This document shows, piece after piece, positions 1-64,000 of a stretch of 64,000 bases of DNA. The stretch is taken from the NCBI GenBank assembly GCA_000143165.1, contig CP002084.1, positions 558,001 through 622,000 on the forward strand. Reading direction: 5' to 3'. The stretch is from Dehalogenimonas lykanthroporepellens BL-DC-9 (GTDB lineage: Bacteria > Chloroflexota > Dehalococcoidia > Dehalococcoidales > Dehalococcoidaceae). The first letter of the stretch is position 1, and every line of letters begins with the position of its first letter. Made by a program: the position numbers and the translations under genes. The notes under the pieces were generated by a model. It was not told where the DNA came from. It saw only the letters and a list, made by a program, of their open reading frames with translations, and did not search any database.

Positions 1-1822
1 GACTGTACTCAGGCCGGCCGGTGCCGCCGAAGCGATGGTTGTCACTGGAAAAAACTATCCGCCAGTCGCCGTCTTCGGGTAATGGCACGAAATAGTCAGG
101 CCGGGGTACCGGGGTCAGGTTGAGTACGATTATTGCCTGATCTTCAGGTTGTTGTCCGCTCCGGCGATAGGCGATGACGCTTCGGGCACGATCATCCGGT
201 AACAGCCAGGTAAATCCCTCCGGGGCGTGGTCGAACCGGTGCAGGGCCGGCAGGCGGCGGTATAACCTGTTCAATTCTTCGACCATCGCCGACAGACTGC
301 GGTGACGGTCATTTTCGAGAAGCCTCCAATCCAGCGAGCCGTCGTGTTGCCATTCGTCCCACTGACCGAATTCCCCCCCCATGAATAGCAGTTTCTTGCC
401 AGGCAGGGTCCACATGTAAGTATAAAGCAGTCGCAGGTTGGCGAATTTCTGCCAGTCATCACCGGGCATCTTGGCCAGCAGGGCTGACTTGCCATGAACA
501 ACTTCATCATGCGACAGTGGCAGAACGTAGTTTTCGGCGAAAGCGTACATGCTACGGAAAGTCAGTTTTTCGTGGTGCTGAGAACGCTGGAGCGGGTCGC
601 GTGAAAAATAGTCCAGCGTATCGTGCATCCAGCCCATATCCCATTTCAGGCCGAAGCCGAGGCCGCCGCCGTGAACCGGGCGGGATACCAACGGCCAGGC
701 GGTGGATTCTTCAGCAATGCTCATTACATCCGGGAAACGGTGATATATTTCAGTATTCAATCTGCGGATGAACTCCATGGCTTCGAGGTTTTCCCGGCCC
801 CCTTTGCGGTTAGGTTGCCACTGGCCGGGGGCGCGGGAATAATCCAGGTACAGCATTGAGGCGACCCCGTCCACCCGCAGTCCGTCTGCGTGGAATTCGT
901 CCAGCCAGTAGAGGGCGTTGGAAATAAGGAAGGACCGGACTTCGGGGCGGCCATAGTCGAAGATACAGGAGTCCCAATCAGGGTGGAAGCCGCGCCGGGG
1001 GTCCGGGTGTTCGTATAAGGCGGTGCCGTCGAAGCGGAACAGGCCGTGGGCATCATCCGGGAAATGGGACGGCACCCAGTCCAGGATGACGCCGATCCCA
1101 TTCTGGTGCAGGGTGTCGATGAGATACTTCAGGTCATCCGGGTTGCCATAGCGGCTGGTCGGGGCGAAATAACCGGTGATCTGGTACCCCCAGGAACCGT
1201 AAAAGGGATGTTCCATGACCGGCAGTAATTCCACATGGGTGAAGCCGGTTTTCCCGATATAATCCACCAGCAACACCGCCAGTTCCCGGTAGTTCAGCAG
1301 ACGATCACCGGCGCCCCTCTTCCAGGAGCCGGGATGAAGTTCATAGATGGACACCGGGGCATCGAGCCTGTTACGGTTCCAGCGTTCCTTCATCCAGTCC
1401 CCGTCCTGCCAGGAGTAAGCTGACTGCCAGGTTCTGGACGCGGTGGCCGGGGGTGTTTCCGCAGACAGAGCCATCGGGTCGGCCTTGTCGAATGGACGGC
1501 CGGGAGTTTCCGGTACCAGGTGATATTTGTAACGGACTCCGCATCCGATGCCGGGAATGAAACCTTCCCAGATACCGGAATCTCCCCGTCGGCTGAGCCG
1601 GTGAACGCCCGGTCGCCAAGCGTTGAATTCACCGATGACCGAAACATCCCGGGCGGCAGGCGCCCATACCGAGAACAGCCAGCCGGGGGTGCCAAGTCTG
1701 ACGGCGGGGTGGGCTCCCAGTTTATCCTTCAGCCGGTAGTGGGTGCCTTCATTGAACAGGTGGTAGTCGACATCACCGAAAAGGCTGATGTCGTGGAAGG
1801 CCTTATCAGCAGGGAGATTCAT
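1..1822 (-). CDS. glgB: 1,4-alpha-glucan branching enzyme (3' end beyond window)
   Basis: Glycogen branching enzyme (GH13): cuts alpha-1,4 chains and re-attaches them through alpha-1,6 links in the cytoplasm. About 607 residues are in the window, the gene running off the left edge; the family is usually 620-730 aa. The N-terminal CBM48-like part (FSVWAPAARDVSVIGEFNAW) is followed by the catalytic barrel. Visible motifs are SIYELHPGSWKR, GYQITGYFAPTSRYG, the nucleophile Asp in DGLRVDGVASMLYLD, the acid Glu in SIAEESTAWP, and PLSHDEVVHGK. The ATG at 1822 gives MNLPADKAFHDISLFGDVDYH, a normal GlgB start, though its ribosome site is weak. It is divergent from glgP. The function is very secure; the C-terminus is not seen. 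Confidence 0.96.
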   Translation of the reverse strand, partial: MNLPADKAFHDISLFGDVDYHLFNEGTHYRLKDKLGAHPAVRLGTPGWLFSVWAPAARDVSVIGEFNAWRPGVHRLSRRGDSGIWEGFIPGIGCGVRYKYHLVPETPGRPFDKADPMALSAETPPATASRTWQSAYSWQDGDWMKERWNRNRLDAPVSIYELHPGSWKRGAGDRLLNYRELAVLLVDYIGKTGFTHVELLPVMEHPFYGSWGYQITGYFAPTSRYGNPDDLKYLIDTLHQNGIGVILDWVPSHFPDDAHGLFRFDGTALYEHPDPRRGFHPDWDSCIFDYGRPEVRSFLISNALYWLDEFHADGLRVDGVASMLYLDYSRAPGQWQPNRKGGRENLEAMEFIRRLNTEIYHRFPDVMSIAEESTAWPLVSRPVHGGGLGFGLKWDMGWMHDTLDYFSRDPLQRSQHHEKLTFRSMYAFAENYVLPLSHDEVVHGKSALLAKMPGDDWQKFANLRLLYTYMWTLPGKKLLFMGGEFGQWDEWQHDGSLDWRLLENDRHRSLSAMVEELNRLYRRLPALHRFDHAPEGFTWLLPDDRARSVIAYRRSGQQPEDQAIIVLNLTPVPRPDYFVPLPEDGDWRIVFSSDNHRFGGTGRPEYS

Positions 1823-1915
1823 AGATGCACTTCTTTCCCGCACAGCGCGCGTTATATGGCGCCAAACCGCGAGTGGTACGTTTTATGTTATCGGTTTCAG
1901 GTGGTTCTGTGCAAC

Positions 1916-1943
1916 TTGACTTGAAAACAACACCCGATATAAT
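1916..1943 (+). promoter_or_regulatory. sigma70-type promoter of glgP
   Basis: TTGACT at 1916-1921 and TATAAT at 1938-1943 are separated by 16 nt. Transcription would start near 1950, giving a leader of about 33 nt before the glgP ATG at 1983. The 1823-1982 gap also must hold the glgB promoter on the other strand, which I could not place with confidence. Confidence 0.7.
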
Positions 1944-1982
1944 GGACATTTCTCATTGATTCCGGCTGATGAAGGGACAGAC

Positions 1983-4106
1983 ATGGATATTGACGACCTG
2001 GCTGACAAACTGCCGCGCCGGCTGGCGGGACTCGCCGGGCTGGCGGCTAACCTGTGGTGGAGCTGGCATCTGCCCGCCAGGGAGATGTTCGATAAGATAG
2101 ACCGGCGGCTGTGGCGTGTCTCCGGCCATAATCCGGTTCAGCTTCTTTATGAAGTCAATACCGACCGGCTGTCAGCGCTGGCCGGAGATATTGAATTCCT
2201 TCGGATTTATGACACGGTCATGGCCGATTTCCAGTCGGAAATGGACTCTACCGGCAAGTGGGCCGACCGCCGGTTTCCCGGACGATCGGGCGGACTGGTC
2301 GCCTATTTTTCCATGGAGTTCGCGGTACATAATGCCCTGCCGATATATGCCGGCGGGCTGGGGGTGCTGGCCGGTGATATCTGTAAGGAAGCCTCCGACC
2401 TGGGTATCCCGCTGGTCGGTGTCGGCTTCATGTATCCTGAAGGTTATTTCCACCAGCGGGTGACCGAGGAAGGCTGGCAGACCGAAGATTATCTGACACT
2501 TGATTTTGACCGGGCTCCGGTCAGTCGTATCATCGGTTCAGCAGGAGAGCCGCTGACTGTAGAACTGCCGCTGGGCGACAGAACGGTATTCCTGGCGGTA
2601 TGGGAAGTCAGGGTCGGGCGCAGTCGCTTGTTTCTGCTGGACACCAATGTCCCGGAAAACTCCATCGAGGATCGAAGCCTGTCAGCCCGGCTCTACAGCC
2701 CCGGCCGGGAGATCCGGTTTCAGCAGGAATACCTGCTCGGCGTCGGCGGTGTTCGGGTGCTTCGCCGGCTGGGAATCGAGCCGGCTGTCTGGCATTGCAA
2801 TGAAGGCCATACCGTCTTTCTGGCGCTGGAACAACTGAGGGAACAGATCGAGGCCGGTCTGCTGTGGCCGGAGGCGCTTGACAGGGTCAGGCGGTCAACG
2901 GTATTCACCACTCACACCCCGGTACCGGCCGGACATGATGTCTTTGAAACCGAACTCATGGACCGATATTTTGGCCGGGCATGGCCGGATTACCCGTCGT
3001 ACCGCGACCGAATAGTCGAACTGGGTTTTTACCGGGATGCCGACCGGTTCAATATGTCGGCGCTGGGTTTGAAAACAGCCGGTCGGGTCAACGGTGTCAG
3101 TCGTCTGCATGGCGCGGTCAGCCGCTCCATGTGGCAGGATTTATATTCGGACAATCAACAGTCGCTGGTACCGATAGACCACATTACCAACGGCGTCCAC
3201 ATACCGACCTGGATTTCGCCGGAGATGGGCCGGCTGTTTCAGGAGTTTGTGGCCGAGGACTGGACGGAACGGCTGGACGAAACCGAATTGTGGCGAGACG
3301 GGGTTGCCGCAATACCGGATGGAAAACTCTGGCTTGCCCATCAGACCAGAAAGTTGAGACTGTTGCATTACATCCGGGAGCGGGTCCGGCGGGACTGGGC
3401 TAACCGGGAAGCCAGCGGCGCTCGACTGGCCGCAGTGGGGGCACTGCTCGATCCGGAAGTGCTGACCATCGGGTTTGTCCGGCGATTCGTTGAGTATAAA
3501 AGGCCGACGTTGTTGTTCCGGAATATCGATAAACTAAAAAGCATTATCCGGGACGCTCATCGTCCGGTGCAGTTCGTCTTTGCCGGTAAATCGCACCCGG
3601 CCGACTACATGGCCAAGGAACTGATTCATCGGGTCTACCGGCAGGCCTGTGACCCGGAATTCGAGGGTCGCGTCTGTTTTGTCGAAGATTACGATCTCCA
3701 CCTGGCGCATTATATGGTGCAGGGGGTCGATGTCTGGCTCAACAATCCCCGGCGACTGTTGGAAGCTTCAGGCACTTCAGGGATGAAGGCGGCGGTCAAC
3801 GGTGTGCCCAACCTTTCGGTTCGTGACGGCTGGTGGTATGAAGGTTTCACCGGAGTCAACGGCTGGGCTATTGGTGATGTGGACAAACCGGCTTCGGTCG
3901 ATGAAGAGGACGCTTTTGACGCCGATGCCCTTTATTACGTAATCAAGGAACTGGTGGCGCCCTTGTATTACGACCGCAATCTGGATGATGTTCCCGTCCG
4001 CTGGCTGGGAGTGGTTCGGCAAGCCATCGGTACGGTTCTGCCGGGGTTCAGCGCTACCCGGATGATGAAGGAATATGCGGAAAAAATGTACCGGCCGGCG
4101 GATTAG
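1983..4106 (+). CDS. glgP: Alpha-glucan (glycogen) phosphorylase, GT35
   Basis: Releases glucose-1-phosphate from alpha-1,4-glucan with phosphate and pyridoxal phosphate. The N-terminus carries the DUF3417 segment typical of the shorter bacterial/archaeal phosphorylases (LAANLWWSWH). AYFSMEFAVHNALPIYAGGLG is followed by HCNEGHTVFLALE, TTHTPVPAGHD and the PLP-lysine region LEASGTSGMKAAVNG. The ATG at 1983 (MDIDDLADKLPRR) follows an AAGGGA ribosome site; an in-frame TTG at 1956 would add nine residues but lies almost on the predicted transcription start, so ATG is preferred. Length is 707 aa, usual for this class. With divergent glgB it indicates glycogen storage and mobilisation. Its stop overlaps the stop of the convergent glycosyltransferase gene. 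Confidence 0.95.
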   Translation: MDIDDLADKLPRRLAGLAGLAANLWWSWHLPAREMFDKIDRRLWRVSGHNPVQLLYEVNTDRLSALAGDIEFLRIYDTVMADFQSEMDSTGKWADRRFPGRSGGLVAYFSMEFAVHNALPIYAGGLGVLAGDICKEASDLGIPLVGVGFMYPEGYFHQRVTEEGWQTEDYLTLDFDRAPVSRIIGSAGEPLTVELPLGDRTVFLAVWEVRVGRSRLFLLDTNVPENSIEDRSLSARLYSPGREIRFQQEYLLGVGGVRVLRRLGIEPAVWHCNEGHTVFLALEQLREQIEAGLLWPEALDRVRRSTVFTTHTPVPAGHDVFETELMDRYFGRAWPDYPSYRDRIVELGFYRDADRFNMSALGLKTAGRVNGVSRLHGAVSRSMWQDLYSDNQQSLVPIDHITNGVHIPTWISPEMGRLFQEFVAEDWTERLDETELWRDGVAAIPDGKLWLAHQTRKLRLLHYIRERVRRDWANREASGARLAAVGALLDPEVLTIGFVRRFVEYKRPTLLFRNIDKLKSIIRDAHRPVQFVFAGKSHPADYMAKELIHRVYRQACDPEFEGRVCFVEDYDLHLAHYMVQGVDVWLNNPRRLLEASGTSGMKAAVNGVPNLSVRDGWWYEGFTGVNGWAIGDVDKPASVDEEDAFDADALYYVIKELVAPLYYDRNLDDVPVRWLGVVRQAIGTVLPGFSATRMMKEYAEKMYRPAD

Positions 4107-5185
4107 CGCCAGGTCCACCAGTTATTGGACAGGAAGTTCCAGCCGAAGGCCAGGACGATGCCGGCTACGGCGGATATCATATAATGGATACCGGTGACTT
4201 CGGTCAAAAAAGCCATGACTCCCAGGTAGATCAACAGTCCTCCCAGGCTGACCAGGTTGAAACGCAGTAGCCGGTTCCAGAATCCGTGTTTGGCGTTGCC
4301 CCGGTCGCCGAAGGTGAACCGGTCATTCCATATGAAATTCCAGATCACCGCGGTCAGGAAGGCGACAGTCCCGGCGATGAGATAGGGGAACGACGCCTGT
4401 TCGGTCAGCAAGGCCAGGATGCCCAGATTCACCAGTGTTCCGGAAGCTCCGACGGCGACGAACTTCATAATCCGGGTCAGTTCCCCGGTACGTTTCATCA
4501 GACTTACCAGATGTCTCAGGTAATCACCCTGAGTGATAAGAGACAGCTTGGTCTTACCCGCCCGGCGGTTTTCGAAACGGTAGGCGACTTCGGTAATCTG
4601 CCGGGGTTTGGTCAGGCAGATGATTTCCAGCAGGATTTTATAGCCGACCGGACTCAATGCAACGCCTGACAGCAAGCCGCGGCGGAACATGAAATAACCG
4701 CTCATGGGGTCTTTCACCGGACGGGTCTGGGGCAGAAGCAGGTGGGCCAGCCAGCTGGCGCCGGCGGAGATGAAACGGCGAAGCCAGGACCAGTTGCCGA
4801 CACTGCCGCCAGGAATGTAGCGGCTGGCGACCGACAGGTCGGCGCCCTTCTTAACTGTTTCCAGAAGCCGACCGATGACCTCGGGGGGATGCTGGAGGTC
4901 GGCATCCATGACGGCCACCACTTCTCCGCGAGCCAGGCCGAAGCCGTCCACGACTGCCGATGCAAGGCCTCTTTTTTCGGTACGGACATTGACCCCGACC
5001 GGGTAGGAGCCAGCCAGACGTTGAACTTCAGCGGCAGTTCCGTCCGGGCTGTTATCGTCGACGAACAGGATATCGTAGGGGTATTTACCCAGGGCGGCGG
5101 CCAGACCTGTCACCAGGGGTTCGATATTGGCAACCTCATTGTAAGTGGGAATGACGATGGTCAGGTGAGGTGAAGCGTTACTCAT
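4103..5185 (-). CDS. GT2 polyprenyl-phosphate sugar transferase fused to GtrA membrane domain
   Basis: Residues about 1-235 are a family-2 glycosyltransferase of the dolichyl/undecaprenyl-phosphate mannose (or glucose) synthase type: TIVIPTYNEVANIEPLV, DDNSPDGT and the DxD region MDADLQHPPEV are all present. Residues about 240-360 form a GtrA-like domain with four hydrophobic segments, ending in GWNFLSNNWWTWR. Such fusions load a sugar onto a polyprenyl phosphate at the inner membrane face for later glycosylation; the sugar and acceptor cannot be told from sequence. Upstream (minus strand) TTGACG and TAGCAT boxes lie so near the ATG at 5185 that the leader would be only about 5 nt, with no ribosome site visible. 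Confidence 0.88.
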   Translation of the reverse strand: MSNASPHLTIVIPTYNEVANIEPLVTGLAAALGKYPYDILFVDDNSPDGTAAEVQRLAGSYPVGVNVRTEKRGLASAVVDGFGLARGEVVAVMDADLQHPPEVIGRLLETVKKGADLSVASRYIPGGSVGNWSWLRRFISAGASWLAHLLLPQTRPVKDPMSGYFMFRRGLLSGVALSPVGYKILLEIICLTKPRQITEVAYRFENRRAGKTKLSLITQGDYLRHLVSLMKRTGELTRIMKFVAVGASGTLVNLGILALLTEQASFPYLIAGTVAFLTAVIWNFIWNDRFTFGDRGNAKHGFWNRLLRFNLVSLGGLLIYLGVMAFLTEVTGIHYMISAVAGIVLAFGWNFLSNNWWTWR

Positions 5186-5234
5186 TACGGGGGCTAATGC
5201 TATATCAGGAATCCTGCGGCGTCAAGTCCGGCTC

Positions 5235-5263
5235 TTGAAACGGCCGGTTACAGTCTATATAAT
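5235..5263 (+). promoter_or_regulatory. Promoter giving a leaderless crp/fnr-type mRNA
   Basis: TTGAAA at 5235-5240, a 17-nt spacer, and TATAAT at 5258-5263. The expected transcription start (about 5270) coincides with the ATG at 5271, and no ribosome binding site precedes that ATG. Confidence 0.75.
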
Positions 5264-5270
5264 CGGCGGC

Positions 5271-5975
5271 ATGATCGATAATGTCAAAAGCGGTAAAACC
5301 CCCGCCGTCGAGCTTCCGTTGCTGACCGGCAGAGAGCTCTTGCGACGTAATCCATATTTTTCCGGGCTGTCGGATGAACACCTGGAGAGGGTTGAGGCCC
5401 TCTTGCGACGTCAGGAGTATGCGCGGGATGAATTCATTTTCGGCGAAGGCGATGAGAACGCCTTTCTGTATCTGGTGGCCGGCGGAGCGGTCAAGATATT
5501 TGGCACTTCCGCCGACGGCAAGGAACAGATCATTGCCCTGGCCAGAAGCGGTGACACCTTTAACGACGTGGCCGCTTTCGACGGGCGACCGACGCCGGCC
5601 AGCGCTCAGGCCATGACTCCGGTGGTATTGTACCGCCTGAGCGGCCGGGAACTGCTGACGCGTTCCTGCCAGTACGGCGCGCTGGCGGCAAATATCATCG
5701 AAGCCCTGGGTAAAAAGGTCCGGGAACTGGGGGAACTGGTGGCCGATTTATCGTTCCGTCCGGTGTCCGGCCGGCTGGCCCGGATACTGTTGCAACAACT
5801 GCCTTATACTGATTCGGCCCGACTCACCCAGCGGGATATGGCTTCGATGGCCGGCACTGCTCGTGAGGTAGTGGCTCGAGCCCTCAAGAGCATGGAAGAG
5901 CAGGGTATCATCCGGGTCGATCGTCAGCAGATAGTTATTCTGGACCGCAAGGTTCTGGAGCAGATGGCGAGCTGA
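5271..5975 (+). CDS. Crp/Fnr-family transcriptional regulator
   Basis: A 234-aa regulator. Residues about 20-140 form a cyclic-nucleotide-binding-type beta-barrel (FIFGEGDENAFLYLVAGGAV, then DTFNDVAAFDGRPTPASAQA), followed by a dimer helix and a C-terminal Crp-type winged helix (TQRDMASMAGTAREVVARAL). The barrel has few cysteines and no obvious Fnr-type iron-sulfur cluster, so the effector is unknown. The ATG at 5271 is chosen because a strong promoter ends just before it; an in-frame TTG at 5235 lies inside the -35 box and cannot be the start of that transcript. The ferredoxin gene follows 47 nt downstream and may be a target or partner. Confidence 0.9.
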   Translation: MIDNVKSGKTPAVELPLLTGRELLRRNPYFSGLSDEHLERVEALLRRQEYARDEFIFGEGDENAFLYLVAGGAVKIFGTSADGKEQIIALARSGDTFNDVAAFDGRPTPASAQAMTPVVLYRLSGRELLTRSCQYGALAANIIEALGKKVRELGELVADLSFRPVSGRLARILLQQLPYTDSARLTQRDMASMAGTAREVVARALKSMEEQGIIRVDRQQIVILDRKVLEQMAS

Positions 5976-6022
5976 TGACCTATATCACAGACAGACCGGT
6001 CGGCGGCGGTTATGATTAATTT

Positions 6023-6223
6023 ATGATGTGCCAGATAGTCATAGATAACAGCAAGTGTGACGGATGCCAGTTGTGCCTGGCGGCTTGCGGACGCGGCGCG
6101 TTGAAATTGACCGCAGACGGCATCGTTCATAATGATTCCTGTGACTGCCAGGAGTGCCGCAAGTGCGAATACATCTGCGCCTGCGGCGCCATTTCCTGGA
6201 CCTATCAGGTGGTCGAAGGCTAG
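6023..6223 (+). CDS. Small 2[4Fe-4S] ferredoxin-like protein
   Basis: A 66-aa cytoplasmic electron carrier. The first cluster motif is CDGCQLCLAAC near residues 13-23. A second cysteine set (CDCQECRKCEYICACGA) is denser than a standard CxxCxxCxxxC motif, with extra cysteines. The start is ATG 6023 or the adjacent ATG 6026. A TATGAT box at 6011-6016 sits only about 7 nt before the start and no ribosome site is seen, suggesting another leaderless mRNA. Partners are unknown; the gene follows the Crp/Fnr regulator on the same strand. Confidence 0.85.
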   Translation: MMCQIVIDNSKCDGCQLCLAACGRGALKLTADGIVHNDSCDCQECRKCEYICACGAISWTYQVVEG

Positions 6224-6239
6224 CCGCCGGACAATCTCC

Positions 6240-7127
6240 TCAGATAGGTTTATCCGCGTCCAGTTCCAGAGTTCCCTCGTGGAGCCGCTTCAACTGGCCG
6301 TTGAATTCAGCCCCGATCAACAGGATGAAAGCCGACAGGTATATCCATATCATCAGGGCTACCGCCGACCCGATGGTGCCGTACACCAGCTTGAAGTTGG
6401 CGAAGTTGGACAGGAACATGATGAAGAAATACCGCAGTCCCTCGAATGCCACGGTCCCCAGCAGAGCGCCCGGCCAGATGAATTGCCACGGCCTGCGATG
6501 TGTTGGCAGGAAACTGTAAAGCACCAGAAATACCAGGAAAGACAGGCCGGCACCGATTAAAAACAGAATTACGTTGGTGGTGCTACCCACCAGAGGCAGA
6601 TGAGCTTCCGGAATCAGGCTGATGACAGTGGGCAGAACCCCGGAGAACAGGAACAGGAAGCCGGCGGCCAGTGATAAGGCCATATCTCGTGGCTTGCGGA
6701 TATAGAAAGGATGCCTTTCACAGACACCGCAACTGCGGTTAAGGGCGACCGCAATGGCAGTGAACATGTTGGAACTGGTCCAGAAAAGGGCCAGCAGACT
6801 GATTATACCAATAACCCCTCTTGAGGCAATGATGCTGTCAATGTTTTCGACGATGATTTCACTGGCGATGGGCAGGTTGGTTTCCATAAAATCGAAGATG
6901 GCCTGCTGAACCGCTTCGGAGGGCAGAAACAAGCCGGCGATGGAGATGAAGCCCAGTAACAACGGGAACAGCGACAGTACAGCGAAATAGGCGACGCCGG
7001 CCGCCAGGTGTGAGGCATCATCACGCCCCAGCGCCTCGATGGTGCCGACGATAACCCGGATTGGGCGAATAGACAGTACCCGATCCTTGGCCCGGTTGAT
7101 TTTATTTCTCAAAAGTTTTGGAGTCAT
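6240..7127 (-). CDS. YihY/BrkB-family inner membrane protein
   Basis: A 295-aa protein with about six transmembrane segments and the family features HLAAGVAYFAVLSLFPLLLGF near residue 40 and GAEFNGQL near the C-terminus. Members were once called RNase BN by mistake; the molecular function is not established. The start at 7127 overlaps the end of the AI-2E-type gene by 26 nt, so the two are probably co-transcribed and translationally coupled. Confidence in the family is high; no function is claimed. Confidence 0.9.
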   Translation of the reverse strand: MTPKLLRNKINRAKDRVLSIRPIRVIVGTIEALGRDDASHLAAGVAYFAVLSLFPLLLGFISIAGLFLPSEAVQQAIFDFMETNLPIASEIIVENIDSIIASRGVIGIISLLALFWTSSNMFTAIAVALNRSCGVCERHPFYIRKPRDMALSLAAGFLFLFSGVLPTVISLIPEAHLPLVGSTTNVILFLIGAGLSFLVFLVLYSFLPTHRRPWQFIWPGALLGTVAFEGLRYFFIMFLSNFANFKLVYGTIGSAVALMIWIYLSAFILLIGAEFNGQLKRLHEGTLELDADKPI

Positions 7128-8226
7128 AATGCAATAGTGGTCGGTTGTCTTCCATTCTGGAGGTATCGTCGGTGTACTGGAATATCTTGACTATGGTGGC
7201 CGCCAGCGGTACCGCCAGCAGGATGCCCCAGATGCCGGCCAGATAGGCCCCCAGCACCAGAAGCAGAAGGGCGATGGCGGGATGAATGTGCAACATCTGA
7301 CCCTGAACGCGGGGTACCAGCAGGTTGTTCTCCAGACCCTGAATCAGAAGGAATAACAGGATCACCCAGATGACCAGGTCGGGATAGGTGGCCAGGATGA
7401 TGACTGCCGCGAAGATGCCGCTTATCCACGGGCCGATGGTCGGTACCATTTCGAAAAGGCCGGCGACGGTAGCCAGAAGGAGAGCCAGGCCGAAATTGAC
7501 GTTCATTATCAGTAGACCGATGAATGTCAGACTGCCGACGATGCTCCCCAGGAGGAGTTGGGCTCGTATATAGCGGCCTAATACATTGCCGATGATATTA
7601 AGGATATTGCGGGTGTGAACCGCCGCCAGCCCCGGCAGGCCCCGTTGAAGAGAGTCGCGCAGTCTTTCCCAGTCTTTGAGCATGTAGAACAGGAACATGG
7701 GCAGGGCGGCGAAGCCGAAAATGAAACCGACGGTGGTGGGGATGACGGTGACGCTTCGGGACAGGAAACCCTGGGCGGCGTTGCCGATTTCAGCCAGGGC
7801 TTCGGCGACGAAGGAGTCTATGCTGGCCTGGACGTCGGGCGGGAACTGTGTCCGGATGCTTTCCAGCAGACCGGTGAAGTAAGCGCTGACAGAGGTGAAT
7901 ATCTGAGAGGCGTTGTCCGACAGTTCAGAAATGGTGTTGAACAGAGTGGCCATCATGTAACTGGCCACCGCCACAATCAGAGCCAGCAGAACCAGCATGA
8001 CGACGATAACGAAAATCAAACGTTTATGGCGCTCGAACGGCTTCGGCAGGGTGATATACCGTTCCATCAGCAGTATCAGGGGATGCAGGATATAGGCCGC
8101 CAGCAGGCCGATGAAAAAGGGCAGAAGTACACTTCGGAGACTGTAAATCAGCACCGAAAGAGCGATTAACACCACCAGGAACACCATTATTCGCCAGTGG
8201 CGGCTGAATACATGCTGAAGATGCAA
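7102..8226 (-). CDS. AI-2E/PerM-family transporter
   Basis: A 374-aa membrane protein of the AI-2E exporter superfamily. It has two N-terminal membrane helices (MVFLVVLIALSVLIYSL), a soluble amphipathic middle part, and a C-terminal helical block containing GLFEMVPTIGPWISGIFAAV and LVPRVQGQMLHIHPAIALL, a family hallmark. Family members export autoinducer-2 or act as Na+/H+ antiporters, so the substrate cannot be assigned. It heads the pair with YihY on the minus strand. Confidence 0.9.
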   Translation of the reverse strand: MHLQHVFSRHWRIMVFLVVLIALSVLIYSLRSVLLPFFIGLLAAYILHPLILLMERYITLPKPFERHKRLIFVIVVMLVLLALIVAVASYMMATLFNTISELSDNASQIFTSVSAYFTGLLESIRTQFPPDVQASIDSFVAEALAEIGNAAQGFLSRSVTVIPTTVGFIFGFAALPMFLFYMLKDWERLRDSLQRGLPGLAAVHTRNILNIIGNVLGRYIRAQLLLGSIVGSLTFIGLLIMNVNFGLALLLATVAGLFEMVPTIGPWISGIFAAVIILATYPDLVIWVILLFLLIQGLENNLLVPRVQGQMLHIHPAIALLLLVLGAYLAGIWGILLAVPLAATIVKIFQYTDDTSRMEDNRPLLHYDSKTFEK

Positions 8227-8294
8227 AATTATTCCTTCCCGTCAGGTGATGGGAGACAGGATAAAGACCGGGGTCAATGCCCGGTAGCCCAGGC

Positions 8295-8528
8295 TTATTC
8301 TGCTTCTTCGGCCAGGCGGCTGCTGAAGTTCTCCTTGGCGGCGGTCGCACCTTCCTTGACCCGGTCGGCAAACTCTTCCGCCCGTTCGCTGAATTCCCCG
8401 GCTTTTTCCCGGAGAATAGCCCGGGTATCATCACCGGGATGCGGCGCGTACAGCAGACCGATGCCGACGCCGATAGCCGTGCCCACTATCAGTCCGAGGG
8501 CGAAGCCGCTACCTGAATCATTGCTCAT
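8295..8528 (-). CDS. YtxH-domain small membrane protein
   Basis: A 77-aa protein with one glycine-rich N-terminal membrane helix (GLIVGTAIGVGIGLLYAP) followed by PGDDTRAILREKA and a charged amphipathic helix, matching the YtxH (GvpP-like) family. The function is unknown; relatives in Bacillus are linked to general stress. Its start overlaps the preceding small membrane gene by 4 nt, so the two are an operon. Confidence 0.85.
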   Translation of the reverse strand: MSNDSGSGFALGLIVGTAIGVGIGLLYAPHPGDDTRAILREKAGEFSERAEEFADRVKEGATAAKENFSSRLAEEAE

Positions 8529-8815
8529 GGCTGTTTTCTCCTTTTGAAAAGACTGTCGATACCGGTTTTCAATCCCTGGAACAGGGCGGCGATCTCAATG
8601 ACGGGCTTAACCAGTTCCCGGGTGGCGTACTGAGTGAAACCTTCGATAGTGCCGGAGGTGTTTTCCAGCGAACGCAGGATGTTCTGCGACCGGTCATATA
8701 TCCGGTTGGTCTTGCGGTGGATGGAAATCACCAGCAACAGGATGACGAAACTGATAAGGATTATCAGAACACCGGCGATGATTATCACCAGATCCCGATA
8801 CCACTCGATGCCCAT
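8525..8815 (-). CDS. Small membrane protein, DUF948-like
   Basis: A 96-aa protein with one long N-terminal membrane helix (IIIAGVLIILISFVILLLVI) and a cytoplasmic helix carrying a short coiled-coil-like stretch, resembling DUF948-type proteins that commonly accompany YtxH. The function is unknown. It overlaps the ytxH-type gene by 4 nt. Confidence 0.75.
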   Translation of the reverse strand: MGIEWYRDLVIIIAGVLIILISFVILLLVISIHRKTNRIYDRSQNILRSLENTSGTIEGFTQYATRELVKPVIEIAALFQGLKTGIDSLFKRRKQP

Positions 8816-8903
8816 TCGACGCCTCCCGTCAGAAAATAATTCCCGAACCTATTATTGGATAATAACATGTGGCCGGAGGTGGCGCAAGTGGTCTGAAACA
8901 GGC

Positions 8904-9497
8904 TCAATCGGCCAGAAATATGCGGCGCATCAATCCCAGCAACCAGTCGATAAAGAACCCGGCCAGGTGGAACAACCATCTGACCGCCAGTGCCGCCAGG
9001 AATGCTATGGCGGCGCCGCCGACGATATCCAGCGGGTAATACATGCCGGCATAAATCCGGGCCATGGAATGAAGACACGCCGCCGCCAGGAAAAACCAGC
9101 CGGCCTTGCGGTTGCCCAGCATTGTCGCCGCGGCTACGGCGAAGAGCACTGCTGCCGAGTTAGCCGGGAACGAGGAATCGGTCGGCTGATACAGCAGGAC
9201 GTTGATCGGCAATTCATCGAAGGGACGGGCCCGGTAGATAACCTGGTTAAGAATGCCGACAATTCCACTGGCGATACCCAGTGAGACCATTGCCTGGAGG
9301 GACAGTCGCTGGTTGATGGCCCGGCGCCCCGGTTCAGCCGAACTCAGCCAGAGGAACAGAATGCCCAGGGTGGCCCCGATGACGAGAAAATAGTCGTTGG
9401 CCAGTCCCCTAAACAACTCATCCAGGATTGGAATATGCCCCGACCAGGAATTGATGAGAAGCGCCAGTTCCTGGTCGAGTTCGATCAGGACTTCCAA
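8904..9497 (-). CDS. PAP2-fold membrane protein lacking canonical catalytic residues
   Basis: A 197-aa multi-helix protein with clear phosphatidic-acid-phosphatase-2 architecture. Motif 1 reads YRARPFDE (Arg91-Pro92), motif 2 SSFPANSAAVLFA, motif 3 ARIYAGMYYPLDIVGG. The active-site residues differ: the motif-1 Lys position is Asn84, the motif-2 PSGH is PANS (His to Ser114), and the motif-3 His is Tyr153, while Asp157 is kept. True PAP2 enzymes (such as undecaprenyl-pyrophosphate phosphatase BcrC) need both histidines, so this is probably not a normal phosphatase. The coding frame is intact. It overlaps the upstream membrane gene by 13 nt. Confidence 0.85.
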   Translation of the reverse strand: MEVLIELDQELALLINSWSGHIPILDELFRGLANDYFLVIGATLGILFLWLSSAEPGRRAINQRLSLQAMVSLGIASGIVGILNQVIYRARPFDELPINVLLYQPTDSSFPANSAAVLFAVAAATMLGNRKAGWFFLAAACLHSMARIYAGMYYPLDIVGGAAIAFLAALAVRWLFHLAGFFIDWLLGLMRRIFLAD

Positions 9498-9871
9498 AAT
9501 CGGCTCCTTATGGCATGAATAAAGGTGGTTCGCTTCAGCGCTTCCAGTCCTTCAGTACTGGTCGGGCGGTCTGCCGGCATTCTGCGGTTGGTAATCAAAC
9601 CAAGGATGACGGTGAAGGCGGCCGCCGCGGCCACCGCCAGAGAGAAGAGTCCTGCCTGCTGAGCGCCTTCTATTACGCCGGTGGGGTTGCGGTCGTTCCA
9701 GGTAAAAAACAGGATGCCGGAAATCAGGAGACAGGGCACAGCCACCAGGCAGGCGACTAACCGACTGCCGCCGAGGTATAAACCGCGCAGGCCAGCCCGG
9801 ACGGCACCCAGCTGGATGACCGCCAGGGCGGCAATGAAGACCGATAGCAGATATTCTAAAGTCAGATTCAA
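9485..9871 (-). CDS. Hypothetical three-helix membrane protein
   Basis: I do not recognise this 128-aa family. Three hydrophobic segments are visible (about residues 7-27, 36-56 and 73-93), followed by a basic C-terminal tail (RTTFIHAIRSRFWKS). It overlaps the PAP2-fold gene by 13 nt, so the two are probably translated together and may act in the same membrane. Confidence 0.65.
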   Translation of the reverse strand: MNLTLEYLLSVFIAALAVIQLGAVRAGLRGLYLGGSRLVACLVAVPCLLISGILFFTWNDRNPTGVIEGAQQAGLFSLAVAAAAAFTVILGLITNRRMPADRPTSTEGLEALKRTTFIHAIRSRFWKS

Positions 9872-9909
9872 TGGTTTGTCAGGAGTCCGGCATTTCGGTG
9901 ATGGGTAAT

Positions 9910-10137
9910 TCAGGCCGAGTTGTTACAGAACCAGCAGATGACCTCGCAGTCATCTACTTCCTTGACGAACTTGCCGCTCTTGCTGGCGGCGACCCAGCCG
10001 CCGGGGCCGCTTTCCGCCCGGCGCTCCCATGCCAGCGGCCGGTTGCATCGGCCGAAGTGCCGGTGAGTGCCGCGAACGCATTCGCACCGTCCGGAAGACC
10101 TTATCCAGGCCTGCTGTACGATGTTAGTGGAAAACAT
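9910..10137 (-). CDS. Small Cys-rich protein resembling an HNH/zinc-finger fragment
   Basis: A 75-aa protein with AWIRSSGRCECVRGTHRHFG and RCNRPLAWERR, a start seen in small bacterial HNH-type zinc proteins, then GGWVAASKSG and a C-terminal CEVICWFCNNS. Cysteines plus histidines could bind zinc, but the catalytic HNH histidines are not evident. A TATAAT box lies about 30 nt upstream on the minus strand and AGGA precedes the ATG. It is divergent from the tubulin-like gene. No function assigned. Confidence 0.6.
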   Translation of the reverse strand: MFSTNIVQQAWIRSSGRCECVRGTHRHFGRCNRPLAWERRAESGPGGWVAASKSGKFVKEVDDCEVICWFCNNSA

Positions 10138-10302
10138 AGGCTATCCTGTCCGTCATTCAGGCCCGATTATAACACCTGAAGCCTACTTTTGTAACCGCGA
10201 AGCGGACGATATGGACTATCGGTACCGGTTTTCACTCACCGGCGGTTTGTGCTACAATCGCCACGATTCAGAGTTTTTGCGTCTTCGGGACGGAGGGATA
10301 TT

Positions 10303-11472
10303 ATGAAATTAATGGTTGTGGGTTGTGGTCAGTGCGGCGGCCGGATAGCCGATCAGTTCGCCAAACTGAACCGCGTTGCCCATGTCAGACGCGGCGTGGA
10401 TATCGCCACCAATGTACTGGCGGTCAACTCCGATGTGGCCGACCTTTCCGGGCTGGAGCATATACGCTCCGACTACCAGCATCGCGTACTCATTGGCGCT
10501 CAGAAGACTTCGGGGCACGGCGTGGGTAAAATCAATGAAATGGGCGCCGAAATCGCCCGGGACGATGGCGACAAGCTCATCCAGGCCATCAAGAACTCTC
10601 CCAATTTCGGCGAGACGGATGCTTTCCTGCTGATTGCCGGGGCGGCCGGCGGTACCGGTTCCGGTTCCATCTCGGTGCTGTCCCAGCAGATAAAGGAACG
10701 CTTCCCGGAGAAACCGGTGTACAACATGCTGGTTCTGCCTTTTGCCTATGAAGAGGCCACTGAGGAACGCTCCGTATTCAATGTCGGCATCTGCCTCAAG
10801 TCGTGCTATCTGGTGGCCGACGCCATTTTCCTGGTGGATAACCAGCGTTTCATCAAAGCCAGCCACTCACTCCGGGCTAACCTGGATAAGATTAACTATC
10901 ACATGGTCAAGCCGTTCTATAATCTGCTGTGCGCCGGTGAGGAAAAGAACCCCAAGTATATCGGCTCCAAGGTCATGGACGGCGGCGATATCATCCAGAC
11001 CCTGTCCGGCTGGACAGTCATCGGCTTCGGCCAGACCAAGACGCCTAACCTGAAATTCCGGCGCAACGCCGATTTCCGGGATCAGAGCAACGAGGTGCGC
11101 AAGGGCGCCGAGGCCATCAACGCCGCCCTGGCCGACCTGTCGCTTCGGTGCAATCCCACTGACGCCAAGCGTGGTCTCTACCTGCTGACTGCTTCTCAGT
11201 CTGACATGAGCATGGATCTCATCAACGAGATGTCGGGCGCCCTTAAAGGCATGGCCACCGAGGCGACCATCCGCACCGGGGACTATCCGCGCGGCGATAA
11301 GACACTGGACGTGACCGTGGTGCTGTCCGAGCTGGTCAACTCCAGCCGGGTCATGGATTACTTTTCCAAGACCATTTCTTACATCAATAATTCCCGGCGC
11401 CGCCAGTCGGGGCTGGAATACGGCTTCCGGGGTGTGGAGGAATCCTTCAAGGACATTCCGTCATTGCTCTAG
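10303..11472 (+). CDS. CetZ-like tubulin/FtsZ-superfamily GTPase
   Basis: A 389-aa cytoskeletal GTPase. The N-terminus MKLMVVGCGQCGGRIAD is the nucleotide-binding start typical of CetZ/FtsZ proteins, and the tubulin signature GAAGGTGSG is at residues 113-121. KVMDGGDIIQTLSG (about 223-236) corresponds to the T7 catalytic loop region and looks more like archaeal CetZ than bacterial FtsZ. ATG 10303 is chosen for its GGAGGG ribosome site; a start at 10249 would add non-homologous residues. It is expected to polymerise with GTP; a role in cell shape rather than division is only inference. A perfect 15-bp hairpin terminator follows, shared with the convergent coiled-coil gene. Confidence 0.85.
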   Translation: MKLMVVGCGQCGGRIADQFAKLNRVAHVRRGVDIATNVLAVNSDVADLSGLEHIRSDYQHRVLIGAQKTSGHGVGKINEMGAEIARDDGDKLIQAIKNSPNFGETDAFLLIAGAAGGTGSGSISVLSQQIKERFPEKPVYNMLVLPFAYEEATEERSVFNVGICLKSCYLVADAIFLVDNQRFIKASHSLRANLDKINYHMVKPFYNLLCAGEEKNPKYIGSKVMDGGDIIQTLSGWTVIGFGQTKTPNLKFRRNADFRDQSNEVRKGAEAINAALADLSLRCNPTDAKRGLYLLTASQSDMSMDLINEMSGALKGMATEATIRTGDYPRGDKTLDVTVVLSELVNSSRVMDYFSKTISYINNSRRRQSGLEYGFRGVEESFKDIPSLL

Positions 11473-11494
11473 GTTTTTAGAATACCGAAATGGA

Positions 11495-11527
11495 AAAAGG
11501 GCTGACCTGTTGCAGGTCAGCCCTTTT
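11495..11527. terminator. Bidirectional intrinsic terminator
   Basis: Perfect 15-bp inverted repeat: AAAAGGGCTGACCTG at 11495-11509, loop TTG, and its complement at 11513-11527. It has A/T runs on both sides, so it can stop both the tubulin-like gene (+) and the coiled-coil gene (-). Confidence 0.93.
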
Positions 11528-11530
11528 ATG

Positions 11531-13807
11531 TCACTCTTCGCGAGGTTCCGGCGGGCGGTTCTGCGCTTCCTTGAACATCTGCTCCAGCATTTCCATGCGA
11601 TTCTTGAGTGATTCCCGGGGCGGGGCCGGTGTTGTTTCTCCGGACTCGGGTTCAGCGGCCGGCGGTTTTTCCGGCACTGGTTCCGGTTTGGGCGGAGGCG
11701 GTTCCCGACGCGGTCGCCGGGCAATCTCGGCAGGCGGCTTGCCGATTTCCTCGGCGGTTTCGGCCAGGATGCGTTCGTTGACGCTACCGATATCGCTGGC
11801 GCTTTGAACAATATCCTGGAAAGTGGCTATCCAGGAGCGAGCCGCTTCCTGAGCGGCGCGACGGGCGGCTTTGACCGCGTCACGGGCGGCTTTGGTGCCG
11901 GCTTGACTGGCATCGGCGGCTTCCTGCATCAGTTGCTCCATGCGAGCGATGGTTTCTTTCGACGAAGCGGCTGAGCGTTCCGCCATCTCCCGGGTGGTTC
12001 GGCTCTGCTCTTCCAGTTGCGCGATGCGTTCTGACATGACGTCTATCATCTCGGTAACGGTGCGTTTTGACTCTTCGGTTATTGCCGCTACCCGGTCGAT
12101 GGCTTCCTGAGATGAGCGGGCGGCGGCCGACGCCGCGTCGGCCGCCGCCTTGCCGGCTTCATCGGCTCTGGAGGCCGCCATTCGGGCGTCGGCCCCAGCG
12201 TGGTCTGCCGCTTCGCGGGCAGAGCGGGCGGCTTCTTCCGCCCGGTTGATAGCTTCGGCGGCCTGGGTAACGCAGTTCGCCGAAGCCTGTTCAGCACTTT
12301 GAACCGCGTTTTCGGCGGCCTTGACCGCCATGTGAGCGGCCTTGTCGGCGGCTTGTTTGGCTTCCTCGCCGGCGGTCTCGGCGCGTTGCATTGCCTGATT
12401 GGACAGGGAAACGGCTCGCTCGCCGGCCGCCTGAGCCGATAAGGATATTGCCTCGGCGGTCTTGATAGCTTTTTCATAATTCCGGGAATAGCCGGAAATG
12501 CTGTTTTCGGTCTGTTTGGCCAGGGTTTCGACCCGCTTGATGACCTCACGGGATTTCAACTCCACGGATTCGGCCGACCGCCGGGCGTCGGTTGCCGCTG
12601 ATTCGGCGCCGGCAACACCGGTGGAGGCCTGGTCGGCGGCGGTAGCCGCCTCAGCGGCCAGCCGGGCTGATTCTTCGGCGGCTTCCCTGACTTGTCGGGT
12701 TAAATTTTCGGCCTTTTCGATGGCCGCACTGGAAGCGGTTATGCTGTCACGGCTTGCGGCGTCGGCGGCGGTTATGGCCTTGTTGGAGGCCTCGATGGCT
12801 TCACGAGAGGCTTTTTCGGCTGATTCCCGGGCGGCCTGAGCGGCGGCCTCCGCCGTACCCGCGGCCTGCTCTGAAACGGCAACAGCCCTTTTACCGGCGG
12901 CGGTGGCTTCAGCGCCGGCGTCGGCGGCGATTTTGGCGGCTTGCTCGAATTGCCGGGAATAGGCGGCCGCTGAATCCCGGATTTCACCGGCGATGGCTTC
13001 AGCCCGGCGCAGGGCTTCGGCGGCCTGTTTTTCAGCGGTCGCAACGGCGGCCGCGGCTTCGGCTTTGGCTTTGTCCAGCGCTGAGCGTGTCTCAGCCATG
13101 GTGCTTTCGGTGAATCGATCCGTTTGCTTACGCATTTCAGCGGTAGCTCGCTCTGTTTCAGCGATGGCTTCGGCGGTTGAGCGGCGGGCATTTTCGATGG
13201 CTTCGTCCACGCCGGCTCGCGCCCGGTTGACAGCTTCGGCCGTTTCCTGAGCGGTGCGGGTAGCCGCCGACCGCGCTTCTTCGGCCGCGGTCATGGCTGT
13301 CTCGGCGGTGGCCAGGGCACTGGCGGCGTCCTCGCCGATGCTCCTGGCGGCGGCCTTGGCCTCGTTTAGCGCCTTCTGCGCTTCCTTGCCGGCGGCTTCG
13401 GCCTGTCCCTTCAATTCCTTGACGGTGGCTTCGGCATTTCTGGCGGCTTCGCGGTAGGAGCGGTTCAGTTCATCGGCATCGGCCGAAGCAACGGCTACGG
13501 CTCCTTCGGCGCGACGGATTGCCTCTTCGAATACCGAAGTATTCTTTTCAGCGCTTTCACGGGCTTTGCGAGCCGCTTCTTCCGCTTGGGCGATGGCTTT
13601 TTCATAATTTTTGGCGTAGTTTTTGGCGGTGTCGTCGGCAACCTTAACCGCTTTTTCCGCCTGTTTGACCGCTTCCCGGGACTGCTTTTCGGCGTTGTCC
13701 ACGATGGTGCGGGCGGTGCGGGCCAGGTCATTAGCTTCACGGACGGCCTCCCGGGAGGCTGCGGCCGACCGGTCGCCGGCGGATTGGAGTTCATCTTTTT
13801 CGGTCAT
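11531..13807 (-). CDS. Giant alanine-rich coiled-coil protein
   Basis: A 758-aa protein made almost entirely of Ala, Glu, Lys, Arg and Ser, forming one continuous predicted coiled coil from about residue 10 to 685, then a Pro/Glu-rich tail (about 690-730) and a short helix. No membrane segment or enzyme motif is seen. A motif of the form Y-[AS]-[KR]-[NQ]-[YF]-E-[KQ]-A recurs near residues 64, 283 and 440, marking internal repeats. The ATG at 13807 follows GGGGG. It is convergent with the CetZ-like gene, which suggests, but does not prove, a cytoskeletal or scaffold role. Confidence 0.85.
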   Translation of the reverse strand: MTEKDELQSAGDRSAAASREAVREANDLARTARTIVDNAEKQSREAVKQAEKAVKVADDTAKNYAKNYEKAIAQAEEAARKARESAEKNTSVFEEAIRRAEGAVAVASADADELNRSYREAARNAEATVKELKGQAEAAGKEAQKALNEAKAAARSIGEDAASALATAETAMTAAEEARSAATRTAQETAEAVNRARAGVDEAIENARRSTAEAIAETERATAEMRKQTDRFTESTMAETRSALDKAKAEAAAAVATAEKQAAEALRRAEAIAGEIRDSAAAYSRQFEQAAKIAADAGAEATAAGKRAVAVSEQAAGTAEAAAQAARESAEKASREAIEASNKAITAADAASRDSITASSAAIEKAENLTRQVREAAEESARLAAEAATAADQASTGVAGAESAATDARRSAESVELKSREVIKRVETLAKQTENSISGYSRNYEKAIKTAEAISLSAQAAGERAVSLSNQAMQRAETAGEEAKQAADKAAHMAVKAAENAVQSAEQASANCVTQAAEAINRAEEAARSAREAADHAGADARMAASRADEAGKAAADAASAAARSSQEAIDRVAAITEESKRTVTEMIDVMSERIAQLEEQSRTTREMAERSAASSKETIARMEQLMQEAADASQAGTKAARDAVKAARRAAQEAARSWIATFQDIVQSASDIGSVNERILAETAEEIGKPPAEIARRPRREPPPPKPEPVPEKPPAAEPESGETTPAPPRESLKNRMEMLEQMFKEAQNRPPEPREE

Positions 13808-13848
13808 ATTGCCCCCTTTTGCGACGGTATAGCGGTTGACTTGGGGTA

Positions 13849-13877
13849 ATTGTAACCGAGGATTTCAGGCTTGGCAA
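13849..13877 (-). promoter_or_regulatory. Promoter of the coiled-coil gene
   Basis: On the minus strand, TTGCCA (13877-13872), a 17-nt spacer, and TACAAT (13854-13849). The leader would be about 35 nt and includes a G-rich ribosome site. Confidence 0.75.
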
Positions 13878-13879
13878 AC

Positions 13880-13898
13880 AAAAAACCGCTATCAGCGG
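13880..13898 (-). terminator. Intrinsic terminator of rlmN
   Basis: On the minus strand a 5-bp hairpin (CCGCT-GAT-AGCGG) followed by six T. The rlmN stop codon lies inside the hairpin. It closes the surE-to-rlmN block just before the promoter of the coiled-coil gene. Confidence 0.7.
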
Positions 13899-14917
13899 CG
13901 CGGGCGCAACTGGCCGCAGGCGGCTTCGATATCGGCGCCGCGGCGTACCCGGGCGGTGACTTCAAATCCGGCCGCTCGCAGACGATTCATGAAGCGTTCC
14001 ACCGTCGTTGCCGGGGAAGGCCGGAACGGGAGGTCATCGGTCGGGTTGAAGGGGATGAGGTTGATATGGAAGCCGGTACCTTCGAGGAGGACGGCCAGGG
14101 CTGAGGCGTCTTCCGGCCGGTCATTGACTCCGTCGAGCAGGCAGTATTCCACGGTCAGGCGGCGGCCGGTCAGGGCGAAGTGTTCTCTTCCGGCAGTGAC
14201 GATTTCCGCCGGGGTGGAGCGTAGTCCTGGTATAAGGCGGCGCCGGGTAACTTCGTCCGGGGTATGCAGGGACAAGGCCAGTGTCACCGGCAGATTTTCC
14301 CGCGCCAGCCGGAGGATGCCCGGCACATGGCCGATGGTGCTGACGGTCAGGTGGCGGGCGGCTATGCCGACTTCATCACGGAGCAGATGCAGGGCTTTGA
14401 CCGTGGCGTCGTAATTGAGCAGGGGCTCGCCCATACCCATGAAGGTGACATGATCTACCCGCCGTCCGGCTTCCCGGCTGACGGCCAGTACCTGGGCCAC
14501 GATTTCACCGGCGCTCAACTGGCGACGGTAACCGCCCTGACCGGTGGCGCAGAAGGCGCAACCGACGGGACAGCCGGCTTGAGTTGAGACACAGCACGAA
14601 TAGCGGTCATGGTATGGCAGGCCGACGGTTTCGACCTGCTCCCCGTCGGCGAATTCCAGCAGTAGTTTGAGTGTACCGTCGTCGCTCTGGCGGCGGGTGA
14701 TAACGACAGGGCGTCCGGTGGGATAGCACTCAGCCAGGCGGTAGCGGAAGGCCGCCGGCAGATTGGTCATCTCTGCAATGGCGGCGGCGTCTCGGTGGTA
14801 CAGCCACTCTGCCAGCTGGTTACCGCGGAAAGCCGACTGACCGAGTGTTTCGGCCAGCTGACGCAGTTCGGCGGTATTCATCCCCAGCAGGGTTCGTGTG
14901 GTTTCCGGTTTATCCAT
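13892..14917 (-). CDS. rlmN: 23S rRNA/tRNA adenine-C2 methyltransferase
   Basis: Radical-SAM dual-specificity enzyme that methylates C2 of A2503 in 23S rRNA (and A37 in some tRNAs). The cluster-binding motif is GCPVGCAFCATG, followed by FMGMGEPLLNYD and SLHTPDEVTRRRLIPG (family reads SLHA). A C-terminal Cys needed for the methylation intermediate is expected in the family; AACGQLRPRR supplies one near the end. The 341-aa length is usual. It starts 9 nt after cbiA and is the last gene of the leftward block. Confidence 0.95.
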   Translation of the reverse strand: MDKPETTRTLLGMNTAELRQLAETLGQSAFRGNQLAEWLYHRDAAAIAEMTNLPAAFRYRLAECYPTGRPVVITRRQSDDGTLKLLLEFADGEQVETVGLPYHDRYSCCVSTQAGCPVGCAFCATGQGGYRRQLSAGEIVAQVLAVSREAGRRVDHVTFMGMGEPLLNYDATVKALHLLRDEVGIAARHLTVSTIGHVPGILRLARENLPVTLALSLHTPDEVTRRRLIPGLRSTPAEIVTAGREHFALTGRRLTVEYCLLDGVNDRPEDASALAVLLEGTGFHINLIPFNPTDDLPFRPSPATTVERFMNRLRAAGFEVTARVRRGADIEAACGQLRPRR

Positions 14918-14926
14918 AATCAGCGG

Positions 14927-16312
14927 TCATCCGGTTTCAGGCGGGCGGCAACAGGCGATGAAACGCCGCGCCAGGCCGGCGTCCGAGCCGAAGTGAAGGT
15001 GGAGGTAACTGGCCAGCAGGTTATTCTCAGGCCCGAGGACAAAGCCTTCCAGTTGTTCCCGCGGCTCGATGACCCGGTAGGCGGCCACACTCTCAGTCGG
15101 TTCATCCAGGAGCGACCAGTGAAACATATGTCCCCGGAGACGCTGGCCCGGTTCGGCCAGGGGTGAGGCTTGGAGGGCTTGGGCGGTGGTATATCCCAGC
15201 CGCTGGAGGCGGCCCTGCATACGGCAGTAGCCGGGCAGGAGGCCGGCCATCTCGTAGGAGCGGCCTTCGAAATCGACGATGCCCTGGGTCAGATACATCA
15301 GGCCGCCGCATTCGGCGAAGACGGGCAGTCCGGCCGATACGGCGTCTTTAACGGCCTGCTTCATGGCGGTGTTGGCCTCCAGTTCACCGAGAAAGACCTC
15401 CGGAAAACCGCCGCCGAGATAGACGCCGCCGATGCCCTCGGGCAGGGCGGTGTCGTAAACCGGGCTGAAAAAGGCGATTGCGGCGCCCCAGGCTCGGAGC
15501 AGTTCGATATTGGCCTGGTAATAAAAATTGAAGGCGGCATCCCGGGCCACGGCGATACGGACGCGCGTTTCGACCGGCGAGGCCGGGAAAAGTACCGGCG
15601 AATCCGGCAGTTTGAAATCCGGCGCGCCGCCGGCCAGTTCCAGCAGACGGTCAAGGTCGATATGGGCTTCGATGAGGTCGCCGAGGGTATCCAGGAAACC
15701 GGAGGCATCCCCGCGTTCCACCGCCGGCACCAGTCCCAGGTGGCGTTCCGGCAGGGTGAGGTCGGCGTTCTTGGGCAGACTGCCGATGACCGGTATCCGG
15801 CATTTTTCTTCGATGGCGTTTTTAACTGTGGCCAGATGGCTGGGACTGCCCACCTGGTTCAGAATGATACCGGCAATTTTGACCCGCGGGTCGAAAGAAG
15901 CGAAGCCCAGCGCCATGGCGGCGGCGCTCTGGCCGGTTTTAGCCACATTGAGAATGAGAATGACAGGGGCGCCGGTTATCCGGGCGATGTGGGCGGTGGA
16001 GCCATCGCCGGCCGAAGCTCGATGGCCATCGAACAGCCCCATGACGCCCTCAATGAGGGCCAGGTCACGTTCCCGGTTGAAATAGCCGAAAAGTTCCCGG
16101 AGGTTCGGTTCGGGGAGCATCCAGGCGTCCAGGTTGTGGCAGTCAGTGGCGGCGGCGACGCCGAGGTAACCCGGGTCGATGTAATCCGGGCCGCACTTGA
16201 AAGGCTGAACCCGGAGGCCGCGTCGCTTCAGGGCATAAGTCAGCCCGGTGGCGATGGTGGTTTTGCCGACGCCCGAAGAGGTGCCGGCGATGACGATGCG
16301 AGGAATCTTCAT
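14927..16312 (-). CDS. cbiA: Cobyrinate a,c-diamide synthase
   Basis: Amidates carboxylates a and c of cobyrinate (or hydrogenobyrinate) with glutamine and ATP in corrinoid synthesis or salvage. The N-terminal P-loop synthetase domain has AGTSSGVGKTTIATGL and CGPDYIDPGYL; the C-terminal class-I glutaminase-like domain has the nucleophile Cys in FAECGGLMYL and a late His in GHMFHWSLLD. Length is 461 aa, normal. No other corrinoid gene is in the window. Organisms of this type depend on corrinoids for reductive dehalogenases, which fits, but the link is inference. Confidence 0.95.
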   Translation of the reverse strand: MKIPRIVIAGTSSGVGKTTIATGLTYALKRRGLRVQPFKCGPDYIDPGYLGVAAATDCHNLDAWMLPEPNLRELFGYFNRERDLALIEGVMGLFDGHRASAGDGSTAHIARITGAPVILILNVAKTGQSAAAMALGFASFDPRVKIAGIILNQVGSPSHLATVKNAIEEKCRIPVIGSLPKNADLTLPERHLGLVPAVERGDASGFLDTLGDLIEAHIDLDRLLELAGGAPDFKLPDSPVLFPASPVETRVRIAVARDAAFNFYYQANIELLRAWGAAIAFFSPVYDTALPEGIGGVYLGGGFPEVFLGELEANTAMKQAVKDAVSAGLPVFAECGGLMYLTQGIVDFEGRSYEMAGLLPGYCRMQGRLQRLGYTTAQALQASPLAEPGQRLRGHMFHWSLLDEPTESVAAYRVIEPREQLEGFVLGPENNLLASYLHLHFGSDAGLARRFIACCRPPETG

Positions 16313-16400
16313 GGTAATCCAATGGGCGCTGATTGGCGATGGCGCCGGCGCCGAATAATGAAGGTGACGAAGGGTATTATAGTCAGGTCAGGGTCAATTC

Positions 16401-17246
16401 TCAAAAAGCGGTCGACCCCAGCAGGGTATTGTCGATGAGACGGGTACGGCCCAGCCGGGCGGCCAGCGATACCAGCGCCGGGCGGTCGACGACAGCCAGT
16501 TCCTCCAGTGATGCGGCATCGGCCACGGAGAGGTATTCCGGTGTCACCGCCGGTTCAGCCGTGATAAGCCGGGTCATGGCGCTGAGGATGGTTTCGGCGT
16601 TTCGTTCGCCCCCGGCATGAAGTTCCTCTGCCAGGCACAGTGCCCGGTAGAGCACCGGCGCCGCCTGTCTTTCAGCTACGGTCAGGTAAGCGTTGCGGGA
16701 ACTCATGGCCAGGCCGTCCGCTTCCCGGACGGTGGGCATGTCGGTGACGGTCACCGGGACGTTGAGGTCATCGACCATCTTGCGGATGACGGCCAGTTGC
16801 TGGGCGTCCTTGCGACCGAAAAAGGCGCGGTCGGGCCGGGTCAGGTTGAAAAGCTTGAGAACGACGGTGGCGACGCCTTTGAAGTGGCCGGGCCGGGCTG
16901 AGCCTTCCAGCCGGTCGGCGATGGCGCCGGGGAGCACGAAGGTGTCGGTGCCGGGCGGGTACATCTCCAATGTTTCCGGCAGGAAAACGGCGTCGGCACC
17001 GGTCTGTTCCAGCAGTCCGAGGTCACTATCGGTGTCCCGCGGGTAGCGGGCAAAGTCCTCACCGGGGCCGAACTGGGTGGGATTGACGAAAATGGTGACG
17101 ATGGTATGGGCGCAACCGGTCAGTGAGGCCCGCACCAGCGACAGGTGACCTTCGTGGAGAAAGCCCATGGTGGGTATCAGACCGACCGTGCCGTCGAGGC
17201 GGTCCCGGTAACGGCGGATGGCGGCGATGGAGTTAAGTACTTCCAC
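16401..17246 (-). CDS. panC: Pantothenate synthetase
   Basis: Condenses pantoate and beta-alanine with ATP to pantothenate. Clear motifs: IPTMGFLHEGHLSLV, FVNPTQFGPGEDFARYPR, FFGRKDAQQL and MSSRNAYL. Length 281 aa matches the family. The start overlaps panB by 14 nt, showing co-translation. An 88-nt gap separates it from cbiA. Confidence 0.96.
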   Translation of the reverse strand: MEVLNSIAAIRRYRDRLDGTVGLIPTMGFLHEGHLSLVRASLTGCAHTIVTIFVNPTQFGPGEDFARYPRDTDSDLGLLEQTGADAVFLPETLEMYPPGTDTFVLPGAIADRLEGSARPGHFKGVATVVLKLFNLTRPDRAFFGRKDAQQLAVIRKMVDDLNVPVTVTDMPTVREADGLAMSSRNAYLTVAERQAAPVLYRALCLAEELHAGGERNAETILSAMTRLITAEPAVTPEYLSVADAASLEELAVVDRPALVSLAARLGRTRLIDNTLLGSTAF

Positions 17247-18081
17247 CGGTTTTTTCCTTCAGTTCCGCCATGACCGAGGCATCCATCTCAAAGCTGTGTT
17301 CCCGGCCGGGGAAAGAACCCTGTTTGACGTCATCGTCCCAGGCCTTGACTGCTGAGGTGATGACTGCCGACAGGTCGGCATAGCGCCCGGCGTGTTTAGG
17401 GACGAAATCGGTGAACAGTCCCAGCAGGTCGGAAACGACCTGTACCTGTCCGTCACAGCCGGCACCGGCGCCAATACCGATGGTGGGAATACCCAGTTGC
17501 CCGGTGATGAACTCGGACAGCTCTGTCGGCATGGTCTCCAGCACCACGGCAAAAGCCCCGGCCTCTTCCAGAGCGCGCCCGTCGGCCAGCAGGCGGCGGG
17601 CGGCGTCCGCGGTGCGTCCCTGAACACGATGGCCGCTGAGCTGGTTGACCGACTGCGGGGTCAGTCCGATATGGCCCATGACCGGGATGCCACAGTCCAC
17701 CAGCTTCCGGACTTTGTCGGCTACGGTGACGCCGCCTTCCAGCTTGACCGCCTGAGCGCCAGCTGACTGAATGAAACGGGTAGCGTTTCTCAGGGTTTCC
17801 TTCATGCTGATCTGGTAAGTCATGAAAGGCATGTCAGCCACGACCAGAGAATTTTCTGTGCCGCGAACGACGGCAGATGTATGATGGAGCATGTCTTCCA
17901 TGGTGACGGGGATGGTGGAGCCGTAGCCCAGCACCACCGTACCCAGCGAATCGCCGACCAGGATGACGGGAATGCCGGCCTGGTCTATGATACGGGCGGT
18001 GGCGTAGTCATAGGCGGTAAGAACGGAAAAACGTTCGCCCCGGCTCTTGAAATCCCTGACTGCCTGTATAGTGGTTCTCAT
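17233..18081 (-). CDS. panB: 3-methyl-2-oxobutanoate hydroxymethyltransferase
   Basis: Transfers a hydroxymethyl group from 5,10-methylene-THF to ketoisovalerate to make ketopantoate. Metal- and substrate-site motifs are VGDSLGTVVLGYGSTIPVTM, KLEGG and MGHIGLTPQSV. Length 282 aa is normal. It sits 9 nt after panD and overlaps panC. Confidence 0.96.
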   Translation of the reverse strand: MRTTIQAVRDFKSRGERFSVLTAYDYATARIIDQAGIPVILVGDSLGTVVLGYGSTIPVTMEDMLHHTSAVVRGTENSLVVADMPFMTYQISMKETLRNATRFIQSAGAQAVKLEGGVTVADKVRKLVDCGIPVMGHIGLTPQSVNQLSGHRVQGRTADAARRLLADGRALEEAGAFAVVLETMPTELSEFITGQLGIPTIGIGAGAGCDGQVQVVSDLLGLFTDFVPKHAGRYADLSAVITSAVKAWDDDVKQGSFPGREHSFEMDASVMAELKEKTGGST

Positions 18082-18090
18082 AACTGCCTC

Positions 18091-18474
18091 CTACATGGAA
18101 ATGGCGCCGATGGCCCGCTTGACCGAAGTGATGCGGTTTTCGGCAGAGACGTATACCAGCCGGGGCGCGTGTCCGGCCAGCTCATCTTCCGCGACCATTA
18201 CATAGCTGAGAATGATGACCATGTCACCCTTGCAGGCCAGCCGGGCGGCGGCGCCGTTGAGGCCGATTACACCGGAGCCGGACTCACCCTCGATGACGTA
18301 AGTGGCGAAGCGAGCGCCGTTGTTGAGGTTAAGTACCTGGACTTCTTCGTATGGCAGGATGTCGGCGGCCTGGAGCAGATCACGGTCAATGGTGATACTG
18401 CCTTCATATTCCAGGTCACAGCGGGTGACCCGTGCCCGGTGGATCTTCGAGTTCAACATTCTTCTCATGCGCAT
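18091..18474 (-). CDS. panD: Aspartate 1-decarboxylase
   Basis: Makes beta-alanine from aspartate with a self-generated pyruvoyl group. The proenzyme cleavage site is the Gly-Ser pair in [10 protein letters not shown] (residues 25-26 from the first Met). The family core [12 protein letters not shown] lies just after the start, so ATG 18474 or the second Met (18468) are both possible; the first overlaps the upstream gene by 10 nt. Length 127 aa is typical. Confidence 0.95.
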
Positions 18475-19331
18475 TTCTCCAGAAGTGATTCGAGTTCAGC
18501 GGCGCGCTGTCGGTCGATGCCGCCGGCTGAAAGGGCCAGCGGTACGGTGGCCCGGCCAAGAACCCGGTAGATATCTCTGACATCCCGGTCGGCCCCGGTC
18601 AGCGCTTCCAGATGAGCCGCCACCGTGGCAACGTCACCGCGGGCGACGGGGCCGGTGAGACAATCCGGAATGCCGATGTTTTCGATGTTGTCGAGGGTGC
18701 CGCGAACCAGCGGCAGTAGCGCTGACAAGGCTTCCTGACGGCCGGCGAAGCCCTGCCACAGGGCGGCGGCGCGGTCGAGCAGGGTGACCAGGTAGTTGGA
18801 GGCCAGTACCGCCGAGGCGTGGTAGAGCACCCGGTCAGCTGACTTCAGTTCTATACTATGTCCGCTCACGGCATTCGCCAGACGGTGAAGAGTCCCGAGC
18901 AGGGGTTCCGCGGCCTCGATGGCGAAAGTGGTTCCCGGTGGAATATCAGCCTGTTCACGCGAGCCTGCCGCCAGCAGGGGGTGAAAAACGCCAGTGAGAG
19001 CCCCTTCATTTTCCAGTGAAGCCAGAGCCAGCCGCGGTGTGGCCGCTGAAACATGGCAGACCATCAGGCCGGGGCGGGCGGCGATACTGCCGGCGACTTC
19101 GGCGATGGCGCGGTCGGGTGTGGTGATGAAAAGCAGTTCAACGGTATCGGCCGCCTGTTGCGGACTGACCGCGGAAGCTGACGGCAGTCTGCCGGCCAGT
19201 TTGCAGGCTGACTCATCACTGCGGCTGGCAACAGCCGTGACCGGATAACCGGCGGCGGAAAGCGCACCGGCCAGCGCCGAACCCATGCGGCCGGCGCCGA
19301 TGAAACCGATTGTGATATTCCGTTCGGTCAT
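18465..19331 (-). CDS. Rossmann-DUF2520 oxidoreductase, candidate PanG-type ketopantoate reductase
   Basis: A 288-aa NAD(P)-binding protein starting [20 protein letters not shown], with [14 protein letters not shown] and GVFHPLLA, followed by an all-helical DUF2520 domain ([20 protein letters not shown]). It is the first gene of panD-panB-panC, and no panE is present. Proteins of this kind (named PanG in Francisella and some Firmicutes, as I recall) replace PanE as ketopantoate reductase, so that role fits here; it is inference from family and context. ATG 19331 is chosen because an upstream TTG (19412) would read through a hairpin leader. Confidence 0.82.
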
Positions 19332-19437
19332 TAAAATACAAAAACCTTCCCGGCAAAGCGGCGAAGGTTTTCCTCCGGGGCTATTGCCGTCTCGTTCCGG
19401 TGCCGGATACAAGCGGACTGAATTTGGCTATATTATA
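19332..19437 (-). promoter_or_regulatory. Promoter and structured leader of the pantothenate operon
   Basis: On the minus strand TATAAT (19437-19432) is followed by a leader of about 94 nt. It ends in an inverted repeat, AAAACCTTC (19368-19360) and GAAGGTTTT (19346-19338), then a T-rich run 6 nt before the ATG. The right arm contains GGGAAGG, the only ribosome-site-like sequence, so the hairpin could either terminate transcription or hide the ribosome site. An upstream CCCCGG can pair with CCGGG inside the hairpin as an alternative fold. A known RNA family called the pan motif occurs before pantothenate genes in Chloroflexi; whether this matches needs a covariance search. Confidence 0.6.
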
Positions 19438-19467
19438 CCGCAGAAGGCAAGGGAAGGTGAAGGGCGG

Positions 19468-20244
19468 CTATTTACCGAGGCGGCTCAGCCAATCCTGGCA
19501 AAGGTCTGCCAGCCCGGTTACCGTCGGGCGGCGGAACAAATTGGCATGGAGTTCGGTAACTGAAATCCGGTTGTGTTCAATGGCGTCGATATCGGTGCCG
19601 GCGACCGCTTCGAAATCCAGCTGACGGCGTACCAGCCAGTAGAACTCCCGTCGTCCGTCGTGGCCTTCCTTGACGGAGTCGATGTTGGTCTTGTGAGCCA
19701 GTACGGTCAGCTCGATGCCTTCTATCTTTTCCAGGGGAACGTCCGGAACATTGACGTTCAGGAAGATATCCGGCGGCAGTTTGCCGTCACGGACATCGGC
19801 GGCGATGACGGCGGCCAGCCGGGCCGGTACTTCCAGGTTGGCCGAATCCACTCCGGCCGACGAGATGGCCAGCACCGGCAGATTACGCAGGTAACCCTGA
19901 AGGGCGGCGCCTACCGTGCCGGAAATGAGAACGTCGTCACCCATGTTGGGGCCGTTGTTGATGCCGGAAATGACCATGTCTACCGGCCGGGACACCAGAT
20001 TCTCCAGAGCCAGGATGACGGCGTCACCCGGCATGCCTTCCACGGCAAAACATTCCAGGCCGTTAAGCGGTGAGTCCGCCCGGCGCACCCGCAGGGGCTG
20101 ACGCAGGGTGATGGCAGTGCCGGTGGCAGATTGTTCCCGGTCCGGTGCGACTACGGCTATAGGTGCCGTGTCGGCGGCATGGGTTGCCAGGGCCCACAGC
20201 CCGGCGGCGTTGATACCGTCATCATTGGAAATAAGTATTTTCAT
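19468..20244 (-). CDS. surE: 5'/3'-nucleotidase SurE
   Basis: Metal-dependent phosphatase of nucleoside monophosphates. Motifs: ISNDDGINAAGL with the metal-binding Asp pair at residues 8-9, VVAPDREQSATGTAIT, and SGINNGPNMGDDVLISGTVG. Length 258 aa is normal. It lies upstream of the pantothenate operon, which appears to have its own promoter between the two. Confidence 0.95.
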   Translation of the reverse strand: MKILISNDDGINAAGLWALATHAADTAPIAVVAPDREQSATGTAITLRQPLRVRRADSPLNGLECFAVEGMPGDAVILALENLVSRPVDMVISGINNGPNMGDDVLISGTVGAALQGYLRNLPVLAISSAGVDSANLEVPARLAAVIAADVRDGKLPPDIFLNVNVPDVPLEKIEGIELTVLAHKTNIDSVKEGHDGRREFYWLVRRQLDFEAVAGTDIDAIEHNRISVTELHANLFRRPTVTGLADLCQDWLSRLGK

Positions 20245-20441
20245 GGGTTTTCAGGATAACACAAACGGCGTTTTTCAGCCACCGGGGAAAAAACTTCGTA
20301 TTACAAAAAAAACGAAGGAAACGAATACTTGATTTACGAAGGAAAAGAAGCAATGACAACGGCGGGGAGACTCTTCGCCGGCATAATAACAGAACATATA
20401 ATAGCACAAACCATATAATATATCAAGAACTTAATGGCACA
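20245..20441. other. AT-rich gap between surE and ISL3 element
   Basis: No gene seen. On the minus strand the gap has several TATAAT-like boxes (around 20380-20425) and three nearby TTCGT repeats, which could serve as the surE promoter region; I could not assign a pair of boxes firmly. The last 8 bases (20434-20441, ATGGCACA) are the target duplication of the ISL3 element. Confidence 0.5.
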
Positions 20442-20478
20442 GGTTCTACGTCAATTAGCGTGAAACAGCCTCCGCGTC

Positions 20479-21851
20479 AGTAGAATCCCCGTACGTGGTG
20501 TAAATTCCTGGAATTGAAAAAGCAGGCCATTGTGTGGTTTCTTGAAAGAAAATAACAACAAAGACTTTCAGGAGGTAACCACAACAATGGCCAAAGACAG
20601 GATGACACTTTTGGAACTGCTACGCAAGTCAGGAAGCGACGGTGATCTTGATTTTCTGAGAGAAGGGGTGAAAATGCTGGCCGAAGCGGTCATGGAGCTT
20701 GAGGTTAAGCAGAAGACCGGAGCTGAGAAACATGAGCGCAGTGACGGTCGTTTAACCTACCGTAACGGCTACCGGGGGCGTATCTGGGACACCCGGGCCG
20801 GCACGATACCCTTGGCGATTCCCCGGTTGCGGGACGGCAGTTATTTCCCCAGCTTGCTCGAGCCCCGGCGCCGGGCGGAACATGCCTTGCTGGCGGTAAT
20901 CCAGGAAGCCTATGTTTGGGCATCAGCACCCGCAAGGTGGAATCTCTGGTTCAGTCACTGGGTCTTAACGGGGTCAGTAAGAGCGAGGTATCGCGAATAT
21001 GCGGGGCTCTGGACGATGAAGTGGAACGATGGCGTCACCGGCCTTTGTTATGGCGTTATCCCTATCTGTGGCTGGATGCGACCTACGTCAAGGTCAGGGA
21101 TTAGGGCGGGTGGTCAGTCAGGCGGTAATTATCGCCTACGGAGTCCGTGAAACCGGAGAACGCGAGATCATCGGGCTTGAGGTCGGCCCCAGTGAAGACG
21201 GTGTATTCTGGAAAGAGTTTCTGCGGGGGCTGGTCAGCCGTGGTTTGAGCGGGGTGATGCTGGTAATCAGTGATGCTCATCTGGGGCTGAAGGAAGCCAT
21301 CAGCACGGTACTCACCGGGGTATCGTGGCAACGTTGCCGGGTGCACTTCATGCGCAATGCGCTGGCCAGAGTGCCACGGGGCGCCCAGGCTATGGTATCT
21401 GCCGCTATCCGTACCATCTTCGCTCAACCTGACCGCGACAGCGCTTGCAGCCAGCTCCGCCGGGTAGCCGATAACCTCAGACTCCGATTCGGTCCTGTTG
21501 CCGACCAACTGGAAGAGGCAGAACCGGATATCCTGGCCTATACCGCTTTCCCCCGGGAACACTGGCGGCAACTGTACTCTACCAATCCCCTGGAGAGACT
21601 GAATAAGGAAATCAAGCGCCGCAGTAATGTGGTCGGCATCTTTCCCAACAGCCAATCGGTAATCAGGCTGATTGGGGCGGTGTTAATGGAACAGCAGGAC
21701 GAGTGGGAGGTCGGACGACGCTACTTTTCTTTGGATTCGATGAAGAAAACGCTGGAAGGGGCGCAGGAGGAACCCCTGATCATGGCTTTACCAGCTTGAT
21801 TATTCGGGAAACCACCAATGATGAATTTACACCACTTGACGGGACACTACC
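20479..21851 (+). mobile_element. IS256-family element, copy 1 (nested in ISL3)
   Basis: About 1373 bp. Imperfect inverted repeats of about 28 bp share GTAG, TCCC and GTGGTGTAAATTC (left 20480-20507, right 21823-21850). Flanking direct repeat TCCGCGTC (20471-20478 and 21852-21859) is the target duplication. It is nearly identical to copy 2 near 53-54 kb but carries a broken transposase gene. Confidence 0.93.
20587..21799 (+). pseudogene. IS256-family transposase, two frameshifts
   Basis: Compared with the intact copy at 52986-54200, this copy lacks one A near 20915 (TATGTTTGGG instead of TATGTATTGGG) and one C near 21104 (GGATTAGGGC instead of GGATTCAGGGC). The reading frame is therefore split into three pieces. 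The rest, including AGGAGGT before the ATG at 20587 and the final MALPA, is intact, so the decay is recent. Copy 2 could act on its ends in trans. Confidence 0.94.
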
Positions 21852-23047
21852 TCCGCGTCTTGGTAATTTGTTGCTAAAATTCTTAGTTTGAAGTTTTCGG
21901 CATTACGATATCCATATGCCAGCCTCTTGAGTGTTTTTATCCGGTTGTTCTTACCTTCGACGAAGGCATTGGTAATACGAAAGTCGAAATAGTTCAGGAT
22001 CTCATGTCGCCATACATTCATGGTGCATAGTAGCTTTTGAAACTCAGGGTATGGCCCGCTGTTAATTTTGTCTTCCAACTCCTTCAGCTTGTACTCAGCC
22101 TCGCCTCTGTTTTTACATTGATACCAGTTTTTGAAAGCCTCTTTAAGTTGCCAGGCTTTCTCTATTTCCGGATAATGTAAAAATAATTCGGCTAAGGTGG
22201 CTTTTTCCCGTTCTGTCAGTTTATCTTCGCTTTTGAGCAGGGCATACCGGTTCTGGTAAAGCCGTCGTCTTATACCCGTGTTCCCTCGGCCGCCTTGAAG
22301 ACGGCTGCGTGTCTTTTCCAGGGCTTGATTGATATGCCAGACAAAGTGGTACTTGTCTACTACGATTCTGGCCTGCGGCAGGCATAACTGAACTGCCTGC
22401 CTGAATGGCTCGTGCATATCCATGGCAACCGCCCTGACCCTTTCGGGATCGCTCAGACTGTTCAGGTATACTTCAAGATTCTTCTTCCCTTTCCCCTCCA
22501 TTACCCCGAGTATTTTCCGGCTTTGTAAATCACACACTGTGGTGTTATAGACATGGCGTTTCTTGACCGAAAACTCATCCACCCCCAGTATTTCAGGGGG
22601 TAATATCGACCCCTCTTCTGCCAACAATCTGCCAATTTCCTCAGTTACACACCTCCTGACCAGCCCTTCACCGACCTGTTCGATTAACGCCACTCTTCTG
22701 ACTGTTTGATGTAGCGCTGTCTGTCCCATGTAAGACCGCAATCGTTGTGTGGAGCGCCTGCGTGACCCAAATACTTCATCAGGCTCAGTAAATACTTTCT
22801 GGCACCACAGACACCTGAAACGCCTTTTATACAGCTTTAACCAGACTGGCTTGTCTCTCACTTTCCTGTCCTGCTTCCATTGCCAGCTGTAATCATGCGG
22901 TTTCTTTGTCGTCTGACCGCACCGCGGGCAGTCCACGGCCTTTCGCCGATATTTGACACTCACGATAATTTGCCCGGGCATTTCCTTTTGCTCCAGGATT
23001 TCCAATTGTGGCAATCCAAGACTGATTTCGATACAATCATTTGGCAT
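21827..23047 (-). CDS. ISL3-family transposase with rewritten C-terminus
   Basis: A 406-aa transposase with an N-terminal zinc ribbon (CPRCGQTTKK and FRCLWCQKVF), helix-turn-helix, and DDE-type core (LGVDEFSVKKRHVY, AVAMDMHEPFRQAV, NAFVEGKNNRIKTLKR). The nested IS256-type element entered within the last codons: the original tail read QDAEAVSR then stop, and now reads QDAEVVSRQVV with a stop inside the newcomer. Only about four residues changed, so the enzyme may still work. The ATG at 23047 lies inside the right end of the element. Confidence 0.92.
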   Translation of the reverse strand: MPNDCIEISLGLPQLEILEQKEMPGQIIVSVKYRRKAVDCPRCGQTTKKPHDYSWQWKQDRKVRDKPVWLKLYKRRFRCLWCQKVFTEPDEVFGSRRRSTQRLRSYMGQTALHQTVRRVALIEQVGEGLVRRCVTEEIGRLLAEEGSILPPEILGVDEFSVKKRHVYNTTVCDLQSRKILGVMEGKGKKNLEVYLNSLSDPERVRAVAMDMHEPFRQAVQLCLPQARIVVDKYHFVWHINQALEKTRSRLQGGRGNTGIRRRLYQNRYALLKSEDKLTEREKATLAELFLHYPEIEKAWQLKEAFKNWYQCKNRGEAEYKLKELEDKINSGPYPEFQKLLCTMNVWRHEILNYFDFRITNAFVEGKNNRIKTLKRLAYGYRNAENFKLRILATNYQDAEVVSRQVV

Positions 23048-23252
23048 CCGGTCTTCCTCCTTGCTTTTGTTTTTGCTTTACCAAAGCCTATCGGAGGTGC
23101 CGGGTGCTTTTCAATGTCACCAATTTCACGCTTAATAGTGTAGAACCATGGCACAATCTGGTATATCGTGAAGTAGACATAAAGTGCTATGCCGGTCGGG
23201 ATTCAGGCGGCTTCTGGCCGGGTAGAACCGGAAACGGGTATAATAACCTGTT

Positions 23253-24284
23253 TTGAAAACTGCCGATTTTAACTACCACCTGCCGGAAAATCTGATTGCC
23301 CAGACGCCGGCTGAGCCTCGTGACAGCTCACGACTGCTGGTTCTTAACCGGGATACCGGAAGCATCGAACACCGGCGGTTCCGTGACATCATCGATTACC
23401 TGGAGCCTGGCGATGCGCTGGTATTTAACGACAGCCGGGTGATACCGGCGCGGCTTTACGGTCATAAATTTGGGACCGGCGCCAAAATAGAGGCGCTGTT
23501 ACTGACCCGGAAGGCCGGAAATGAATGGCAGGCGTTGCTGAAACCGTCGAAGAAACTCAGCCCTGGTACGAAAGTGGAACTTCACGACCAATCCGGCCAG
23601 GACAGCGGAGTGACATTTGAGGTGCTGTCAAAAAGCGAAGACGGCATAGCCGACATCCGAATATCTGACGAAAACAGATTGCAGGACCTGGGTATTCTGG
23701 CTCTGCCGCCGTACATTCATCACCGGTTGGATGAACCGGAGCGCTATCAGACGGTTTATTCCCGTATCAACGGCAGTGTGGCGGCGCCGACCGCCGGCCT
23801 GCATTTCACCCCGGAACTGCTGAAAACCATCGAGTCCAAAGGAATTAAACTGTTATTCGTGACGCTCCACATCGGGCTGGATACTTTCCGACCGGTCAAG
23901 GAAGAGAATCCCGCCAATCATCCTATCCACAGAGAATTCGCCATCCTGACTAAAGAAACGGCAGAAGCCATCAATGAAGTTAAAGCCAAAGGCGGCAGGG
24001 TGTACGGGGTGGGGACTTCCGCGGTACGGACGCTGGAATGGGCGGCAAAGAATTACGGCCTGCCTTTACAGCCGTTCGAAGGCTGGGTAGAGTTGTTCAT
24101 TCTGCCCGGATTTGAATACCGGGTTATCGACCGCCTGATTACCAACTTCCATCTGCCGTGCGGCACGCCGCTGATGCTGACGGCGGCCTTCGCCGGGTGG
24201 GATAATGTTAAGAGGGCTTATGAAGCGGCAGTTGTCGAAGAGTACCGGTTTTTCAGCTTCGGGGATAGTATGGTAGTGGTGTGA
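23253..24284 (+). CDS. queA: S-adenosylmethionine:tRNA ribosyltransferase-isomerase
   Basis: Adds the cyclopentene precursor ring from SAM to 7-aminomethyl-deazaguanine in tRNA (queuosine pathway). Clear family sequence: ADFNYHLPENLIAQTPAEPR, SRLLVLNRDTGSIEHRRF, FNDSRVIPARLYG, SVAAPTAGLHFTPELL and ITNFHLPCGTPLMLTAAFAG. Length 343 aa is normal. The start is TTG at 23253, since MKTADF is the family N-terminus and no ATG fits. A TATAAT box at 23239-23244 lies only about 8 nt ahead, so the mRNA would be nearly leaderless. It is the last GC-rich gene before the composition drop. Confidence 0.95.
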   Translation: MKTADFNYHLPENLIAQTPAEPRDSSRLLVLNRDTGSIEHRRFRDIIDYLEPGDALVFNDSRVIPARLYGHKFGTGAKIEALLLTRKAGNEWQALLKPSKKLSPGTKVELHDQSGQDSGVTFEVLSKSEDGIADIRISDENRLQDLGILALPPYIHHRLDEPERYQTVYSRINGSVAAPTAGLHFTPELLKTIESKGIKLLFVTLHIGLDTFRPVKEENPANHPIHREFAILTKETAEAINEVKAKGGRVYGVGTSAVRTLEWAAKNYGLPLQPFEGWVELFILPGFEYRVIDRLITNFHLPCGTPLMLTAAFAGWDNVKRAYEAAVVEEYRFFSFGDSMVVV

Positions 24285-24402
24285 GAGCGGAGAAGGGTGA
24301 GGCGCAATATTCATATTTACTGACTACTTGAGGGGAGCCAAACTGAAGTTGCTGACTGATTGCCTAGCTTAATCGTGTTATAATCAACAATCAATAAGAA
24401 CA

Positions 24403-24545
24403 ATGATAACTCAAACATTATTAAACAACAACGCGGTAGATGAAGCTTCCGTGGGAAAAAAGACGATAAATTTCAGATTTGGAGAGTTGTTCTGTGGCCA
24501 TGGGGGTTTGGCACTTGGTGCGATATCTTCAATAGCTGAAAACGG
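24403..24545 (+). pseudogene. Remnant of a DNA cytosine-5 methyltransferase gene
   Basis: About 47 codons survive from an ATG at 24403. The stretch FRFGELFCGHGGLALGA is motif I (the SAM-binding FxGxGG) of C5-cytosine methyltransferases, near the N-terminus as expected. All later motifs, including the catalytic PC, are gone; the frame runs into transposase-derived sequence. A TATAAT box about 27 nt upstream suggests its old promoter. It is a relic of a restriction-modification or solitary methyltransferase gene. Confidence 0.8.
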
Positions 24546-24785
24546 CCCAATGGCTATCCGGAGAGGTTTAACCGTACCATTCGGGCACAGTTTGCCCATT
24601 ACCATACCGACAGCATGGATGAGCCGTCTGATTTTAACCGACCGCTTATGGAGTACCTGATTTGGTACAACTCCGAAAAAGTCCATCGGAGTATTAGCAA
24701 AATACCCCCGCTACGCTATTATCTGGATAAATTCATCACTGACCCCGAAAAGTTCCATATGTATTGTACTCTTACATATCGTTGA
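24546..24785 (+). pseudogene. C-terminal remnant of an integrase-type (IS481/IS3-like) transposase
   Basis: In a frame different from the methyltransferase relic, the strand encodes PNGYPERFNRTIRAQFAHY, then LIWYNSEKVHRSISKIPPLR and a stop after LTYR. NGYPERFN and WYNxxxVHxS are the end of the retroviral-integrase core (third catalytic Glu and C-terminal helix). The N-terminal two thirds are missing. It abuts the methyltransferase remnant, marking a deletion or recombination joint. Confidence 0.8.
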
Positions 24786-24804
24786 TACCGAATAGGCATT
24801 AACC

Positions 24805-24810
24805 TATAAT
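24805..24810 (+). promoter_or_regulatory. -10 box of lysS
   Basis: TATAAT, with transcription expected near 24817 and a leader of about 24 nt containing AAGG. The matching -35 box is weak. Confidence 0.5.
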
Positions 24811-24840
24811 GAGAAAAAATAAATCCAAGGTATTTGTCTA

Positions 24841-26322
24841 ATGTCATTTGACTCGTCAGGAATTTTTACTGAACGCCTAGAAAAAGTCGCGAATTTAAAA
24901 AACGCAGGCATAAACCCCTACCCCAATACATTCCACCGAACCCATACTAACCTTGAAGCGTTAGATACGCTGATAAAAGCTGAAAAAGATGGCAAGGAAC
25001 CGGGGGTGGTTACAGTTGCCGGCCGTGTTGTATCTCGTAGAGACATGGGCAAACTGTGCTTTCTGGATATTCGCGACAGTAGTCAAAAAATCCAATTATT
25101 CTGTAGTGCCAAAAACCTATCCGAATCCAGTATTTTCTCATTGAAGAACCTCGATATCGGCGACTTTGTTGGGGCCACAGGGCAATTAATCCGTACCCGA
25201 AGCGGTGAGCCGTCTGTGAATACTTCTAACCTAGTCATAATCAATAAATCATTACAGCCTCTGCCCGAAAAATGGCACGGATTGCAGGACACGGAAAAAC
25301 GGCATCGCCAAAGATATCTGGACCTTATATCAAACCCTGAAGGCAGAAACATCTTCATTACCCGTTGTTCGATCATTTCAGGGATACGTAATTTCCTCAA
25401 TAATAATGGTTTTCTGGAAGTCGAAACCCCGGTTCTCCAATCTCAGGCTTGTGGAGCAGCCGCCCGACCTTTTGTGACCTACCACAATGCCCTGGACCAA
25501 AGTATGTATCTCAGAATTGCTCTGGAGTTGTATTTAAAAAGATTGCTAGTTGGGGGGTTTGATGGTGTTTACGAAATAGGGCGTATTTTTCGAAATGAAG
25601 GAATTTCCGTCAAGCACAATCCAGAATTCACGATGCTTGAGTGTTATAAGGCGTATGCTGACTACAATGACATGATGGACTTGACTGAGAAAATGGTCAG
25701 CGGAATTGTCGAGCAGATTTATGGTGGGTACCAAGCACCCTATGGTGATATTACCCTTGATTTCACTCCACCCTGGCCGAGATTAGATTTTCGAACGTTA
25801 CTCCTTGAAAAATCCGGGGTAGATTTTTTGGCTTATTCAGATGCTGATGGATTAAGAAATAAAATGATTGAATCAGGATTAGAAGCTGATGTTGCCAAAG
25901 ATAAAGGGCAACTGATAGACGAACTTGTTGCGCAATTCATTGAACCGAATCTCGTACAACCTTGTTTTCTCATTGACTATCCTATTGAATTATCTCCTTT
26001 AGCAAAAACCAAACCCGGAGAATCTGGAATTGTTGAGAGATTTGAGGCGTTTGCACACGGTATGGAAATCGCAAACGCATTCTCGGAGCTGAATGACCCA
26101 CAAGAGCAATATCTTCGTTTCGCCCAACAGCTGGAAGGCGAAACTCAAAGTCAAACCGATGATACAGAAACTATAGACCGCGATTTCATCACGGCTCTGG
26201 AATACGGGATGCCGCCTACCGGCGGCCTCGGAATCGGTATCGACCGTCTGGTCATGCTCTTGACCAACCAGAAATCCATCCGGGAAGTGATCCTGTTTCC
26301 CACACTTAAAACCAAGGAGTAA
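24841..26322 (+). CDS. lysS: Class II lysyl-tRNA synthetase
   Basis: Charges tRNA-Lys. The N-terminal OB-fold anticodon domain includes TVAGRVVSRRDMGKLCFLDI; the catalytic core has class-II motif 2 (RIFRNEGISVKHNPEFTMLE) and motif 3 (GGLGIGIDRLVMLLT). Length 493 aa is normal. It is the first AT-richer gene after the 24.4-24.8 kb relics and is followed by serS after 4 nt, so the two form an operon. Confidence 0.96.
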   Translation: MSFDSSGIFTERLEKVANLKNAGINPYPNTFHRTHTNLEALDTLIKAEKDGKEPGVVTVAGRVVSRRDMGKLCFLDIRDSSQKIQLFCSAKNLSESSIFSLKNLDIGDFVGATGQLIRTRSGEPSVNTSNLVIINKSLQPLPEKWHGLQDTEKRHRQRYLDLISNPEGRNIFITRCSIISGIRNFLNNNGFLEVETPVLQSQACGAAARPFVTYHNALDQSMYLRIALELYLKRLLVGGFDGVYEIGRIFRNEGISVKHNPEFTMLECYKAYADYNDMMDLTEKMVSGIVEQIYGGYQAPYGDITLDFTPPWPRLDFRTLLLEKSGVDFLAYSDADGLRNKMIESGLEADVAKDKGQLIDELVAQFIEPNLVQPCFLIDYPIELSPLAKTKPGESGIVERFEAFAHGMEIANAFSELNDPQEQYLRFAQQLEGETQSQTDDTETIDRDFITALEYGMPPTGGLGIGIDRLVMLLTNQKSIREVILFPTLKTKE

Positions 26323-26326
26323 CTCA

Positions 26327-27568
26327 ATGCTAGATTTGAAACTATTCAGAGAAAATCCCGAAGTAATCAAGAAAGCCATGAATGACCGTCAGGCAAAAGC
26401 TCCTATTGAGGAAATAATCACCGCTGATGACGAAAGGAAGGTCATATCGCAATCGCTGGATGAATTGAGACGCCAAAAGAAAACGTTGTCCAAGTCCGGC
26501 CCGATAGTCCCTGAAAAAGGCCGGATAGTCAGGGAAAAAATATCCGAACTTGAGGAACGTTTACGTGATATTGAAGGTTGCTTGAAAGATCTTCTATTAC
26601 AGGTACCAAATATTCCTCAGCCCAGCGTACCGTATGGGACCGGAGAAGCCGATAATGTTGTAAGAAGATATTACGGCGAAAAACGGGAGTTTGAATTTAC
26701 ACCCAAAAGTCATTGGGAATTGGGAGAACAACTTGATATTATTGATTTTGAAAGAGGCGTTAAAATATCCGGCTCGCGTTTTTATGTTTTGAAAAACGCC
26801 GGTGCCAGGTTACAAAGATCATTGATTTCACTTTTCCTTGATATTCATACTCGACAGCATGGTTATTCAGAAATGTATCTCCCTTTTATGGTTAAACAGG
26901 AATCACTGTTTGGATCAGGCAACCTACCTAAATTCGCTGACAATCTTTATAGAGACGCCAATGATGATCTTTGGATGGTACCCACTGCCGAAGTCCCGTT
27001 GACCAATTTACATAGAGACGAAATCCTGGCATCAAGCGAACTCCCAAAGCACTACTGCGCTTATACTGCCTGTTTCAGGCGAGAAAAAATGAGTGCCGGC
27101 AAAGATACCAGAGGTATCAAACGCGGTCACCAATTCGACAAAGTCGAACTATATAAATTTACTACTCCGGAAAGTTCTAATCAGGAATTAGAGAAGCTTT
27201 TGAATGATGCGGAAGCTATAGCGAAAGCTTTGGAGTTGCCTTACCGCATTGTAGAATTGTGTACTGGAGATATTGGGTTCGCTTCAAGTAAAAGTTACGA
27301 TATAGAAATCTGGGCTCCGGGTGTTGGCGAATGGCTTGAAGTGAGTTCGTGCTCTAACTGTCTTGATTTCCAGGCCAGGCGGGCTAACATCAGATACAGG
27401 CGGGAAGACAACAATAAAGTTGAATACGTCCACACTCTCAACGGCTCCGGTTTGGCCCTACCCAGGGTTGTGATAGCCGTTTTAGAGAATTACCAGGAAT
27501 CTGATGGTTCGATCACCATACCAGCCGCACTCAAGCCGTATATGGGAACCGATCGAATAACCGTATGA
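26327..27568 (+). CDS. serS: Seryl-tRNA synthetase
   Basis: Charges tRNA-Ser and tRNA-Sec-type substrates. The N-terminal coiled-coil arm (about residues 30-100) is followed by class-II motifs: VPTAEVPLTNLHRDE, FRREKMSAGKDTRGIKRGHQ (motif 2 region) and LNGSGLALPRVVIAVLENYQ (motif 3). Length 413 aa is normal. AAGGAG precedes the ATG. A short CACC/GGTG hairpin with T-run around 27590-27606 may terminate the pair. Confidence 0.96.
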   Translation: MLDLKLFRENPEVIKKAMNDRQAKAPIEEIITADDERKVISQSLDELRRQKKTLSKSGPIVPEKGRIVREKISELEERLRDIEGCLKDLLLQVPNIPQPSVPYGTGEADNVVRRYYGEKREFEFTPKSHWELGEQLDIIDFERGVKISGSRFYVLKNAGARLQRSLISLFLDIHTRQHGYSEMYLPFMVKQESLFGSGNLPKFADNLYRDANDDLWMVPTAEVPLTNLHRDEILASSELPKHYCAYTACFRREKMSAGKDTRGIKRGHQFDKVELYKFTTPESSNQELEKLLNDAEAIAKALELPYRIVELCTGDIGFASSKSYDIEIWAPGVGEWLEVSSCSNCLDFQARRANIRYRREDNNKVEYVHTLNGSGLALPRVVIAVLENYQESDGSITIPAALKPYMGTDRITV

Positions 27569-27629
27569 CCGATATACAGTCAATTTTTCACCAACAACAG
27601 GTGTTTTAACTGATTATTTTCTAGCATAG

Positions 27630-27705
27630 TGGAGCGGGCGACGAGACTCGAACTCGCGACAACCTGCTTGGAAGGCAGGCACTCTACCAACTGAGTTACA
27701 CCCGC
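27630..27705 (-). tRNA. tRNA-Gly (TCC)
   Basis: On the minus strand a 76-nt cloverleaf with acceptor GCGGGTG/CGCCCGC, T-arm GAGTTCGAGTC, anticodon loop CTTCCAA (anticodon TCC) and encoded CCA. Confidence 0.95.
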
Positions 27706-27762
27706 AGAAGCACAAATATTTTAAACACGCGAACCTCTCCTGTCAAAGTTTCGCGACTATTA

Positions 27763-29244
27763 TTAAAGCTTATCTTTAATCAAGCTCAATTTATTTTCAA
27801 AACCTGGTAAAAGCTTCAGCCCTATTCTCACAAAAGGGTTTCCAGCCATGTAGTCTACATACGCCATATCTCCCAGACGTTTTAACACCCCCTCACCGTA
27901 TGTAGGATAGGCATGACTGATTCCATGCAAATATTTCAGAGGCTTTCCTGTAACACTCAGTAGGAATAACTCATGTATTAACTCCTCTGACCGCTCGCCC
28001 CACAGATGAGCTCCAATAATCTTGCCATTATTACGACATATTATTTTAGCCAAGCCGAAAGCCTGTCTTTCCATTTTGGCTCGCCTTAATCTGCTATAAT
28101 CGTACCTGTAAACAGTTATCTTATTTTTTCCGTATCTATTTTCGGCCTCTTTTTCCGTCATACCAAAACGGGCCATTGGTGGTTCCGTATAGATCACTGA
28201 TACCACTTCACCTAATTTACGTTCTGGATTAATCACAGGGACCAAGGCGTTACCTGCCGCAATAAGCGCCTGTCTTTCGACCATTGAAGCGTTGAAAGTC
28301 ATACCTGTCACATCGCCTGCGGCGAATATATTGCGACGACTAGTTCTCAACGATGGATTGACGGTTATTCCTCTAACAGAATATTTAACCCCGGCATTTT
28401 CAAGGTTCAACGACTCAATATCAGGCGTTCGGCCTATAGTAATCAATGCTTTTTCGGCAATATAAGTGTGAGTGGCCTTATCAGTCTGGTCAACGGCTAT
28501 CACCTTGACCTGATTATCAGCACATTCAATATGGCTGATTTTACATCCCGTTACAACCTCCATCCCTAGTCTGGTAACATATTCCTGAAATTTGACAACA
28601 ATTTCTTGATCTTCTCGATTCAGAATATCTTTTGAGGCTTCCAATATGGTAACTTCAAGACCCAACAACCGAAGTGCCAAACCCAATTCTACACCTGCTG
28701 GGCCACCACCAATAACAATCATCGATGCAGGAAGTTTGGACAATTTGAATAGTCCGTCAATACTCAGTACATTCGAATGTTCCGCGCCCGTAATATTTAT
28801 CTTTGCCTGTTTACTACCGGTAGCAATAATAAACTTTTTGGATGTATAGATACGATCACCGACTTTTATTTGTCGTTGGTTCAAAAACTCGGCCGGCCCA
28901 AGGATGGTATCGATACCTATGGAATTGAAGCTTTCAGGGCTATCGATTTTATTTACTTCTTCGATCACATTTCGAATATAAGGAAATACCTGGTCACCTG
29001 AATATCCGGATAACTCATAAACCAAGCCATAATCTTTTGCGCGCTTTAAGCTATTGGCCAATACACTGGATCTAATCAAAGATTTGGTCGGCATACAGGT
29101 CTTTAGAGTGCAACTACCACCAATTCGCTCTTTTTCGACCAACAACACTTTTTTCCCCAACCCGTTTGCGAAACTGGCTGAGGCCAAACCGGCGATTCCA
29201 CCACCGATAATTATTATATCATAACAAGCTTCGTTATTATTCAT
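27763..29244 (-). CDS. MerA/lipoamide-dehydrogenase-like FAD disulfide oxidoreductase
   Basis: A 493-aa flavoprotein of the pyridine-nucleotide-disulfide family. FAD site IIIIGGGIAGLASASFA, redox pair in GGSCTLKTCMPTKS, NAD(P) site VIGGGPAGVELGLALRLLG, and FAAGDVTG are all present. The C-terminal dimer domain has SHAYPTYGEG, where lipoamide dehydrogenase would have HAHPT; Tyr at this place is seen in mercuric-reductase-like groups. The Cys pair used by MerA at its extreme C-terminus is absent, so mercury reduction is unlikely and the substrate is unknown. It lies alone between two tRNA genes. Confidence 0.85.
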   Translation of the reverse strand: MNNNEACYDIIIIGGGIAGLASASFANGLGKKVLLVEKERIGGSCTLKTCMPTKSLIRSSVLANSLKRAKDYGLVYELSGYSGDQVFPYIRNVIEEVNKIDSPESFNSIGIDTILGPAEFLNQRQIKVGDRIYTSKKFIIATGSKQAKINITGAEHSNVLSIDGLFKLSKLPASMIVIGGGPAGVELGLALRLLGLEVTILEASKDILNREDQEIVVKFQEYVTRLGMEVVTGCKISHIECADNQVKVIAVDQTDKATHTYIAEKALITIGRTPDIESLNLENAGVKYSVRGITVNPSLRTSRRNIFAAGDVTGMTFNASMVERQALIAAGNALVPVINPERKLGEVVSVIYTEPPMARFGMTEKEAENRYGKNKITVYRYDYSRLRRAKMERQAFGLAKIICRNNGKIIGAHLWGERSEELIHELFLLSVTGKPLKYLHGISHAYPTYGEGVLKRLGDMAYVDYMAGNPFVRIGLKLLPGFENKLSLIKDKL

Positions 29245-29336
29245 GTTTCAGCTATTAATTCCAATTCAATAAATCAAGAAGTCAAGTGGAAGGCGATTTA
29301 TCCAAGTTATTCAATATCACTGATACTAACGTATTC

Positions 29337-29413
29337 TGGTCGGGGTGAGAGGATTCGAACCTCCGGCCTCAGCGTCCCAAACGCTGCGCGCTAGCCAACT
29401 GCGCCACACCCCG
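29337..29413 (-). tRNA. tRNA-Pro (TGG)
   Basis: Minus-strand 77-nt cloverleaf, acceptor CGGGGTG/CACCCCG, anticodon loop TTTGGGA (anticodon TGG), T-arm GGTTCGAATCC, encoded CCA. Confidence 0.95.
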
Positions 29414-29440
29414 AAATTCTATCCGGACAACAAGCGGAGT

Positions 29441-30172
29441 TCAATGACGACAATCGGGGCAATTATTGAATTCAGAAACCGACAAGCCGCTCTTTAGCGC
29501 TATATATTCCAATTGTTTCACAGGAGCGTAATGCACACCACATGATTCACATTGCTGCATTTTAAAATCAGCTTTGCTATTAGGCCAGATCATTGTGCGG
29601 ATTTCCTTGGTATCTTTCATTTGTATCGCTTTTGTCGGACAAATATACGAACAGGCCCCACAGGCAATACAATCATTGGTTTCATCATAGAAGGGTAAGG
29701 CCACTTCTCTTCTTGTTCCTCGGTTTACCAAGCTAATCGCATCAACCCCGACTACTTCGGCACACACTCGGTTACACAGCCCACAAAGTATACAATTATC
29801 ATTTGAAGTTTCTGTTACATCTCTGAAACGCGATGCCTCAATTCCATACTTGGTAGCAAGTTCCTTAATATCATTGGAATCGGGAGCTCGAGCCAGCAAC
29901 AATTCGATAATTGTTTTCCGTACCTTGATAACACGCTCTGAATCAGTAGCGACTTTAAGTCCTTCTTCGATTGGATAAAGGCAGGCGGTTACTAACCTTT
30001 TTCGATTTCTTTTTTCAACCTCTACCAAACAAACACGGCATGCCCCATAGTCAGATACGGCGTGCGAATGACATAGTGTCGGTATATCAATGCCGGCCTT
30101 TTGTGCAATATTCAACAGTGTCTGGCCGGAAGCGCCTGAAAATTCTCTCCCATTTATTGTTAGCGTAACCAT
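29441..30172 (-). CDS. Short NuoG/HoxU-like iron-sulfur subunit of a diaphorase
   Basis: A 243-aa electron-transfer subunit. The N-terminal [2Fe-2S] domain uses Cys in IPTLCHSHAVSDYGACRVC and VTAC; the His-Cys3 cluster of full NuoG is not seen. Two [4Fe-4S] sites follow (CILCGLCNRVC and CIACGACSYICP). An added C-terminal Cys pair set (CESCGVHYAP and NNCPDC) could hold another metal. The large NuoG/hydrogenase catalytic domain is absent, so it matches HoxU-type subunits. It is the last gene of the por-nuo operon, 6 nt after nuoF. Confidence 0.88.
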   Translation of the reverse strand: MVTLTINGREFSGASGQTLLNIAQKAGIDIPTLCHSHAVSDYGACRVCLVEVEKRNRKRLVTACLYPIEEGLKVATDSERVIKVRKTIIELLLARAPDSNDIKELATKYGIEASRFRDVTETSNDNCILCGLCNRVCAEVVGVDAISLVNRGTRREVALPFYDETNDCIACGACSYICPTKAIQMKDTKEIRTMIWPNSKADFKMQQCESCGVHYAPVKQLEYIALKSGLSVSEFNNCPDCRH

Positions 30173-30178
30173 AATACT

Positions 30179-32053
30179 TTATTTGACCTCCACCGCATTC
30201 AGACGACATATATCGTAACAAGCACCGCACTTGGTGCATTTATCCTGATCCAGTTTGACCGGTTGCTTCTTGCCTTGAAAGCTGATGGCATCAGCTGGGC
30301 ACTCTTTGATACATAAGCTACAGCCATTGCAGTTTGCTTCGACAATATAATAGCGAATCAAAGGTTTACAGACACCGGCTGGACACCTTTTTTCCTGGAT
30401 GTGAGCTACGTATTCGTCTTTAAAATGTCGAATAGTGGACAGTACGGGATTACCTGCAGATCCACCTAATCCACAGAGAGCCCCCATTGTTAATGATTCT
30501 GATAAGTCAATAAGTAATTCTATATCTTCATCCTGCCCTTTGCCTTCGATTATTCGATCAAGAATTTGTCTCATTCTTTTCAATCCTTCACGGCAAGGGA
30601 CACATTTTCCGCAAGACTCTTCCTCCAGGAACGACAAAAAGTATCTGGCGATATCCACCATGCAATTGTCTTCATCCATGACGATCATCGCGCCCGACCC
30701 CATCATGGATCCTGCTCTGGACAGTTCGTCGAAATCTACAGACAAATCCAGTTTTTCTTCGGGTAAACATCCACCTGACGGCCCCCCCGTTTGTACCGCC
30801 TTGAATTTCTTTCCACCCGGAATACCTCCGCCAATCTCATATATGATTTCTCGAAGCGTAATTCCCATTGGAACTTCGATCAATCCCGTATTATGTACTT
30901 TACCAACTAAAGAAAATATCTTGGTACCTTTACTGTTCCCCGTTCCTATCCCATAGAACCACTCGGCACCCTTGTTGATTATTAAGGGAATATTTGCCAG
31001 AGTCTCAACATTGTTCAATAAAGTCGGACGTTCCCAAAGCCCTTTTTCAGAAGTATGAATATAGTTCGCTCTTGGTTCGCCTGTCCGGCCTTCGATAGAA
31101 GCCATCAGCGCGGTGGATTCACCGCAAACAAATGCGCCACCTCCGCGACTTATTTTGATTGAAAAATCGAATCCGGTACCCAGAATGTTTTTTCCAAGTA
31201 ATCCTTTCTCTTCAGCCTTTTTAATTGCTATTTCTGAATTTTTCAGTGCAACGGGATATTCATTCCTTATATAAATATATCCTTGACGAGCACCAACAGC
31301 GTATGCGGCGATAACCATTCCCTCGATAATTGAGTGGGGATTACCCTCCATAAGAGAACGATCCATAAAAGCCCCGGGGTCACCTTCATCACAATTACAG
31401 ATCACATATTTCAGCTCGCCAGGTGCCTCGCGGGTAATCTCCCACTTAGCCCCTGTTGCGAATCCACCCCCACCTCTGCCTCTAAGTCCGGATATTTTAA
31501 TTTCATCCACAACTTCATCGGGAGACATTGATGATAGTACTTTATTTAATGCTTGATATCCACCGGCCTGTATATAATCATCTAAACTGGTGGGATCAAT
31601 ATACCCATTGGTACCAAAGACCAATCTCAATTGTTTTTTATAAAAAGGAACATCTTCCTCACAGCGAACCTTTTCATTTGTAGACGGAATTGTATACAGT
31701 AAGTCATCAAGTATCAGATCATTACGAATGGTCTCCGTAACAATGCGAGATACATCTTCCGGTTTTACTCTCTGGTATAAAATGTTTTCCGGACGAATTA
31801 CAACTAACGGCCCTCTCTCGCAAAACCCCTGACAACCGGTGAATTTAACAGAAACAGTCCCTTCCAATCCTTGGTTCTTTATTTCATCTTTGAAAGACTG
31901 CCCGATTTTGGAAGCGCCATATGCCAGACATCCTGTTCCACAGCAAATTGTAATTACCTTGTTTTCGGTCTTTTTTGCCTGTAAATTAGCTCTGTAAGAC
32001 TCCAAATCAGCATAATCTGTCAATCTGCATGTTTCCATTTCTATATTAACCAT
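30179..32053 (-). CDS. NuoF/HymB-like NADH-binding diaphorase subunit
   Basis: A 624-aa protein with four parts: an N-terminal thioredoxin-like [2Fe-2S] domain (CCGTGCLAYGASKIG, FTGCQGFCERGP); the NADH/FMN domain (GLRGRGGGGFATGAKWE, FVCGESTALMASIEG); the SLBB and [4Fe-4S] part (EESCGKCVPCREG); and a C-terminal two-cluster ferredoxin (CNGCSLCIKECPAD, CTKCGACYDIC). This layout is that of NuoF subunits in bifurcating or NAD-linked hydrogenases. It should move electrons between NAD(H) and the iron-sulfur chain. No hydrogenase catalytic subunit is nearby. Confidence 0.92.
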   Translation of the reverse strand: MVNIEMETCRLTDYADLESYRANLQAKKTENKVITICCGTGCLAYGASKIGQSFKDEIKNQGLEGTVSVKFTGCQGFCERGPLVVIRPENILYQRVKPEDVSRIVTETIRNDLILDDLLYTIPSTNEKVRCEEDVPFYKKQLRLVFGTNGYIDPTSLDDYIQAGGYQALNKVLSSMSPDEVVDEIKISGLRGRGGGGFATGAKWEITREAPGELKYVICNCDEGDPGAFMDRSLMEGNPHSIIEGMVIAAYAVGARQGYIYIRNEYPVALKNSEIAIKKAEEKGLLGKNILGTGFDFSIKISRGGGAFVCGESTALMASIEGRTGEPRANYIHTSEKGLWERPTLLNNVETLANIPLIINKGAEWFYGIGTGNSKGTKIFSLVGKVHNTGLIEVPMGITLREIIYEIGGGIPGGKKFKAVQTGGPSGGCLPEEKLDLSVDFDELSRAGSMMGSGAMIVMDEDNCMVDIARYFLSFLEEESCGKCVPCREGLKRMRQILDRIIEGKGQDEDIELLIDLSESLTMGALCGLGGSAGNPVLSTIRHFKDEYVAHIQEKRCPAGVCKPLIRYYIVEANCNGCSLCIKECPADAISFQGKKQPVKLDQDKCTKCGACYDICRLNAVEVK

Positions 32054-32054
32054 A

Positions 32055-32525
32055 TCAGTTACATTTCTCCAGAATTGTTTTGACCTTATCCGTGGTCATT
32101 TGCCCGACGAACTCGTTGTCAACAACCACAACAGGGCCTAAAGCGCAGGCGCCAACACAATTAGCAGTTTCAATTGTATATTTCATATCTTTCGTAGTCT
32201 CACCAGCACACACACACAACTCTGTTTCGATTTTATCGAGAACTTTTTCGGCGCCCCTCACATGGCAGGCGGTACCCATGCAAACCTTCAGATTATGCTT
32301 GCCTCTGGGCTTTAAACTAAAAGCCCTGAAGAAAGTTGCTACGCTATAAACACGAGTCAATGGAATATCGAGTTTTTCAGCTATACGAACAATTGATTCT
32401 CGAGGCAGAAAATAAAGTTGTGCTTGAACATCCTGCAACATCGCTACCAGCATGCTCGGGTCGCCATTATGCTTTACAACCACTTCATCGACGATATTAT
32501 AGATGGAATCTTTATTTACAGACAT
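32055..32525 (-). CDS. NuoE/HymA-like [2Fe-2S] subunit
   Basis: A 156-aa subunit with the four-cysteine [2Fe-2S] site of NuoE: CMGTACHVRGA and ANCVGACALGPVVVV. The N-terminal helical part includes VATFFRAFSLKPRGKH. It starts inside the last codons of porB (10-nt overlap) and ends 1 nt before nuoF, so por and nuo genes are made together. Confidence 0.93.
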   Translation of the reverse strand: MSVNKDSIYNIVDEVVVKHNGDPSMLVAMLQDVQAQLYFLPRESIVRIAEKLDIPLTRVYSVATFFRAFSLKPRGKHNLKVCMGTACHVRGAEKVLDKIETELCVCAGETTKDMKYTIETANCVGACALGPVVVVDNEFVGQMTTDKVKTILEKCN

Positions 32526-33442
32526 TTGGCCTTCTCCACCAGTCTATTGAATTCTTCGACGAGCCGAGCCTCAATCCCAGTAATTTCGTCTGGTTTCAAA
32601 TGTCGGAATCTTCGTTGTAGACTTGTGTACTCACTTAACGGCTTTAATTTTTCAGGAACCAGACTCATTTTATATTTCCCATTTTCAACTTCATACAATG
32701 GGTACGCCCCAGTTTCAACAGCTAATCTCCCTAATTTGACACTGATATCGGTATCACAACGCCAACCGGTAGGACATGCAGAATAAACTTGTATATAAGC
32801 CGGGCCCTTAACAGATAGTCCTTTCTTGACCTTTTCAATAAGATCAAAAGGATAGCTGTGCGAAGCAGTCGCAACATATGGAATATTGTGCGCCACTGCA
32901 ATTTCCGGCATATTCTTTTTCCACGAAGTCTGGCCGGATTGTGCTTTTCCAGCGGGGGAAGTTGTCGTTGACGCACCAAACGGAGTGGCTGACGAACGCT
33001 GTTTGCCTGTATTCATATATGCTTCATTATCGAAACATATGTAAAGGAAGTTATGCCCCCTTTCAAGCGCTCCGGACAAAGCCTGAAGTCCGATATCGAA
33101 AGTGCCACCATCACCGGCGATAGCCACAACATTTATATCTTCTTGAGGGATCTTTCCTTTTCTCATTTGTGCCTTGAGGCCAACTTCAACCCCAGAAGCC
33201 ACAGCAGCAGCATTTTCAAACAGCGTGTGTATCCAAGGCAGTTCCCAAGATGTATAAGGCAACTGTGAAGCTACAATTTCCATGCATCCGGTGGCATTTA
33301 CGACAATGGTATTTGGCCCAAAAGCCTTCGCCGCCAATCTTACAGCCAAAGCTTCGCCACAACCAATGCAAGCACGGTGTCCAGGTGCAAACGGTTCGGC
33401 CTTATCTACCAACCTCGAGGCATATATACTCAGATTTTGCAT
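32516..33442 (-). CDS. porB: Pyruvate (2-oxoacid):ferredoxin oxidoreductase, beta subunit
   Basis: The thiamine-diphosphate subunit. ACIGCGEALAVRLA carries the conserved Cys pair, and IAGDGGTFDIGLQ with NEAYMNTGKQRS is the ThDP/Mg2+ motif typical of pyruvate rather than oxoglutarate enzymes. Length 308 aa is usual. Its ATG overlaps the porA stop (TAATG). The enzyme splits pyruvate to acetyl-CoA and CO2, or runs in reverse for CO2 fixation. Confidence 0.94.
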   Translation of the reverse strand: MQNLSIYASRLVDKAEPFAPGHRACIGCGEALAVRLAAKAFGPNTIVVNATGCMEIVASQLPYTSWELPWIHTLFENAAAVASGVEVGLKAQMRKGKIPQEDINVVAIAGDGGTFDIGLQALSGALERGHNFLYICFDNEAYMNTGKQRSSATPFGASTTTSPAGKAQSGQTSWKKNMPEIAVAHNIPYVATASHSYPFDLIEKVKKGLSVKGPAYIQVYSACPTGWRCDTDISVKLGRLAVETGAYPLYEVENGKYKMSLVPEKLKPLSEYTSLQRRFRHLKPDEITGIEARLVEEFNRLVEKAKCL

Positions 33443-34614
33443 TATTCTCTGACCCCTACCATCTGAAACTCGATACCGTTATATTCATTCCGGTCACTTA
33501 TGCCGTCTTTTATCAGGTCTTCGAACCCTTCTACGGTAATATCCCTGCCACCAAGGCCGCCGATATAGCTCTTAACAGTCGGTTTTTCTTTTTCGGTATA
33601 CATAGCCGATTTGATTTCGGAAGCTACCGTCCCTGAAGCTCCGGGCGAAATACTTCGGTCCAGGACAATAACGTTTTCTACGCCTTTCAGAACTGCTCTC
33701 AATTCTTCAAAAGGGAAAGGACGCCATAAGCGAATTCTAATCAGACCGATATCCTCGCCTTTTTCCCTAAGATTATCGACGGCTGTCATGGCGGTTTCGG
33801 AATAACTACCCATGGTCACAAGAACATTCTTTACGCCTTCACATTTATAACACTCGACCGGCTTATAGGTCCTGCCAAATTTAACAGCGAATTCATCCCA
33901 TATCTCATTTATTACCTTTTTAACCCCCAGCATGGCTTTCTCCTGAGCCCATTTGGCTTCAGTAAATACCACCGGTGGCGCAAAATCTCCCATGGCAATC
34001 GGTTTGGAAGGATGTAGGGTGAATGGATTTGTATTAGCCGGCAAATACTCGCAGACTTTTTTCTCATCCGGCATTTCAATAGGTTCGATTACATGCGACA
34101 GGTGAAACCCGTCCAAATGGACCATCACAGGGAATAACACATCATGGTGTTCCGCAATCTTAAAAGCACAGATAGTTTGGTCTACCACTTCTTGTCCATT
34201 TTCAGTAAAAATCTGGATCCATCCGGTATCCCTTACCGCCATGGCATCAGAATGATCTCCCCATACAGACAACGGAGCTGATAAGGCACGGTTAACAACA
34301 GCCATGACAATTGGTAAACGCATTCCGGAAGCGACATATAGCACTTCATGCATCAATTCCAAACCCTGGCCTGCGGTAGCCGTAAATGTACGGGCGCCCG
34401 CGGCCGCAGAGCCTAAACAGGCACTCATTGCTGAATGTTCAGATTCTACAGGTACGTATTCAGCATCAAGTTCTCCTTGAGCAACCAATTCTGCAAGATG
34501 TTCCACAATATGAGTTTGTGGGGTTATGGGATAAGCGGCAATGACATCCGGATTTACCATTTTGACGGCATCACCTAAGGCAATCGATACTTCAACACCA
34601 ACACGTTTGGACAT
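33442..34614 (-). CDS. porA: Pyruvate:ferredoxin oxidoreductase, alpha subunit
   Basis: A 390-aa subunit: MSKRVGVEVSIALGDAVKMV, IAAYPITPQTHIVEHLAE, SEHSAMSACLGSAAAGARTF and LDRSISPGASG are family sequence. ATG 34614 is chosen; it overlaps the porD stop (TAATG) and follows GGAGG. A start 45 nt earlier would run back into porD without homology. Confidence 0.94.
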   Translation of the reverse strand: MSKRVGVEVSIALGDAVKMVNPDVIAAYPITPQTHIVEHLAELVAQGELDAEYVPVESEHSAMSACLGSAAAGARTFTATAGQGLELMHEVLYVASGMRLPIVMAVVNRALSAPLSVWGDHSDAMAVRDTGWIQIFTENGQEVVDQTICAFKIAEHHDVLFPVMVHLDGFHLSHVIEPIEMPDEKKVCEYLPANTNPFTLHPSKPIAMGDFAPPVVFTEAKWAQEKAMLGVKKVINEIWDEFAVKFGRTYKPVECYKCEGVKNVLVTMGSYSETAMTAVDNLREKGEDIGLIRIRLWRPFPFEELRAVLKGVENVIVLDRSISPGASGTVASEIKSAMYTEKEKPTVKSYIGGLGGRDITVEGFEDLIKDGISDRNEYNGIEFQMVGVRE

Positions 34615-34910
34615 TATTTTTCTGTTTCCTCCCGCATGGTAATTACTCTGGTAGGGCATTCATAGGCACAAATACCGCAACCTTTACAATAGTAGAAATC
34701 TGCCTCGAAAAATCCAGCTTTATTCTGATGAATACACGCTTCCGGACAGAAAATGTAACATACTCCACATTTTATGCACCTTTTAAAGTCATAATCGGGT
34801 TTTTGAGATCGCCAATCTCCGGTTTTATAAATCGCGGCGTTTCCCGGTTCGGTGACCACAGCCCCTATCTCAATGTCTTTCCAGGTCAGTTCATGCTCTG
34901 CTTTAGCCAA
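34614..34910 (-). CDS. porD: Pyruvate:ferredoxin oxidoreductase, delta (ferredoxin) subunit
   Basis: A 98-aa protein with two [4Fe-4S] motifs (CIKCGVCYIFCPEAC and CKGCGICAYECPTRV), which wires the catalytic cluster to soluble ferredoxin. TEPGNAAIYKTGDWRSQKP is the usual N-terminal segment. It lies 2 nt after porG. Confidence 0.94.
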   Translation of the reverse strand: MAKAEHELTWKDIEIGAVVTEPGNAAIYKTGDWRSQKPDYDFKRCIKCGVCYIFCPEACIHQNKAGFFEADFYYCKGCGICAYECPTRVITMREETEK

Positions 34911-34912
34911 TG

Positions 34913-35512
34913 TTATTCAAGCTCCTTTATCCTGGTTTCCTCAAAAGCTCTTTTCATTGCGTTGAGATTCTTAGCCGCAATTTTCCCGAATCTATGATTG
35001 ACAGGTTCAGTCATAGATTCTATATCGATAATCCCCATGGCTTTGATAAGAGCCCCAAGCATGGTGGTATTGACTATTGTCACTCCCAACTCTTCACGGG
35101 CAATGGTATTGGCATCTATTACAGCGACTCGCCATTTTTTATTCAATTCCGAGTAACTATCTACGCTTTTGGATGTATTAATCACCAATATCCCGCCATC
35201 TTTCAGACCTGAAGTAACCCGGGCAATTTCTATCAAACTGGCATCCAGAACAATAACCGCGTCCGGATTAGTAATACCGGCACGGTTCCTTATAGGTTTA
35301 TTCATACTTATCCGGTTGAAAGCCATTACAGGAGCACCACGTCGCTCAGGCCCAAAACTCGGAAATCCCTGCGCAAATTTCCCTTCGCTAATAGCCGCTT
35401 GCGCAATCAACTCGGCTGACGTGACTGCACCCTGGCCACCTCTTCCATGCCATCGGAGTTCAGCAAGTTCGCTTTTGATAGTAGCCCCTCCCTGAATGTA
35501 TTTGTAAATCAT
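34913..35512 (-). CDS. porG: Pyruvate:ferredoxin oxidoreductase, gamma subunit
   Basis: Family core LRWHGRGGQGAVTSAELIAQA and FPSFGPERRGAPVMAFNR. The only ATG in frame near the core is at 35512, and its A is the discriminator base of the tRNA-Arg gene just upstream. Translation would begin directly at the processed tRNA end, without a leader. A good ribosome site, GGGAGGGG, lies about ten codons downstream, before an ATC codon (residue 12), so a rare non-AUG start there is possible. Protein identity is secure; the start is not. It is the first gene of porGDAB-nuoEFG. Confidence 0.9.
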   Translation of the reverse strand: MIYKYIQGGATIKSELAELRWHGRGGQGAVTSAELIAQAAISEGKFAQGFPSFGPERRGAPVMAFNRISMNKPIRNRAGITNPDAVIVLDASLIEIARVTSGLKDGGILVINTSKSVDSYSELNKKWRVAVIDANTIAREELGVTIVNTTMLGALIKAMGIIDIESMTEPVNHRFGKIAAKNLNAMKRAFEETRIKELE

Positions 35513-35584
35513 GCCCCTGGAGCGACTCGAACGCTCGCTCCCAGCTTCGGAGGCTGGTGCTCTATCCACCTGAGCTACAGGGGC
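35512..35584 (-). tRNA. tRNA-Arg (CCG)
   Basis: Minus-strand cloverleaf, acceptor GCCCCTG/CAGGGGC, D-arm GCTCAGGTGGATAGAGC, anticodon loop CTCCGAA (anticodon CCG), T-arm GCGTTCGAGTCGC. No CCA is encoded. The last base abuts or overlaps the porG ATG. Confidence 0.94.
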
Positions 35585-35827
35585 GAGTGGATGAGAGATT
35601 ATTCTATCCCATGGGACGTTCTTTTGACAAGAAAATAGCTTTAACGAGACTATTAGACTCTCTGGTGGAAGGTGTTTCTATCTTCATCATGAAAAGGGGT
35701 TTCAATAACGAAGGGTAAATCAGAGTGGTCACCAGGCTAACAACTGAGGTTGACCCCATCATTTAGACAGAATCGGGGCAAGATTAAGGTGGGAAACCGA
35801 CTCAGTTGACTGGGATTTTACCATACC

Positions 35828-36358
35828 TCACTCTACCAGTTCTCCCGGCAAACGCGGCAGGAAGCCCTTTCTCCGGGTTTTCTTAATGGCTTTGCGTGAT
35901 GCTTTCTCATGTAGCCGGCCGGTTCTGCCATTGATAGTGAGCTTTCCCCCTCTGGGTAACCGTCCCTGTTTCTTGAGATCCCCAATGATTCTGCCGACGG
36001 TTGATTCTGAAGGCGGTTTAATGCCTTTAGCCTCACAGGCGGCTTTGAGCACCGGGGTTATGGTCACCTTGTCCACCCCGGGATGTCTGGTGCGGTAATC
36101 CAGGATGAACCCCGAGATAAAGGGGTCAGGTCGGCGCTTTCGCCGGCTCCTGGGTGCCTTATCCCCTGGAGCCAGGCTGGAGAGCCGACCGCCTGAGTTA
36201 TTGAGCTTCTGCTTCCAGCGGTAAACGGTGGACCGGCTCTAGCCGAAGGCTTTCCTGGCAGCTTCTGCGCCATACTCATCGAAGAACTCGATGATTTTTA
36301 TCCTTTGCTCAATTTCCCTGGACCTGGGGTGAGAGAGGATATCGTTGATCTTCTGCAT
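35828..36358 (-). pseudogene. N-terminal remnant of an IS481-like transposase
   Basis: On the minus strand from ATG 36358 the frame reads MQKINDILSHPRSREIEQR and GAEAARKAFG, then a TAG in place of one codon, then SRSTVYRWKQKLNNSGGRLS, a helix-turn-helix. It continues through FILDYRTRHPGVDKVTITPVL and ends LPRLPGELVE with a stop exactly where integrase-type transposases enter the first catalytic Asp (PGELVQxD). So it has an internal stop and no catalytic core. The 35585-35827 stretch beyond holds no gene but contains an imperfect inverted repeat around CAACTGAG/CTCAGTTG. Confidence 0.85.
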
Positions 36359-36499
36359 CCAACGACTATAGCCTCTGCGGTAATAGCTTGCTACATATAT
36401 CTGCTTCACTATACAGACTCCCTGCTATCACCTCCCCCGAAGTCCCACATGTTTCTGAACCTTTGCACGACATAGTTCAGTGTCTAAACTTTCTAGCTT

Positions 36500-36529
36500 G
36501 CCGGGTATCGCACAATAGTGATACAATTT
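36500..36529 (+). promoter_or_regulatory. Promoter of the fmdB-type gene
   Basis: TTGCCG near 36500, an 18-nt spacer and TACAAT near 36524-36529. The leader is about 25 nt and includes TTGGAGG as ribosome site for the ATG at 36562. Confidence 0.65.
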
Positions 36530-36561
36530 TAACGTTAAAAGCAACCTTGGAGGATTGAGAA

Positions 36562-37239
36562 ATGCCAATATACGAGTATATATGCCCTAATTGTAGACAT
36601 ACGTTCGAATTGAGAAGACCTTTTAGTGAGTGTGACGCAATTACTGCCTGTCCGAAATGTGAGAATGAATGCGATAGAATCATATCAGCCTTCACTCATG
36701 TGACCTCGTTACCTAAAGATCATTATATGCGCGCCAAGGACAAAGCAGACGAAAAAATGTGGTTGTCCCAGCGCAAAATGGAGGACGATAAAATTAAAAA
36801 CCCGGATCCGCTAGCTTCTTGGAGAAAGGAACGGGAGCAGGCATGCGGGAAAGGCCCTGAAGCATGGGTCGAATGGGCCAAAGAAGAAGTAGCCCGTAAA
36901 GAGAAAGAGGCTGACGAAGAAAGGACGAAAGAAACGGCCGTTCGGGATTATGCCAACTGGGCTGCAAAATCATCTTCTGCGGATCCCAAAGAACAGGAAA
37001 TGTACAAGGCCGCATTGGAGCAGGAAAAGATCGCCGAGTCTTTCGATCCCAACGAAAGGAAACGCCGCTGGAATCCGACCACGCAATTGTGGGAGGATGA
37101 TGAAGAGAAAATGTTTGACTATCCTCCCGTCTTTAAACCGAAAGGGGAAGTTCCTAATATCAAGACTGCTCGCAACTCCTCCGAAACGGAAGAAGATGAA
37201 GGTGATGACGAAATTCCTGAAGGTGAGCATTACTTATAA
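36562..37239 (+). CDS. FmdB-type zinc-ribbon protein with long charged extension
   Basis: The first 45 residues are a FmdB regulatory-type zinc ribbon: MPIYEYICPNCRHTFELRRP with CPKCENECDRII. Most members are 60-110 aa, but this has about 150 further residues that are rich in Lys, Glu and Asp, with predicted helix (WAKEEVARKEKEADEERTKE) and a repeated tryptophan pattern, ending in a very acidic tail (SETEEDEGDDEIPEGE). No known function; the zinc ribbon may bind nucleic acid or protein. Flanked by a transposase relic and a tRNA. Confidence 0.8.
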   Translation: MPIYEYICPNCRHTFELRRPFSECDAITACPKCENECDRIISAFTHVTSLPKDHYMRAKDKADEKMWLSQRKMEDDKIKNPDPLASWRKEREQACGKGPEAWVEWAKEEVARKEKEADEERTKETAVRDYANWAAKSSSADPKEQEMYKAALEQEKIAESFDPNERKRRWNPTTQLWEDDEEKMFDYPPVFKPKGEVPNIKTARNSSETEEDEGDDEIPEGEHYL

Positions 37240-37248
37240 CGGGCTACC

Positions 37249-37324
37249 GGGCTCGTAGCTCAGTGGTCAGAGCGGGCGGCTCATAACCGCTTGGTCGCAG
37301 GTTCGAAACCTGCCGAGCCCACCA
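37249..37324 (+). tRNA. tRNA with CAT anticodon, probably tRNA-Ile2
   Basis: 76 nt with encoded CCA, acceptor GGGCTCG/CGAGCCC, anticodon loop CTCATAA. The anticodon stem and variable region (GGCTCATAACCGCTTGGTCGC) resemble bacterial minor tRNA-Ile (CAU, converted to lysidine) more than elongator Met, so Ile2 is preferred; Met cannot be excluded by eye. Confidence 0.85.
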
Positions 37325-37337
37325 AAGATAACTAAGA

Positions 37338-37375
37338 AAAGAAAAAGCGTGTCAATTTAACATGCTCTTTTCTTT
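37338..37375. terminator. Bidirectional terminator between tRNA and mfd
   Basis: AGCGTGT (37346-37352) pairs with ACATGCT (37360-37366) with one wobble, extended by A-rich and T-rich arms on the two sides. It can end both the tRNA transcript (+) and mfd (-). The mfd stop codon lies in it. Confidence 0.75.
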
Positions 37376-40300
37376 GACAAATGCCATAGTATTCTCTCAG
37401 CTTGATCGTTCCAGAGTGGCTTTGAATCAAAGCGAATATCAACGGAACGCTTTCCTGAAACTACACGGGAGCCCTGAACGACTTCTTCAAACCATTTTGG
37501 GTCAACGCTATTATGGAATTCCAGCCTCATATTATCCGCTGTAATTGCGACTCTTCTAATACCGGCTTGTCTTCCAAGTATCCTGAGTCGAGAAACGAAA
37601 AACAGATCTGTCAATTCCGGGGGGGCTTTTCCGAATCGGTCCGTGAGTTCGACAGTTAATTTATCCAAGTCGGATAATGAATCGGTTGATGATAAAACCC
37701 GATAATAATTTAATCTTTCCGACTCATCAGTTATATAACTCTCGGGAATATACGCATTTAGTGGCGCGTCAATGATTGGTGGTTTGATTCGGCGGGCATT
37801 ATCTGGTTGAGGTTGTTTTGGAAGGATGAGCTTCTGCTTCGCGGCTATTGCCTCTTTAAGCAATTCCGAATAAAGATGGAACCCTACCGCGCTGATTTGT
37901 CCGCTTTGTTTAGATCCCAATAATGTCCCGGCACCACGGATTTCCAAATCCTTGAGAGCGATAGTGTAACCCGAGCCAAGTGATGCAGCCTCATAAATAG
38001 TCTGAAGGCGTTGTGCTGAATTGCCTTTGAATTCACGATTCTTATCATAGAGCAAGTAAGCAAATGCTGATTGGGTGCTACGCCCAACCCTTCCTCTTAA
38101 TTGATATAATTGGGTTAACCCAAGTTTATCAGCATCGTTGATGATGATGGTGTTGGCGTTTGGAATATCTACGCCACTCTCAATTATTGTGGTGCAGACG
38201 AGTACGTCAATGTCGCCGTCGACAAAACTAGACATAACCTGTTCCAATTCTCTCTCCGACATCTGGCCATGGGCTACTTGTATTGAAGCTTCCGGAACAA
38301 TATTCCTTAATTGATTGGCGATACGGAATATATCCACAATACGATTATGCACAAAGAATATTTGCCCATTTCGCTCCATCTCAGAAATTATAGCGTCCTT
38401 GATTAGATATTCGTCGAAAGACGAAACCACAGTTTTAACAGGGTGTCTCTCTTGGGGAGGGGTGTCAATTATACTAATATCTTTAATACCGCTCAATGAC
38501 AGTTCCAACGTACGAGGAATCGGTGTAGCTGAAAGAGTCAGGATGTCGATTTCTTTGCGTAATTTTTTAAAATAGTCTTTGTGAAGAACACCGAATCTCT
38601 GCTCTTCGTCAATGATTACCAAGCCAAGGTGCTTGAATTTCACATCGCCCTGTAATAAACGATGGGTTCCTATGATGATATCGATACTGCCTGATGCCAG
38701 GCGTTCAATAATTGAGGATTGTTCGGTATCCGTACGAAAACGACTCAATGAATCGATGGTAATGGGAAAAGCCGCTAATCTATGAGAAAAAGTCGAATAA
38801 TGCTGTTGAGCAAGTACTGTTGTCGGTACCAATATCGCTACCTGTCGATTATCCATCACCGCTTTGAAAGCTGCTCGTAGAGCCACTTCTGTTTTTCCAT
38901 AACCGACATCGCCCAACACGAGTCGATCCATTGGTTGGGGCTGCTCCATGTCTTTCTTGATTTCATCAATAGCCTGGAGTTGATCGGACGTTTCGGTATA
39001 AGGGAAAGAATCCTCCAGTTCACGTTGCCATATCGTATCTTCTGAATATTGAAATCCGACGGCAGCATGTCGCGCGGCATATAGCTGTAGAAATTCCTCG
39101 GCAATTTCGTCAGCCGCGTTTTCAGCCGTTCTCTTGGCTCTATTCCAATCCTCGGAACCCAGCGTGTTCAATTTTGGGTTTTTGCCGGTAGCACCGATAT
39201 ATTGGGAAATCCTCCCAATCTGATCGACTGGAACGTACAAACGATCGCCCTTGGAGTATTCAATAAGTATATAGTCGCTGACCGAGCCAGCGGCTTTGGT
39301 TTTTACAATTCCTCGATAAATACCTATTCCATGTTCGACGTGGACTATATACTCACCTTTTGATAAATCGGAAACATGTGGCGTTTTTGCAACTGAGGGT
39401 AATCTGCGTTGTCTCGGAATTTTGGAAAAACCGAAAAGTTCAAGGTCAGTAAAAATTGATATCTGGTCACCTAATAAAAATCCTTTATCCAGTTGAGTGG
39501 AGCTAAGGATTACCGATCCGGGTGTATTGGTTATATGGTTTTGGGGTGAAGTTCTGATAAAATTAATATTATTTTCCGTAAGCAAGTCTTCAATTCTAGC
39601 TTTTTGATAACCGGCGATGACAACGGTTTTACCATTTATGACCCTCTCATGAGCACTCTGAAAAAATGAATTGAGCTTGCCTACATAACTGGGAGCGGGA
39701 GAAACGTCAAAACATAATTGTTGCTGAATTGCCTTCCATCCTAGAAGACCGACTATTGAATGAGTGGAAAAGCTTTGTTTCAACTGATCCCAATCCATAA
39801 ATGGCCAGGGATAATTGTCCGGGATTGCACCACAGGAAATACGTTCCTGACGGCGCAACTCTGTTTCAGAGGATATGAACGCCCATTTCTGGTCTATCAG
39901 CTCCGGTGAATCTAATAATATTATTGTTTTTGAATGTAAATAATCCAAGATCGTACTTTGATTATAAAACGGTTGCCAGAAGCGGGAGTATTCAGGCTGT
40001 TTTCCATTAACCAGAGAATTATATTCATCTATCAGGGCGAGGTTTTTCCATTCAATCGGCGATGATCCTAAAACTGTTGATATCTTTTGGGGTTTTAATA
40101 TAAGACTGGCCGGGCCTACTGTAGCAAATTCGATATGCTTTTTTGTCAGCTGAGAAGCAGGGTCGTAAATCCTTAGGGTCTCAATGTTGTTGCCGAAAAA
40201 CTCCAACCGGACTGGGGCATCACTTCCAGGAGGAAATATGTCCAGAATGCCTCCGCGTCGCGAATATGTACCCGGGGTATCTGAAATATTCTCATATCTG

Positions 40301-40803
40301 TACCCAAAGGTGTCGAGTTGTTTGCAGATGCTTTCAGGACTTATATCCAGACCAGGAAACACACTAAGGCTGATTGCGGAGAAATCCGAAGGCGCTGGCA
40401 ATAACCGGACTAGGGCATCAATGGAAACTATGATTACCTGTGGCCTATCGTTATTCTGGCCAAAAACAGTTGATAAGAACCTGATTATTTCGTTGTCCAA
40501 GTCAATATCAATTATTTCATGATTAAAAGGGGCGAACTCAAAATATGGAAATAGCCGTATTTGCCCATCAGGTACAAACAAGGAAAGTTGTTCTTCAATC
40601 TTCCTAGCTCTTTCGTGGTTGTGAGTAACTATCAGCAAACTTTGATTGATTTCTTGAAATAAAGCCGCTATAAGAATTGGCCTGACAGCATCCAAGACGG
40701 TGATATCAAGCTGCTGTTGTTTAGAAGATAAATGTTCATACAGCTTTTTGTAGGCCAAGTCCTGTCTCAGATGCGGCAGAAGCCAGTGTAAGTCACTATT
40801 CAT
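37357..40803 (-). CDS. mfd: Transcription-repair coupling factor
   Basis: A 1148-aa ATP-dependent translocase that frees stalled RNA polymerase and recruits UvrA. An N-terminal UvrB-like module (FPYFEFAPFNHEIID; YSRRGGILDIFPPGSD) is followed by the polymerase-binding domain (VHVEHGIGIYRGI; RLYVPVDQIGRISQY), the RecG-like helicase (VLGDVGYGKTEVALRAAF, IDEEQRFGV, LSATPIPRTLELSL, ATTIIESGVDIPNAN-type motif, QLRGRVGRS) and a C-terminal TRCF domain. Length is normal. It is the last gene of a long leftward train and follows the tandem loader gene by 50 nt. Confidence 0.97.
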   Translation of the reverse strand: MNSDLHWLLPHLRQDLAYKKLYEHLSSKQQQLDITVLDAVRPILIAALFQEINQSLLIVTHNHERARKIEEQLSLFVPDGQIRLFPYFEFAPFNHEIIDIDLDNEIIRFLSTVFGQNNDRPQVIIVSIDALVRLLPAPSDFSAISLSVFPGLDISPESICKQLDTFGYRYENISDTPGTYSRRGGILDIFPPGSDAPVRLEFFGNNIETLRIYDPASQLTKKHIEFATVGPASLILKPQKISTVLGSSPIEWKNLALIDEYNSLVNGKQPEYSRFWQPFYNQSTILDYLHSKTIILLDSPELIDQKWAFISSETELRRQERISCGAIPDNYPWPFMDWDQLKQSFSTHSIVGLLGWKAIQQQLCFDVSPAPSYVGKLNSFFQSAHERVINGKTVVIAGYQKARIEDLLTENNINFIRTSPQNHITNTPGSVILSSTQLDKGFLLGDQISIFTDLELFGFSKIPRQRRLPSVAKTPHVSDLSKGEYIVHVEHGIGIYRGIVKTKAAGSVSDYILIEYSKGDRLYVPVDQIGRISQYIGATGKNPKLNTLGSEDWNRAKRTAENAADEIAEEFLQLYAARHAAVGFQYSEDTIWQRELEDSFPYTETSDQLQAIDEIKKDMEQPQPMDRLVLGDVGYGKTEVALRAAFKAVMDNRQVAILVPTTVLAQQHYSTFSHRLAAFPITIDSLSRFRTDTEQSSIIERLASGSIDIIIGTHRLLQGDVKFKHLGLVIIDEEQRFGVLHKDYFKKLRKEIDILTLSATPIPRTLELSLSGIKDISIIDTPPQERHPVKTVVSSFDEYLIKDAIISEMERNGQIFFVHNRIVDIFRIANQLRNIVPEASIQVAHGQMSERELEQVMSSFVDGDIDVLVCTTIIESGVDIPNANTIIINDADKLGLTQLYQLRGRVGRSTQSAFAYLLYDKNREFKGNSAQRLQTIYEAASLGSGYTIALKDLEIRGAGTLLGSKQSGQISAVGFHLYSELLKEAIAAKQKLILPKQPQPDNARRIKPPIIDAPLNAYIPESYITDESERLNYYRVLSSTDSLSDLDKLTVELTDRFGKAPPELTDLFFVSRLRILGRQAGIRRVAITADNMRLEFHNSVDPKWFEEVVQGSRVVSGKRSVDIRFDSKPLWNDQAERILWHLSKKRAC

Positions 40804-40853
40804 TTGGTTGGATAAAACCTGGATACTGGTAAAATAAAATCAATAAATATCAT

Positions 40854-42251
40854 TCAGCGATTGTGTTTTTGGGATAAGCCATGCGAGATCTTGTGTTTAA
40901 TGGAATCACCCCGGTAATCTGGTGCGGTTATATTAAAGACAAGACTGAATTGGTGATCTATAAACCTTGAACTGATAGGAGGCTCAAGTTCATCAAGCGC
41001 AACACGCGTGGTAATTACTGTCGGTAATTGAGCATTGTAGCGATAACTGATTACCTGATAAAGCTTCTCGCGAGCCCAGGGACTGGTCGCGTGTTCTCCG
41101 AAATCATCGAATACAAGAAATGGCGCGGTTTTGATGCGGTCGAAAATATTGTCGTAGGATACCGGGCTATCTGGCGTAAATGTAGATCTCAGATGATCCA
41201 AAAATTCCGGCACAACTGAAAATATTGCCGGGAGCCCGATACTATAACGATAGTTTACTATGGCAGCCGCAAGATGTGTCTTGCCACAGCCAGTGACACC
41301 TTGAAGAATCAACCATCCTTCAGGCATTTTGGAAAAATCTTGAGCGAGCTTGTAGGCTCTTTTTAAATTGTCTCTAATATCGCCGGGTAGGTTTATCCTA
41401 TCTCGATCAAAATTGTCGAATGTCATTTTCTTTTGGAGAGCGAGTCCGTCGGGCCAATTTTGTGCCAGATCACTTGTGTTGAATAGAGAAATGGTTTTGG
41501 AATACCTAGGGTCTGCCAATCTGGTTTTCAAACGGTCTTCCATGTTTTCTACAAGGGTATTTGTGCTTATTACCATAGGTAAGTCCTGGTGCAGGCGATA
41601 GGTTATCAACTGGTCGATTTTTTCTTTAGCCCAGGGAGTGTAATTTTGGATCCCGAAATCATCCAGAATCAGGACCGGAATATTTTTTAGCTGTTCGAAT
41701 ATGGCTGGAATATCCCTGTCGTGGTAAGGTAGATTAGTTCGCAATTCGTCCAATAAATCTGGCGTCGACATATATATCACAGGTTTGCCGGTTTCGATCA
41801 ACTTGTTGGTGATTGCCGCAGCCAAGTGAGTTTTCCCTGCGCCGGAAGGGCCTATAATCAACAACACCCCTCTGGGGTCCGATGCGAAATTCAGAGACAT
41901 TTCGAAGGCCGTTGTTAATTCGAGTTTGTCAGGCGCAGAGGTATCTTTTCTAAAATCAAGGTTAAAATTCTCAAATGTGAGTTGCCTCATATTGCCCAGC
42001 CGGGAATAATCCAAGAGTCTTTGACGTTTTGGAGATTCTCCTGTTTGCCCGGAAATACACTGGCAGGGGATTATTCTGGAGTAGTCAGTTTTTCCGTCCA
42101 GTGTCTTCGGGTAGACGAAATTAGCTCCTCCACAGACAGTACAATGGTTATTGTCGGTTACGCTTGTACCCACATTATCGTTGAACGTGTTTTCCGTAGG
42201 CGCCTTTGAGGTACTTGCTCTGTTCTTTATTATCTTCCCGATATGTTCCAT
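40854..42251 (-). CDS. Tandem-duplicated DnaC/IstB-type AAA+ ATPase, probable helicase loader
   Basis: A 465-aa protein with two complete DnaC-like ATPase units in a row. The N-terminus has a zinc-like set (Cys37, 40, 63, 65). Unit 1: LTFENF lead-in, Walker A GPSGAGKT (134-141), Walker B LILDDFG (194-200), sensor VISTNT, Arg-finger region TRLADPRYS. Unit 2: MTFDNF lead-in, GVTGCGKT (318-325), LVFDDFG (379-385), VITTRV, SSRFIDHQFS. Known DnaC/DnaI loaders have one unit. ATG 42251 follows AAGGAAAG but overlaps dnaD by 77 nt; a GTG at 42173 is an alternative. Next to dnaB and dnaD, loading the replicative helicase is the likely job. Confidence 0.88.
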   Translation of the reverse strand: MEHIGKIIKNRASTSKAPTENTFNDNVGTSVTDNNHCTVCGGANFVYPKTLDGKTDYSRIIPCQCISGQTGESPKRQRLLDYSRLGNMRQLTFENFNLDFRKDTSAPDKLELTTAFEMSLNFASDPRGVLLIIGPSGAGKTHLAAAITNKLIETGKPVIYMSTPDLLDELRTNLPYHDRDIPAIFEQLKNIPVLILDDFGIQNYTPWAKEKIDQLITYRLHQDLPMVISTNTLVENMEDRLKTRLADPRYSKTISLFNTSDLAQNWPDGLALQKKMTFDNFDRDRINLPGDIRDNLKRAYKLAQDFSKMPEGWLILQGVTGCGKTHLAAAIVNYRYSIGLPAIFSVVPEFLDHLRSTFTPDSPVSYDNIFDRIKTAPFLVFDDFGEHATSPWAREKLYQVISYRYNAQLPTVITTRVALDELEPPISSRFIDHQFSLVFNITAPDYRGDSIKHKISHGLSQKHNR

Positions 42252-42855
42252 CGTTCTTTCCTTGTGACAACCAATTATCCAATATTTTACTGATATAACG
42301 CCAGTTACGTTTGTTCATTTTGGCCGATTCTGAAATTGCTTCCTTAATCCAAGACACGGGGTATAAGGTTAACGCAGTCTTGATTTCGTCAGCGATAATC
42401 GGTGTCAGGAGACCGATGTTTTCTTCATATAAATGAAACACACTCGCAATTTCGAAATCATCTTCAATTGGTGAACCGCCAAGAGCTTGGGACTCCTCAA
42501 CGTTCGGGATTAATATTTTATGTTGAAGAATATACTGAGCGGTCGTTTGACCTTCTTTATCATTCAGGATATATATTTCAGCGTTATTCGGTCTATGGAT
42601 TTTTATGATGTGTTTGGAGGTGGAACTACGGCCCATTACCGTTCTGACTTGTTCCAGCGTCAACCCTAACTCTTTAAATGATGTCAGTTCGTAATCAGTA
42701 ACATAACGCCGGGCGGTCTTTTTGGAATAATATAGTTGAAAGAATAAGATGGTTGCCTTCAACTCATTGATATCATCTATTTCAGGCATAACCACAGACA
42801 GGAAATATTTGGGAATTCCGAAGAATTCCAAGCGGTCAGGATAACAAAAAGCCAT
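42175..42855 (-). CDS. DnaD-domain replication protein
   Basis: A 226-aa protein. The N-terminal half looks like a winged-helix domain (DYELTSFKELGLTLEQV); the C-terminal half (about 140-205) is a DnaD/DnaB_2 domain: FHLYEENIGLLTPIIADEI and ISESAKMNKRNWRYISKILD with the family WRYIxxIL pattern. In Firmicutes DnaD helps open the origin and load DnaB helicase. It lies 5 nt after dnaB and overlaps the loader gene, giving a compact replication cassette. Confidence 0.88.
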   Translation of the reverse strand: MAFCYPDRLEFFGIPKYFLSVVMPEIDDINELKATILFFQLYYSKKTARRYVTDYELTSFKELGLTLEQVRTVMGRSSTSKHIIKIHRPNNAEIYILNDKEGQTTAQYILQHKILIPNVEESQALGGSPIEDDFEIASVFHLYEENIGLLTPIIADEIKTALTLYPVSWIKEAISESAKMNKRNWRYISKILDNWLSQGKNDGTYREDNKEQSKYLKGAYGKHVQR

Positions 42856-42860
42856 TACGT

Positions 42861-44219
42861 TTATCCAATTTCAGCCACAGTTTGCAGGTTTTCGAATTTT
42901 GTCAGAGCGTGTCTGAATCTGACTTTTACATTGCCTGTTGGGCCATTGCGATGTTTGGCAATTATGATATCCGCTATTTCTCTAGGATATTCACGATCGG
43001 GAAACTGTGCCGCCCATTCTTCTTCTTTGAAATACATTTCTTCCCGGTAGATGAATATGACAATATCTGCATCCTGCTCAATGGAACCACTCTCTCGAAG
43101 ATCGGACAAAAGCGGTTGATGCGAAGGGCGTCCTTCAACAGCACGTGATAACTGTGACAAGGCCATAATAGGTACGTTCAACTCACGGGCAATTCCTTTG
43201 AGAGAGCGTGAGATATAACTAATTTCTTGAACCCGGTTATCCCTGCCGGAAGAGGAATCCCCCTGTAGTAGTTGCAGGTAATCAACGACTATCAAATCAA
43301 GTTTGTTCTCAAAGTTTAACCGACGTGCTTTTGCTCTCAGGTCAGAAATACGTAATTGTGGGCTGTCGTCAATATATATAGGTGCTTCGGAAAGATTCCC
43401 GATGGCATGCATTATGCGGTTTTCATCATCTGGTGTTGCCAGACCGGGTTGAAAATGCTTGGTATTAAGGCCTGATTCTGCTGCGACTAACCTGTCTACG
43501 AGTGATTCAGCAGACATTTCAAGGCTAAAAATGGCTGTACAGGCATGATGGTCAACAGCCGCGTTTCTGCCGATATTAAGACCGAATGAGGTTTTACCCA
43601 TGCCGGGACGCCCGGCCACGATAACTAAATCACCTCGCTTCATTCCTCCGATATAGTCGTTGAGCCCATGGAAACCGGTCGGTACTGTTTCCAATTGCTC
43701 ACGGTCCGGGGGAGGTTCCAGGTAGCGGCTGAGAATGTTTTTGATATGAACGAAATCCAGCGTTGTCCGCTCATTCCGGATGTTGAATAAAAGTGTTTCC
43801 GCGCCGGCTATAGCCGTGCCCGGATCGGGATTAGCGGCATATCCTATTTGAGATATTTGTTGCCCGGCGGTTATCAGTAGTCTGGAGACCGAAAGATTAT
43901 AAACAATATGGGCATAATGTTCGGCGTCCAGGGATGTGGGAACCACATTAATCAAGTGGGAAAGATAGGCCGCTCCACCAACCGTTTCCAACTTGTTCTG
44001 CCTTTCAAGTTCCTGGGCCACTGTTACCTGGTTAATGGCCGAACCCCTTTGAAACAGTGATAACGCGGCTTCGAAGATATAACGTCCTGCGTCCGAGTAG
44101 AAATCTTGAGGTTTAAGGAAAGTAGCGATGTCGTAAATTACTTTGCCATCGATTAACAAAGATCCATTTACTGCTTCTTCAGCCGCAATATCGTGAGGGG
44201 GCAGTTTATTTTCTACCAC
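42861..44219 (-). CDS. dnaB: Replicative DNA helicase
   Basis: Hexameric 5'-3' helicase, 452 aa. The N-terminal domain starts LPPHDIAAEEAVNGSLLID; the RecA-like motor has Walker A VAGRPGMGKTSFGLNI, IFSLEMSAESLVDR, Walker B LIVVDYLQLLQGD and LSQLSRAVEGRPSHQPLLSD. It follows rplI by 12 nt, the common rplI-dnaB order. Confidence 0.97.
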   Translation of the reverse strand: MVENKLPPHDIAAEEAVNGSLLIDGKVIYDIATFLKPQDFYSDAGRYIFEAALSLFQRGSAINQVTVAQELERQNKLETVGGAAYLSHLINVVPTSLDAEHYAHIVYNLSVSRLLITAGQQISQIGYAANPDPGTAIAGAETLLFNIRNERTTLDFVHIKNILSRYLEPPPDREQLETVPTGFHGLNDYIGGMKRGDLVIVAGRPGMGKTSFGLNIGRNAAVDHHACTAIFSLEMSAESLVDRLVAAESGLNTKHFQPGLATPDDENRIMHAIGNLSEAPIYIDDSPQLRISDLRAKARRLNFENKLDLIVVDYLQLLQGDSSSGRDNRVQEISYISRSLKGIARELNVPIMALSQLSRAVEGRPSHQPLLSDLRESGSIEQDADIVIFIYREEMYFKEEEWAAQFPDREYPREIADIIIAKHRNGPTGNVKVRFRHALTKFENLQTVAEIG

Positions 44220-44231
44220 CGAATTAACCCC

Positions 44232-44684
44232 CTAGCTTTCTTTGGAAATTACCTTGACGATTACAGACGGAGCGATTGACTTCGACAGCTTGACCACCAC
44301 AGAGTGGGTGCCTAACTGTTTGATTGGTTCGTCTAAAATAATTTTCCTTTTATCGACCGAAATTCCGGATGTGCTGGATATGGCATCAGCAATGTCCGTT
44401 GAGGTTATGGCTCCGTATAGTTTTTCCCCGGAACCGGTTTTTCCGGGAATCTCCAGGACGAGTTTCTCCAGAGATCGCGCTATTCCTTCGAGTTCGGCTT
44501 CATATTTAGCCTGCTTATTACGCTCGGCTTCCACCTTTGCGTTGGCCAGACTGGTAGCTTGTTTACTGGCTACAGCGGCCAACCCGTTTTTTAAAAGATA
44601 ATTACGAGCGTAACCATCAGGAACATCTTTCAACTGCCCTGTTTTTCCGATTGTTGGTACGTCTTTCAGTAATACTACTTTCAT
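44232..44684 (-). CDS. rplI: Ribosomal protein bL9
   Basis: 150-aa large-subunit protein. The N-terminal domain [20 protein letters not shown] and [16 protein letters not shown] is the bL9 signature, followed by the long connecting helix and a C-terminal rRNA-binding domain. It is 7 nt after trxB and 12 nt before dnaB. Confidence 0.97.
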
Positions 44685-44691
44685 ATTTACC

Positions 44692-45630
44692 TTATTGTTG
44701 TGTTTTTATTCCTGATAAATAGTTCTGAGCATAAGAGGCGGCGGTTGCTCCGTCCCCGGCCGCGGATACTACCTGCCGGGCTGAATCAGCTCTTACGTCC
44801 CCTGCGGCGTATATTCCAGACACACTGGTTTCCATTCGGACATTGGTAACAACTGCTCCGTTCCGGTCGAGGTCTACGACGCCTTTTAAATAGTCAGTAT
44901 TTGGGATTAGTCCAACAGCCACGAATATTCCTCCGACTTCCAGGATGGACTCATCTCCCGTTTTTGTATTTATTAATTTTAACCGTTCTACTGAATCTTT
45001 ACCCTCAATGGCAACCACATCGGTATTCCAGATAAAACTGATTTTCGGATCTGATTTGGCTTTTTCCTGCAAGACCGGTGTCGCCCTTAGTGAATCTCTA
45101 CGATGAATTATAAACACGCGTTCGGCGAAATGTGTCAAATGAACAGCTTCATTAAGAGCACCATTGCCGCCTCCGATGACAGCGACAATTTTGTTGCGGA
45201 AGAATGGTCCGTCACATGTGGCGCAAAAGGAAACACCGCGACCAACTAACTCTTTTTCACCCGGAACGCCGAGTTTTCGTCTTTCAGAGCCTCCGGCAAT
45301 GATTAAAGCTTTAGCCTGGTAATCGCCCAGGCGGGTTTTAACGACTTTGTAAGAGCCTTTATCTTCAATACCGTTAACACCAGTTTGAATATGTTCGACT
45401 CCAAATTTATTAGTTTGTTCATGCATACGTTGAGTTAAATCATAGCCGTTGATGACCTCAACGAAACCAGGATAATTCTCAATTTCCCATGCTTCTGCCA
45501 TTCGCCCGCCGATAGCACTCCCTTCAATTATGGCAGTTTTTAATTTAGCCCGACTCGTATAGAGACCAGCGGTAAGTCCGGCCGGACCCCCTCCGATTAT
45601 AATGATGTCATACGGTAACTGAGTTGGCAT
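44692..45630 (-). CDS. trxB: Thioredoxin reductase
   Basis: NADPH-dependent flavoprotein, 312 aa. FAD motif [19 protein letters not shown], redox pair in [13 protein letters not shown](P) motif [16 protein letters not shown] and [20 protein letters not shown] 45630 is preferred over 45651 because AGGAGGT lies just before it. It overlaps plsX by 23 nt. Confidence 0.95.
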
Positions 45631-46633
45631 GCTCTTTAACCTCCTGGGCAATTAATTCCGGAATGCGCTGTTCAGCGGTACGTTTTGCGGTAAGTATTGC
45701 GTTTTTAATAGCTTTAGCTCGTGAACGCCCGTGTGAAACGATAATTGTTCCTTTCACCCCTAGAAGACAAGCCCCCCCATACTCCCTGAAATCCATACTC
45801 TTTGCCATGTGACCAATTCCTACGTCTGCCAGTAAGGCTCGTCCTCTAAGATGAGATGCAGAGGAAACAGCTTGACCGACTTGCCTGATTTTGATGATTG
45901 AATCTCCCAGCCCTTCAAATGCCTTGATCAGGATATTGCCAGTATAACCATCAACTACGATTACATCAGCGGTATCCCGGACCAGGTCATGACCTTCAAT
46001 GTTGCCAATGAACTTGATATTGTTCATGTTCTTCAATAATTGATGGGTTTCGACGACGAGTTTATTTCCTTTTGTTTCTTCCGACCCGTTACTCATCAAT
46101 CCTACTCTAGGAGTTTCAATTCCCATGACATATTTTGCATAAATATTACCCAGCCTTGCGAATTCAGCCAGGTGCAAAGGACGGCAATCAGAGTTAGCCC
46201 CTGCGTCGAGTAGAAGAGATGGCGCATGGGGAACAAGCTTGATAATACTACCCAGAGCCGGCCGCTCTATACCGTCGATTTTTCCCAGTAACAAATAGGC
46301 GGCACATAATACCGCTCCTGTCGATCCAGCCGATACGAAAGCATCAGCTAAACCTTCCTTGACCATCATAGTTCCCACGGCGATGGAAGACTTCGGCTTA
46401 GACTTCAGCGCTTCCACCGGATGTTCATGGAAGTCTATATTTTGGGGAGCGTGGACTATGGATATATTCAATTTTTTTAGGTGTTTACCGGCTTGGACAT
46501 GCAATACTGGTCTTTTACCGACCAGTATTATTTCGACCCCTTGATCTTTCAATTCTTGCGCGGCTTTGATAGCGCCTTTGACAATCTCGTATGGTGCGTA
46601 ATCGCCGCCAGATGCGTCTACAGCAATTTTCAT
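45608..46633 (-). CDS. plsX: Phosphate acyltransferase
   Basis: Makes acyl-phosphate from acyl-ACP for phospholipid synthesis. Family sequence: [65 protein letters not shown] and [10 protein letters not shown]. Length 341 aa is normal. fapR or fab genes that often accompany it are not here. Confidence 0.96.
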
Positions 46634-46656
46634 TACGAATGACCTTTCTAAATGAT

Positions 46657-47466
46657 TTAAGAAATGCAGGAAGAAACGGTACTTACATTATGCTTTATAT
46701 TGCGTATCTGTATCAAGGCGGCTCCCATAGCTCCTGACAATTCGGGTTGATTGGGAATGAACGGCTCGATACCTAACACTTCCGTAAACGCCTTTACCAT
46801 CGCTTGGTTTCTGGCGACACCGCCTTGGAAAACCACTGGGGGTTTTATACCCCCGATTTTTCCGGTGTCGGAAAGAAAGTTACGTGCCAAAGCCAGGCAT
46901 AGACCGAAGATTATATCTGATGGACAAGCACCGGACTGTTGGGCATGTATCATGTCTGATTCGGCAAAAACAGTACAACGGGCGTTTATTTTCTCGGGGT
47001 TGGCACTATTCGAGCCGATGTCGGCGAACTTTTCGATCGGCATTCCAAGGCGAGTCGCTTGATGCTCCAAGAATGAACCCGTACCGGCGGCACAGACCGT
47101 ATTCATGGAAAAGTTTTCGACGAACCCATTACTAAGCAATATCAGTTTAGAATCCTGGCCGCCAATTTCTATAACAGACGAAGCCTCAGGTAAATAATAA
47201 TCTGCGGCTAACGCTTGACAGGTAATTTCGTTTTTCACAATATCCGCATGGAGTTCTTTCCCAACCAGGTCGCGGGCACTTCCGGTCACAGTCAATGAGT
47301 ATTCTTTGCCTATGAGTTGTTCGCACTGGGCTATCAACTCTCTCGAAACGGCAATCGGCTTGCCATTTGTCGGTGATGTCAAGGAAAATACAACTGCACA
47401 CCGACCATTCAATACGGCAATCTTAGAATTTACCGAGCCTATATCAATCCCGACAAAATAATTCAT
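46657..47466 (-). CDS. BcrAD/BadFG-family activator ATPase (2-hydroxyacyl-CoA dehydratase activase type)
   Basis: A 269-aa ASKHA-fold ATPase. Phosphate loops [17 protein letters not shown] and [12 protein letters not shown]; cluster-ligand Cys in [15 protein letters not shown] and [16 protein letters not shown]. Such activases use ATP and one [4Fe-4S] between two subunits to inject low-potential electrons into dehydratases or benzoyl-CoA-type reductases. No partner enzyme is nearby, so the target is unknown. It overlaps the M20 gene by 4 nt and precedes plsX. Confidence 0.9.
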
Positions 47467-48653
47467 ATATTCACCTGGCGGGTTTTGAATTCGTCTTTCA
47501 TCTTGACCAATAGCTCCGGCTGTGAGAACAGGTCAGCCACGGTCATTGCCAAGGCTTTCGCGGCGTCTGTCATGGCATTGATACCGAGTTCGGATTGAGC
47601 CGCCTGTGCGAATTCCCTGGTATGTCCCGCAATTTGAGCAGGAGCTATAGAAACAAATGCATGCAATCCTGGCAGTATTTGGGAGACATTACCCATGTCA
47701 GTGCTTCCAAATGTCGACGTTGAATCGGTCAAGTCGATTTCCTGCCCCAGCGACTCGAAGTTATCTACAAATAGTTTGGCCAGAGTATTGTTATTCTTTA
47801 GTGGTTGGTAAACGATTGAGTCCCAACTGTAATCCAACTTGGCACTGGTTGCCTGCTCTCCGGCTCTGAAACATCCAAGTACTTTATTTTTTAATTCTTC
47901 TAAATAGTCCAATTCAGTCGCTCGAACCAAGAATACACCAGCTGAGTGACCGGGAACGATGTTAGCCGCTACCCCTCCATCAGTAATAATACCGTGAACC
48001 CTCGCATCGGGCCGGATGTGCTGACGTAAAGCTGACAAAGCATTGTATGCAATTACTATTGCGTCCAAAGCGTTCACTCCGGCGTGAGGTTCGGCCGCCG
48101 CATGGGCTTCCTGACCGAAATATTCGACATTGAGTGTTGCGCAAGCCAGCGCTTTGGCCATCGCTACACTTTTCCCTGATTCCGGATGCACCATCATAAC
48201 CGCGTCAAGGTCGTCGAAACAACCTTTTTGGCACATGATTATCTTGCCGCCGAACAACTCTTCGGCCGGGGTTCCGATATACTGTATTTGACCTCCGTAA
48301 AGGTCAACCACTCGCCGGCAGGCAACACTGGCTCCGGCACTCGAAGCGGCAATAAGATTGTGCCCGCAAGCGTGGCCTATGTCAGGCAACGCATCGTATT
48401 CGCCGAGAAAGGCCAGTCTGGGACGGCCTTCACCATAAGTAGCTCGGAAAGCTGTAGGAAGACCATAAATCCCTGATTCGATATTGAAGCCTGAATCTCT
48501 TAAGTATTCGGTCAGTATTTTTGTAGCTTTGTATTCTTCAAATCCTAACTCAGGATTGGAATGTATTTGAAGGGCAATCGACCTCAGGTAATCGGAATGG
48601 CCGTTTATTTCTGCAATAAGGCGGGTTTTCAAATCAGATAGTTTGTGAATCAT
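47463..48653 (-). CDS. M20-family amidohydrolase/peptidase
   Basis: A 396-aa metal hydrolase. Metal-site motifs: IGHACGHNLIAASS, the Glu pair in IGTPAEELFGG, and STFGSTDMGNVSQILPG; a dimerisation domain with AHAAAEPHAGVNALDA is in the middle. It is closest to AbgB/amidohydrolase types that cleave acyl-amino acids or aminobenzoyl-glutamate; substrate unknown. ATG 48653 (MIHKLSDLKTRL) is preferred over 48713 because upstream residues are not family-like and would run into the divergent promoter. Confidence 0.88.
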   Translation of the reverse strand: MIHKLSDLKTRLIAEINGHSDYLRSIALQIHSNPELGFEEYKATKILTEYLRDSGFNIESGIYGLPTAFRATYGEGRPRLAFLGEYDALPDIGHACGHNLIAASSAGASVACRRVVDLYGGQIQYIGTPAEELFGGKIIMCQKGCFDDLDAVMMVHPESGKSVAMAKALACATLNVEYFGQEAHAAAEPHAGVNALDAIVIAYNALSALRQHIRPDARVHGIITDGGVAANIVPGHSAGVFLVRATELDYLEELKNKVLGCFRAGEQATSAKLDYSWDSIVYQPLKNNNTLAKLFVDNFESLGQEIDLTDSTSTFGSTDMGNVSQILPGLHAFVSIAPAQIAGHTREFAQAAQSELGINAMTDAAKALAMTVADLFSQPELLVKMKDEFKTRQVNI

Positions 48654-48706
48654 GTGTTTAATTATATAACAAGAAGTGGTAACGAACCATATCCTCCTTG
48701 ATCGTT

Positions 48707-48735
48707 TTGCCAATCAGGCTGAGTGTCTTTATAAT
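48707..48735 (+). promoter_or_regulatory. Promoter giving a leaderless moaB mRNA
   Basis: TTGCCA at 48707-48712, a 17-nt spacer and TATAAT at 48730-48735. Transcription would start near 48742, and the moaB ATG is at 48745, with no ribosome site. Confidence 0.75.
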
Positions 48736-48744
48736 TGATAACCA

Positions 48745-49248
48745 ATGGGGTATATTGATCACAAAGAAGCGTCTCCGACAAGTGTTTCCTTCGGTATCGT
48801 AACGGTTTCTGATTCCCGTACAGAGGATACCGATGAGTCAGGCCGTTATCTAACTGACGTCCTGCTTGAGCATGGCCATTCGGTGAATGGTTATCAACTG
48901 ATAAAGAACAACGGCGAGGCAATACACCGGGTTATTGAAAAGTTCATTGGTCATCCTGAAATCCAGATTATAATATTCACCGGCGGCACTGGGATATCTC
49001 ACCGGGATTTAACTGTAGAAACAATCACACCTCTTTTTAAAAAGCAGATACCCGGGTTTGGAGAATTATTCAGATATCTCACTTGGCAAGAGATTGGCAC
49101 CGCGTCAATTATGAGTAGAGCCATAGCCGGGGTCATTGATAATAAGGTCTTTTTGTGCCTTCCGGGCTCACTGAACGCGGTTAAACTGGCTTTGGAATCG
49201 ATAATATTGCCTGAAGCTGGGCACCTGATTCGGGAGGCTCGGAGATGA
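48745..49248 (+). CDS. moaB: Molybdenum cofactor biosynthesis protein MoaB/Mog type
   Basis: 167 aa, adenylates molybdopterin before metal insertion. FGIVTVSDSRTEDTDESGR, IIFTGGTGISHRDLTVE and LCLPGSLNAVKLAL are family motifs. ATG 48745 is the only start that includes the usual N-terminal extension. moeA overlaps its end by 4 nt. Formate dehydrogenase and reductive-dehalogenase-linked molybdoenzymes would be users, but none is in the window. Confidence 0.94.
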   Translation: MGYIDHKEASPTSVSFGIVTVSDSRTEDTDESGRYLTDVLLEHGHSVNGYQLIKNNGEAIHRVIEKFIGHPEIQIIIFTGGTGISHRDLTVETITPLFKKQIPGFGELFRYLTWQEIGTASIMSRAIAGVIDNKVFLCLPGSLNAVKLALESIILPEAGHLIREARR

Positions 49249-50459
49249 TGAGACCCTTTGGTTCCCTGCTGGATTTTGACTCGGCACTTAAAGCTGTTCT
49301 GGCCGATACCTCTACTTTGGATGAGACGGAGTTCGTCGAAATAGGACTTCTGTTAGGCAGAGTGCTGGCAGAGGATATCCAGGCCACAATGTCGATTCCA
49401 CCGTTCGACCGAGCCGCGATGGACGGATTTGCCGTTATGGCTGAAGACACTTTTGGCGCTTCGCGGAGACAACCAAAACAATTAACAATAGTCGGCAAAT
49501 TGTATGCTGGGCAGTTTCCTGAAATAAATATCGACTCCGGTCAGGCGATACAGATAGCTACCGGGGCCCCGGTTCCAAAAGGAGCCGATGCGGTGGTTAT
49601 GGTAGAAGAAACCGAAACAAAAGGAGACTCGGTTTGTTTGTACAAATCAGCTTTTCCTGGACTTAATATCGGGCGGGAAGGTGAAGATATTAGAATTGGG
49701 GAAACTATTCTAAAACGGCTCGAAGTTTTCAATCCAGGGAAAATAGGCGTCTTGGCCTCACAAGGATTAAGTGGCGCCAACGTTATCCGAAAGCCTCGAG
49801 TAGCGATTCTGCCTACAGGAGAGGAAGTTGCTTCAACAGGTACTACTCTCCAACCTGGCCAGATATTTGACATAAACACTCATACTCTAGCAAGTGTTGT
49901 TGAACAAAGCGGCGGCATACCTGTAAGGCAAGCCATCGCGCTCGATCAACCGAATGAGCTTCAATTATCGCTTGAAAAAGCGCTCGGAAATGATATGGTT
50001 GTTATATCCGGAGGATCGTCGGTAGGTGAAAGAGATCTCATGTTTACCATCCTGGAGAAAATGGGCCAGGTAAAGTTTCATGGTATTCAGATAAAACCGG
50101 GAAAGCCTACCATGTTTGCTATTGTTGATAACAAACCGGTATTTGGTATGCCAGGTTATCCCACATCTTGTTTAATAAATGCCTATATTCTCCTTCAACC
50201 GGCAGTCAGGAAACTGGCCGGCTTACCATCAGCAAGACCAAATATTGTAAAAGCTGAATTAACCCATAATATTTCAGGCAGTGTAGGGCGACGGCAATTC
50301 TTGCCTGTAACCATAAAAGATGGATTTACAACTCCATTATTCAAGGAATCAGGAGCGATCACGGCTACGTCTCATGCTGATGGCTATCTTGATATTCCTC
50401 AGAATGTCGATATCTTATATAAAGGCTCCGTAATCAACGTTCATCTTTTTCGGGATTAA
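49245..50459 (+). CDS. moeA: Molybdopterin molybdenumtransferase
   Basis: 404 aa, inserts molybdate into adenylated molybdopterin. PPFDRAAMDGFAVMAEDTFG, TGAPVPKGADAVVMVEET, ILPTGEEV, VVISGGSSVGERD and FGMPGYPTSCLINA are conserved. It follows moaB with an ATGA overlap. Confidence 0.95.
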   Translation: MMRPFGSLLDFDSALKAVLADTSTLDETEFVEIGLLLGRVLAEDIQATMSIPPFDRAAMDGFAVMAEDTFGASRRQPKQLTIVGKLYAGQFPEINIDSGQAIQIATGAPVPKGADAVVMVEETETKGDSVCLYKSAFPGLNIGREGEDIRIGETILKRLEVFNPGKIGVLASQGLSGANVIRKPRVAILPTGEEVASTGTTLQPGQIFDINTHTLASVVEQSGGIPVRQAIALDQPNELQLSLEKALGNDMVVISGGSSVGERDLMFTILEKMGQVKFHGIQIKPGKPTMFAIVDNKPVFGMPGYPTSCLINAYILLQPAVRKLAGLPSARPNIVKAELTHNISGSVGRRQFLPVTIKDGFTTPLFKESGAITATSHADGYLDIPQNVDILYKGSVINVHLFRD

Positions 50460-50709
50460 ATCGGGGTTTGAGTTATTAGGCCGGCCGCTATGTTGCCGGC
50501 CCCTTTGAAAGTCGCACATTCTTCATGAGCGTATTGATATCGGTGCAAAATTGAGCAACCCGAGGCCGGCCTGTTCAACACCGGTAGTTCGCAATTGGAA
50601 AAGATTAGTGTGAGGCCATGCGCATGCCAGCGGATCTTGGGAAAATAGATGAGCCGGAATTGAGAGAATGGTATTGAGGAGATACTGTAACTTGCTGGAA
50701 GGCATAATT
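50460..50709. other. Non-coding gap after moeA with a GC hairpin
   Basis: GGCCGGC (50479-50485) and GCCGGCC (50495-50501) form a 7-bp hairpin followed by CCTTT, a possible weak terminator for moeA. The rest (50520-50709) shows no gene that I can support. Confidence 0.55.
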
Positions 50710-50786
50710 TGGTCGGGGTGGACGGATTTGAACCGTCGACCACCTGAACCCCATTCAGGTGCGCTACCAGGCTGCGCTACACCCCG
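50710..50786 (-). tRNA. tRNA-Pro (GGG)
   Basis: Minus-strand 77 nt with encoded CCA, acceptor CGGGGTG/CACCCCG, anticodon loop ATGGGGT (anticodon GGG), T-arm CGGTTCAAATCCG. It is a second proline tRNA beside the TGG one at 29.3 kb. Confidence 0.94.
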
Positions 50787-50884
50787 TAAATCAGTCCTAA
50801 GATTAGCATATAACCTCGTTTCTAGCAAGCTGAAACAACCTAGGAGTAATCGTTCAAAAGTTTGTTGTATCCTGCCTGTTCAGA

Positions 50885-50890
50885 TATAAT
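50885..50890 (+). promoter_or_regulatory. -10 box of def
   Basis: TATAAT about 28 nt before the def ATG at 50919. The -35 region is unclear and the ribosome site is poor. Confidence 0.5.
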
Positions 50891-50918
50891 ATTTACATAA
50901 TACCAATGGAATAATTGA

Positions 50919-51443
50919 ATGCCTGTCAGAAAAATTAGAATTCACCCCGATCCAGTGTTACGAATCAAATCAAAAAAGATACCTGTTGTAGACCGTTCCA
51001 TCAGGGAGTTGGTGGACGACATGGTTGAGACCATGCAAACTAATAACGGATGTGGGCTAGCGGCACCACAGGTTGGCGTATCACTTCGTTGTATTGTTAT
51101 TGGTATGCCGGAACAAGACCCTTTCACCATTATCAATCCGGAGATAGTCAAGCGACGTGGTGAAAGGGTAATTGAGGAAGCTTGTCTCAGTATTCCCGGG
51201 GTCGGTGCGGAAGTAACCAGGTCGCTTGAAGTCATCGTCAAAGGAATCGGAAGAGATGGAAAACCTTTGAGAATTAAAGGACATGACCTTTTAGCTCAGG
51301 CACTTGAGCATGAGATCGACCATTTGAATGGTTTGCTTTTCATAGACAGGGTGGATTCACAAGAAAAACTCTATAAAATAACACAAATCAGCGATGGCGA
51401 ACGCCTTGAGGCGGGAAATCGGTCGGACAAGGACACCGATTGA
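50919..51443 (+). CDS. def: Peptide deformylase
   Basis: Removes the formyl group from new proteins with a bound Fe2+/Zn2+. Motif 1 GCGLAAPQVG, motif 2 EACLSIPGV with the metal Cys, motif 3 HEIDHLNG with the metal His pair. Length 174 aa is normal. The HAD gene overlaps its end by 4 nt. Confidence 0.96.
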   Translation: MPVRKIRIHPDPVLRIKSKKIPVVDRSIRELVDDMVETMQTNNGCGLAAPQVGVSLRCIVIGMPEQDPFTIINPEIVKRRGERVIEEACLSIPGVGAEVTRSLEVIVKGIGRDGKPLRIKGHDLLAQALEHEIDHLNGLLFIDRVDSQEKLYKITQISDGERLEAGNRSDKDTD

Positions 51444-52090
51444 AAAAATTAAACAAAACACTACTTCAGTGTGATTTTGACGGTACTATTACCGAAGGCG
51501 ATATCAGCTTTTTGATACTCGACCATTTTGCCGAAGGCGATTGGCGTACGATATTGAAAGAGTACCAAAAGGGCCGTATTACCGTCGGTGACTTTAATAA
51601 TCGAGCTTTCGCTTTGGTGAAACAACCCCAAAAAACACTTGAATCCTTTGTGATGGCAAATGGGCGTATTCGTGATGGATTGGGTGAGTTGGTCAGTTAC
51701 TGCTCGGAAAATGGTATAAAACTTGTAGTAGTCTCGAACGGCCTAGACTTCTATATAAGAACTTTACTTGGTAAATATAATTGTGACAACATTGAAATTA
51801 ACGCCGCGCGAACAGTGTTCACTGATTCGGGGATAGATGCCCGGTACTATAACCATCATGGCGAGGAAGTCCTCAGCGAGTTTAAAGAGTCTTACACTCG
51901 TAAGTTCATTTCCGGTGGCTATCGAGTTTTTTATGCTGGTAATGGGCCTTCCGATATTCCCGCCTCAAGGTTGGCTTCACACACCTTTGCCACTGAAACA
52001 CTGGAAGCCTACTATCGCGAAAAAAAGCTGGCCTTCACACCATTCGAAAAATTGACCCAGGTTACCGAAGGGCTGAAAAAGATACTCTAG
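51440..52090 (+). CDS. HAD-IB (MtnX/SerB-like) phosphatase
   Basis: A 216-aa HAD hydrolase: nucleophile motif LLQCDFDGTITEGD, motif II VVVSNGLDF and motif IV YAGNGPSDIPASR. The best family match by eye is MtnX-like phosphatase; a phosphoserine phosphatase role is also possible. Start is a TTG overlapping the def stop. It is convergent with yggS (4-nt overlap of ends). Confidence 0.82.
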   Translation: MKKLNKTLLQCDFDGTITEGDISFLILDHFAEGDWRTILKEYQKGRITVGDFNNRAFALVKQPQKTLESFVMANGRIRDGLGELVSYCSENGIKLVVVSNGLDFYIRTLLGKYNCDNIEINAARTVFTDSGIDARYYNHHGEEVLSEFKESYTRKFISGGYRVFYAGNGPSDIPASRLASHTFATETLEAYYREKKLAFTPFEKLTQVTEGLKKIL

Positions 52091-52758
52091 AATCCAGGGC
52101 TGAATATTGCCTTTCCCAGCCTGATGAAATTGGCGCCTTCTTCGATAGCTAACATGTAAGAATCACTCATTCCCATGGATAGAATCTCCGGCCCACTTAC
52201 TAGACATCTGGAAACCAGTTCATCCAACAATGTTTTGGTTTCGACAAAAAAAGGCCTCAGGCGAATCGATGGTACTTCCGGGCCCATAGTCATGATGCCT
52301 CTGAGACAAAGATTGGGCAAACAAGAAATCGTTTCCGCCAACTGTATAACATTGTCCGGCCAAGCCCCGCTTTTACTGGATTCCCGGCCTATATTTACTT
52401 GTATAAGGACCGGCATGATAACTCCGGATTTCCGGCAAGTATTATTAAGCGACTGCGCCAATGTCGTATCGTCTATGGTCTCTATAAAATCAAATAATTC
52501 TGTACTTTTAGCTACCTTATTCTTTTGAAGGTGCCCGATATAATGGCTTTTAAAAGGAATAAATGATTTATTCAGACAACCGATTATCTCACGAGCCTCC
52601 TGGACATAGTTGAAAGCAACAATATCTACTCCGGATTGCAGAGCCGTGGTAATTTCGGGAATGCTTCTTTTTTTTACGACAGCTTCTATCGTAACGGTTG
52701 AGGGAATTTCCTTTTTGATGCACTCAATGTTTTTTGTAATGTGTCGATACATAATCAA
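52087..52758 (-). CDS. YggS-type PLP homeostasis protein
   Basis: A 223-aa single-domain PLP-binding TIM barrel (COG0325). The PLP Lys would be in EAVVKKRSIPEI, where family members read VAVSKTKP, so this site is divergent. SHYIGHLQKNKV, LIQVNIGRESSKSG and LSMGMSDSYMLAIEEGA are typical. It begins 4 nt inside the end of the interrupted zinc-ribbon gene, so it lost its upstream operon partner to the IS insertion. Confidence 0.9.
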   Translation of the reverse strand: MIMYRHITKNIECIKKEIPSTVTIEAVVKKRSIPEITTALQSGVDIVAFNYVQEAREIIGCLNKSFIPFKSHYIGHLQKNKVAKSTELFDFIETIDDTTLAQSLNNTCRKSGVIMPVLIQVNIGRESSKSGAWPDNVIQLAETISCLPNLCLRGIMTMGPEVPSIRLRPFFVETKTLLDELVSRCLVSGPEILSMGMSDSYMLAIEEGANFIRLGKAIFSPGF

Positions 52759-52933
52759 GCCAGAGGTTTACCGCAGTAGGGACAAAAACGCATTGATGGT
52801 TGAATGGGTTCGGAACAGTATTGACATAACGGTACGGGCTTGTTGGTAGCCTCTCCCAAGCTGGTAATAATACCTTTCAATTGAGTTTCAGTCATCAGCC
52901 GGCCGGCAATTTCTTGTTTGAGGCTATCTGCTA

Positions 52934-54308
52934 GGTAGTGTCCCGTCAAGTGGTGTAAATTCATCATTGGTGGTTTCCCGAATAATCAAGCTGGTAAAGC
53001 CATGATCAGGGGTTCCTCCTGCGCCCCTTCCAGCGTTTTCTTCATCGAATCCAAAGAAAAGTAGCGTCGTCCGACCTCCCACTCGTCCTGCTGTTCCATT
53101 AACACCGCCCCAATCAGCCTGATTACCGATTGGCTGTTGGGAAAGATGCCGACCACATTACTGCGGCGCTTGATTTCCTTGTTCAGTCTCTCCAGGGGAT
53201 TGGTAGAGTACAGTTGCCGCCAGTGTTCCCGCGGGAAGGCGGTATAGGCCAGGATATCCGGTTCTGCCTCTTCCAATTGGTCGGCCACAGGACCGAATCG
53301 GAGTCTGAGGTTATCGGCTACCCGGCGGAGTTGGCTGCAAGCGCTATCGCGGTCAGGTTGAGCGAAAATGGTCCGGATAGCGGCAGATACCATAGCCTGG
53401 GCGCCCCGCGGCACTCTGGCCAGCGCATTGCGCATGAAGTGCACCCGGCAGCGTTGCCACGATACCCCGGTGAGTACCGTGCTGATGGCTTCCTTCAGCC
53501 CCAGATGAGCATCACTGATTACCAGCATCACCCCGCTCAAACCACGGCTGACCAACCCCCGCAGAAACTCTTTCCAGAATACACCGTCTTCACTGGGGCC
53601 GACCTCAAGCCCGATGATCTCGCGTTCTCCGGTTTCACGGACTCCGTAGGCGATAATTACCGCCTGACTGACCACCCGCCCTGAATCCCTGACCTTGACG
53701 TAGGTCGCATCCAGCCACAGATAGGGATAACGCCATAACAAAGGCCGGTGGCGCCATCGTTCCACTTCATCGTCCAGAGCCCCGCATATTCGCGATACCT
53801 CGCTCTTACTGACCCCGTTAAGCCCCAGTGACTGAACCAGAGATTCCACCTTGCGGGTGCTGATGCCCAATACATAGGCTTCCTGGATTACCGCCAGCAA
53901 GGCATGTTCCGCCCGGCGCCGGGGCTCGAGCAAGCTGGGGAAATAACTGCCGTCCCGCAACCGGGGAATCGCCAAGGGTATCGTGCCGGCCCGGGTGTCC
54001 CAGATACGCCCCCGGTAGCCGTTACGGTAGGTTAAACGACCGTTACTGCGCTCATGTTTCTCAGCTCCGGTCTTCTGCTTAACCTCAAGCTCCATGACCG
54101 CTTCGGCCAGCATCTTCACCCCTTCTCTCAGAAAATCAAGATCACCGTCACTTCCTGACTTGCGTAGCAATTCCAAAAGTGTCATCCTGTCTTTGGCCAT
54201 TGTCGTGGTTACCTCCTGAAAGTTTGTGTTGTTACTTTCTTTCAAGAAACCACACAATGGCCTGCTTTTTCAACTCCAGGAATTTACACCACGTATTGGG
54301 ATTCTACT
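52934..54308 (-). mobile_element. IS256-family element, copy 2 (intact)
   Basis: About 1375 bp. Inverted ends share GTAG, TCCC and GTGGTGTAAATTC (52935-52962 and 54280-54307). Perfect 9-bp target duplication TATCTGCTA (52925-52933 and 54309-54317). It is in inverted orientation relative to copy 1. Confidence 0.95.
52986..54200 (-). CDS. IS256-family transposase (intact)
   Basis: A 404-aa mutator-type transposase. ATG 54200 follows AGGAGGT. N-terminal helical region (TLLELLRKSG), then the RNase H-like core: LWLDATYVKVRD (first Asp), VISDAHLGLKEAIS (second Asp), CRVHFMRNALARVPRG, and TNPLERLNKEIKRRSNVVG (Glu). Complete, so probably active and able to move copy 1 in trans. Confidence 0.96.
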   Translation of the reverse strand: MAKDRMTLLELLRKSGSDGDLDFLREGVKMLAEAVMELEVKQKTGAEKHERSNGRLTYRNGYRGRIWDTRAGTIPLAIPRLRDGSYFPSLLEPRRRAEHALLAVIQEAYVLGISTRKVESLVQSLGLNGVSKSEVSRICGALDDEVERWRHRPLLWRYPYLWLDATYVKVRDSGRVVSQAVIIAYGVRETGEREIIGLEVGPSEDGVFWKEFLRGLVSRGLSGVMLVISDAHLGLKEAISTVLTGVSWQRCRVHFMRNALARVPRGAQAMVSAAIRTIFAQPDRDSACSQLRRVADNLRLRFGPVADQLEEAEPDILAYTAFPREHWRQLYSTNPLERLNKEIKRRSNVVGIFPNSQSVIRLIGAVLMEQQDEWEVGRRYFSLDSMKKTLEGAQEEPLIMALPA

Positions 54309-54551
54309 TATCTGCTATCTCATAATGTCTTCCACAGGTTTGGCAGGTCATATATTGCTTGACCCGATACTGCACCGTTGGTACAAAATACACTGTCAAT
54401 CTCTGCCGTCTTTGAGCCACACTGAATACGCGATCGTGTTGACAGTGCTTACAGCGAGTAACGATGTAACCCAGGTGCTCTCCATAATTCTTGTTGCCGA
54501 ATAATAAAATCACTAGAAAAGTATGGATTTGAGGCCATGATTTGTCAACCA

Positions 54552-54580
54552 ATGACGACAAGAATTGCGTATGCTACAAT
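54552..54580 (+). promoter_or_regulatory. Probable promoter of tRNA-Leu
   Basis: ATGACG (54552-54557), a 17-nt spacer, TACAAT (54575-54580), 10 nt before the tRNA. Confidence 0.6.
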
Positions 54581-54590
54581 GGTCTCCCTT

Positions 54591-54672
54591 GGGGGAGTGC
54601 CGGAATTGGCAGACGGGCATGACTTAGGATCATGTGTCGAAAGGCGTCGGGGTTCGAGTCCCCGCTTCCCCA
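54591..54672 (+). tRNA. tRNA-Leu (TAG)
   Basis: 82 nt with a long variable arm, acceptor GGGGGAG/CTTCCCC with one wobble, anticodon loop CTTAGGA (anticodon TAG), T-arm GGGGTTCGAGTCCCC. No CCA is encoded. Confidence 0.93.
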
Positions 54673-54696
54673 TTTGATAGTGAAGAACAGTTTTTC

Positions 54697-54725
54697 TTGA
54701 CAACAGGTCCTGTTTCCTCTATATT
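54697..54725 (+). promoter_or_regulatory. Promoter of the Trp T-box/trpB unit
   Basis: TTGACA (54697-54702), 17-nt spacer, TATATT (54720-54725); transcription starts near 54732, so the leader is about 295 nt. Confidence 0.8.
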
Positions 54726-54731
54726 GCCATC

Positions 54732-55000
54732 AAATAGAATACGCTAAAAGCTAGGAATGAGACTAGTAAACTCTGTAGCAAGCCCAGAGAGCCGGGAATG
54801 GTGGGAGCCGGTGCTATGTGAAGAGTGGAATGGACTCAGGAGCTACCAGTTGAAAACCTTGACAGGTTATTAAGCTAGGCCGGTTGGAACCGTTATATTC
54901 CGGGAACGGATTATCGTTTCGATGAGATGAGCTGAAAAGCTCAATAAGGGTGGCACCGCGGAGCCTTCTGCCCCTTGGTAGGGTGGGAGGTTTTTTATTT
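54732..55000 (+). ncRNA. T-box riboswitch, tryptophan-type
   Basis: Stem I contains AGAGAGCCGGG and the specifier side GTGGAATGGACTC, where the codon in specifier position (54831-54833) is TGG for Trp. The T-box sequence AAGGGTGGCACCGCGG is at 54944-54959 and is followed by a G/C-rich terminator hairpin (about 54961-54992) and a T-run. Uncharged tRNA-Trp would pair with the specifier and T-box to stop termination and turn on trpB. Specifier assignment is by eye. Confidence 0.92.
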
Positions 55001-55027
55001 TATAAAAATAATTAAACGGAGGAAACC

Positions 55028-56392
55028 ATGGAACACACCAAGTATTTACTGACAGAAAAGGAAATACCCACCAGTTGGTACAACATTCAGGCTGATTTGC
55101 CGGAACCATTAGCACCCTCTATTCATCCCGGGACGAAGAAACCAATAGGTCCCGCTGATCTGGCGCCTCTTTTTCCCATGGAGCTGATCATGCAAGAGGT
55201 CTCTCAGGAAAGATACATAGACATTCCTGGCGAAGTCATTGATATCTACAAAGCATGGAGGCCGACCACGTTATACCGGGCACGAGCTCTTGAAAAGGCT
55301 TTGGACACACCCGCTAAAATATTTTACAAATATGAAGGTTCCAGCCCGGCCGGAAGCCACAAACCTAATACGGCTGTGCCACAGGCATTTTACAACAAGA
55401 AAGAAGGTATTAACCGGTTGACTACGGAAACCGGAGCAGGTCAGTGGGGCAGTTCCATGGCTTTCGCCTGCAGTCAGTTCGGCATTGAATTGAAGGTGTA
55501 TATGGTGAAGGTCAGCTATCAACAAAAACCATATCGTCGTATGATGATGGAAACTTGGGGAGCCGAGTGCGTCCCCAGCCCCAGTCCGGATACCGCTTCT
55601 GGTAGGGCGGCCTTGGCGGAAAATCCCGACAATCCGGGTAGTCTCGGTCTGGCAATTTCCGAAGCCGTCGAAGACGCAGCCCCCCGAAGTGATTCCCACT
55701 ATGCTTTGGGTAGTGTTTTGAACCATGTACTGATGCATCAGACGATGATCGGTCTGGAATCACTGAAACAGATGGAAATGGCAGGGGAGTACCCTGATGT
55801 GGTTATCGGCTGTGTCGGCGGCGGCTCAAATTTCGGTGGTATGGCATTGCCTTTTGTTCATCAGAACATCACTCAAGGGAAAAATACCCGTATTGTGGCT
55901 GTTGAGCCTTCGAGTTGCCCGACTTTGACTAAAGGAAAATTCAACTTCGATTACGGTGATGTGGCAGGAATGGCGCCAATTGTTAAGATGTTTACTCTTG
56001 GCCATAAATTCATGCCGCCTCCGGTACATGCTGGGGGGCTACGTTATCATGGTATGGCGCCGATTGTCAGTCATTTATACAATCTGGGATTGATCGAAGC
56101 CAAGGCAGTACAGCAACTACCGACTTTTGAGGCTGGGATTCAGTTTGCAAGAACAGAAGGATTTATCAGCGCACCTGAAACCAATCATGCCATCAGGGCG
56201 ACCATTGATGAAGCCCTGAGATGTCGTGAATCCGGAGAGAGTAAGGTCATCTTGTTTAACCACTCAGGTCACGGACATTTTGATTTGGCGGCTTATGATG
56301 CCTATATGTCCGGAAAGCTCGCTGATTATGATTATCCGGAATCCTTGGTTGCTGAGGCCTTGAAGGATTTGCCTAAATGCCTCATTGATTAA
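55028..56392 (+). CDS. Tryptophan synthase beta chain-like protein, TrpB2 type
   Basis: A 454-aa PLP enzyme, longer than standard TrpB (about 400). The PLP Lys is in [15 protein letters not shown] (family GRTHKxN-like); [35 protein letters not shown] (phosphate cradle) and [21 protein letters not shown] sequence ([16 protein letters not shown]) mark the TrpB2 subfamily. TrpB2 enzymes make Trp from indole and serine, or from O-phosphoserine in some archaea. GGAGG precedes ATG 55028. It stands alone, with no trpA beside it, and is controlled by the Trp T-box. Confidence 0.93.
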
Positions 56393-56396
56393 GTTA

Positions 56397-56440
56397 AATG
56401 GGGGCTGGGGTGTAGACACGCCCTAACCCCCATTTTTATT
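56397..56440. terminator. Terminator after trpB
   Basis: AAATGGGGG (56397-56405) pairs with CCCCCATTT (56427-56435), with a partly paired inner GGGGTGT/CGCCC stem and a T-run after. On the minus strand it also ends the DUF1015 gene remnant. Confidence 0.9.
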
Positions 56441-56506
56441 TATCTGTCAGCAGATGTATGACCAGCCCTGACGGTATTTTAGGATAAAAATAAGTACTCT
56501 TTCTAG

Positions 56507-57810
56507 CAGGGTGCTGAAATAGGCCGTTTGCAACGATTATACAGGAACAAATGCCAGTATAACCAAACTCTGCGGCCTATTTTAGATGATTTTTATCCCT
56601 CCCGGGGCTTTAGCACCCCCATTTTTGATCCTGTAAGCCCTGAAAGGACACACTTCACCCCTGTGCCGGACTGGCGGGCACCAATTTGGCCATCCGCACC
56701 AGATTGTAAGCCGCCACCGTCAATTCCGCCCAGAGTTGGTTGCGATTGACACCTTTGTACCTAAGCTTTCGACCTCCTCCCACTGTCTTGACCCAACCGA
56801 ATATCTCCTCAACGCGCTTGCGCACCCTCTGGCTGACACTGTAACCGGCATGCCGGGTGGTACGTCCATCTATCGCCGACCACTTCTTACAGGCTACATG
56901 TGGTGTGGTGTTGAAATCCCGGCAGGTAGTCACAAAATCCTCTGTGTCGTAGCCCTTGTCCGCACCCACCGTTATCCGATGTTTCCCCGGTACCCTCTCC
57001 AGCATCTCAAGTGCGGTGTCTCTTTCCGCTGTCCCGGTCGCCGTGCTTACCACCACGTCCACTACCAGCCCGGTGCGGTTTTCCATGAGGACATGTCCGG
57101 CAAAACACAATCTGGCTTCTTTGCCCGCCCCTTTTCTGGCCAGCCGGGCCTCTGGGTCGGTGGTTGACCGGTGCGTAGCATTGACCCGGCGTTCGCCGTG
57201 GAAATCCACACTCGGATTCTTGCCGCCGCCTTTCGGCGGTTCCCCACCGTCCTTCGGCCGAAAGCTCTTCAACGAAGCCCAGGCTTCCAGCAAGGTGCCG
57301 TCCACGGTGAAATGGTCATCCGATAGCAACTTCTGCCGCCGCGCTTGACTCACCACCGCGCCAAAAAACTCACGTGCTACCTGATGCTCTATCAGTCTCT
57401 GCCTGTTCTTTGAGAAACTCGAGGCGTCAAAACCTGGATCCGTGATGTTGAGATCCATAAACCACTTGAACAGGAGATCATACCGTAGCCGTTCACAGAA
57501 CTGCCGCTCACTGCGGATCGAGTAGAGAGCGATAAGCAACGACGCCTTGAGCAGACGCTCCGGCGGTATTGATGGCCGGCCAAAGTCTTCGTACATCTTG
57601 TTGAAAACGGGAGAGAGTTCTTTGAGAGCTTGGTCAACAAGGGGTTTGATTCGCCGGATAGGATGGCCCTGGGGTACAAGCTGATCTGGTGTCAGCGAGC
57701 AGAGCATGAGGGATTGATTTTCTACCTTGCCGCGCAATCTACAGCCTCCGTCAATGGGATGATATATTTTACCCCAATCGCGGATTAATGACGACTTTTT
57801 CAGCACCCTG
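56507..57810 (-). mobile_element. IS5-superfamily insertion sequence
   Basis: 1304 bp. Inverted ends CAGGGTGCTGAAA on both sides; 4-bp target duplication CTAG (56503-56506 and 57811-57814), a typical target of IS5-type elements. It is inserted in the last 25 codons of the DUF1015 gene in the same direction. Confidence 0.93.
56655..57737 (-). CDS. IS5-superfamily transposase
   Basis: A 360-aa transposase. N-terminal InsH-like domain: SLTPDQLVPQGHPIRRIKPL, GRPSIPPERLLKASLLIALY and RSERQFCERL. DDE core: HFTVDGTLLEAWAS, VGADKGYDTEDFV, and RKRVEEIFGWVKTVGG. The start is TTG 57737 with GGAGG just ahead; ATG 57707 is an alternative. Intact, probably active. Confidence 0.92.
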   Translation of the reverse strand: MRGKVENQSLMLCSLTPDQLVPQGHPIRRIKPLVDQALKELSPVFNKMYEDFGRPSIPPERLLKASLLIALYSIRSERQFCERLRYDLLFKWFMDLNITDPGFDASSFSKNRQRLIEHQVAREFFGAVVSQARRQKLLSDDHFTVDGTLLEAWASLKSFRPKDGGEPPKGGGKNPSVDFHGERRVNATHRSTTDPEARLARKGAGKEARLCFAGHVLMENRTGLVVDVVVSTATGTAERDTALEMLERVPGKHRITVGADKGYDTEDFVTTCRDFNTTPHVACKKWSAIDGRTTRHAGYSVSQRVRKRVEEIFGWVKTVGGGRKLRYKGVNRNQLWAELTVAAYNLVRMAKLVPASPAQG

Positions 57811-59100
57811 CTAGGCATTCGATCACACGAGTCGGCAATGGATATTATAGTTTCCGGAGGTACCGGTTTCAGAAGGAAAGCGAACTGAAATTCGCCGGAG
57901 TCTACTCTTTCAATGGCTGATTTTCGGTCGTGATCATACGCGATTAATTGCTCATCCGAAGCATCCAGATTCAACAGGTGCTCCAACACAATATGGTCTA
58001 CTATACTGACATCCAGGCGCCGATACACATCAGTATGTCCAACAGGCATCAATTCTTCGAGTAGCTGAGGTTCCTTCTTTTTCAAAACCCATAATTCTTG
58101 AGGTTTTAAACCGTAGATATAAAAAGTAGCGTCATCAATGTCGTTTGTTTCTGCCGAGCTCAAAGTAGATCCTACAGAATCAAGTGTGATTTTAATAATA
58201 GAGAAGTATTTCTCCAGATCATCACTAAGTCCGCTTATCGAATTCGGTTCAATACCCCGGATCAAGCGATGTGTTGGCAATATCAACAATCCGGTGTCCC
58301 GCATATCTGTCAACGCCATCAGTACAAAGTTAGGCGGTTCATCGCCAGAGTATCCAGGATTATTCTCCCGCCATTGATTCCTGTAAGCCAGAGCGCTTTC
58401 GTAACGATGATGGCCGTCGGCAATATATAGATTTATCGAACGGAATAATCCCATTAATTTGCGTGCTGTTTCAGAGTCGTTGAGGCACCAGAAACGATGA
58501 AGATCACCCTCTTCAGATCTAAACTGAATTGGATCGCATTTCAGTATTGCTTTAGATATCGTGCAATGGATTTCTTTGTCGGGATCAGCATAAAGACAAT
58601 ATACCGGAGAAGTGTTGGCTTGCAAAGTGTTTATTAGTTTTATTCTATCAACTTTGGGCCCCTCCATTGTACGCTCATGTGGCCGGACTACCATCTTTTC
58701 CCATTCCTCCAGCCGAACAGCGGCAAATAATTCTGTTCGTTTGTATTCGTTATTTTCATATCTGAAAGTACGTTCATGTAGATAGTAAGCCGGGTTCTGG
58801 TCTTGTGTGATTATTTTGTCCGCTATCCATCCGCTCAGATAATTCGCTGCCCTTGAGAATTTGTTATTGGAAGCGTCATCTCCAAGCCTATCTTGGGAAT
58901 ATTCAATACGCACATAATTAAACGGACTGGCATCGCGTAATTCCTTCTCTTTTGAAGAACTGATGACGTCGTAAGGCGGACAGATGAGTCTGGCAATGTC
59001 ATCTAGGTTATGTGCGTATCTTAATCCTTTGAAGGGTTTGACGTCTGACATTTACCCCCCCCGAATTATTAATATCTCTGCATTTCAACCGGCATGAAAG

Positions 59101-61775
<2,675 letters not shown>

Positions 61776-61881
61776 TCACTGGAGTGCTGAAGGGATATTT
61801 TGTCAGAAACATATCCGGTTATTTGAAGCATATACGTAGCTGTTGTAAAATCAAACGATTATATAAAATTCAGGAGATATC

Positions 61882-63120
61882 ATGACTTTTAACCGTTGTC
61901 GCGGATGTGCCGACCTGGGCCCACAAGATATGCTCAAATTTCGGCTGGCTGAAACAATATTTACTGATACCGCATTAAAATGGGGCTACCAGGAGATCCG
62001 CACCCCTCTATTGGAGTATCTTACTCTATTTACTTCCGCGGGTAAGCTGACGCCAGGTATGTTACGTCAGGTGTATTCTTTCCTGGACTGGGATGGCTGG
62101 AGTGGCGAAAGAGTCGTCTTACGGCCGGACGGAACAATTCCTATTGCCCGATATTATGTGGACAATATGAAGCCACAGACGACATCGCGTTTATTTTATA
62201 TTATTGATGTATTTCGGTTTTCCGATAATCAGGAAGACCAGCGTGAAAGATGGCAATTAGGTGCGGAGTTGATTGGAGGGCCTGCCACCACGGCCGATGC
62301 TGAGTTGGTGACCATGGCCGCTGAATCGCTGGAATTGATGGGCATAACTCCAACTGTCAAGATATCCCATTCCGGCCTGATCCAGTCGATACTGAATCGA
62401 CTGGAACCGGATGAAGAATTACGTCACAAGTTATTCGATGAAATTTTGGATGGCAAAGATGCAAATCTTAAGGCTCTCAAACAGCGCCGTCCGGAAATCA
62501 GTGCCGGGCTTAACTTACTTCTCAATGTGACCGGCACCTCATCGGATTTTTTGGCAAATGTTCAGGCACTTTTCCATGATGAAGAAGCGATAAGGGCTTC
62601 AATAGATGATTTCAAGAAATCACTGCAACTTCTTGATTCGCTTAACTTTTCATATGAAATAGACCTGGCTTCGGGAAAAGGGTTTGAATATTATACCGGC
62701 ATGATTTTTCACCTCGTAGTGGGTGATTCAATTGTTGGTGGTGGCGGTCGATACGATAACCTGATAGCCCAGATGGGAGGTAAAGCAGTACCTGCCGCCG
62801 GATTTGCCTTGTACTTCAATAAAATAGCTGATCTGTTGGATGTCGATATCTATTCACTGGATGAGCCTGACCGGTTCCTAGTAGAATTTTCCGATGGTGA
62901 AGAGTCCACGGCATTTGCTTTGGCTGGAGCATTAAGGGATTCCGGTTATACTGCTGAATTGAGATTGGGTGATACTGATATATCTGCTTATGACTGGGTC
63001 ATATGCTATAACGATGAAGGTTTACTGACTTTATCGGACACGGAAACAGAAGAAGAATTTGAATTTGATACTGTCGACGATCTCATTGACATGCTGGGCG
63101 GGGAGGCTTCAGAAGAATGA
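61882..63120 (+). CDS. hisZ: ATP phosphoribosyltransferase regulatory subunit
   Basis: A 412-aa HisS-like protein lacking tRNA synthesis function, needed by short HisG. RPDGTIPIARYYVD, FRFSDNQEDQRERWQLGAEL and GKGFEYYTGMIFHLV with GGGGRYDNLIAQMGG show the HisS fold. AGGAGA precedes ATG 61882. Its last codons overlap the hisG start (ATGA). C-terminal part is acidic. It identifies the first step of histidine synthesis here. Confidence 0.93.
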   Translation: MTFNRCRGCADLGPQDMLKFRLAETIFTDTALKWGYQEIRTPLLEYLTLFTSAGKLTPGMLRQVYSFLDWDGWSGERVVLRPDGTIPIARYYVDNMKPQTTSRLFYIIDVFRFSDNQEDQRERWQLGAELIGGPATTADAELVTMAAESLELMGITPTVKISHSGLIQSILNRLEPDEELRHKLFDEILDGKDANLKALKQRRPEISAGLNLLLNVTGTSSDFLANVQALFHDEEAIRASIDDFKKSLQLLDSLNFSYEIDLASGKGFEYYTGMIFHLVVGDSIVGGGGRYDNLIAQMGGKAVPAAGFALYFNKIADLLDVDIYSLDEPDRFLVEFSDGEESTAFALAGALRDSGYTAELRLGDTDISAYDWVICYNDEGLLTLSDTETEEEFEFDTVDDLIDMLGGEASEE

Positions 63121-64000
63121 AAATTGCCCTTCCTAAAGGTCGACTTCTGGCGGACACAGCTTCCATTCTTGAGCGGGCTGACTGGCAATTAAATGATTAT
63201 CAACCTAAAGCTAGATTATATCGTCTGACCTCTGGTCGGTTCCCCGACATGACGGCTAAAATGCTCCATGAGAAAGATATTCCCATTCAGGTGGCAATAG
63301 GGAATTACGACCTGGGAATTTGCGGTGCCGACTGGGTGGAAGAACTTATATCACGATATAGGTTGTCGTCTTTGATCGAAGTAAAAAACTTGGGATACGG
63401 TCATGGGGCACTATATATTGCGGTTGCCGCAGGTTCGGATATTCAATCTTTGGCGGATCTCTCGATAATATCCACTAAAGTCCGAATAGCTTCCGAATAT
63501 CCTAATATAGCTGAAAAGTTGGCTGTCGATTTACGCCTTAAAGACTTCTCGATATACCCTTTATGGGGTAGTGCTGAAGCATATCCGCCGGAAACTGCCG
63601 AGGTTGTCATACTTCCGCGCAAGAAACCTGGCGAATTGGAATCCAAGGGCTTAAGAGTTATCGGCAAGATAAAAGATTTTCGTGCTGTGATGATTGCTAA
63701 CCGGGAGCGACTGGCCGGACAAAATCTTGGTGATGTTATTGCCTCAGTTATTGGAAATATTGACCCCGACACTCATAAAGAGGAAGAATTGGCGCCCACC
63801 GGGGTGCCCTGCCAGCTTGAGCGTTATCACGTTTATTCTGAAGATGTCGTCAAGCTCGCCTTGCCTGATGGTCATCAACAGCCACATGTTAAGAAGATCC
63901 TTGATGCGGCCGGGATTCATATAAATGATTATCCTTCGGATAGGGGGTTTAGGCGCCCGGAGAGTGACCTTGAGGGATTTGCCATTAAAACGATTCGGCC
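63117..64000 (+). CDS. hisG: ATP phosphoribosyltransferase, possibly tandem domain (partial)
   Basis: Catalyses the first step of histidine synthesis. The first unit (about 1-215) starts MKIALPKGRLLADTASIL, with DLGICGADWVEE and IASEYPNIAEKL. Short HisG ends near residue 210, but the frame stays open to the window edge (294 codons). From residue 245, VKLALPDGHQQPHVKKILD, then INDYPSDRGFRRPES and LEGFAIKTIRP, line up with the start of the first unit (VKLALP/MKIALP, NDYP/NDYQP, RRPES/RLTSG). This suggests a second HisG-like domain beginning. The first-domain identity is secure; the tandem reading needs the missing sequence. Confidence 0.88.
   Translation, partial: MKIALPKGRLLADTASILERADWQLNDYQPKARLYRLTSGRFPDMTAKMLHEKDIPIQVAIGNYDLGICGADWVEELISRYRLSSLIEVKNLGYGHGALYIAVAAGSDIQSLADLSIISTKVRIASEYPNIAEKLAVDLRLKDFSIYPLWGSAEAYPPETAEVVILPRKKPGELESKGLRVIGKIKDFRAVMIANRERLAGQNLGDVIASVIGNIDPDTHKEEELAPTGVPCQLERYHVYSEDVVKLALPDGHQQPHVKKILDAAGIHINDYPSDRGFRRPESDLEGFAIKTIR

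Follow-up and report, generated by a model that had tools for sequence, protein, structure and literature searches.

Two genes that face each other in the 64,000-nucleotide stretch of Dehalogenimonas lykanthroporepellens BL-DC-9 DNA analysed here (the window) raise the question of what a CetZ-like GTPase is doing in a bacterium, beside a giant coiled-coil gene. The original prediction, made from gene placement, proposed that the pair could form a shape-determining skeleton. CetZ is called archaea-specific in the available text of PMC9856176 and PMC11621097. The features of the locus are collected in Table 1.

Table 1. Features of the cetZ-A locus in window coordinates
Feature	Position	Strand	Description
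Sigma70-like promoter match upstream of cetZ-A	10229..10258	+	TTTTCA-18-TACAAT, TG before second hexamer; consensus match only
cetZ-A	10303..11472	+	CetZ-type tubulin-family GTPase, 389 aa; Tubulin residues 3-185, CetZ_C 189-354, disordered tail 372-389
T7-type loop KVMDGGDIIQTL	10969..11004	+	Aligns with T7 region of H. volcanii CetZ1
C-terminal peptide DIPSLL	11452..11469	+	Resembles same genome's FtsZ C-terminal peptides (D/E)(V/I)P(S/A)FLR
Terminator-like hairpin, common to both genes	11495..11527	.	Perfect 15-bp arms 11495-11509 / 11513-11527, 3-base loop
Long Ala/Glu-rich coiled-coil gene	11531..13807	-	758 aa with 25/7 periodicity; lacks a hydrophobic segment; Pro-rich linker near C-terminus
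C-terminal motif RMEMLEQMF	11573..11599	-	Conserved; family form R[LM][ED]xLx[KRQ]M[YF]
Sigma70-like promoter match upstream of coiled-coil gene	13849..13877	-	TTGCCA-17-TACAAT; consensus match only

Class and conserved residues of the GTPase

The ATG start of cetZ-A is preceded by a GGAGG-like stretch, the mechanical ORF beginning at GTG 10249, and GCGQCGGRIAD forms the N-terminal GTP-binding stretch of the product. CetZ-A scored 97.7 bits against the Pfam Tubulin/FtsZ GTPase domain (PF00091; cut-off 33) and 63.6 bits against CetZ_C (PF21011; cut-off 21.6), a model that among 14 control genomes matched H. volcanii alone. The FtsZ-directed models gave the opposite result: FtsZ_C produced no Pfam match at E up to 0.01, the ftsZ equivalog TIGR00065 reached 50.5 bits, far under its cut-off of 295.2, and the FtsZ-like Tubulin_2 model PF13809 reached 17.6 bits, under its cut-off of 27. 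A Foldseek search with the structure model of CetZ-A (pLDDT 78.7, pTM 0.82) returned CetZ chains as its top four matches. Structural comparison gave Z values of 42.0, 41.8 and 37.0 to archaeal CetZ (H. volcanii CetZ1/CetZ2 and Methanosaeta CetZ), with which CetZ-A shares the GTPase and CetZ_C domains over the full length and the same fold, versus about 33 for the next matches, FtsZ and tubulin. CetZ1/CetZ2 are the closest solved relatives, and sequence identity to H. volcanii CetZ1 is about 30%. In a tree that contained neither archaeal FtsZ nor tubulin, CetZ-A was set apart from the two FtsZ proteins of its own genome (inner branch 4.73), the joins near that long branch being weak. A position inside true FtsZ, one of the two outcomes that would have overturned the original prediction, is rejected on the Pfam and NCBIfam scores and the structural matches: the window GTPase is a CetZ and not an FtsZ, and the archaeal-CetZ-like features claimed for it are borne out.

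The window CetZ falls within clade A, which holds 40 genes from 17 families. The tree and the tallies given here cover CetZ ORFs of at least 330 aa scoring at least 50; G123, G091, G134, G169:C226, G467:C46 and the second copy G504:C1:2260407 stand outside them, as do G505:C29, G490:C7, G499:C43, G461 and G506, which were placed by BLAST only. In the alignment, D226 and D229 of CetZ-A correspond to CetZ1 D215 and E218, the latter a catalytic residue, and both aspartates were present in 40/40 clade-A genes. Acidic T7 residues and several paralogues per genome (three in the 1,686,510-bp, one-contig window genome) are further traits shared with archaeal CetZ. Unlike the archaeal proteins, Dehalococcoidia CetZ-A has a bacterial host, dedicated coiled-coil neighbours and an FtsZ-like C-terminal peptide.

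This peptide, ending ...DIPSLL, was found in 39/39 complete clade-A members and in 94 of the 112 other Dehalococcoidia-type CetZ proteins, in none of 8 archaeal-type CetZ proteins, and in 1 of 1329 control ORFs. With bacterial FtsZ, CetZ-A shares the GTPase domain and a C-terminal peptide of the (D/E)(I/V)P(S/A)(F/L)L type; it differs in lacking FtsZ_C and in its low equivalog score. By similarity, DIPSLL resembles an FtsZ-type C-terminal adaptor peptide, for which FtsA binding is predicted.

The coiled-coil partner and its linkage to clade A

The two genes are convergent and 58 bp apart, and the hairpin in this gap folds at -28.4 kcal/mol (z -5.9 versus shuffles). Although it was not among the sites listed by a simple terminator scan, it reads as a terminator-like element on both strands, in agreement with the perfect bidirectional terminator originally described.

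The 758-aa coiled coil had no Pfam or NCBIfam match. Its structure model was all-helical with a mean pLDDT of 49, too poor to be read for anything but helicity; the best-scored part is helix 731-749, which carries the C-terminal motif. Three internal repeats had been claimed for this protein, and that description is roughly right, with the mark Y..[NQ][YF]E.A occurring at residues 64, 283 and 440, yet the more fundamental regularity, common to the whole family, is a period of 25 residues (25/7; hydrophobic peak at 3.57-3.58 residues). With 25 as the dominant family period, the protein does not fit a Crescentin-type heptad-repeat rod. Subunit spacing in FtsZ-type filaments is roughly 43 Angstrom. 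A ruler arrangement with one coiled-coil repeat per CetZ subunit is unsupported, as a 25-residue stretch of helix spans about 37 Angstrom.

A long Ala/Glu-rich coiled-coil gene lies within 1.5 kb of 38/40 clade-A genes, in convergent orientation in 37, and the remaining two are cut by contig ends. The pairing, whose absence from related genomes would have counted against the original prediction, is kept across 17 families. Among the other Dehalococcoidia-type CetZ genes, 103/112 have no long coiled coil beside them, and the 9 that do are the second CetZ of the same cluster; beside archaeal-type CetZ it was found in 0/8 cases. Within 5 kb of the 40 clade-A genes, CetZ and the long coiled coil alone recur in 17/17 families, followed by a small third coiled-coil gene in 11/17 and the next gene families in 7/17, and a chance neighbourhood is rejected on these counts. 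The small coiled-coil gene stands beside 21/40 clade-A genes and is tied to CetZ-A in deeper-branching relatives. Coiled-coil (P0002) matches also occurred in two genomes of the order that are negative for clade A: the G462 match lacks the motif and is a protein of another type, and the G506 match is a true coiled coil that neighbours a CetZ-B fragment, its 3.2-kb contig stopping before the CetZ-A side. Four same-genus relatives (G074, G163, G180 and G172) have neither the coiled coil nor a clade-A CetZ, and at most one divergent CetZ, which indicates that the module is not essential for peptidoglycan-free life.

CetZ and peptidoglycan genes across the class

CetZ, described as archaea-specific, belongs here, in multiple copies, to the standard gene set of a bacterial order that includes organohalide respirers: it was present in 53/61 genomes of that order. 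Across the class, CetZ (CetZ_C) occurred in 44/196 genomes. The peptidoglycan gene mraY was found in 0/44 CetZ genomes versus 92/152 other class genomes, an association that rests on few independent events because, according to the available text of PMC10284905, the class lost peptidoglycan just once. This absence from the CetZ genomes accords with the original premise that the cells lack peptidoglycan. Among the 104 class genomes without mraY, 60 are also without CetZ_C.

A genome-wide scan with a mixed alignment, keeping best matches only, returned at least 77 loci. Among the matches listed, the loci were titled Dehalococcoidia, Dehalococcoidales, Dehalococcoidaceae, Dehalococcoides or Chloroflexi/Chloroflexota, except for two Deltaproteobacteria and one Syntrophaceae, and none was an archaeal CetZ that could serve for rooting. 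Some class genomes carry divergent archaeal-type CetZ genes. Contamination by archaeal DNA is not favoured as their origin at the two loci checked, where the neighbours over NCBIfam cut-off are guanylate kinase, aroA and panB (L093) and hrcA (L090).

Candidate functions of the pair and known systems

We read the window pair as half of a cytoskeletal module built on a bacterial CetZ, with a probability of roughly 0.55, in which a GTP-driven filament and a coiled-coil linker, perhaps held by FtsA, would form a shape or constriction network. CetZ-A would polymerise with GTP and hydrolyse it through the acidic T7 residues. The partner, pictured as an almost straight rod of 25/7 periodicity that carries a flexible linker and a short helical motif at its C-terminus, may bind or cross-link CetZ filaments, by analogy with a microtubule-associated or spectrin-like linker, while FtsA would hold the FtsZ-like C-terminal peptide at the membrane; the resulting network could support shape or constriction in cells that lost peptidoglycan. 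FtsA was over cut-off in 20/21 genomes and SepF was found in 0/16, leaving FtsA as the sole membrane tether for FtsZ that was identified. A role in cell shape would be plausible, and a precedent is available in PMC10869688, where H. volcanii without CetZ1 forms disks only. A wider proposal, which we put forward tentatively and consider somewhat improbable as a whole, is that peptidoglycan-free Dehalococcoidia have their own tubulin-type cytoskeleton, in which the 25-residue-repeat rod (joined in deeper lineages by the second, small coiled coil) links CetZ filaments, the FtsZ-like tail and FtsA hold them at the membrane, and the whole replaces the mechanical work of peptidoglycan and its synthesis machinery.

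The same tail is open to another interpretation, unlikely in our estimate but to be taken seriously, in which CetZ-A is an accessory division protein that joins the FtsZ ring via FtsA, the coiled coil bundling or spacing ring filaments, so that the pair would serve cytokinesis and not resting shape. The likeness to the genome's own FtsZ peptides, the two FtsZ-FtsA pairs there in the absence of SepF, and the 4-5 tubulin-family genes in several Dehalococcoidia genomes are consistent with it; against this, the module adjoins neither of the window genome's two separate ftsZ genes, the nearer lying about 33 kb away, and same-genus genomes live without it. The coiled coil might instead be an amphipathic helix protein of a membrane-coating or stress type, its CetZ link reflecting envelope remodelling with no filament network. 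Its Ala-rich, strongly repetitive composition without a hydrophobic segment would suit such a role, as would a sub-threshold apolipophorin-III match in one relative, but the 25/7 stripe is nearer coiled-coil geometry than 11/3, and the tight tie to one CetZ clade together with the conserved short C-terminal motif suggests a protein partner; we consider this reading decidedly improbable.

Tubulin-family polymers of the TubZ type can segregate plasmids, and with this precedent the pair could be pictured as segregating DNA or plasmids, CetZ being the motor and the coiled coils the adaptors. We regard this as very improbable: the locus is chromosomal, CetZ_C is present, non-module genes recur beside the pair in at most 7/17 families, and the coiled coils tested had no Pfam domain over cut-off. 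Equally improbable is a conserved neighbourhood without functional interaction, in which two genes were merely never separated. Convergent genes are not co-transcribed, which would allow for it, but the link has outlasted that of all other neighbours although the coiled coils aligned from relatives share just 22-28% identity with the one in the window, and both genes are jointly missing in the four same-genus genomes.

The proposed cytoskeletal module is a concrete, testable candidate for shape-keeping in bacteria without peptidoglycan, and the conservation of the pairing in nearly every relative suggests that such cells have an internal skeleton so far unstudied. Dehalococcoidia offer a second setting for CetZ study, outside archaea. 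Like Crescentin and further coiled-coil-rich proteins of bacterial cytoskeletons, the window protein is a long coiled coil without a transmembrane segment and by analogy may have a structural role, but it differs from them in its 25-residue 25/7 repeat in place of a plain heptad and in its tie to a tubulin-family gene. Neither a conserved structural partner for any CetZ nor the combination of 25/7 repeat and C-terminal motif, the clade-A DIPSLL end or the CetZ/mraY exclusion was found in the literature searched. Published CetZ neighbourhoods comprise cofactor genes, nucleotide genes and type IV pili in the available text of PMC9856176. In that of PMC9871819 (2023), one sentence records Chloroflexota-Dehalococcoidia CetZ-like proteins matched by a CetZ_C HMM, evidently the same proteins as those described here; paralogue clades, a coiled-coil partner, the C-terminal peptide and a peptidoglycan link were not found in that text. 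It also describes Asgard/Odinarchaeal loci in which coiled-coil genes adjoin a gene of the tubulin superfamily. The neighbours of OdinTubulin, according to the same text, are peculiar to that one genome, unlike the pairing of CetZ-A with its coiled coil, which is kept across 17 families.

Identity of the GTPase and its locus

The window GTPase is a CetZ. Pfam searches gave 97.7 bits for Tubulin and 63.6 bits for CetZ_C (cut-off 21.6) with no match to FtsZ_C, and the ftsZ equivalog model scored 50.5 bits, below its cut-off of 295.2. Among solved structures, the top sequence matches were 4b46 (E 2.5e-41) and 4b45 (4.6e-28), titled in the fold search as CetZ1 and CetZ2 of H. volcanii. Consistent with this, the AlphaFold model (pLDDT 78.7, pTM 0.82) most closely matched CetZ2 (Z 42.0), CetZ1 (Z 41.8) and Methanosaeta CetZ (Z 37.0), followed by Odinarchaeal tubulin and FtsZ at Z ~33. 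The T7-type loop singled out in the original prediction did align with D215/E218 of CetZ1, and both acids are kept in 40/40 orthologues.

Features of the CetZ locus in the window
Feature	Positions	Strand	Type
CetZ, tubulin-family, 389 aa	10303-11472	+	ORF
Coiled-coil gene, 758 aa, convergent to CetZ	11531-13807	-	ORF

The 58-bp gap between the genes holds a perfect 15-bp inverted repeat (folding energy -28.4 kcal/mol, z -5.9). A sigma70-like match precedes each gene, so they seem to be transcribed separately and to have one terminator in common. Further along the window (22000-64000), G+C is ~0.42-0.52 over the last 40 kb versus ~0.55-0.63 in the first 20 kb, a pattern typical of acquired or highly plastic regions.

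Five tubulin-family genes were found in the window genome, two FtsZ and three CetZ, with each ftsZ gene 3' of an ftsA-type ORF. One CetZ paralogue, belonging to another group (clade B; locus L007 2373-7990, G000:C1 ~839-845 kb), lies 3' of the genes for enolase and GAPDH, which share its strand, with a histidine-kinase gene (Pfam) 3' of it.

Pairing with a long coiled coil

We gathered 80 further loci from the order Dehalococcoidales and 60 from the class Dehalococcoidia around CetZ genes. In a tree of 162 CetZ proteins (quick search, SH-aLRT support only), the window CetZ fell inside a 40-gene clade, here clade A or CetZ-A, spanning 17 families (SH-aLRT 99); an earlier 70-row tree, built by careful search with bootstraps, recovered the same 12-member core (support 100/99).

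Within this clade the pairing is conserved: a long Ala/Glu-rich ORF, recognised by our own composition rule, which was fixed after the first examples had been seen, lies within 1.5 kb of 38 of the 40 genes, 37 times convergent and once on the same strand. The other two genes sit at contig ends, one 881 bp away with a small coiled-coil gene present (L129) and one 1 bp away in a genome whose coiled-coil genes were located close to where a different contig ends (L144). No long coiled coil lies within 1.5 kb of 103 of the other 112 Dehalococcoidia-type CetZ genes; the remaining 9 do have one, and each is the second CetZ in one of these same clusters, located on its far side. No other clade-A neighbour is shared by more than 7 of the 17 families, the small coiled coil excepted (11/17). 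At the level of whole genomes, the window coiled coil was matched in 35 of 36 order genomes with a clade-A CetZ versus 2 of 25 without (n=61), and both of those two matches are accounted for, one match being another kind of protein (G462) and the other a true coiled coil on a contig that ends early (G506).

A four-gene form of the cluster (L145, L148, L141, L161, L143, L169, L166, L068, L069) carries a second CetZ on the far side of the long coiled coil and divergent from it; at most of these loci the small coiled coil lies between the long one and CetZ-A. One genome (L152; G504:C1:888457 and 2260407) has two apparently identical sets of module matches, CetZ and coiled coil, 1.37 Mb apart, reflecting either duplication or an assembly fault.

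Coiled-coil anatomy and terminal motifs

The 38 long coiled coils range from 283 aa, in a protein truncated where its contig stops, to 910 aa. No Pfam model exceeded its cut-off in any coiled coil tested. Their mean autocorrelation peaks at lags 25 (0.92) and 50 (0.74), with a hydrophobic period of 3.57-3.58 = 25/7, which would be close to a straight rod. In the window protein the 25 period is weaker (0.59 at lag 25, with lags 11 and 7 slightly above) and the hydrophobic peak is 3.58. The motif R[LM][ED]xLx[KRQ]M[YF], searched with K or Q also permitted at the third place, occurs in 33 of the 38, 19-39 residues from the C-terminus; several of the other five carry near variants. In an alignment of coiled coils, no columns are invariant except R737, L741 and M744. 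The small coiled-coil family (~90 to 188 aa) was found at 22 loci, of which 21 are clade A and adjoin CetZ-A; at L174 (G498:C32) a small coiled-coil gene accompanies a non-clade-A CetZ, with no long coiled coil nearby.

CetZ-A also has a terminal motif, the FtsZ-like ...[DES]IPx[LF]..., mostly DIPSLL, present in 39/39 complete clade-A proteins. A looser tail pattern matched 94 of the 112 other Dehalococcoidia-type CetZ, and the tail pattern matched 1 of 1329 control ORFs. The peptide was found in 0/8 archaeal-type CetZ of the class; a first, still looser pattern, not anchored at the terminus, matched three of these eight at an internal site. Some of the FtsZ proteins examined carry ELDVPSFLRK or ELEIPAFLRQ. 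FtsA scored over its cut-off in 20 of 21 genomes and SepF was found in 0 of 16; we infer that FtsA may bind the CetZ tail.

Distribution and possible role

CetZ_C was matched in 53/61 order genomes, 44/196 class genomes and 21/301 genomes of the phylum Chloroflexota, all 21 within the class; the 262 of these 301 lying outside the class, by handle number, gave no match. CetZ is termed archaea-specific in the accessible text of PMC9856176 and PMC11621097, and that of PMC9871819 mentions CetZ-like proteins of Dehalococcoidia in one sentence. No work on bacterial CetZ function or on the gene pair was found in the literature searched, in which subscription papers and bioRxiv were poorly covered.

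Several class genomes encode archaeal-type CetZ (107-137 bits to CetZ_C; L090, L092, L093, L094, L095, L096, L088). These lack the C-terminal peptide, and ordinary bacterial-looking genes flank them at the two loci examined, which suggests separate transfers from archaea.

Among peptidoglycan genes, mraY was found in 0/44 CetZ genomes versus 92/152 other class genomes, and a penicillin-binding transpeptidase in 1/44 (one match, G194) versus 92/152; the Fisher value of 3e-15 takes no account of kinship. Since the accessible text of PMC10284905 describes peptidoglycan loss in the class as a single event, few independent events underlie this association. They comprise the Dehalococcoidia-type CetZ and the archaeal-type CetZ, which was acquired separately, and all of them fall on the side without peptidoglycan. 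Sixty class genomes have neither mraY nor CetZ_C, indicating that CetZ is not required for peptidoglycan-free life.

The data show that the GTPase is a CetZ, that its pairing with the coiled coil is conserved and the two genes are linked, that they are absent together, and that each protein carries a terminal motif. In the mechanism we propose, CetZ-A would polymerise, the long coiled coil would bind to it, FtsA would serve as its tether, and the module may contribute to cell shape. Functionally, the closest precedent comes from H. volcanii, which forms only disks without CetZ1 according to the accessible text of PMC10869688; that of PMC10284905 describes Dehalococcoides as irregular discs and Dehalogenimonas as irregular or flattened cocci. 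The coiled coil is missing from four genomes of the same genus, which thus offer a natural comparison: three (loci L063, L064, L065) hold one divergent CetZ without the C-terminal peptide, and one (G172) holds no CetZ. Two of the four (G074 and G163) carry an extra ftsA fragment adjoining ftsA.

What the first reader, a model, noticed from the sequence alone, without database searches (positions are those of the whole stretch)
24285..24840. Abrupt GC drop at a scar of two gene remnants
By hand count, 60-nt lines left of this point are about 55-63% GC (for example 24001-24060 is 38/60), while lines right of it are about 40-50% (26341-26400 is 25/60; 61441-61500 is 24/60). Both sides carry core genes (queA, panBCD versus lysS, dnaB, ligA), so neither is an ordinary island. 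The joint is a cytosine methyltransferase fragment fused to a transposase fragment. It could be a large ancient recombination, a domain of differing mutational pressure, or an assembly join.
Basis: seen in the sequence. Interest (0 to 1): 0.68.

Follow-up and report, generated by a model that had tools for sequence, protein, structure and literature searches.

The report
Inversion scar flips terminus GC gradient
The sudden drop in G+C is the scar of a large (about 180 kb) DNA flip around the place where chromosome copying ends, which set the A+T-rich end of a smooth composition gradient against G+C-rich DNA; the genes on both sides are native, and the case is instructive rather than exotic.

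Summary
The GC step is real: 0.61 to 0.45 in 10-kb means, the sharpest in the 292 kb examined. It is not an island and probably not a misassembly. The genome is a 1,686,510-bp Dehalogenimonas, probably D. lykanthroporepellens BL-DC-9. Right of the joint, GC climbs from 0.43 to 0.60 over 180 kb and drops again at 762 kb. Gene order explains this. In seven congeners and a Dehalococcoides, queA adjoins the genes now at about 761 kb; in strain W the 762-613 kb block follows queA reversed. Of 10,585 possible inversions tested on composition alone, 580-762 kb smooths the profile best. Three old adjacencies are broken, and all three scars carry transposase remnants; two remnants are halves of one IS type. 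The inversion's midpoint lies 5 kb from a single-copy dif site. Trees of lysS, dnaB, ligA (low side) and queA (high side) agree, so both sides share ancestry. The low-GC domain is an AT-rich terminus region, also seen in strain W and WBC-2 and unusually strong here (GC3 0.42 against 0.70). Each part is a known phenomenon. What is useful is that the flip left the gradient unerased, giving a composition clock. Raw reads could not be checked.

The parts
20479..21852 (+). IS256-type element (transposase split in two ORFs), one of more than ten near-identical copies in the sampled genome, 2.4 kb left of the joint
   Evidence: Pfam Transposase_mut; 95-99% identical 1.38-kb copies elsewhere
21827..23047 (-). 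ISL3-family transposase
   Evidence: Pfam DDE_Tnp_ISL3 E=1e-72
23253..24284 (+). queA, last gene of the GC-rich side; ancestral neighbour of the genes now at about 761 kb
   Evidence: Pfam; adjacency in G001-G008
24285..24840 (.). Joint 1: inversion breakpoint scar
   Evidence: composition, gene order
24403..24546 (+). 5' fragment resembling a C5-cytosine methyltransferase (48 aa); no relative in 40 related genomes and no PF00145 gene in this genome
   Evidence: motif by eye
24547..24788 (+). 3' half of an integrase-type (rve_3) IS, carried with lysS
   Evidence: PF13683; 91% DNA match to the right end of the copy in L058
24841..26322 (+). lysS, first gene of the AT-rich side
   Evidence: Pfam; tree
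24841..35569 (.). 10.7-kb block (lysS, serS, oxidoreductase, nuo/hox-like and por genes) additionally re-oriented relative to its neighbours in strain W, WBC-2 and THU2-like genomes
35819..36467 (-). 5' half of the same IS type as the remnant at joint 1; third scar
   Evidence: 96% DNA match to L058, which holds both ends of the element in order
36562..37239 (+). FmdB-type zinc ribbon gene, ancestral neighbour of lysS in G001, G005 and G006
24841..64000 (.). AT-rich end of the inverted segment; the ramp continues to about 762 kb (window coordinate about 204 kb, outside the window)
52933..54308 (-). IS256 copy that causes part of the local GC bump at 52-58 kb
   Evidence: NF033543

Best explanation
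The step at 24.3 kb is one end of a chromosomal inversion of about 180 kb (582.3-762.4 kb), almost symmetric about the dif site in the replication terminus region. A second inversion of about 10.7 kb (lysS to por block) reused the same joint. Before the event, GC fell smoothly from about 0.60 beside queA to about 0.43 near lysS and rose again beyond, forming an AT-rich terminus domain inherited vertically in this clade. The flip left the AT-rich end touching the GC-rich side and the GC-rich end touching AT-rich DNA at 762 kb, so there are two opposed steps with a ramp between. Likely mechanism (inferred): breakage or recombination at or between IS elements near the converging forks, leaving decayed transposase pieces at every breakpoint. 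Shown: the steps, the ramp, the gene order, the scars, shared ancestry and dif symmetry. Inferred: that IS caused the breaks, that the event is recent, and that terminus-linked mutation or repair bias makes the AT-rich domain.
For: Ramp 0.43 to 0.60 between two steps. Composition-only search: of 10,585 inversions of the 292-kb profile, 580-762 kb gives the smoothest result, roughness 0.197 to 0.072. The queA|761-kb adjacency is kept in seven congeners and Dehalococcoides, and in strain W (G001) queA is followed by G000 762 to 613 kb reversed. All three ancestral adjacencies (queA|762, 594.5|lysS, 593.5|766) occur in G001; in G000 all three sites hold transposase remnants. The remnants beside lysS and beside its old neighbour are the two ends of one IS type. 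Trees: G000+G001 sisters for dnaB (100/99), ligA (98/97), lysS (88/95) and queA (98/96). Protein identity to G001 is the same in low-GC and other genes, 73.1 vs 75.4, p=0.35. dif-like motif in one copy in 14 of 15 genomes with no control hits, at 667,531 here; inversion midpoint 672.4 kb.
Against: The MTase-like fragment is unexplained. The two IS halves do not abut exactly; the middle of the element is missing. GC is not a simple function of distance from dif: the lowest GC lay about 85 kb to one side, and the domain is weak or absent in G003. Strain W itself has other rearrangements near the terminus, so the exact order of events is not unique. Reads were not available.
Confidence: 0.88

Rival explanations
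1. Horizontal transfer: the AT-rich side is a large segment imported from a lower-GC relative, replacing resident core genes.
For: Large GC3 difference (0.42-0.52 vs 0.70) and IS remnants at the edge.
Against: Trees of lysS, dnaB and ligA match queA, with strain W as sister. Identities to strain W are equal on both sides. The same genes are AT-rich in strain W and WBC-2. GC is a ramp, not a plateau.
Confidence: 0.03
2. Assembly artefact: two contigs or a repeat-bounded segment were joined in the wrong orientation. A published table notes that the RefSeq record of BL-DC-9 was suppressed and the genome flagged for contamination (PMC13390414).
For: IS-rich genome with many 1.4-kb near-identical copies, one of them 2.4 kb from joint 1; suppressed record.
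Against: No repeat longer than 23 bp is shared by the two joints. Joint sequences are unique, decayed fragments. Three separate scars form one coherent rearrangement. Completeness 99.99%, contamination 0.6%.
Confidence: 0.06
3. A fixed boundary of a mutational or replication domain (for example a fork barrier) at 24.3 kb, without rearrangement.
For: Low-GC domain lies at the terminus; skew changes sign within 583-665 kb.
Against: queA and lysS are not neighbours in any of the relatives examined. dif lies 85 kb away from the step. A second, reciprocal step exists at 762 kb.
Confidence: 0.03

Closest known systems
Inversions roughly symmetric about the replication axis (terminus-centred inversions, 'X-alignments'; known from general literature, cited from memory)
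   Same: Reversed gene block spanning the terminus with endpoints 85 and 95 kb from dif; IS debris at endpoints.
   Different: Recognisable from base composition alone because the GC profile was asymmetric about dif; a second small inversion reused the joint.
A+T enrichment near the replication terminus (Daubin and Perriere 2003, as cited in PMC2684129)
   Same: Low GC3 in core genes around ter, shared by G000, G001 and G005.
   Different: Strong here (GC3 about 0.42 against 0.70) and displaced to one side of dif; weak in G003.
Pervasive rearrangement among Dehalogenimonas genomes (PMC13390414)
   Same: Low synteny between strains; WBC-2 rich in IS elements.
   Different: That paper does not analyse BL-DC-9 synteny, GC domains or terminus inversions in the passages read here.

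Membership tests
Chromosomal inversion | Ancestral adjacencies in outgroups broken at both ends | tested here: met
   queA|761 kb in G001-G008; 594.5|lysS in G001, G005 and G006; 593.5|766 in G001
Chromosomal inversion | Block between breakpoints collinear but reversed in a relative | tested here: met
   G001 1502-1657 kb equals G000 762-613 kb reversed
Terminus-symmetric inversion | Breakpoints about equidistant from dif/ter | tested here: met
   85.2 and 94.9 kb from the dif-like site
IS-mediated inversion | Homologous inverted IS copies at both ends | tested here: not met
   no shared repeat longer than 23 bp between joints; remnants of different IS only, so IS causation is inferred
AT-rich terminus domain | GC rises with distance from ter | tested here: met
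   rho 0.39 in G000, 0.35 in G001, 0.42 in G005; not significant in G003
AT-rich terminus domain | Mutation spectrum biased to AT in late-replicated DNA | not testable with these tools
   needs polymorphism or mutation-accumulation data
Genomic island / horizontal transfer | Phylogenetic conflict with the rest of the genome | tested here: not met
   identities
dif site | Single copy per chromosome, conserved, near skew sign change | tested here: met
   one copy in 14 of 15 genomes, control pattern zero; skew
dif site | Bound and recombined by XerC/XerD | not testable with these tools
   needs binding or recombination assay
Assembly chimera | Coverage break or repeat at the joint | tested here: inconclusive
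   no shared repeat; coverage not available

The most novel reading that the evidence does not exclude
Dehalogenimonas chromosomes hold a steep, position-set GC equilibrium (GC3 from about 0.4 near the terminus to about 0.7 elsewhere) that genes take on when they move. Supporting hints are that G000 800-812 kb genes have GC3 0.64 here but 0.48 where they sit beside the AT-rich block in strain W, and that lysS is 0.43 here but 0.80 in G003. The recent 180-kb flip is then an internal clock for how fast composition re-equilibrates.
Probability: 0.4. Interest if true: 0.55.

Novelty: new member of a known kind. Interest (0 to 1): 0.36.

Why it matters
It shows that a sharp GC edge with IS scars beside core genes, often read as foreign DNA, contamination or misassembly, can be a native gradient turned around. 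The same test (search for the inversion that best smooths composition) can date and find rearrangements without a reference. This lineage also offers a natural experiment on whether GC3 is set by chromosomal position.

Tried and rejected
Considered a reciprocal joint at about 1,155 kb (a low-GC stretch in L031). Rejected once gene order pointed to 762 kb and because that stretch is short and followed by ordinary GC. Searched for the rest of the methyltransferase gene in the genome and in 40 relatives: nothing. Searched for dif with E. coli and B. subtilis consensus: only weak hits; the best one proved to be the conserved order-wide motif. The simple rule 'GC depends on distance from dif' was rejected as the full account, because the pre-inversion profile is asymmetric. 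The antipode of dnaA correlates better only in G005. The original BL-DC-9 genome paper is not held. Literature searches for symmetric inversions and late-replicating AT bias in bacteria returned nothing usable.

Full report
Setting. The window is 558001-622000 of a single 1,686,510-bp contig, 99.99% complete. Size and GC fit Dehalogenimonas lykanthroporepellens BL-DC-9 (1.69 Mb, 55.0%: PMC13390414; the exact length from memory). Relative G001 has exactly the length of 'Ca. D. loeffleri' strain W (1,772,240 bp; PMC11737167). G005 fits WBC-2 in size.

Observation. GC is 0.55-0.63 up to 20 kb, dips over two IS copies, and is 0.42-0.47 just after 24.3 kb. The 10-kb means on either side differ by 0.158, the largest step in the contiguous 538-830 kb. 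The joint holds a 48-aa piece resembling the start of a C5-cytosine methyltransferase (by motif only) fused to an integrase-type transposase end.

Shape of the low side. Read onward, GC does not stay low. It rises steadily (r=0.89) from 0.43 at 583 kb to 0.60 at 760 kb, then falls abruptly to 0.48 at 762 kb. Two steps of the same sense with a ramp between them is what an inverted piece of a smooth gradient looks like. Testing every inversion of the 146 two-kb bins without using gene order, the best of 10,585 was 580,001-762,001; it cut the roughness score from 0.197 to 0.072.

Gene order. In G001-G007 and in the Dehalococcoides G008 queA is followed by the genes found here at 757-761 kb. In strain W the whole 762-613 kb block follows queA, reversed. 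lysS adjoins the gene at 594.5 kb in G001, G005 and G006, and the 593.5-kb gene adjoins 766 kb in G001. So three ancestral adjacencies are broken in G000, which takes at least two inversions: one of about 180 kb and one of about 10.7 kb (lysS to the por genes). The G000 order is the derived one because outgroups share the other.

Scars. All three new junctions contain transposase debris: 24285-24840; 35819-36467 (window); and 762.0-764.1 kb, where an IS3-type orfA fragment meets a truncated gene that is itself split by a further IS. The remnant next to lysS is the right end, and the remnant next to lysS's old neighbour is the left end, of one IS type; a copy at 24-25 kb of the genome (L058) carries both ends in order. 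This fits an element that lay between lysS and its neighbour and was broken in the rearrangement. The middle of the element is missing, so the cut is not exact. The joints at 582 and 762 kb share no repeat over 23 bp, so neither a repeat-driven misassembly nor simple recombination between identical IS copies can be read off the present sequence.

Ancestry. Trees of lysS, dnaB and ligA from the low side and queA from the high side all put G000 with strain W inside Dehalogenimonas; serS and rlmN were unresolved. Median protein identity to strain W is 73.1% for low-zone and 75.4% for other genes (p=0.35). The low-zone genes are also AT-rich in strain W and WBC-2. Import of foreign DNA is not supported.

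Why AT-rich. GC skew is positive left of the joint, near zero at 583-665 kb and negative beyond. A motif GGTTCGCACWATATATGTTATG, found once in each of 14 of 15 Dehalococcoidales genomes and never in the reversed control, sits at 667,531 here. By its single copy, its conservation despite rearrangement and its place at the skew change it is very probably dif (no XerCD test done). The inversion midpoint (672.4 kb) is 5 kb from it. GC rises with distance from dif in G000, G001 and G005 (rho 0.35-0.42) but not significantly in G003. The zone is lopsided, lying mostly on the longer-arm side of dif in the pre-inversion order, which is why a nearly symmetric flip produced steps at all. Orthologue comparisons suggest that position matters: genes at 613-658 kb have GC3 0.46 here against 0.59 in strain W, and genes at 800-812 kb 0.64 here against 0.48 in strain W where they lie beside the lysS block. 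The cause (mutation, repair, conversion, selection) was not tested.

Timing. The steps are not blunted, and genes left of the joint (GC3 0.65-0.77) show no approach to the low-GC state, so the flip is recent compared with the time composition needs to change. This is inference.

Verdict. An ordinary kind of event (terminus-centred inversion with IS debris) acting on an ordinary kind of pattern (AT-rich terminus), with unusually clear footprints. No step in this work needed referral.

Noticed in passing
L218 (G000:C1:667531-667552) and homologous sites in 13 other genomes: A 22-bp motif GGTTCGCACWATATATGTTATG occurs exactly once per genome in 14 of 15 Dehalococcoidales genomes: very probably the dif site of the order. 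In G006 a contig ends exactly on it.
   Followed up: partly
L065, L066, L067, L068 (lysS of G002, G003, G007, G004): lysS in four congeners carries an insertion of about 95-100 aa, apparently helical, shortly before the C-terminal DFITALEYGMPPTGG motif; absent in G000, G001, G005 and G006.
   Followed up: no
window 20479-21852 and 52933-54308; many other places in G000: IS256-type element present in more than ten 95-99% identical copies in the sampled part of the genome; the copy near the joint has its transposase split into two ORFs.
   Followed up: no
L027 12430-14130 (G000 762.4-764.1 kb): A gene fragment truncated on its left and interrupted by an IS3-type element that has an identical copy at 1,631,652-1,632,922.
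   Followed up: partly
G001, GC3 change at about 1607-1611 kb (L103): In strain W GC3 jumps from about 0.42 to 0.6 within a gene run that is collinear with G000 656-663 kb, so a GC domain edge exists there without a visible rearrangement.
   Followed up: no
G000 whole genome: PMC13390414 states that the RefSeq records of BL-DC-9 and WBC-2 were suppressed and BL-DC-9 flagged for contamination; the AT-rich terminus domain might contribute to such a flag.
   Followed up: no
dif versus dnaA in G000, G001, G003, G005, G007, G008: dif lies at 36-47% of the chromosome from dnaA on one side (G002: 69%), so replichores are consistently unequal in these genomes.
   Followed up: partly
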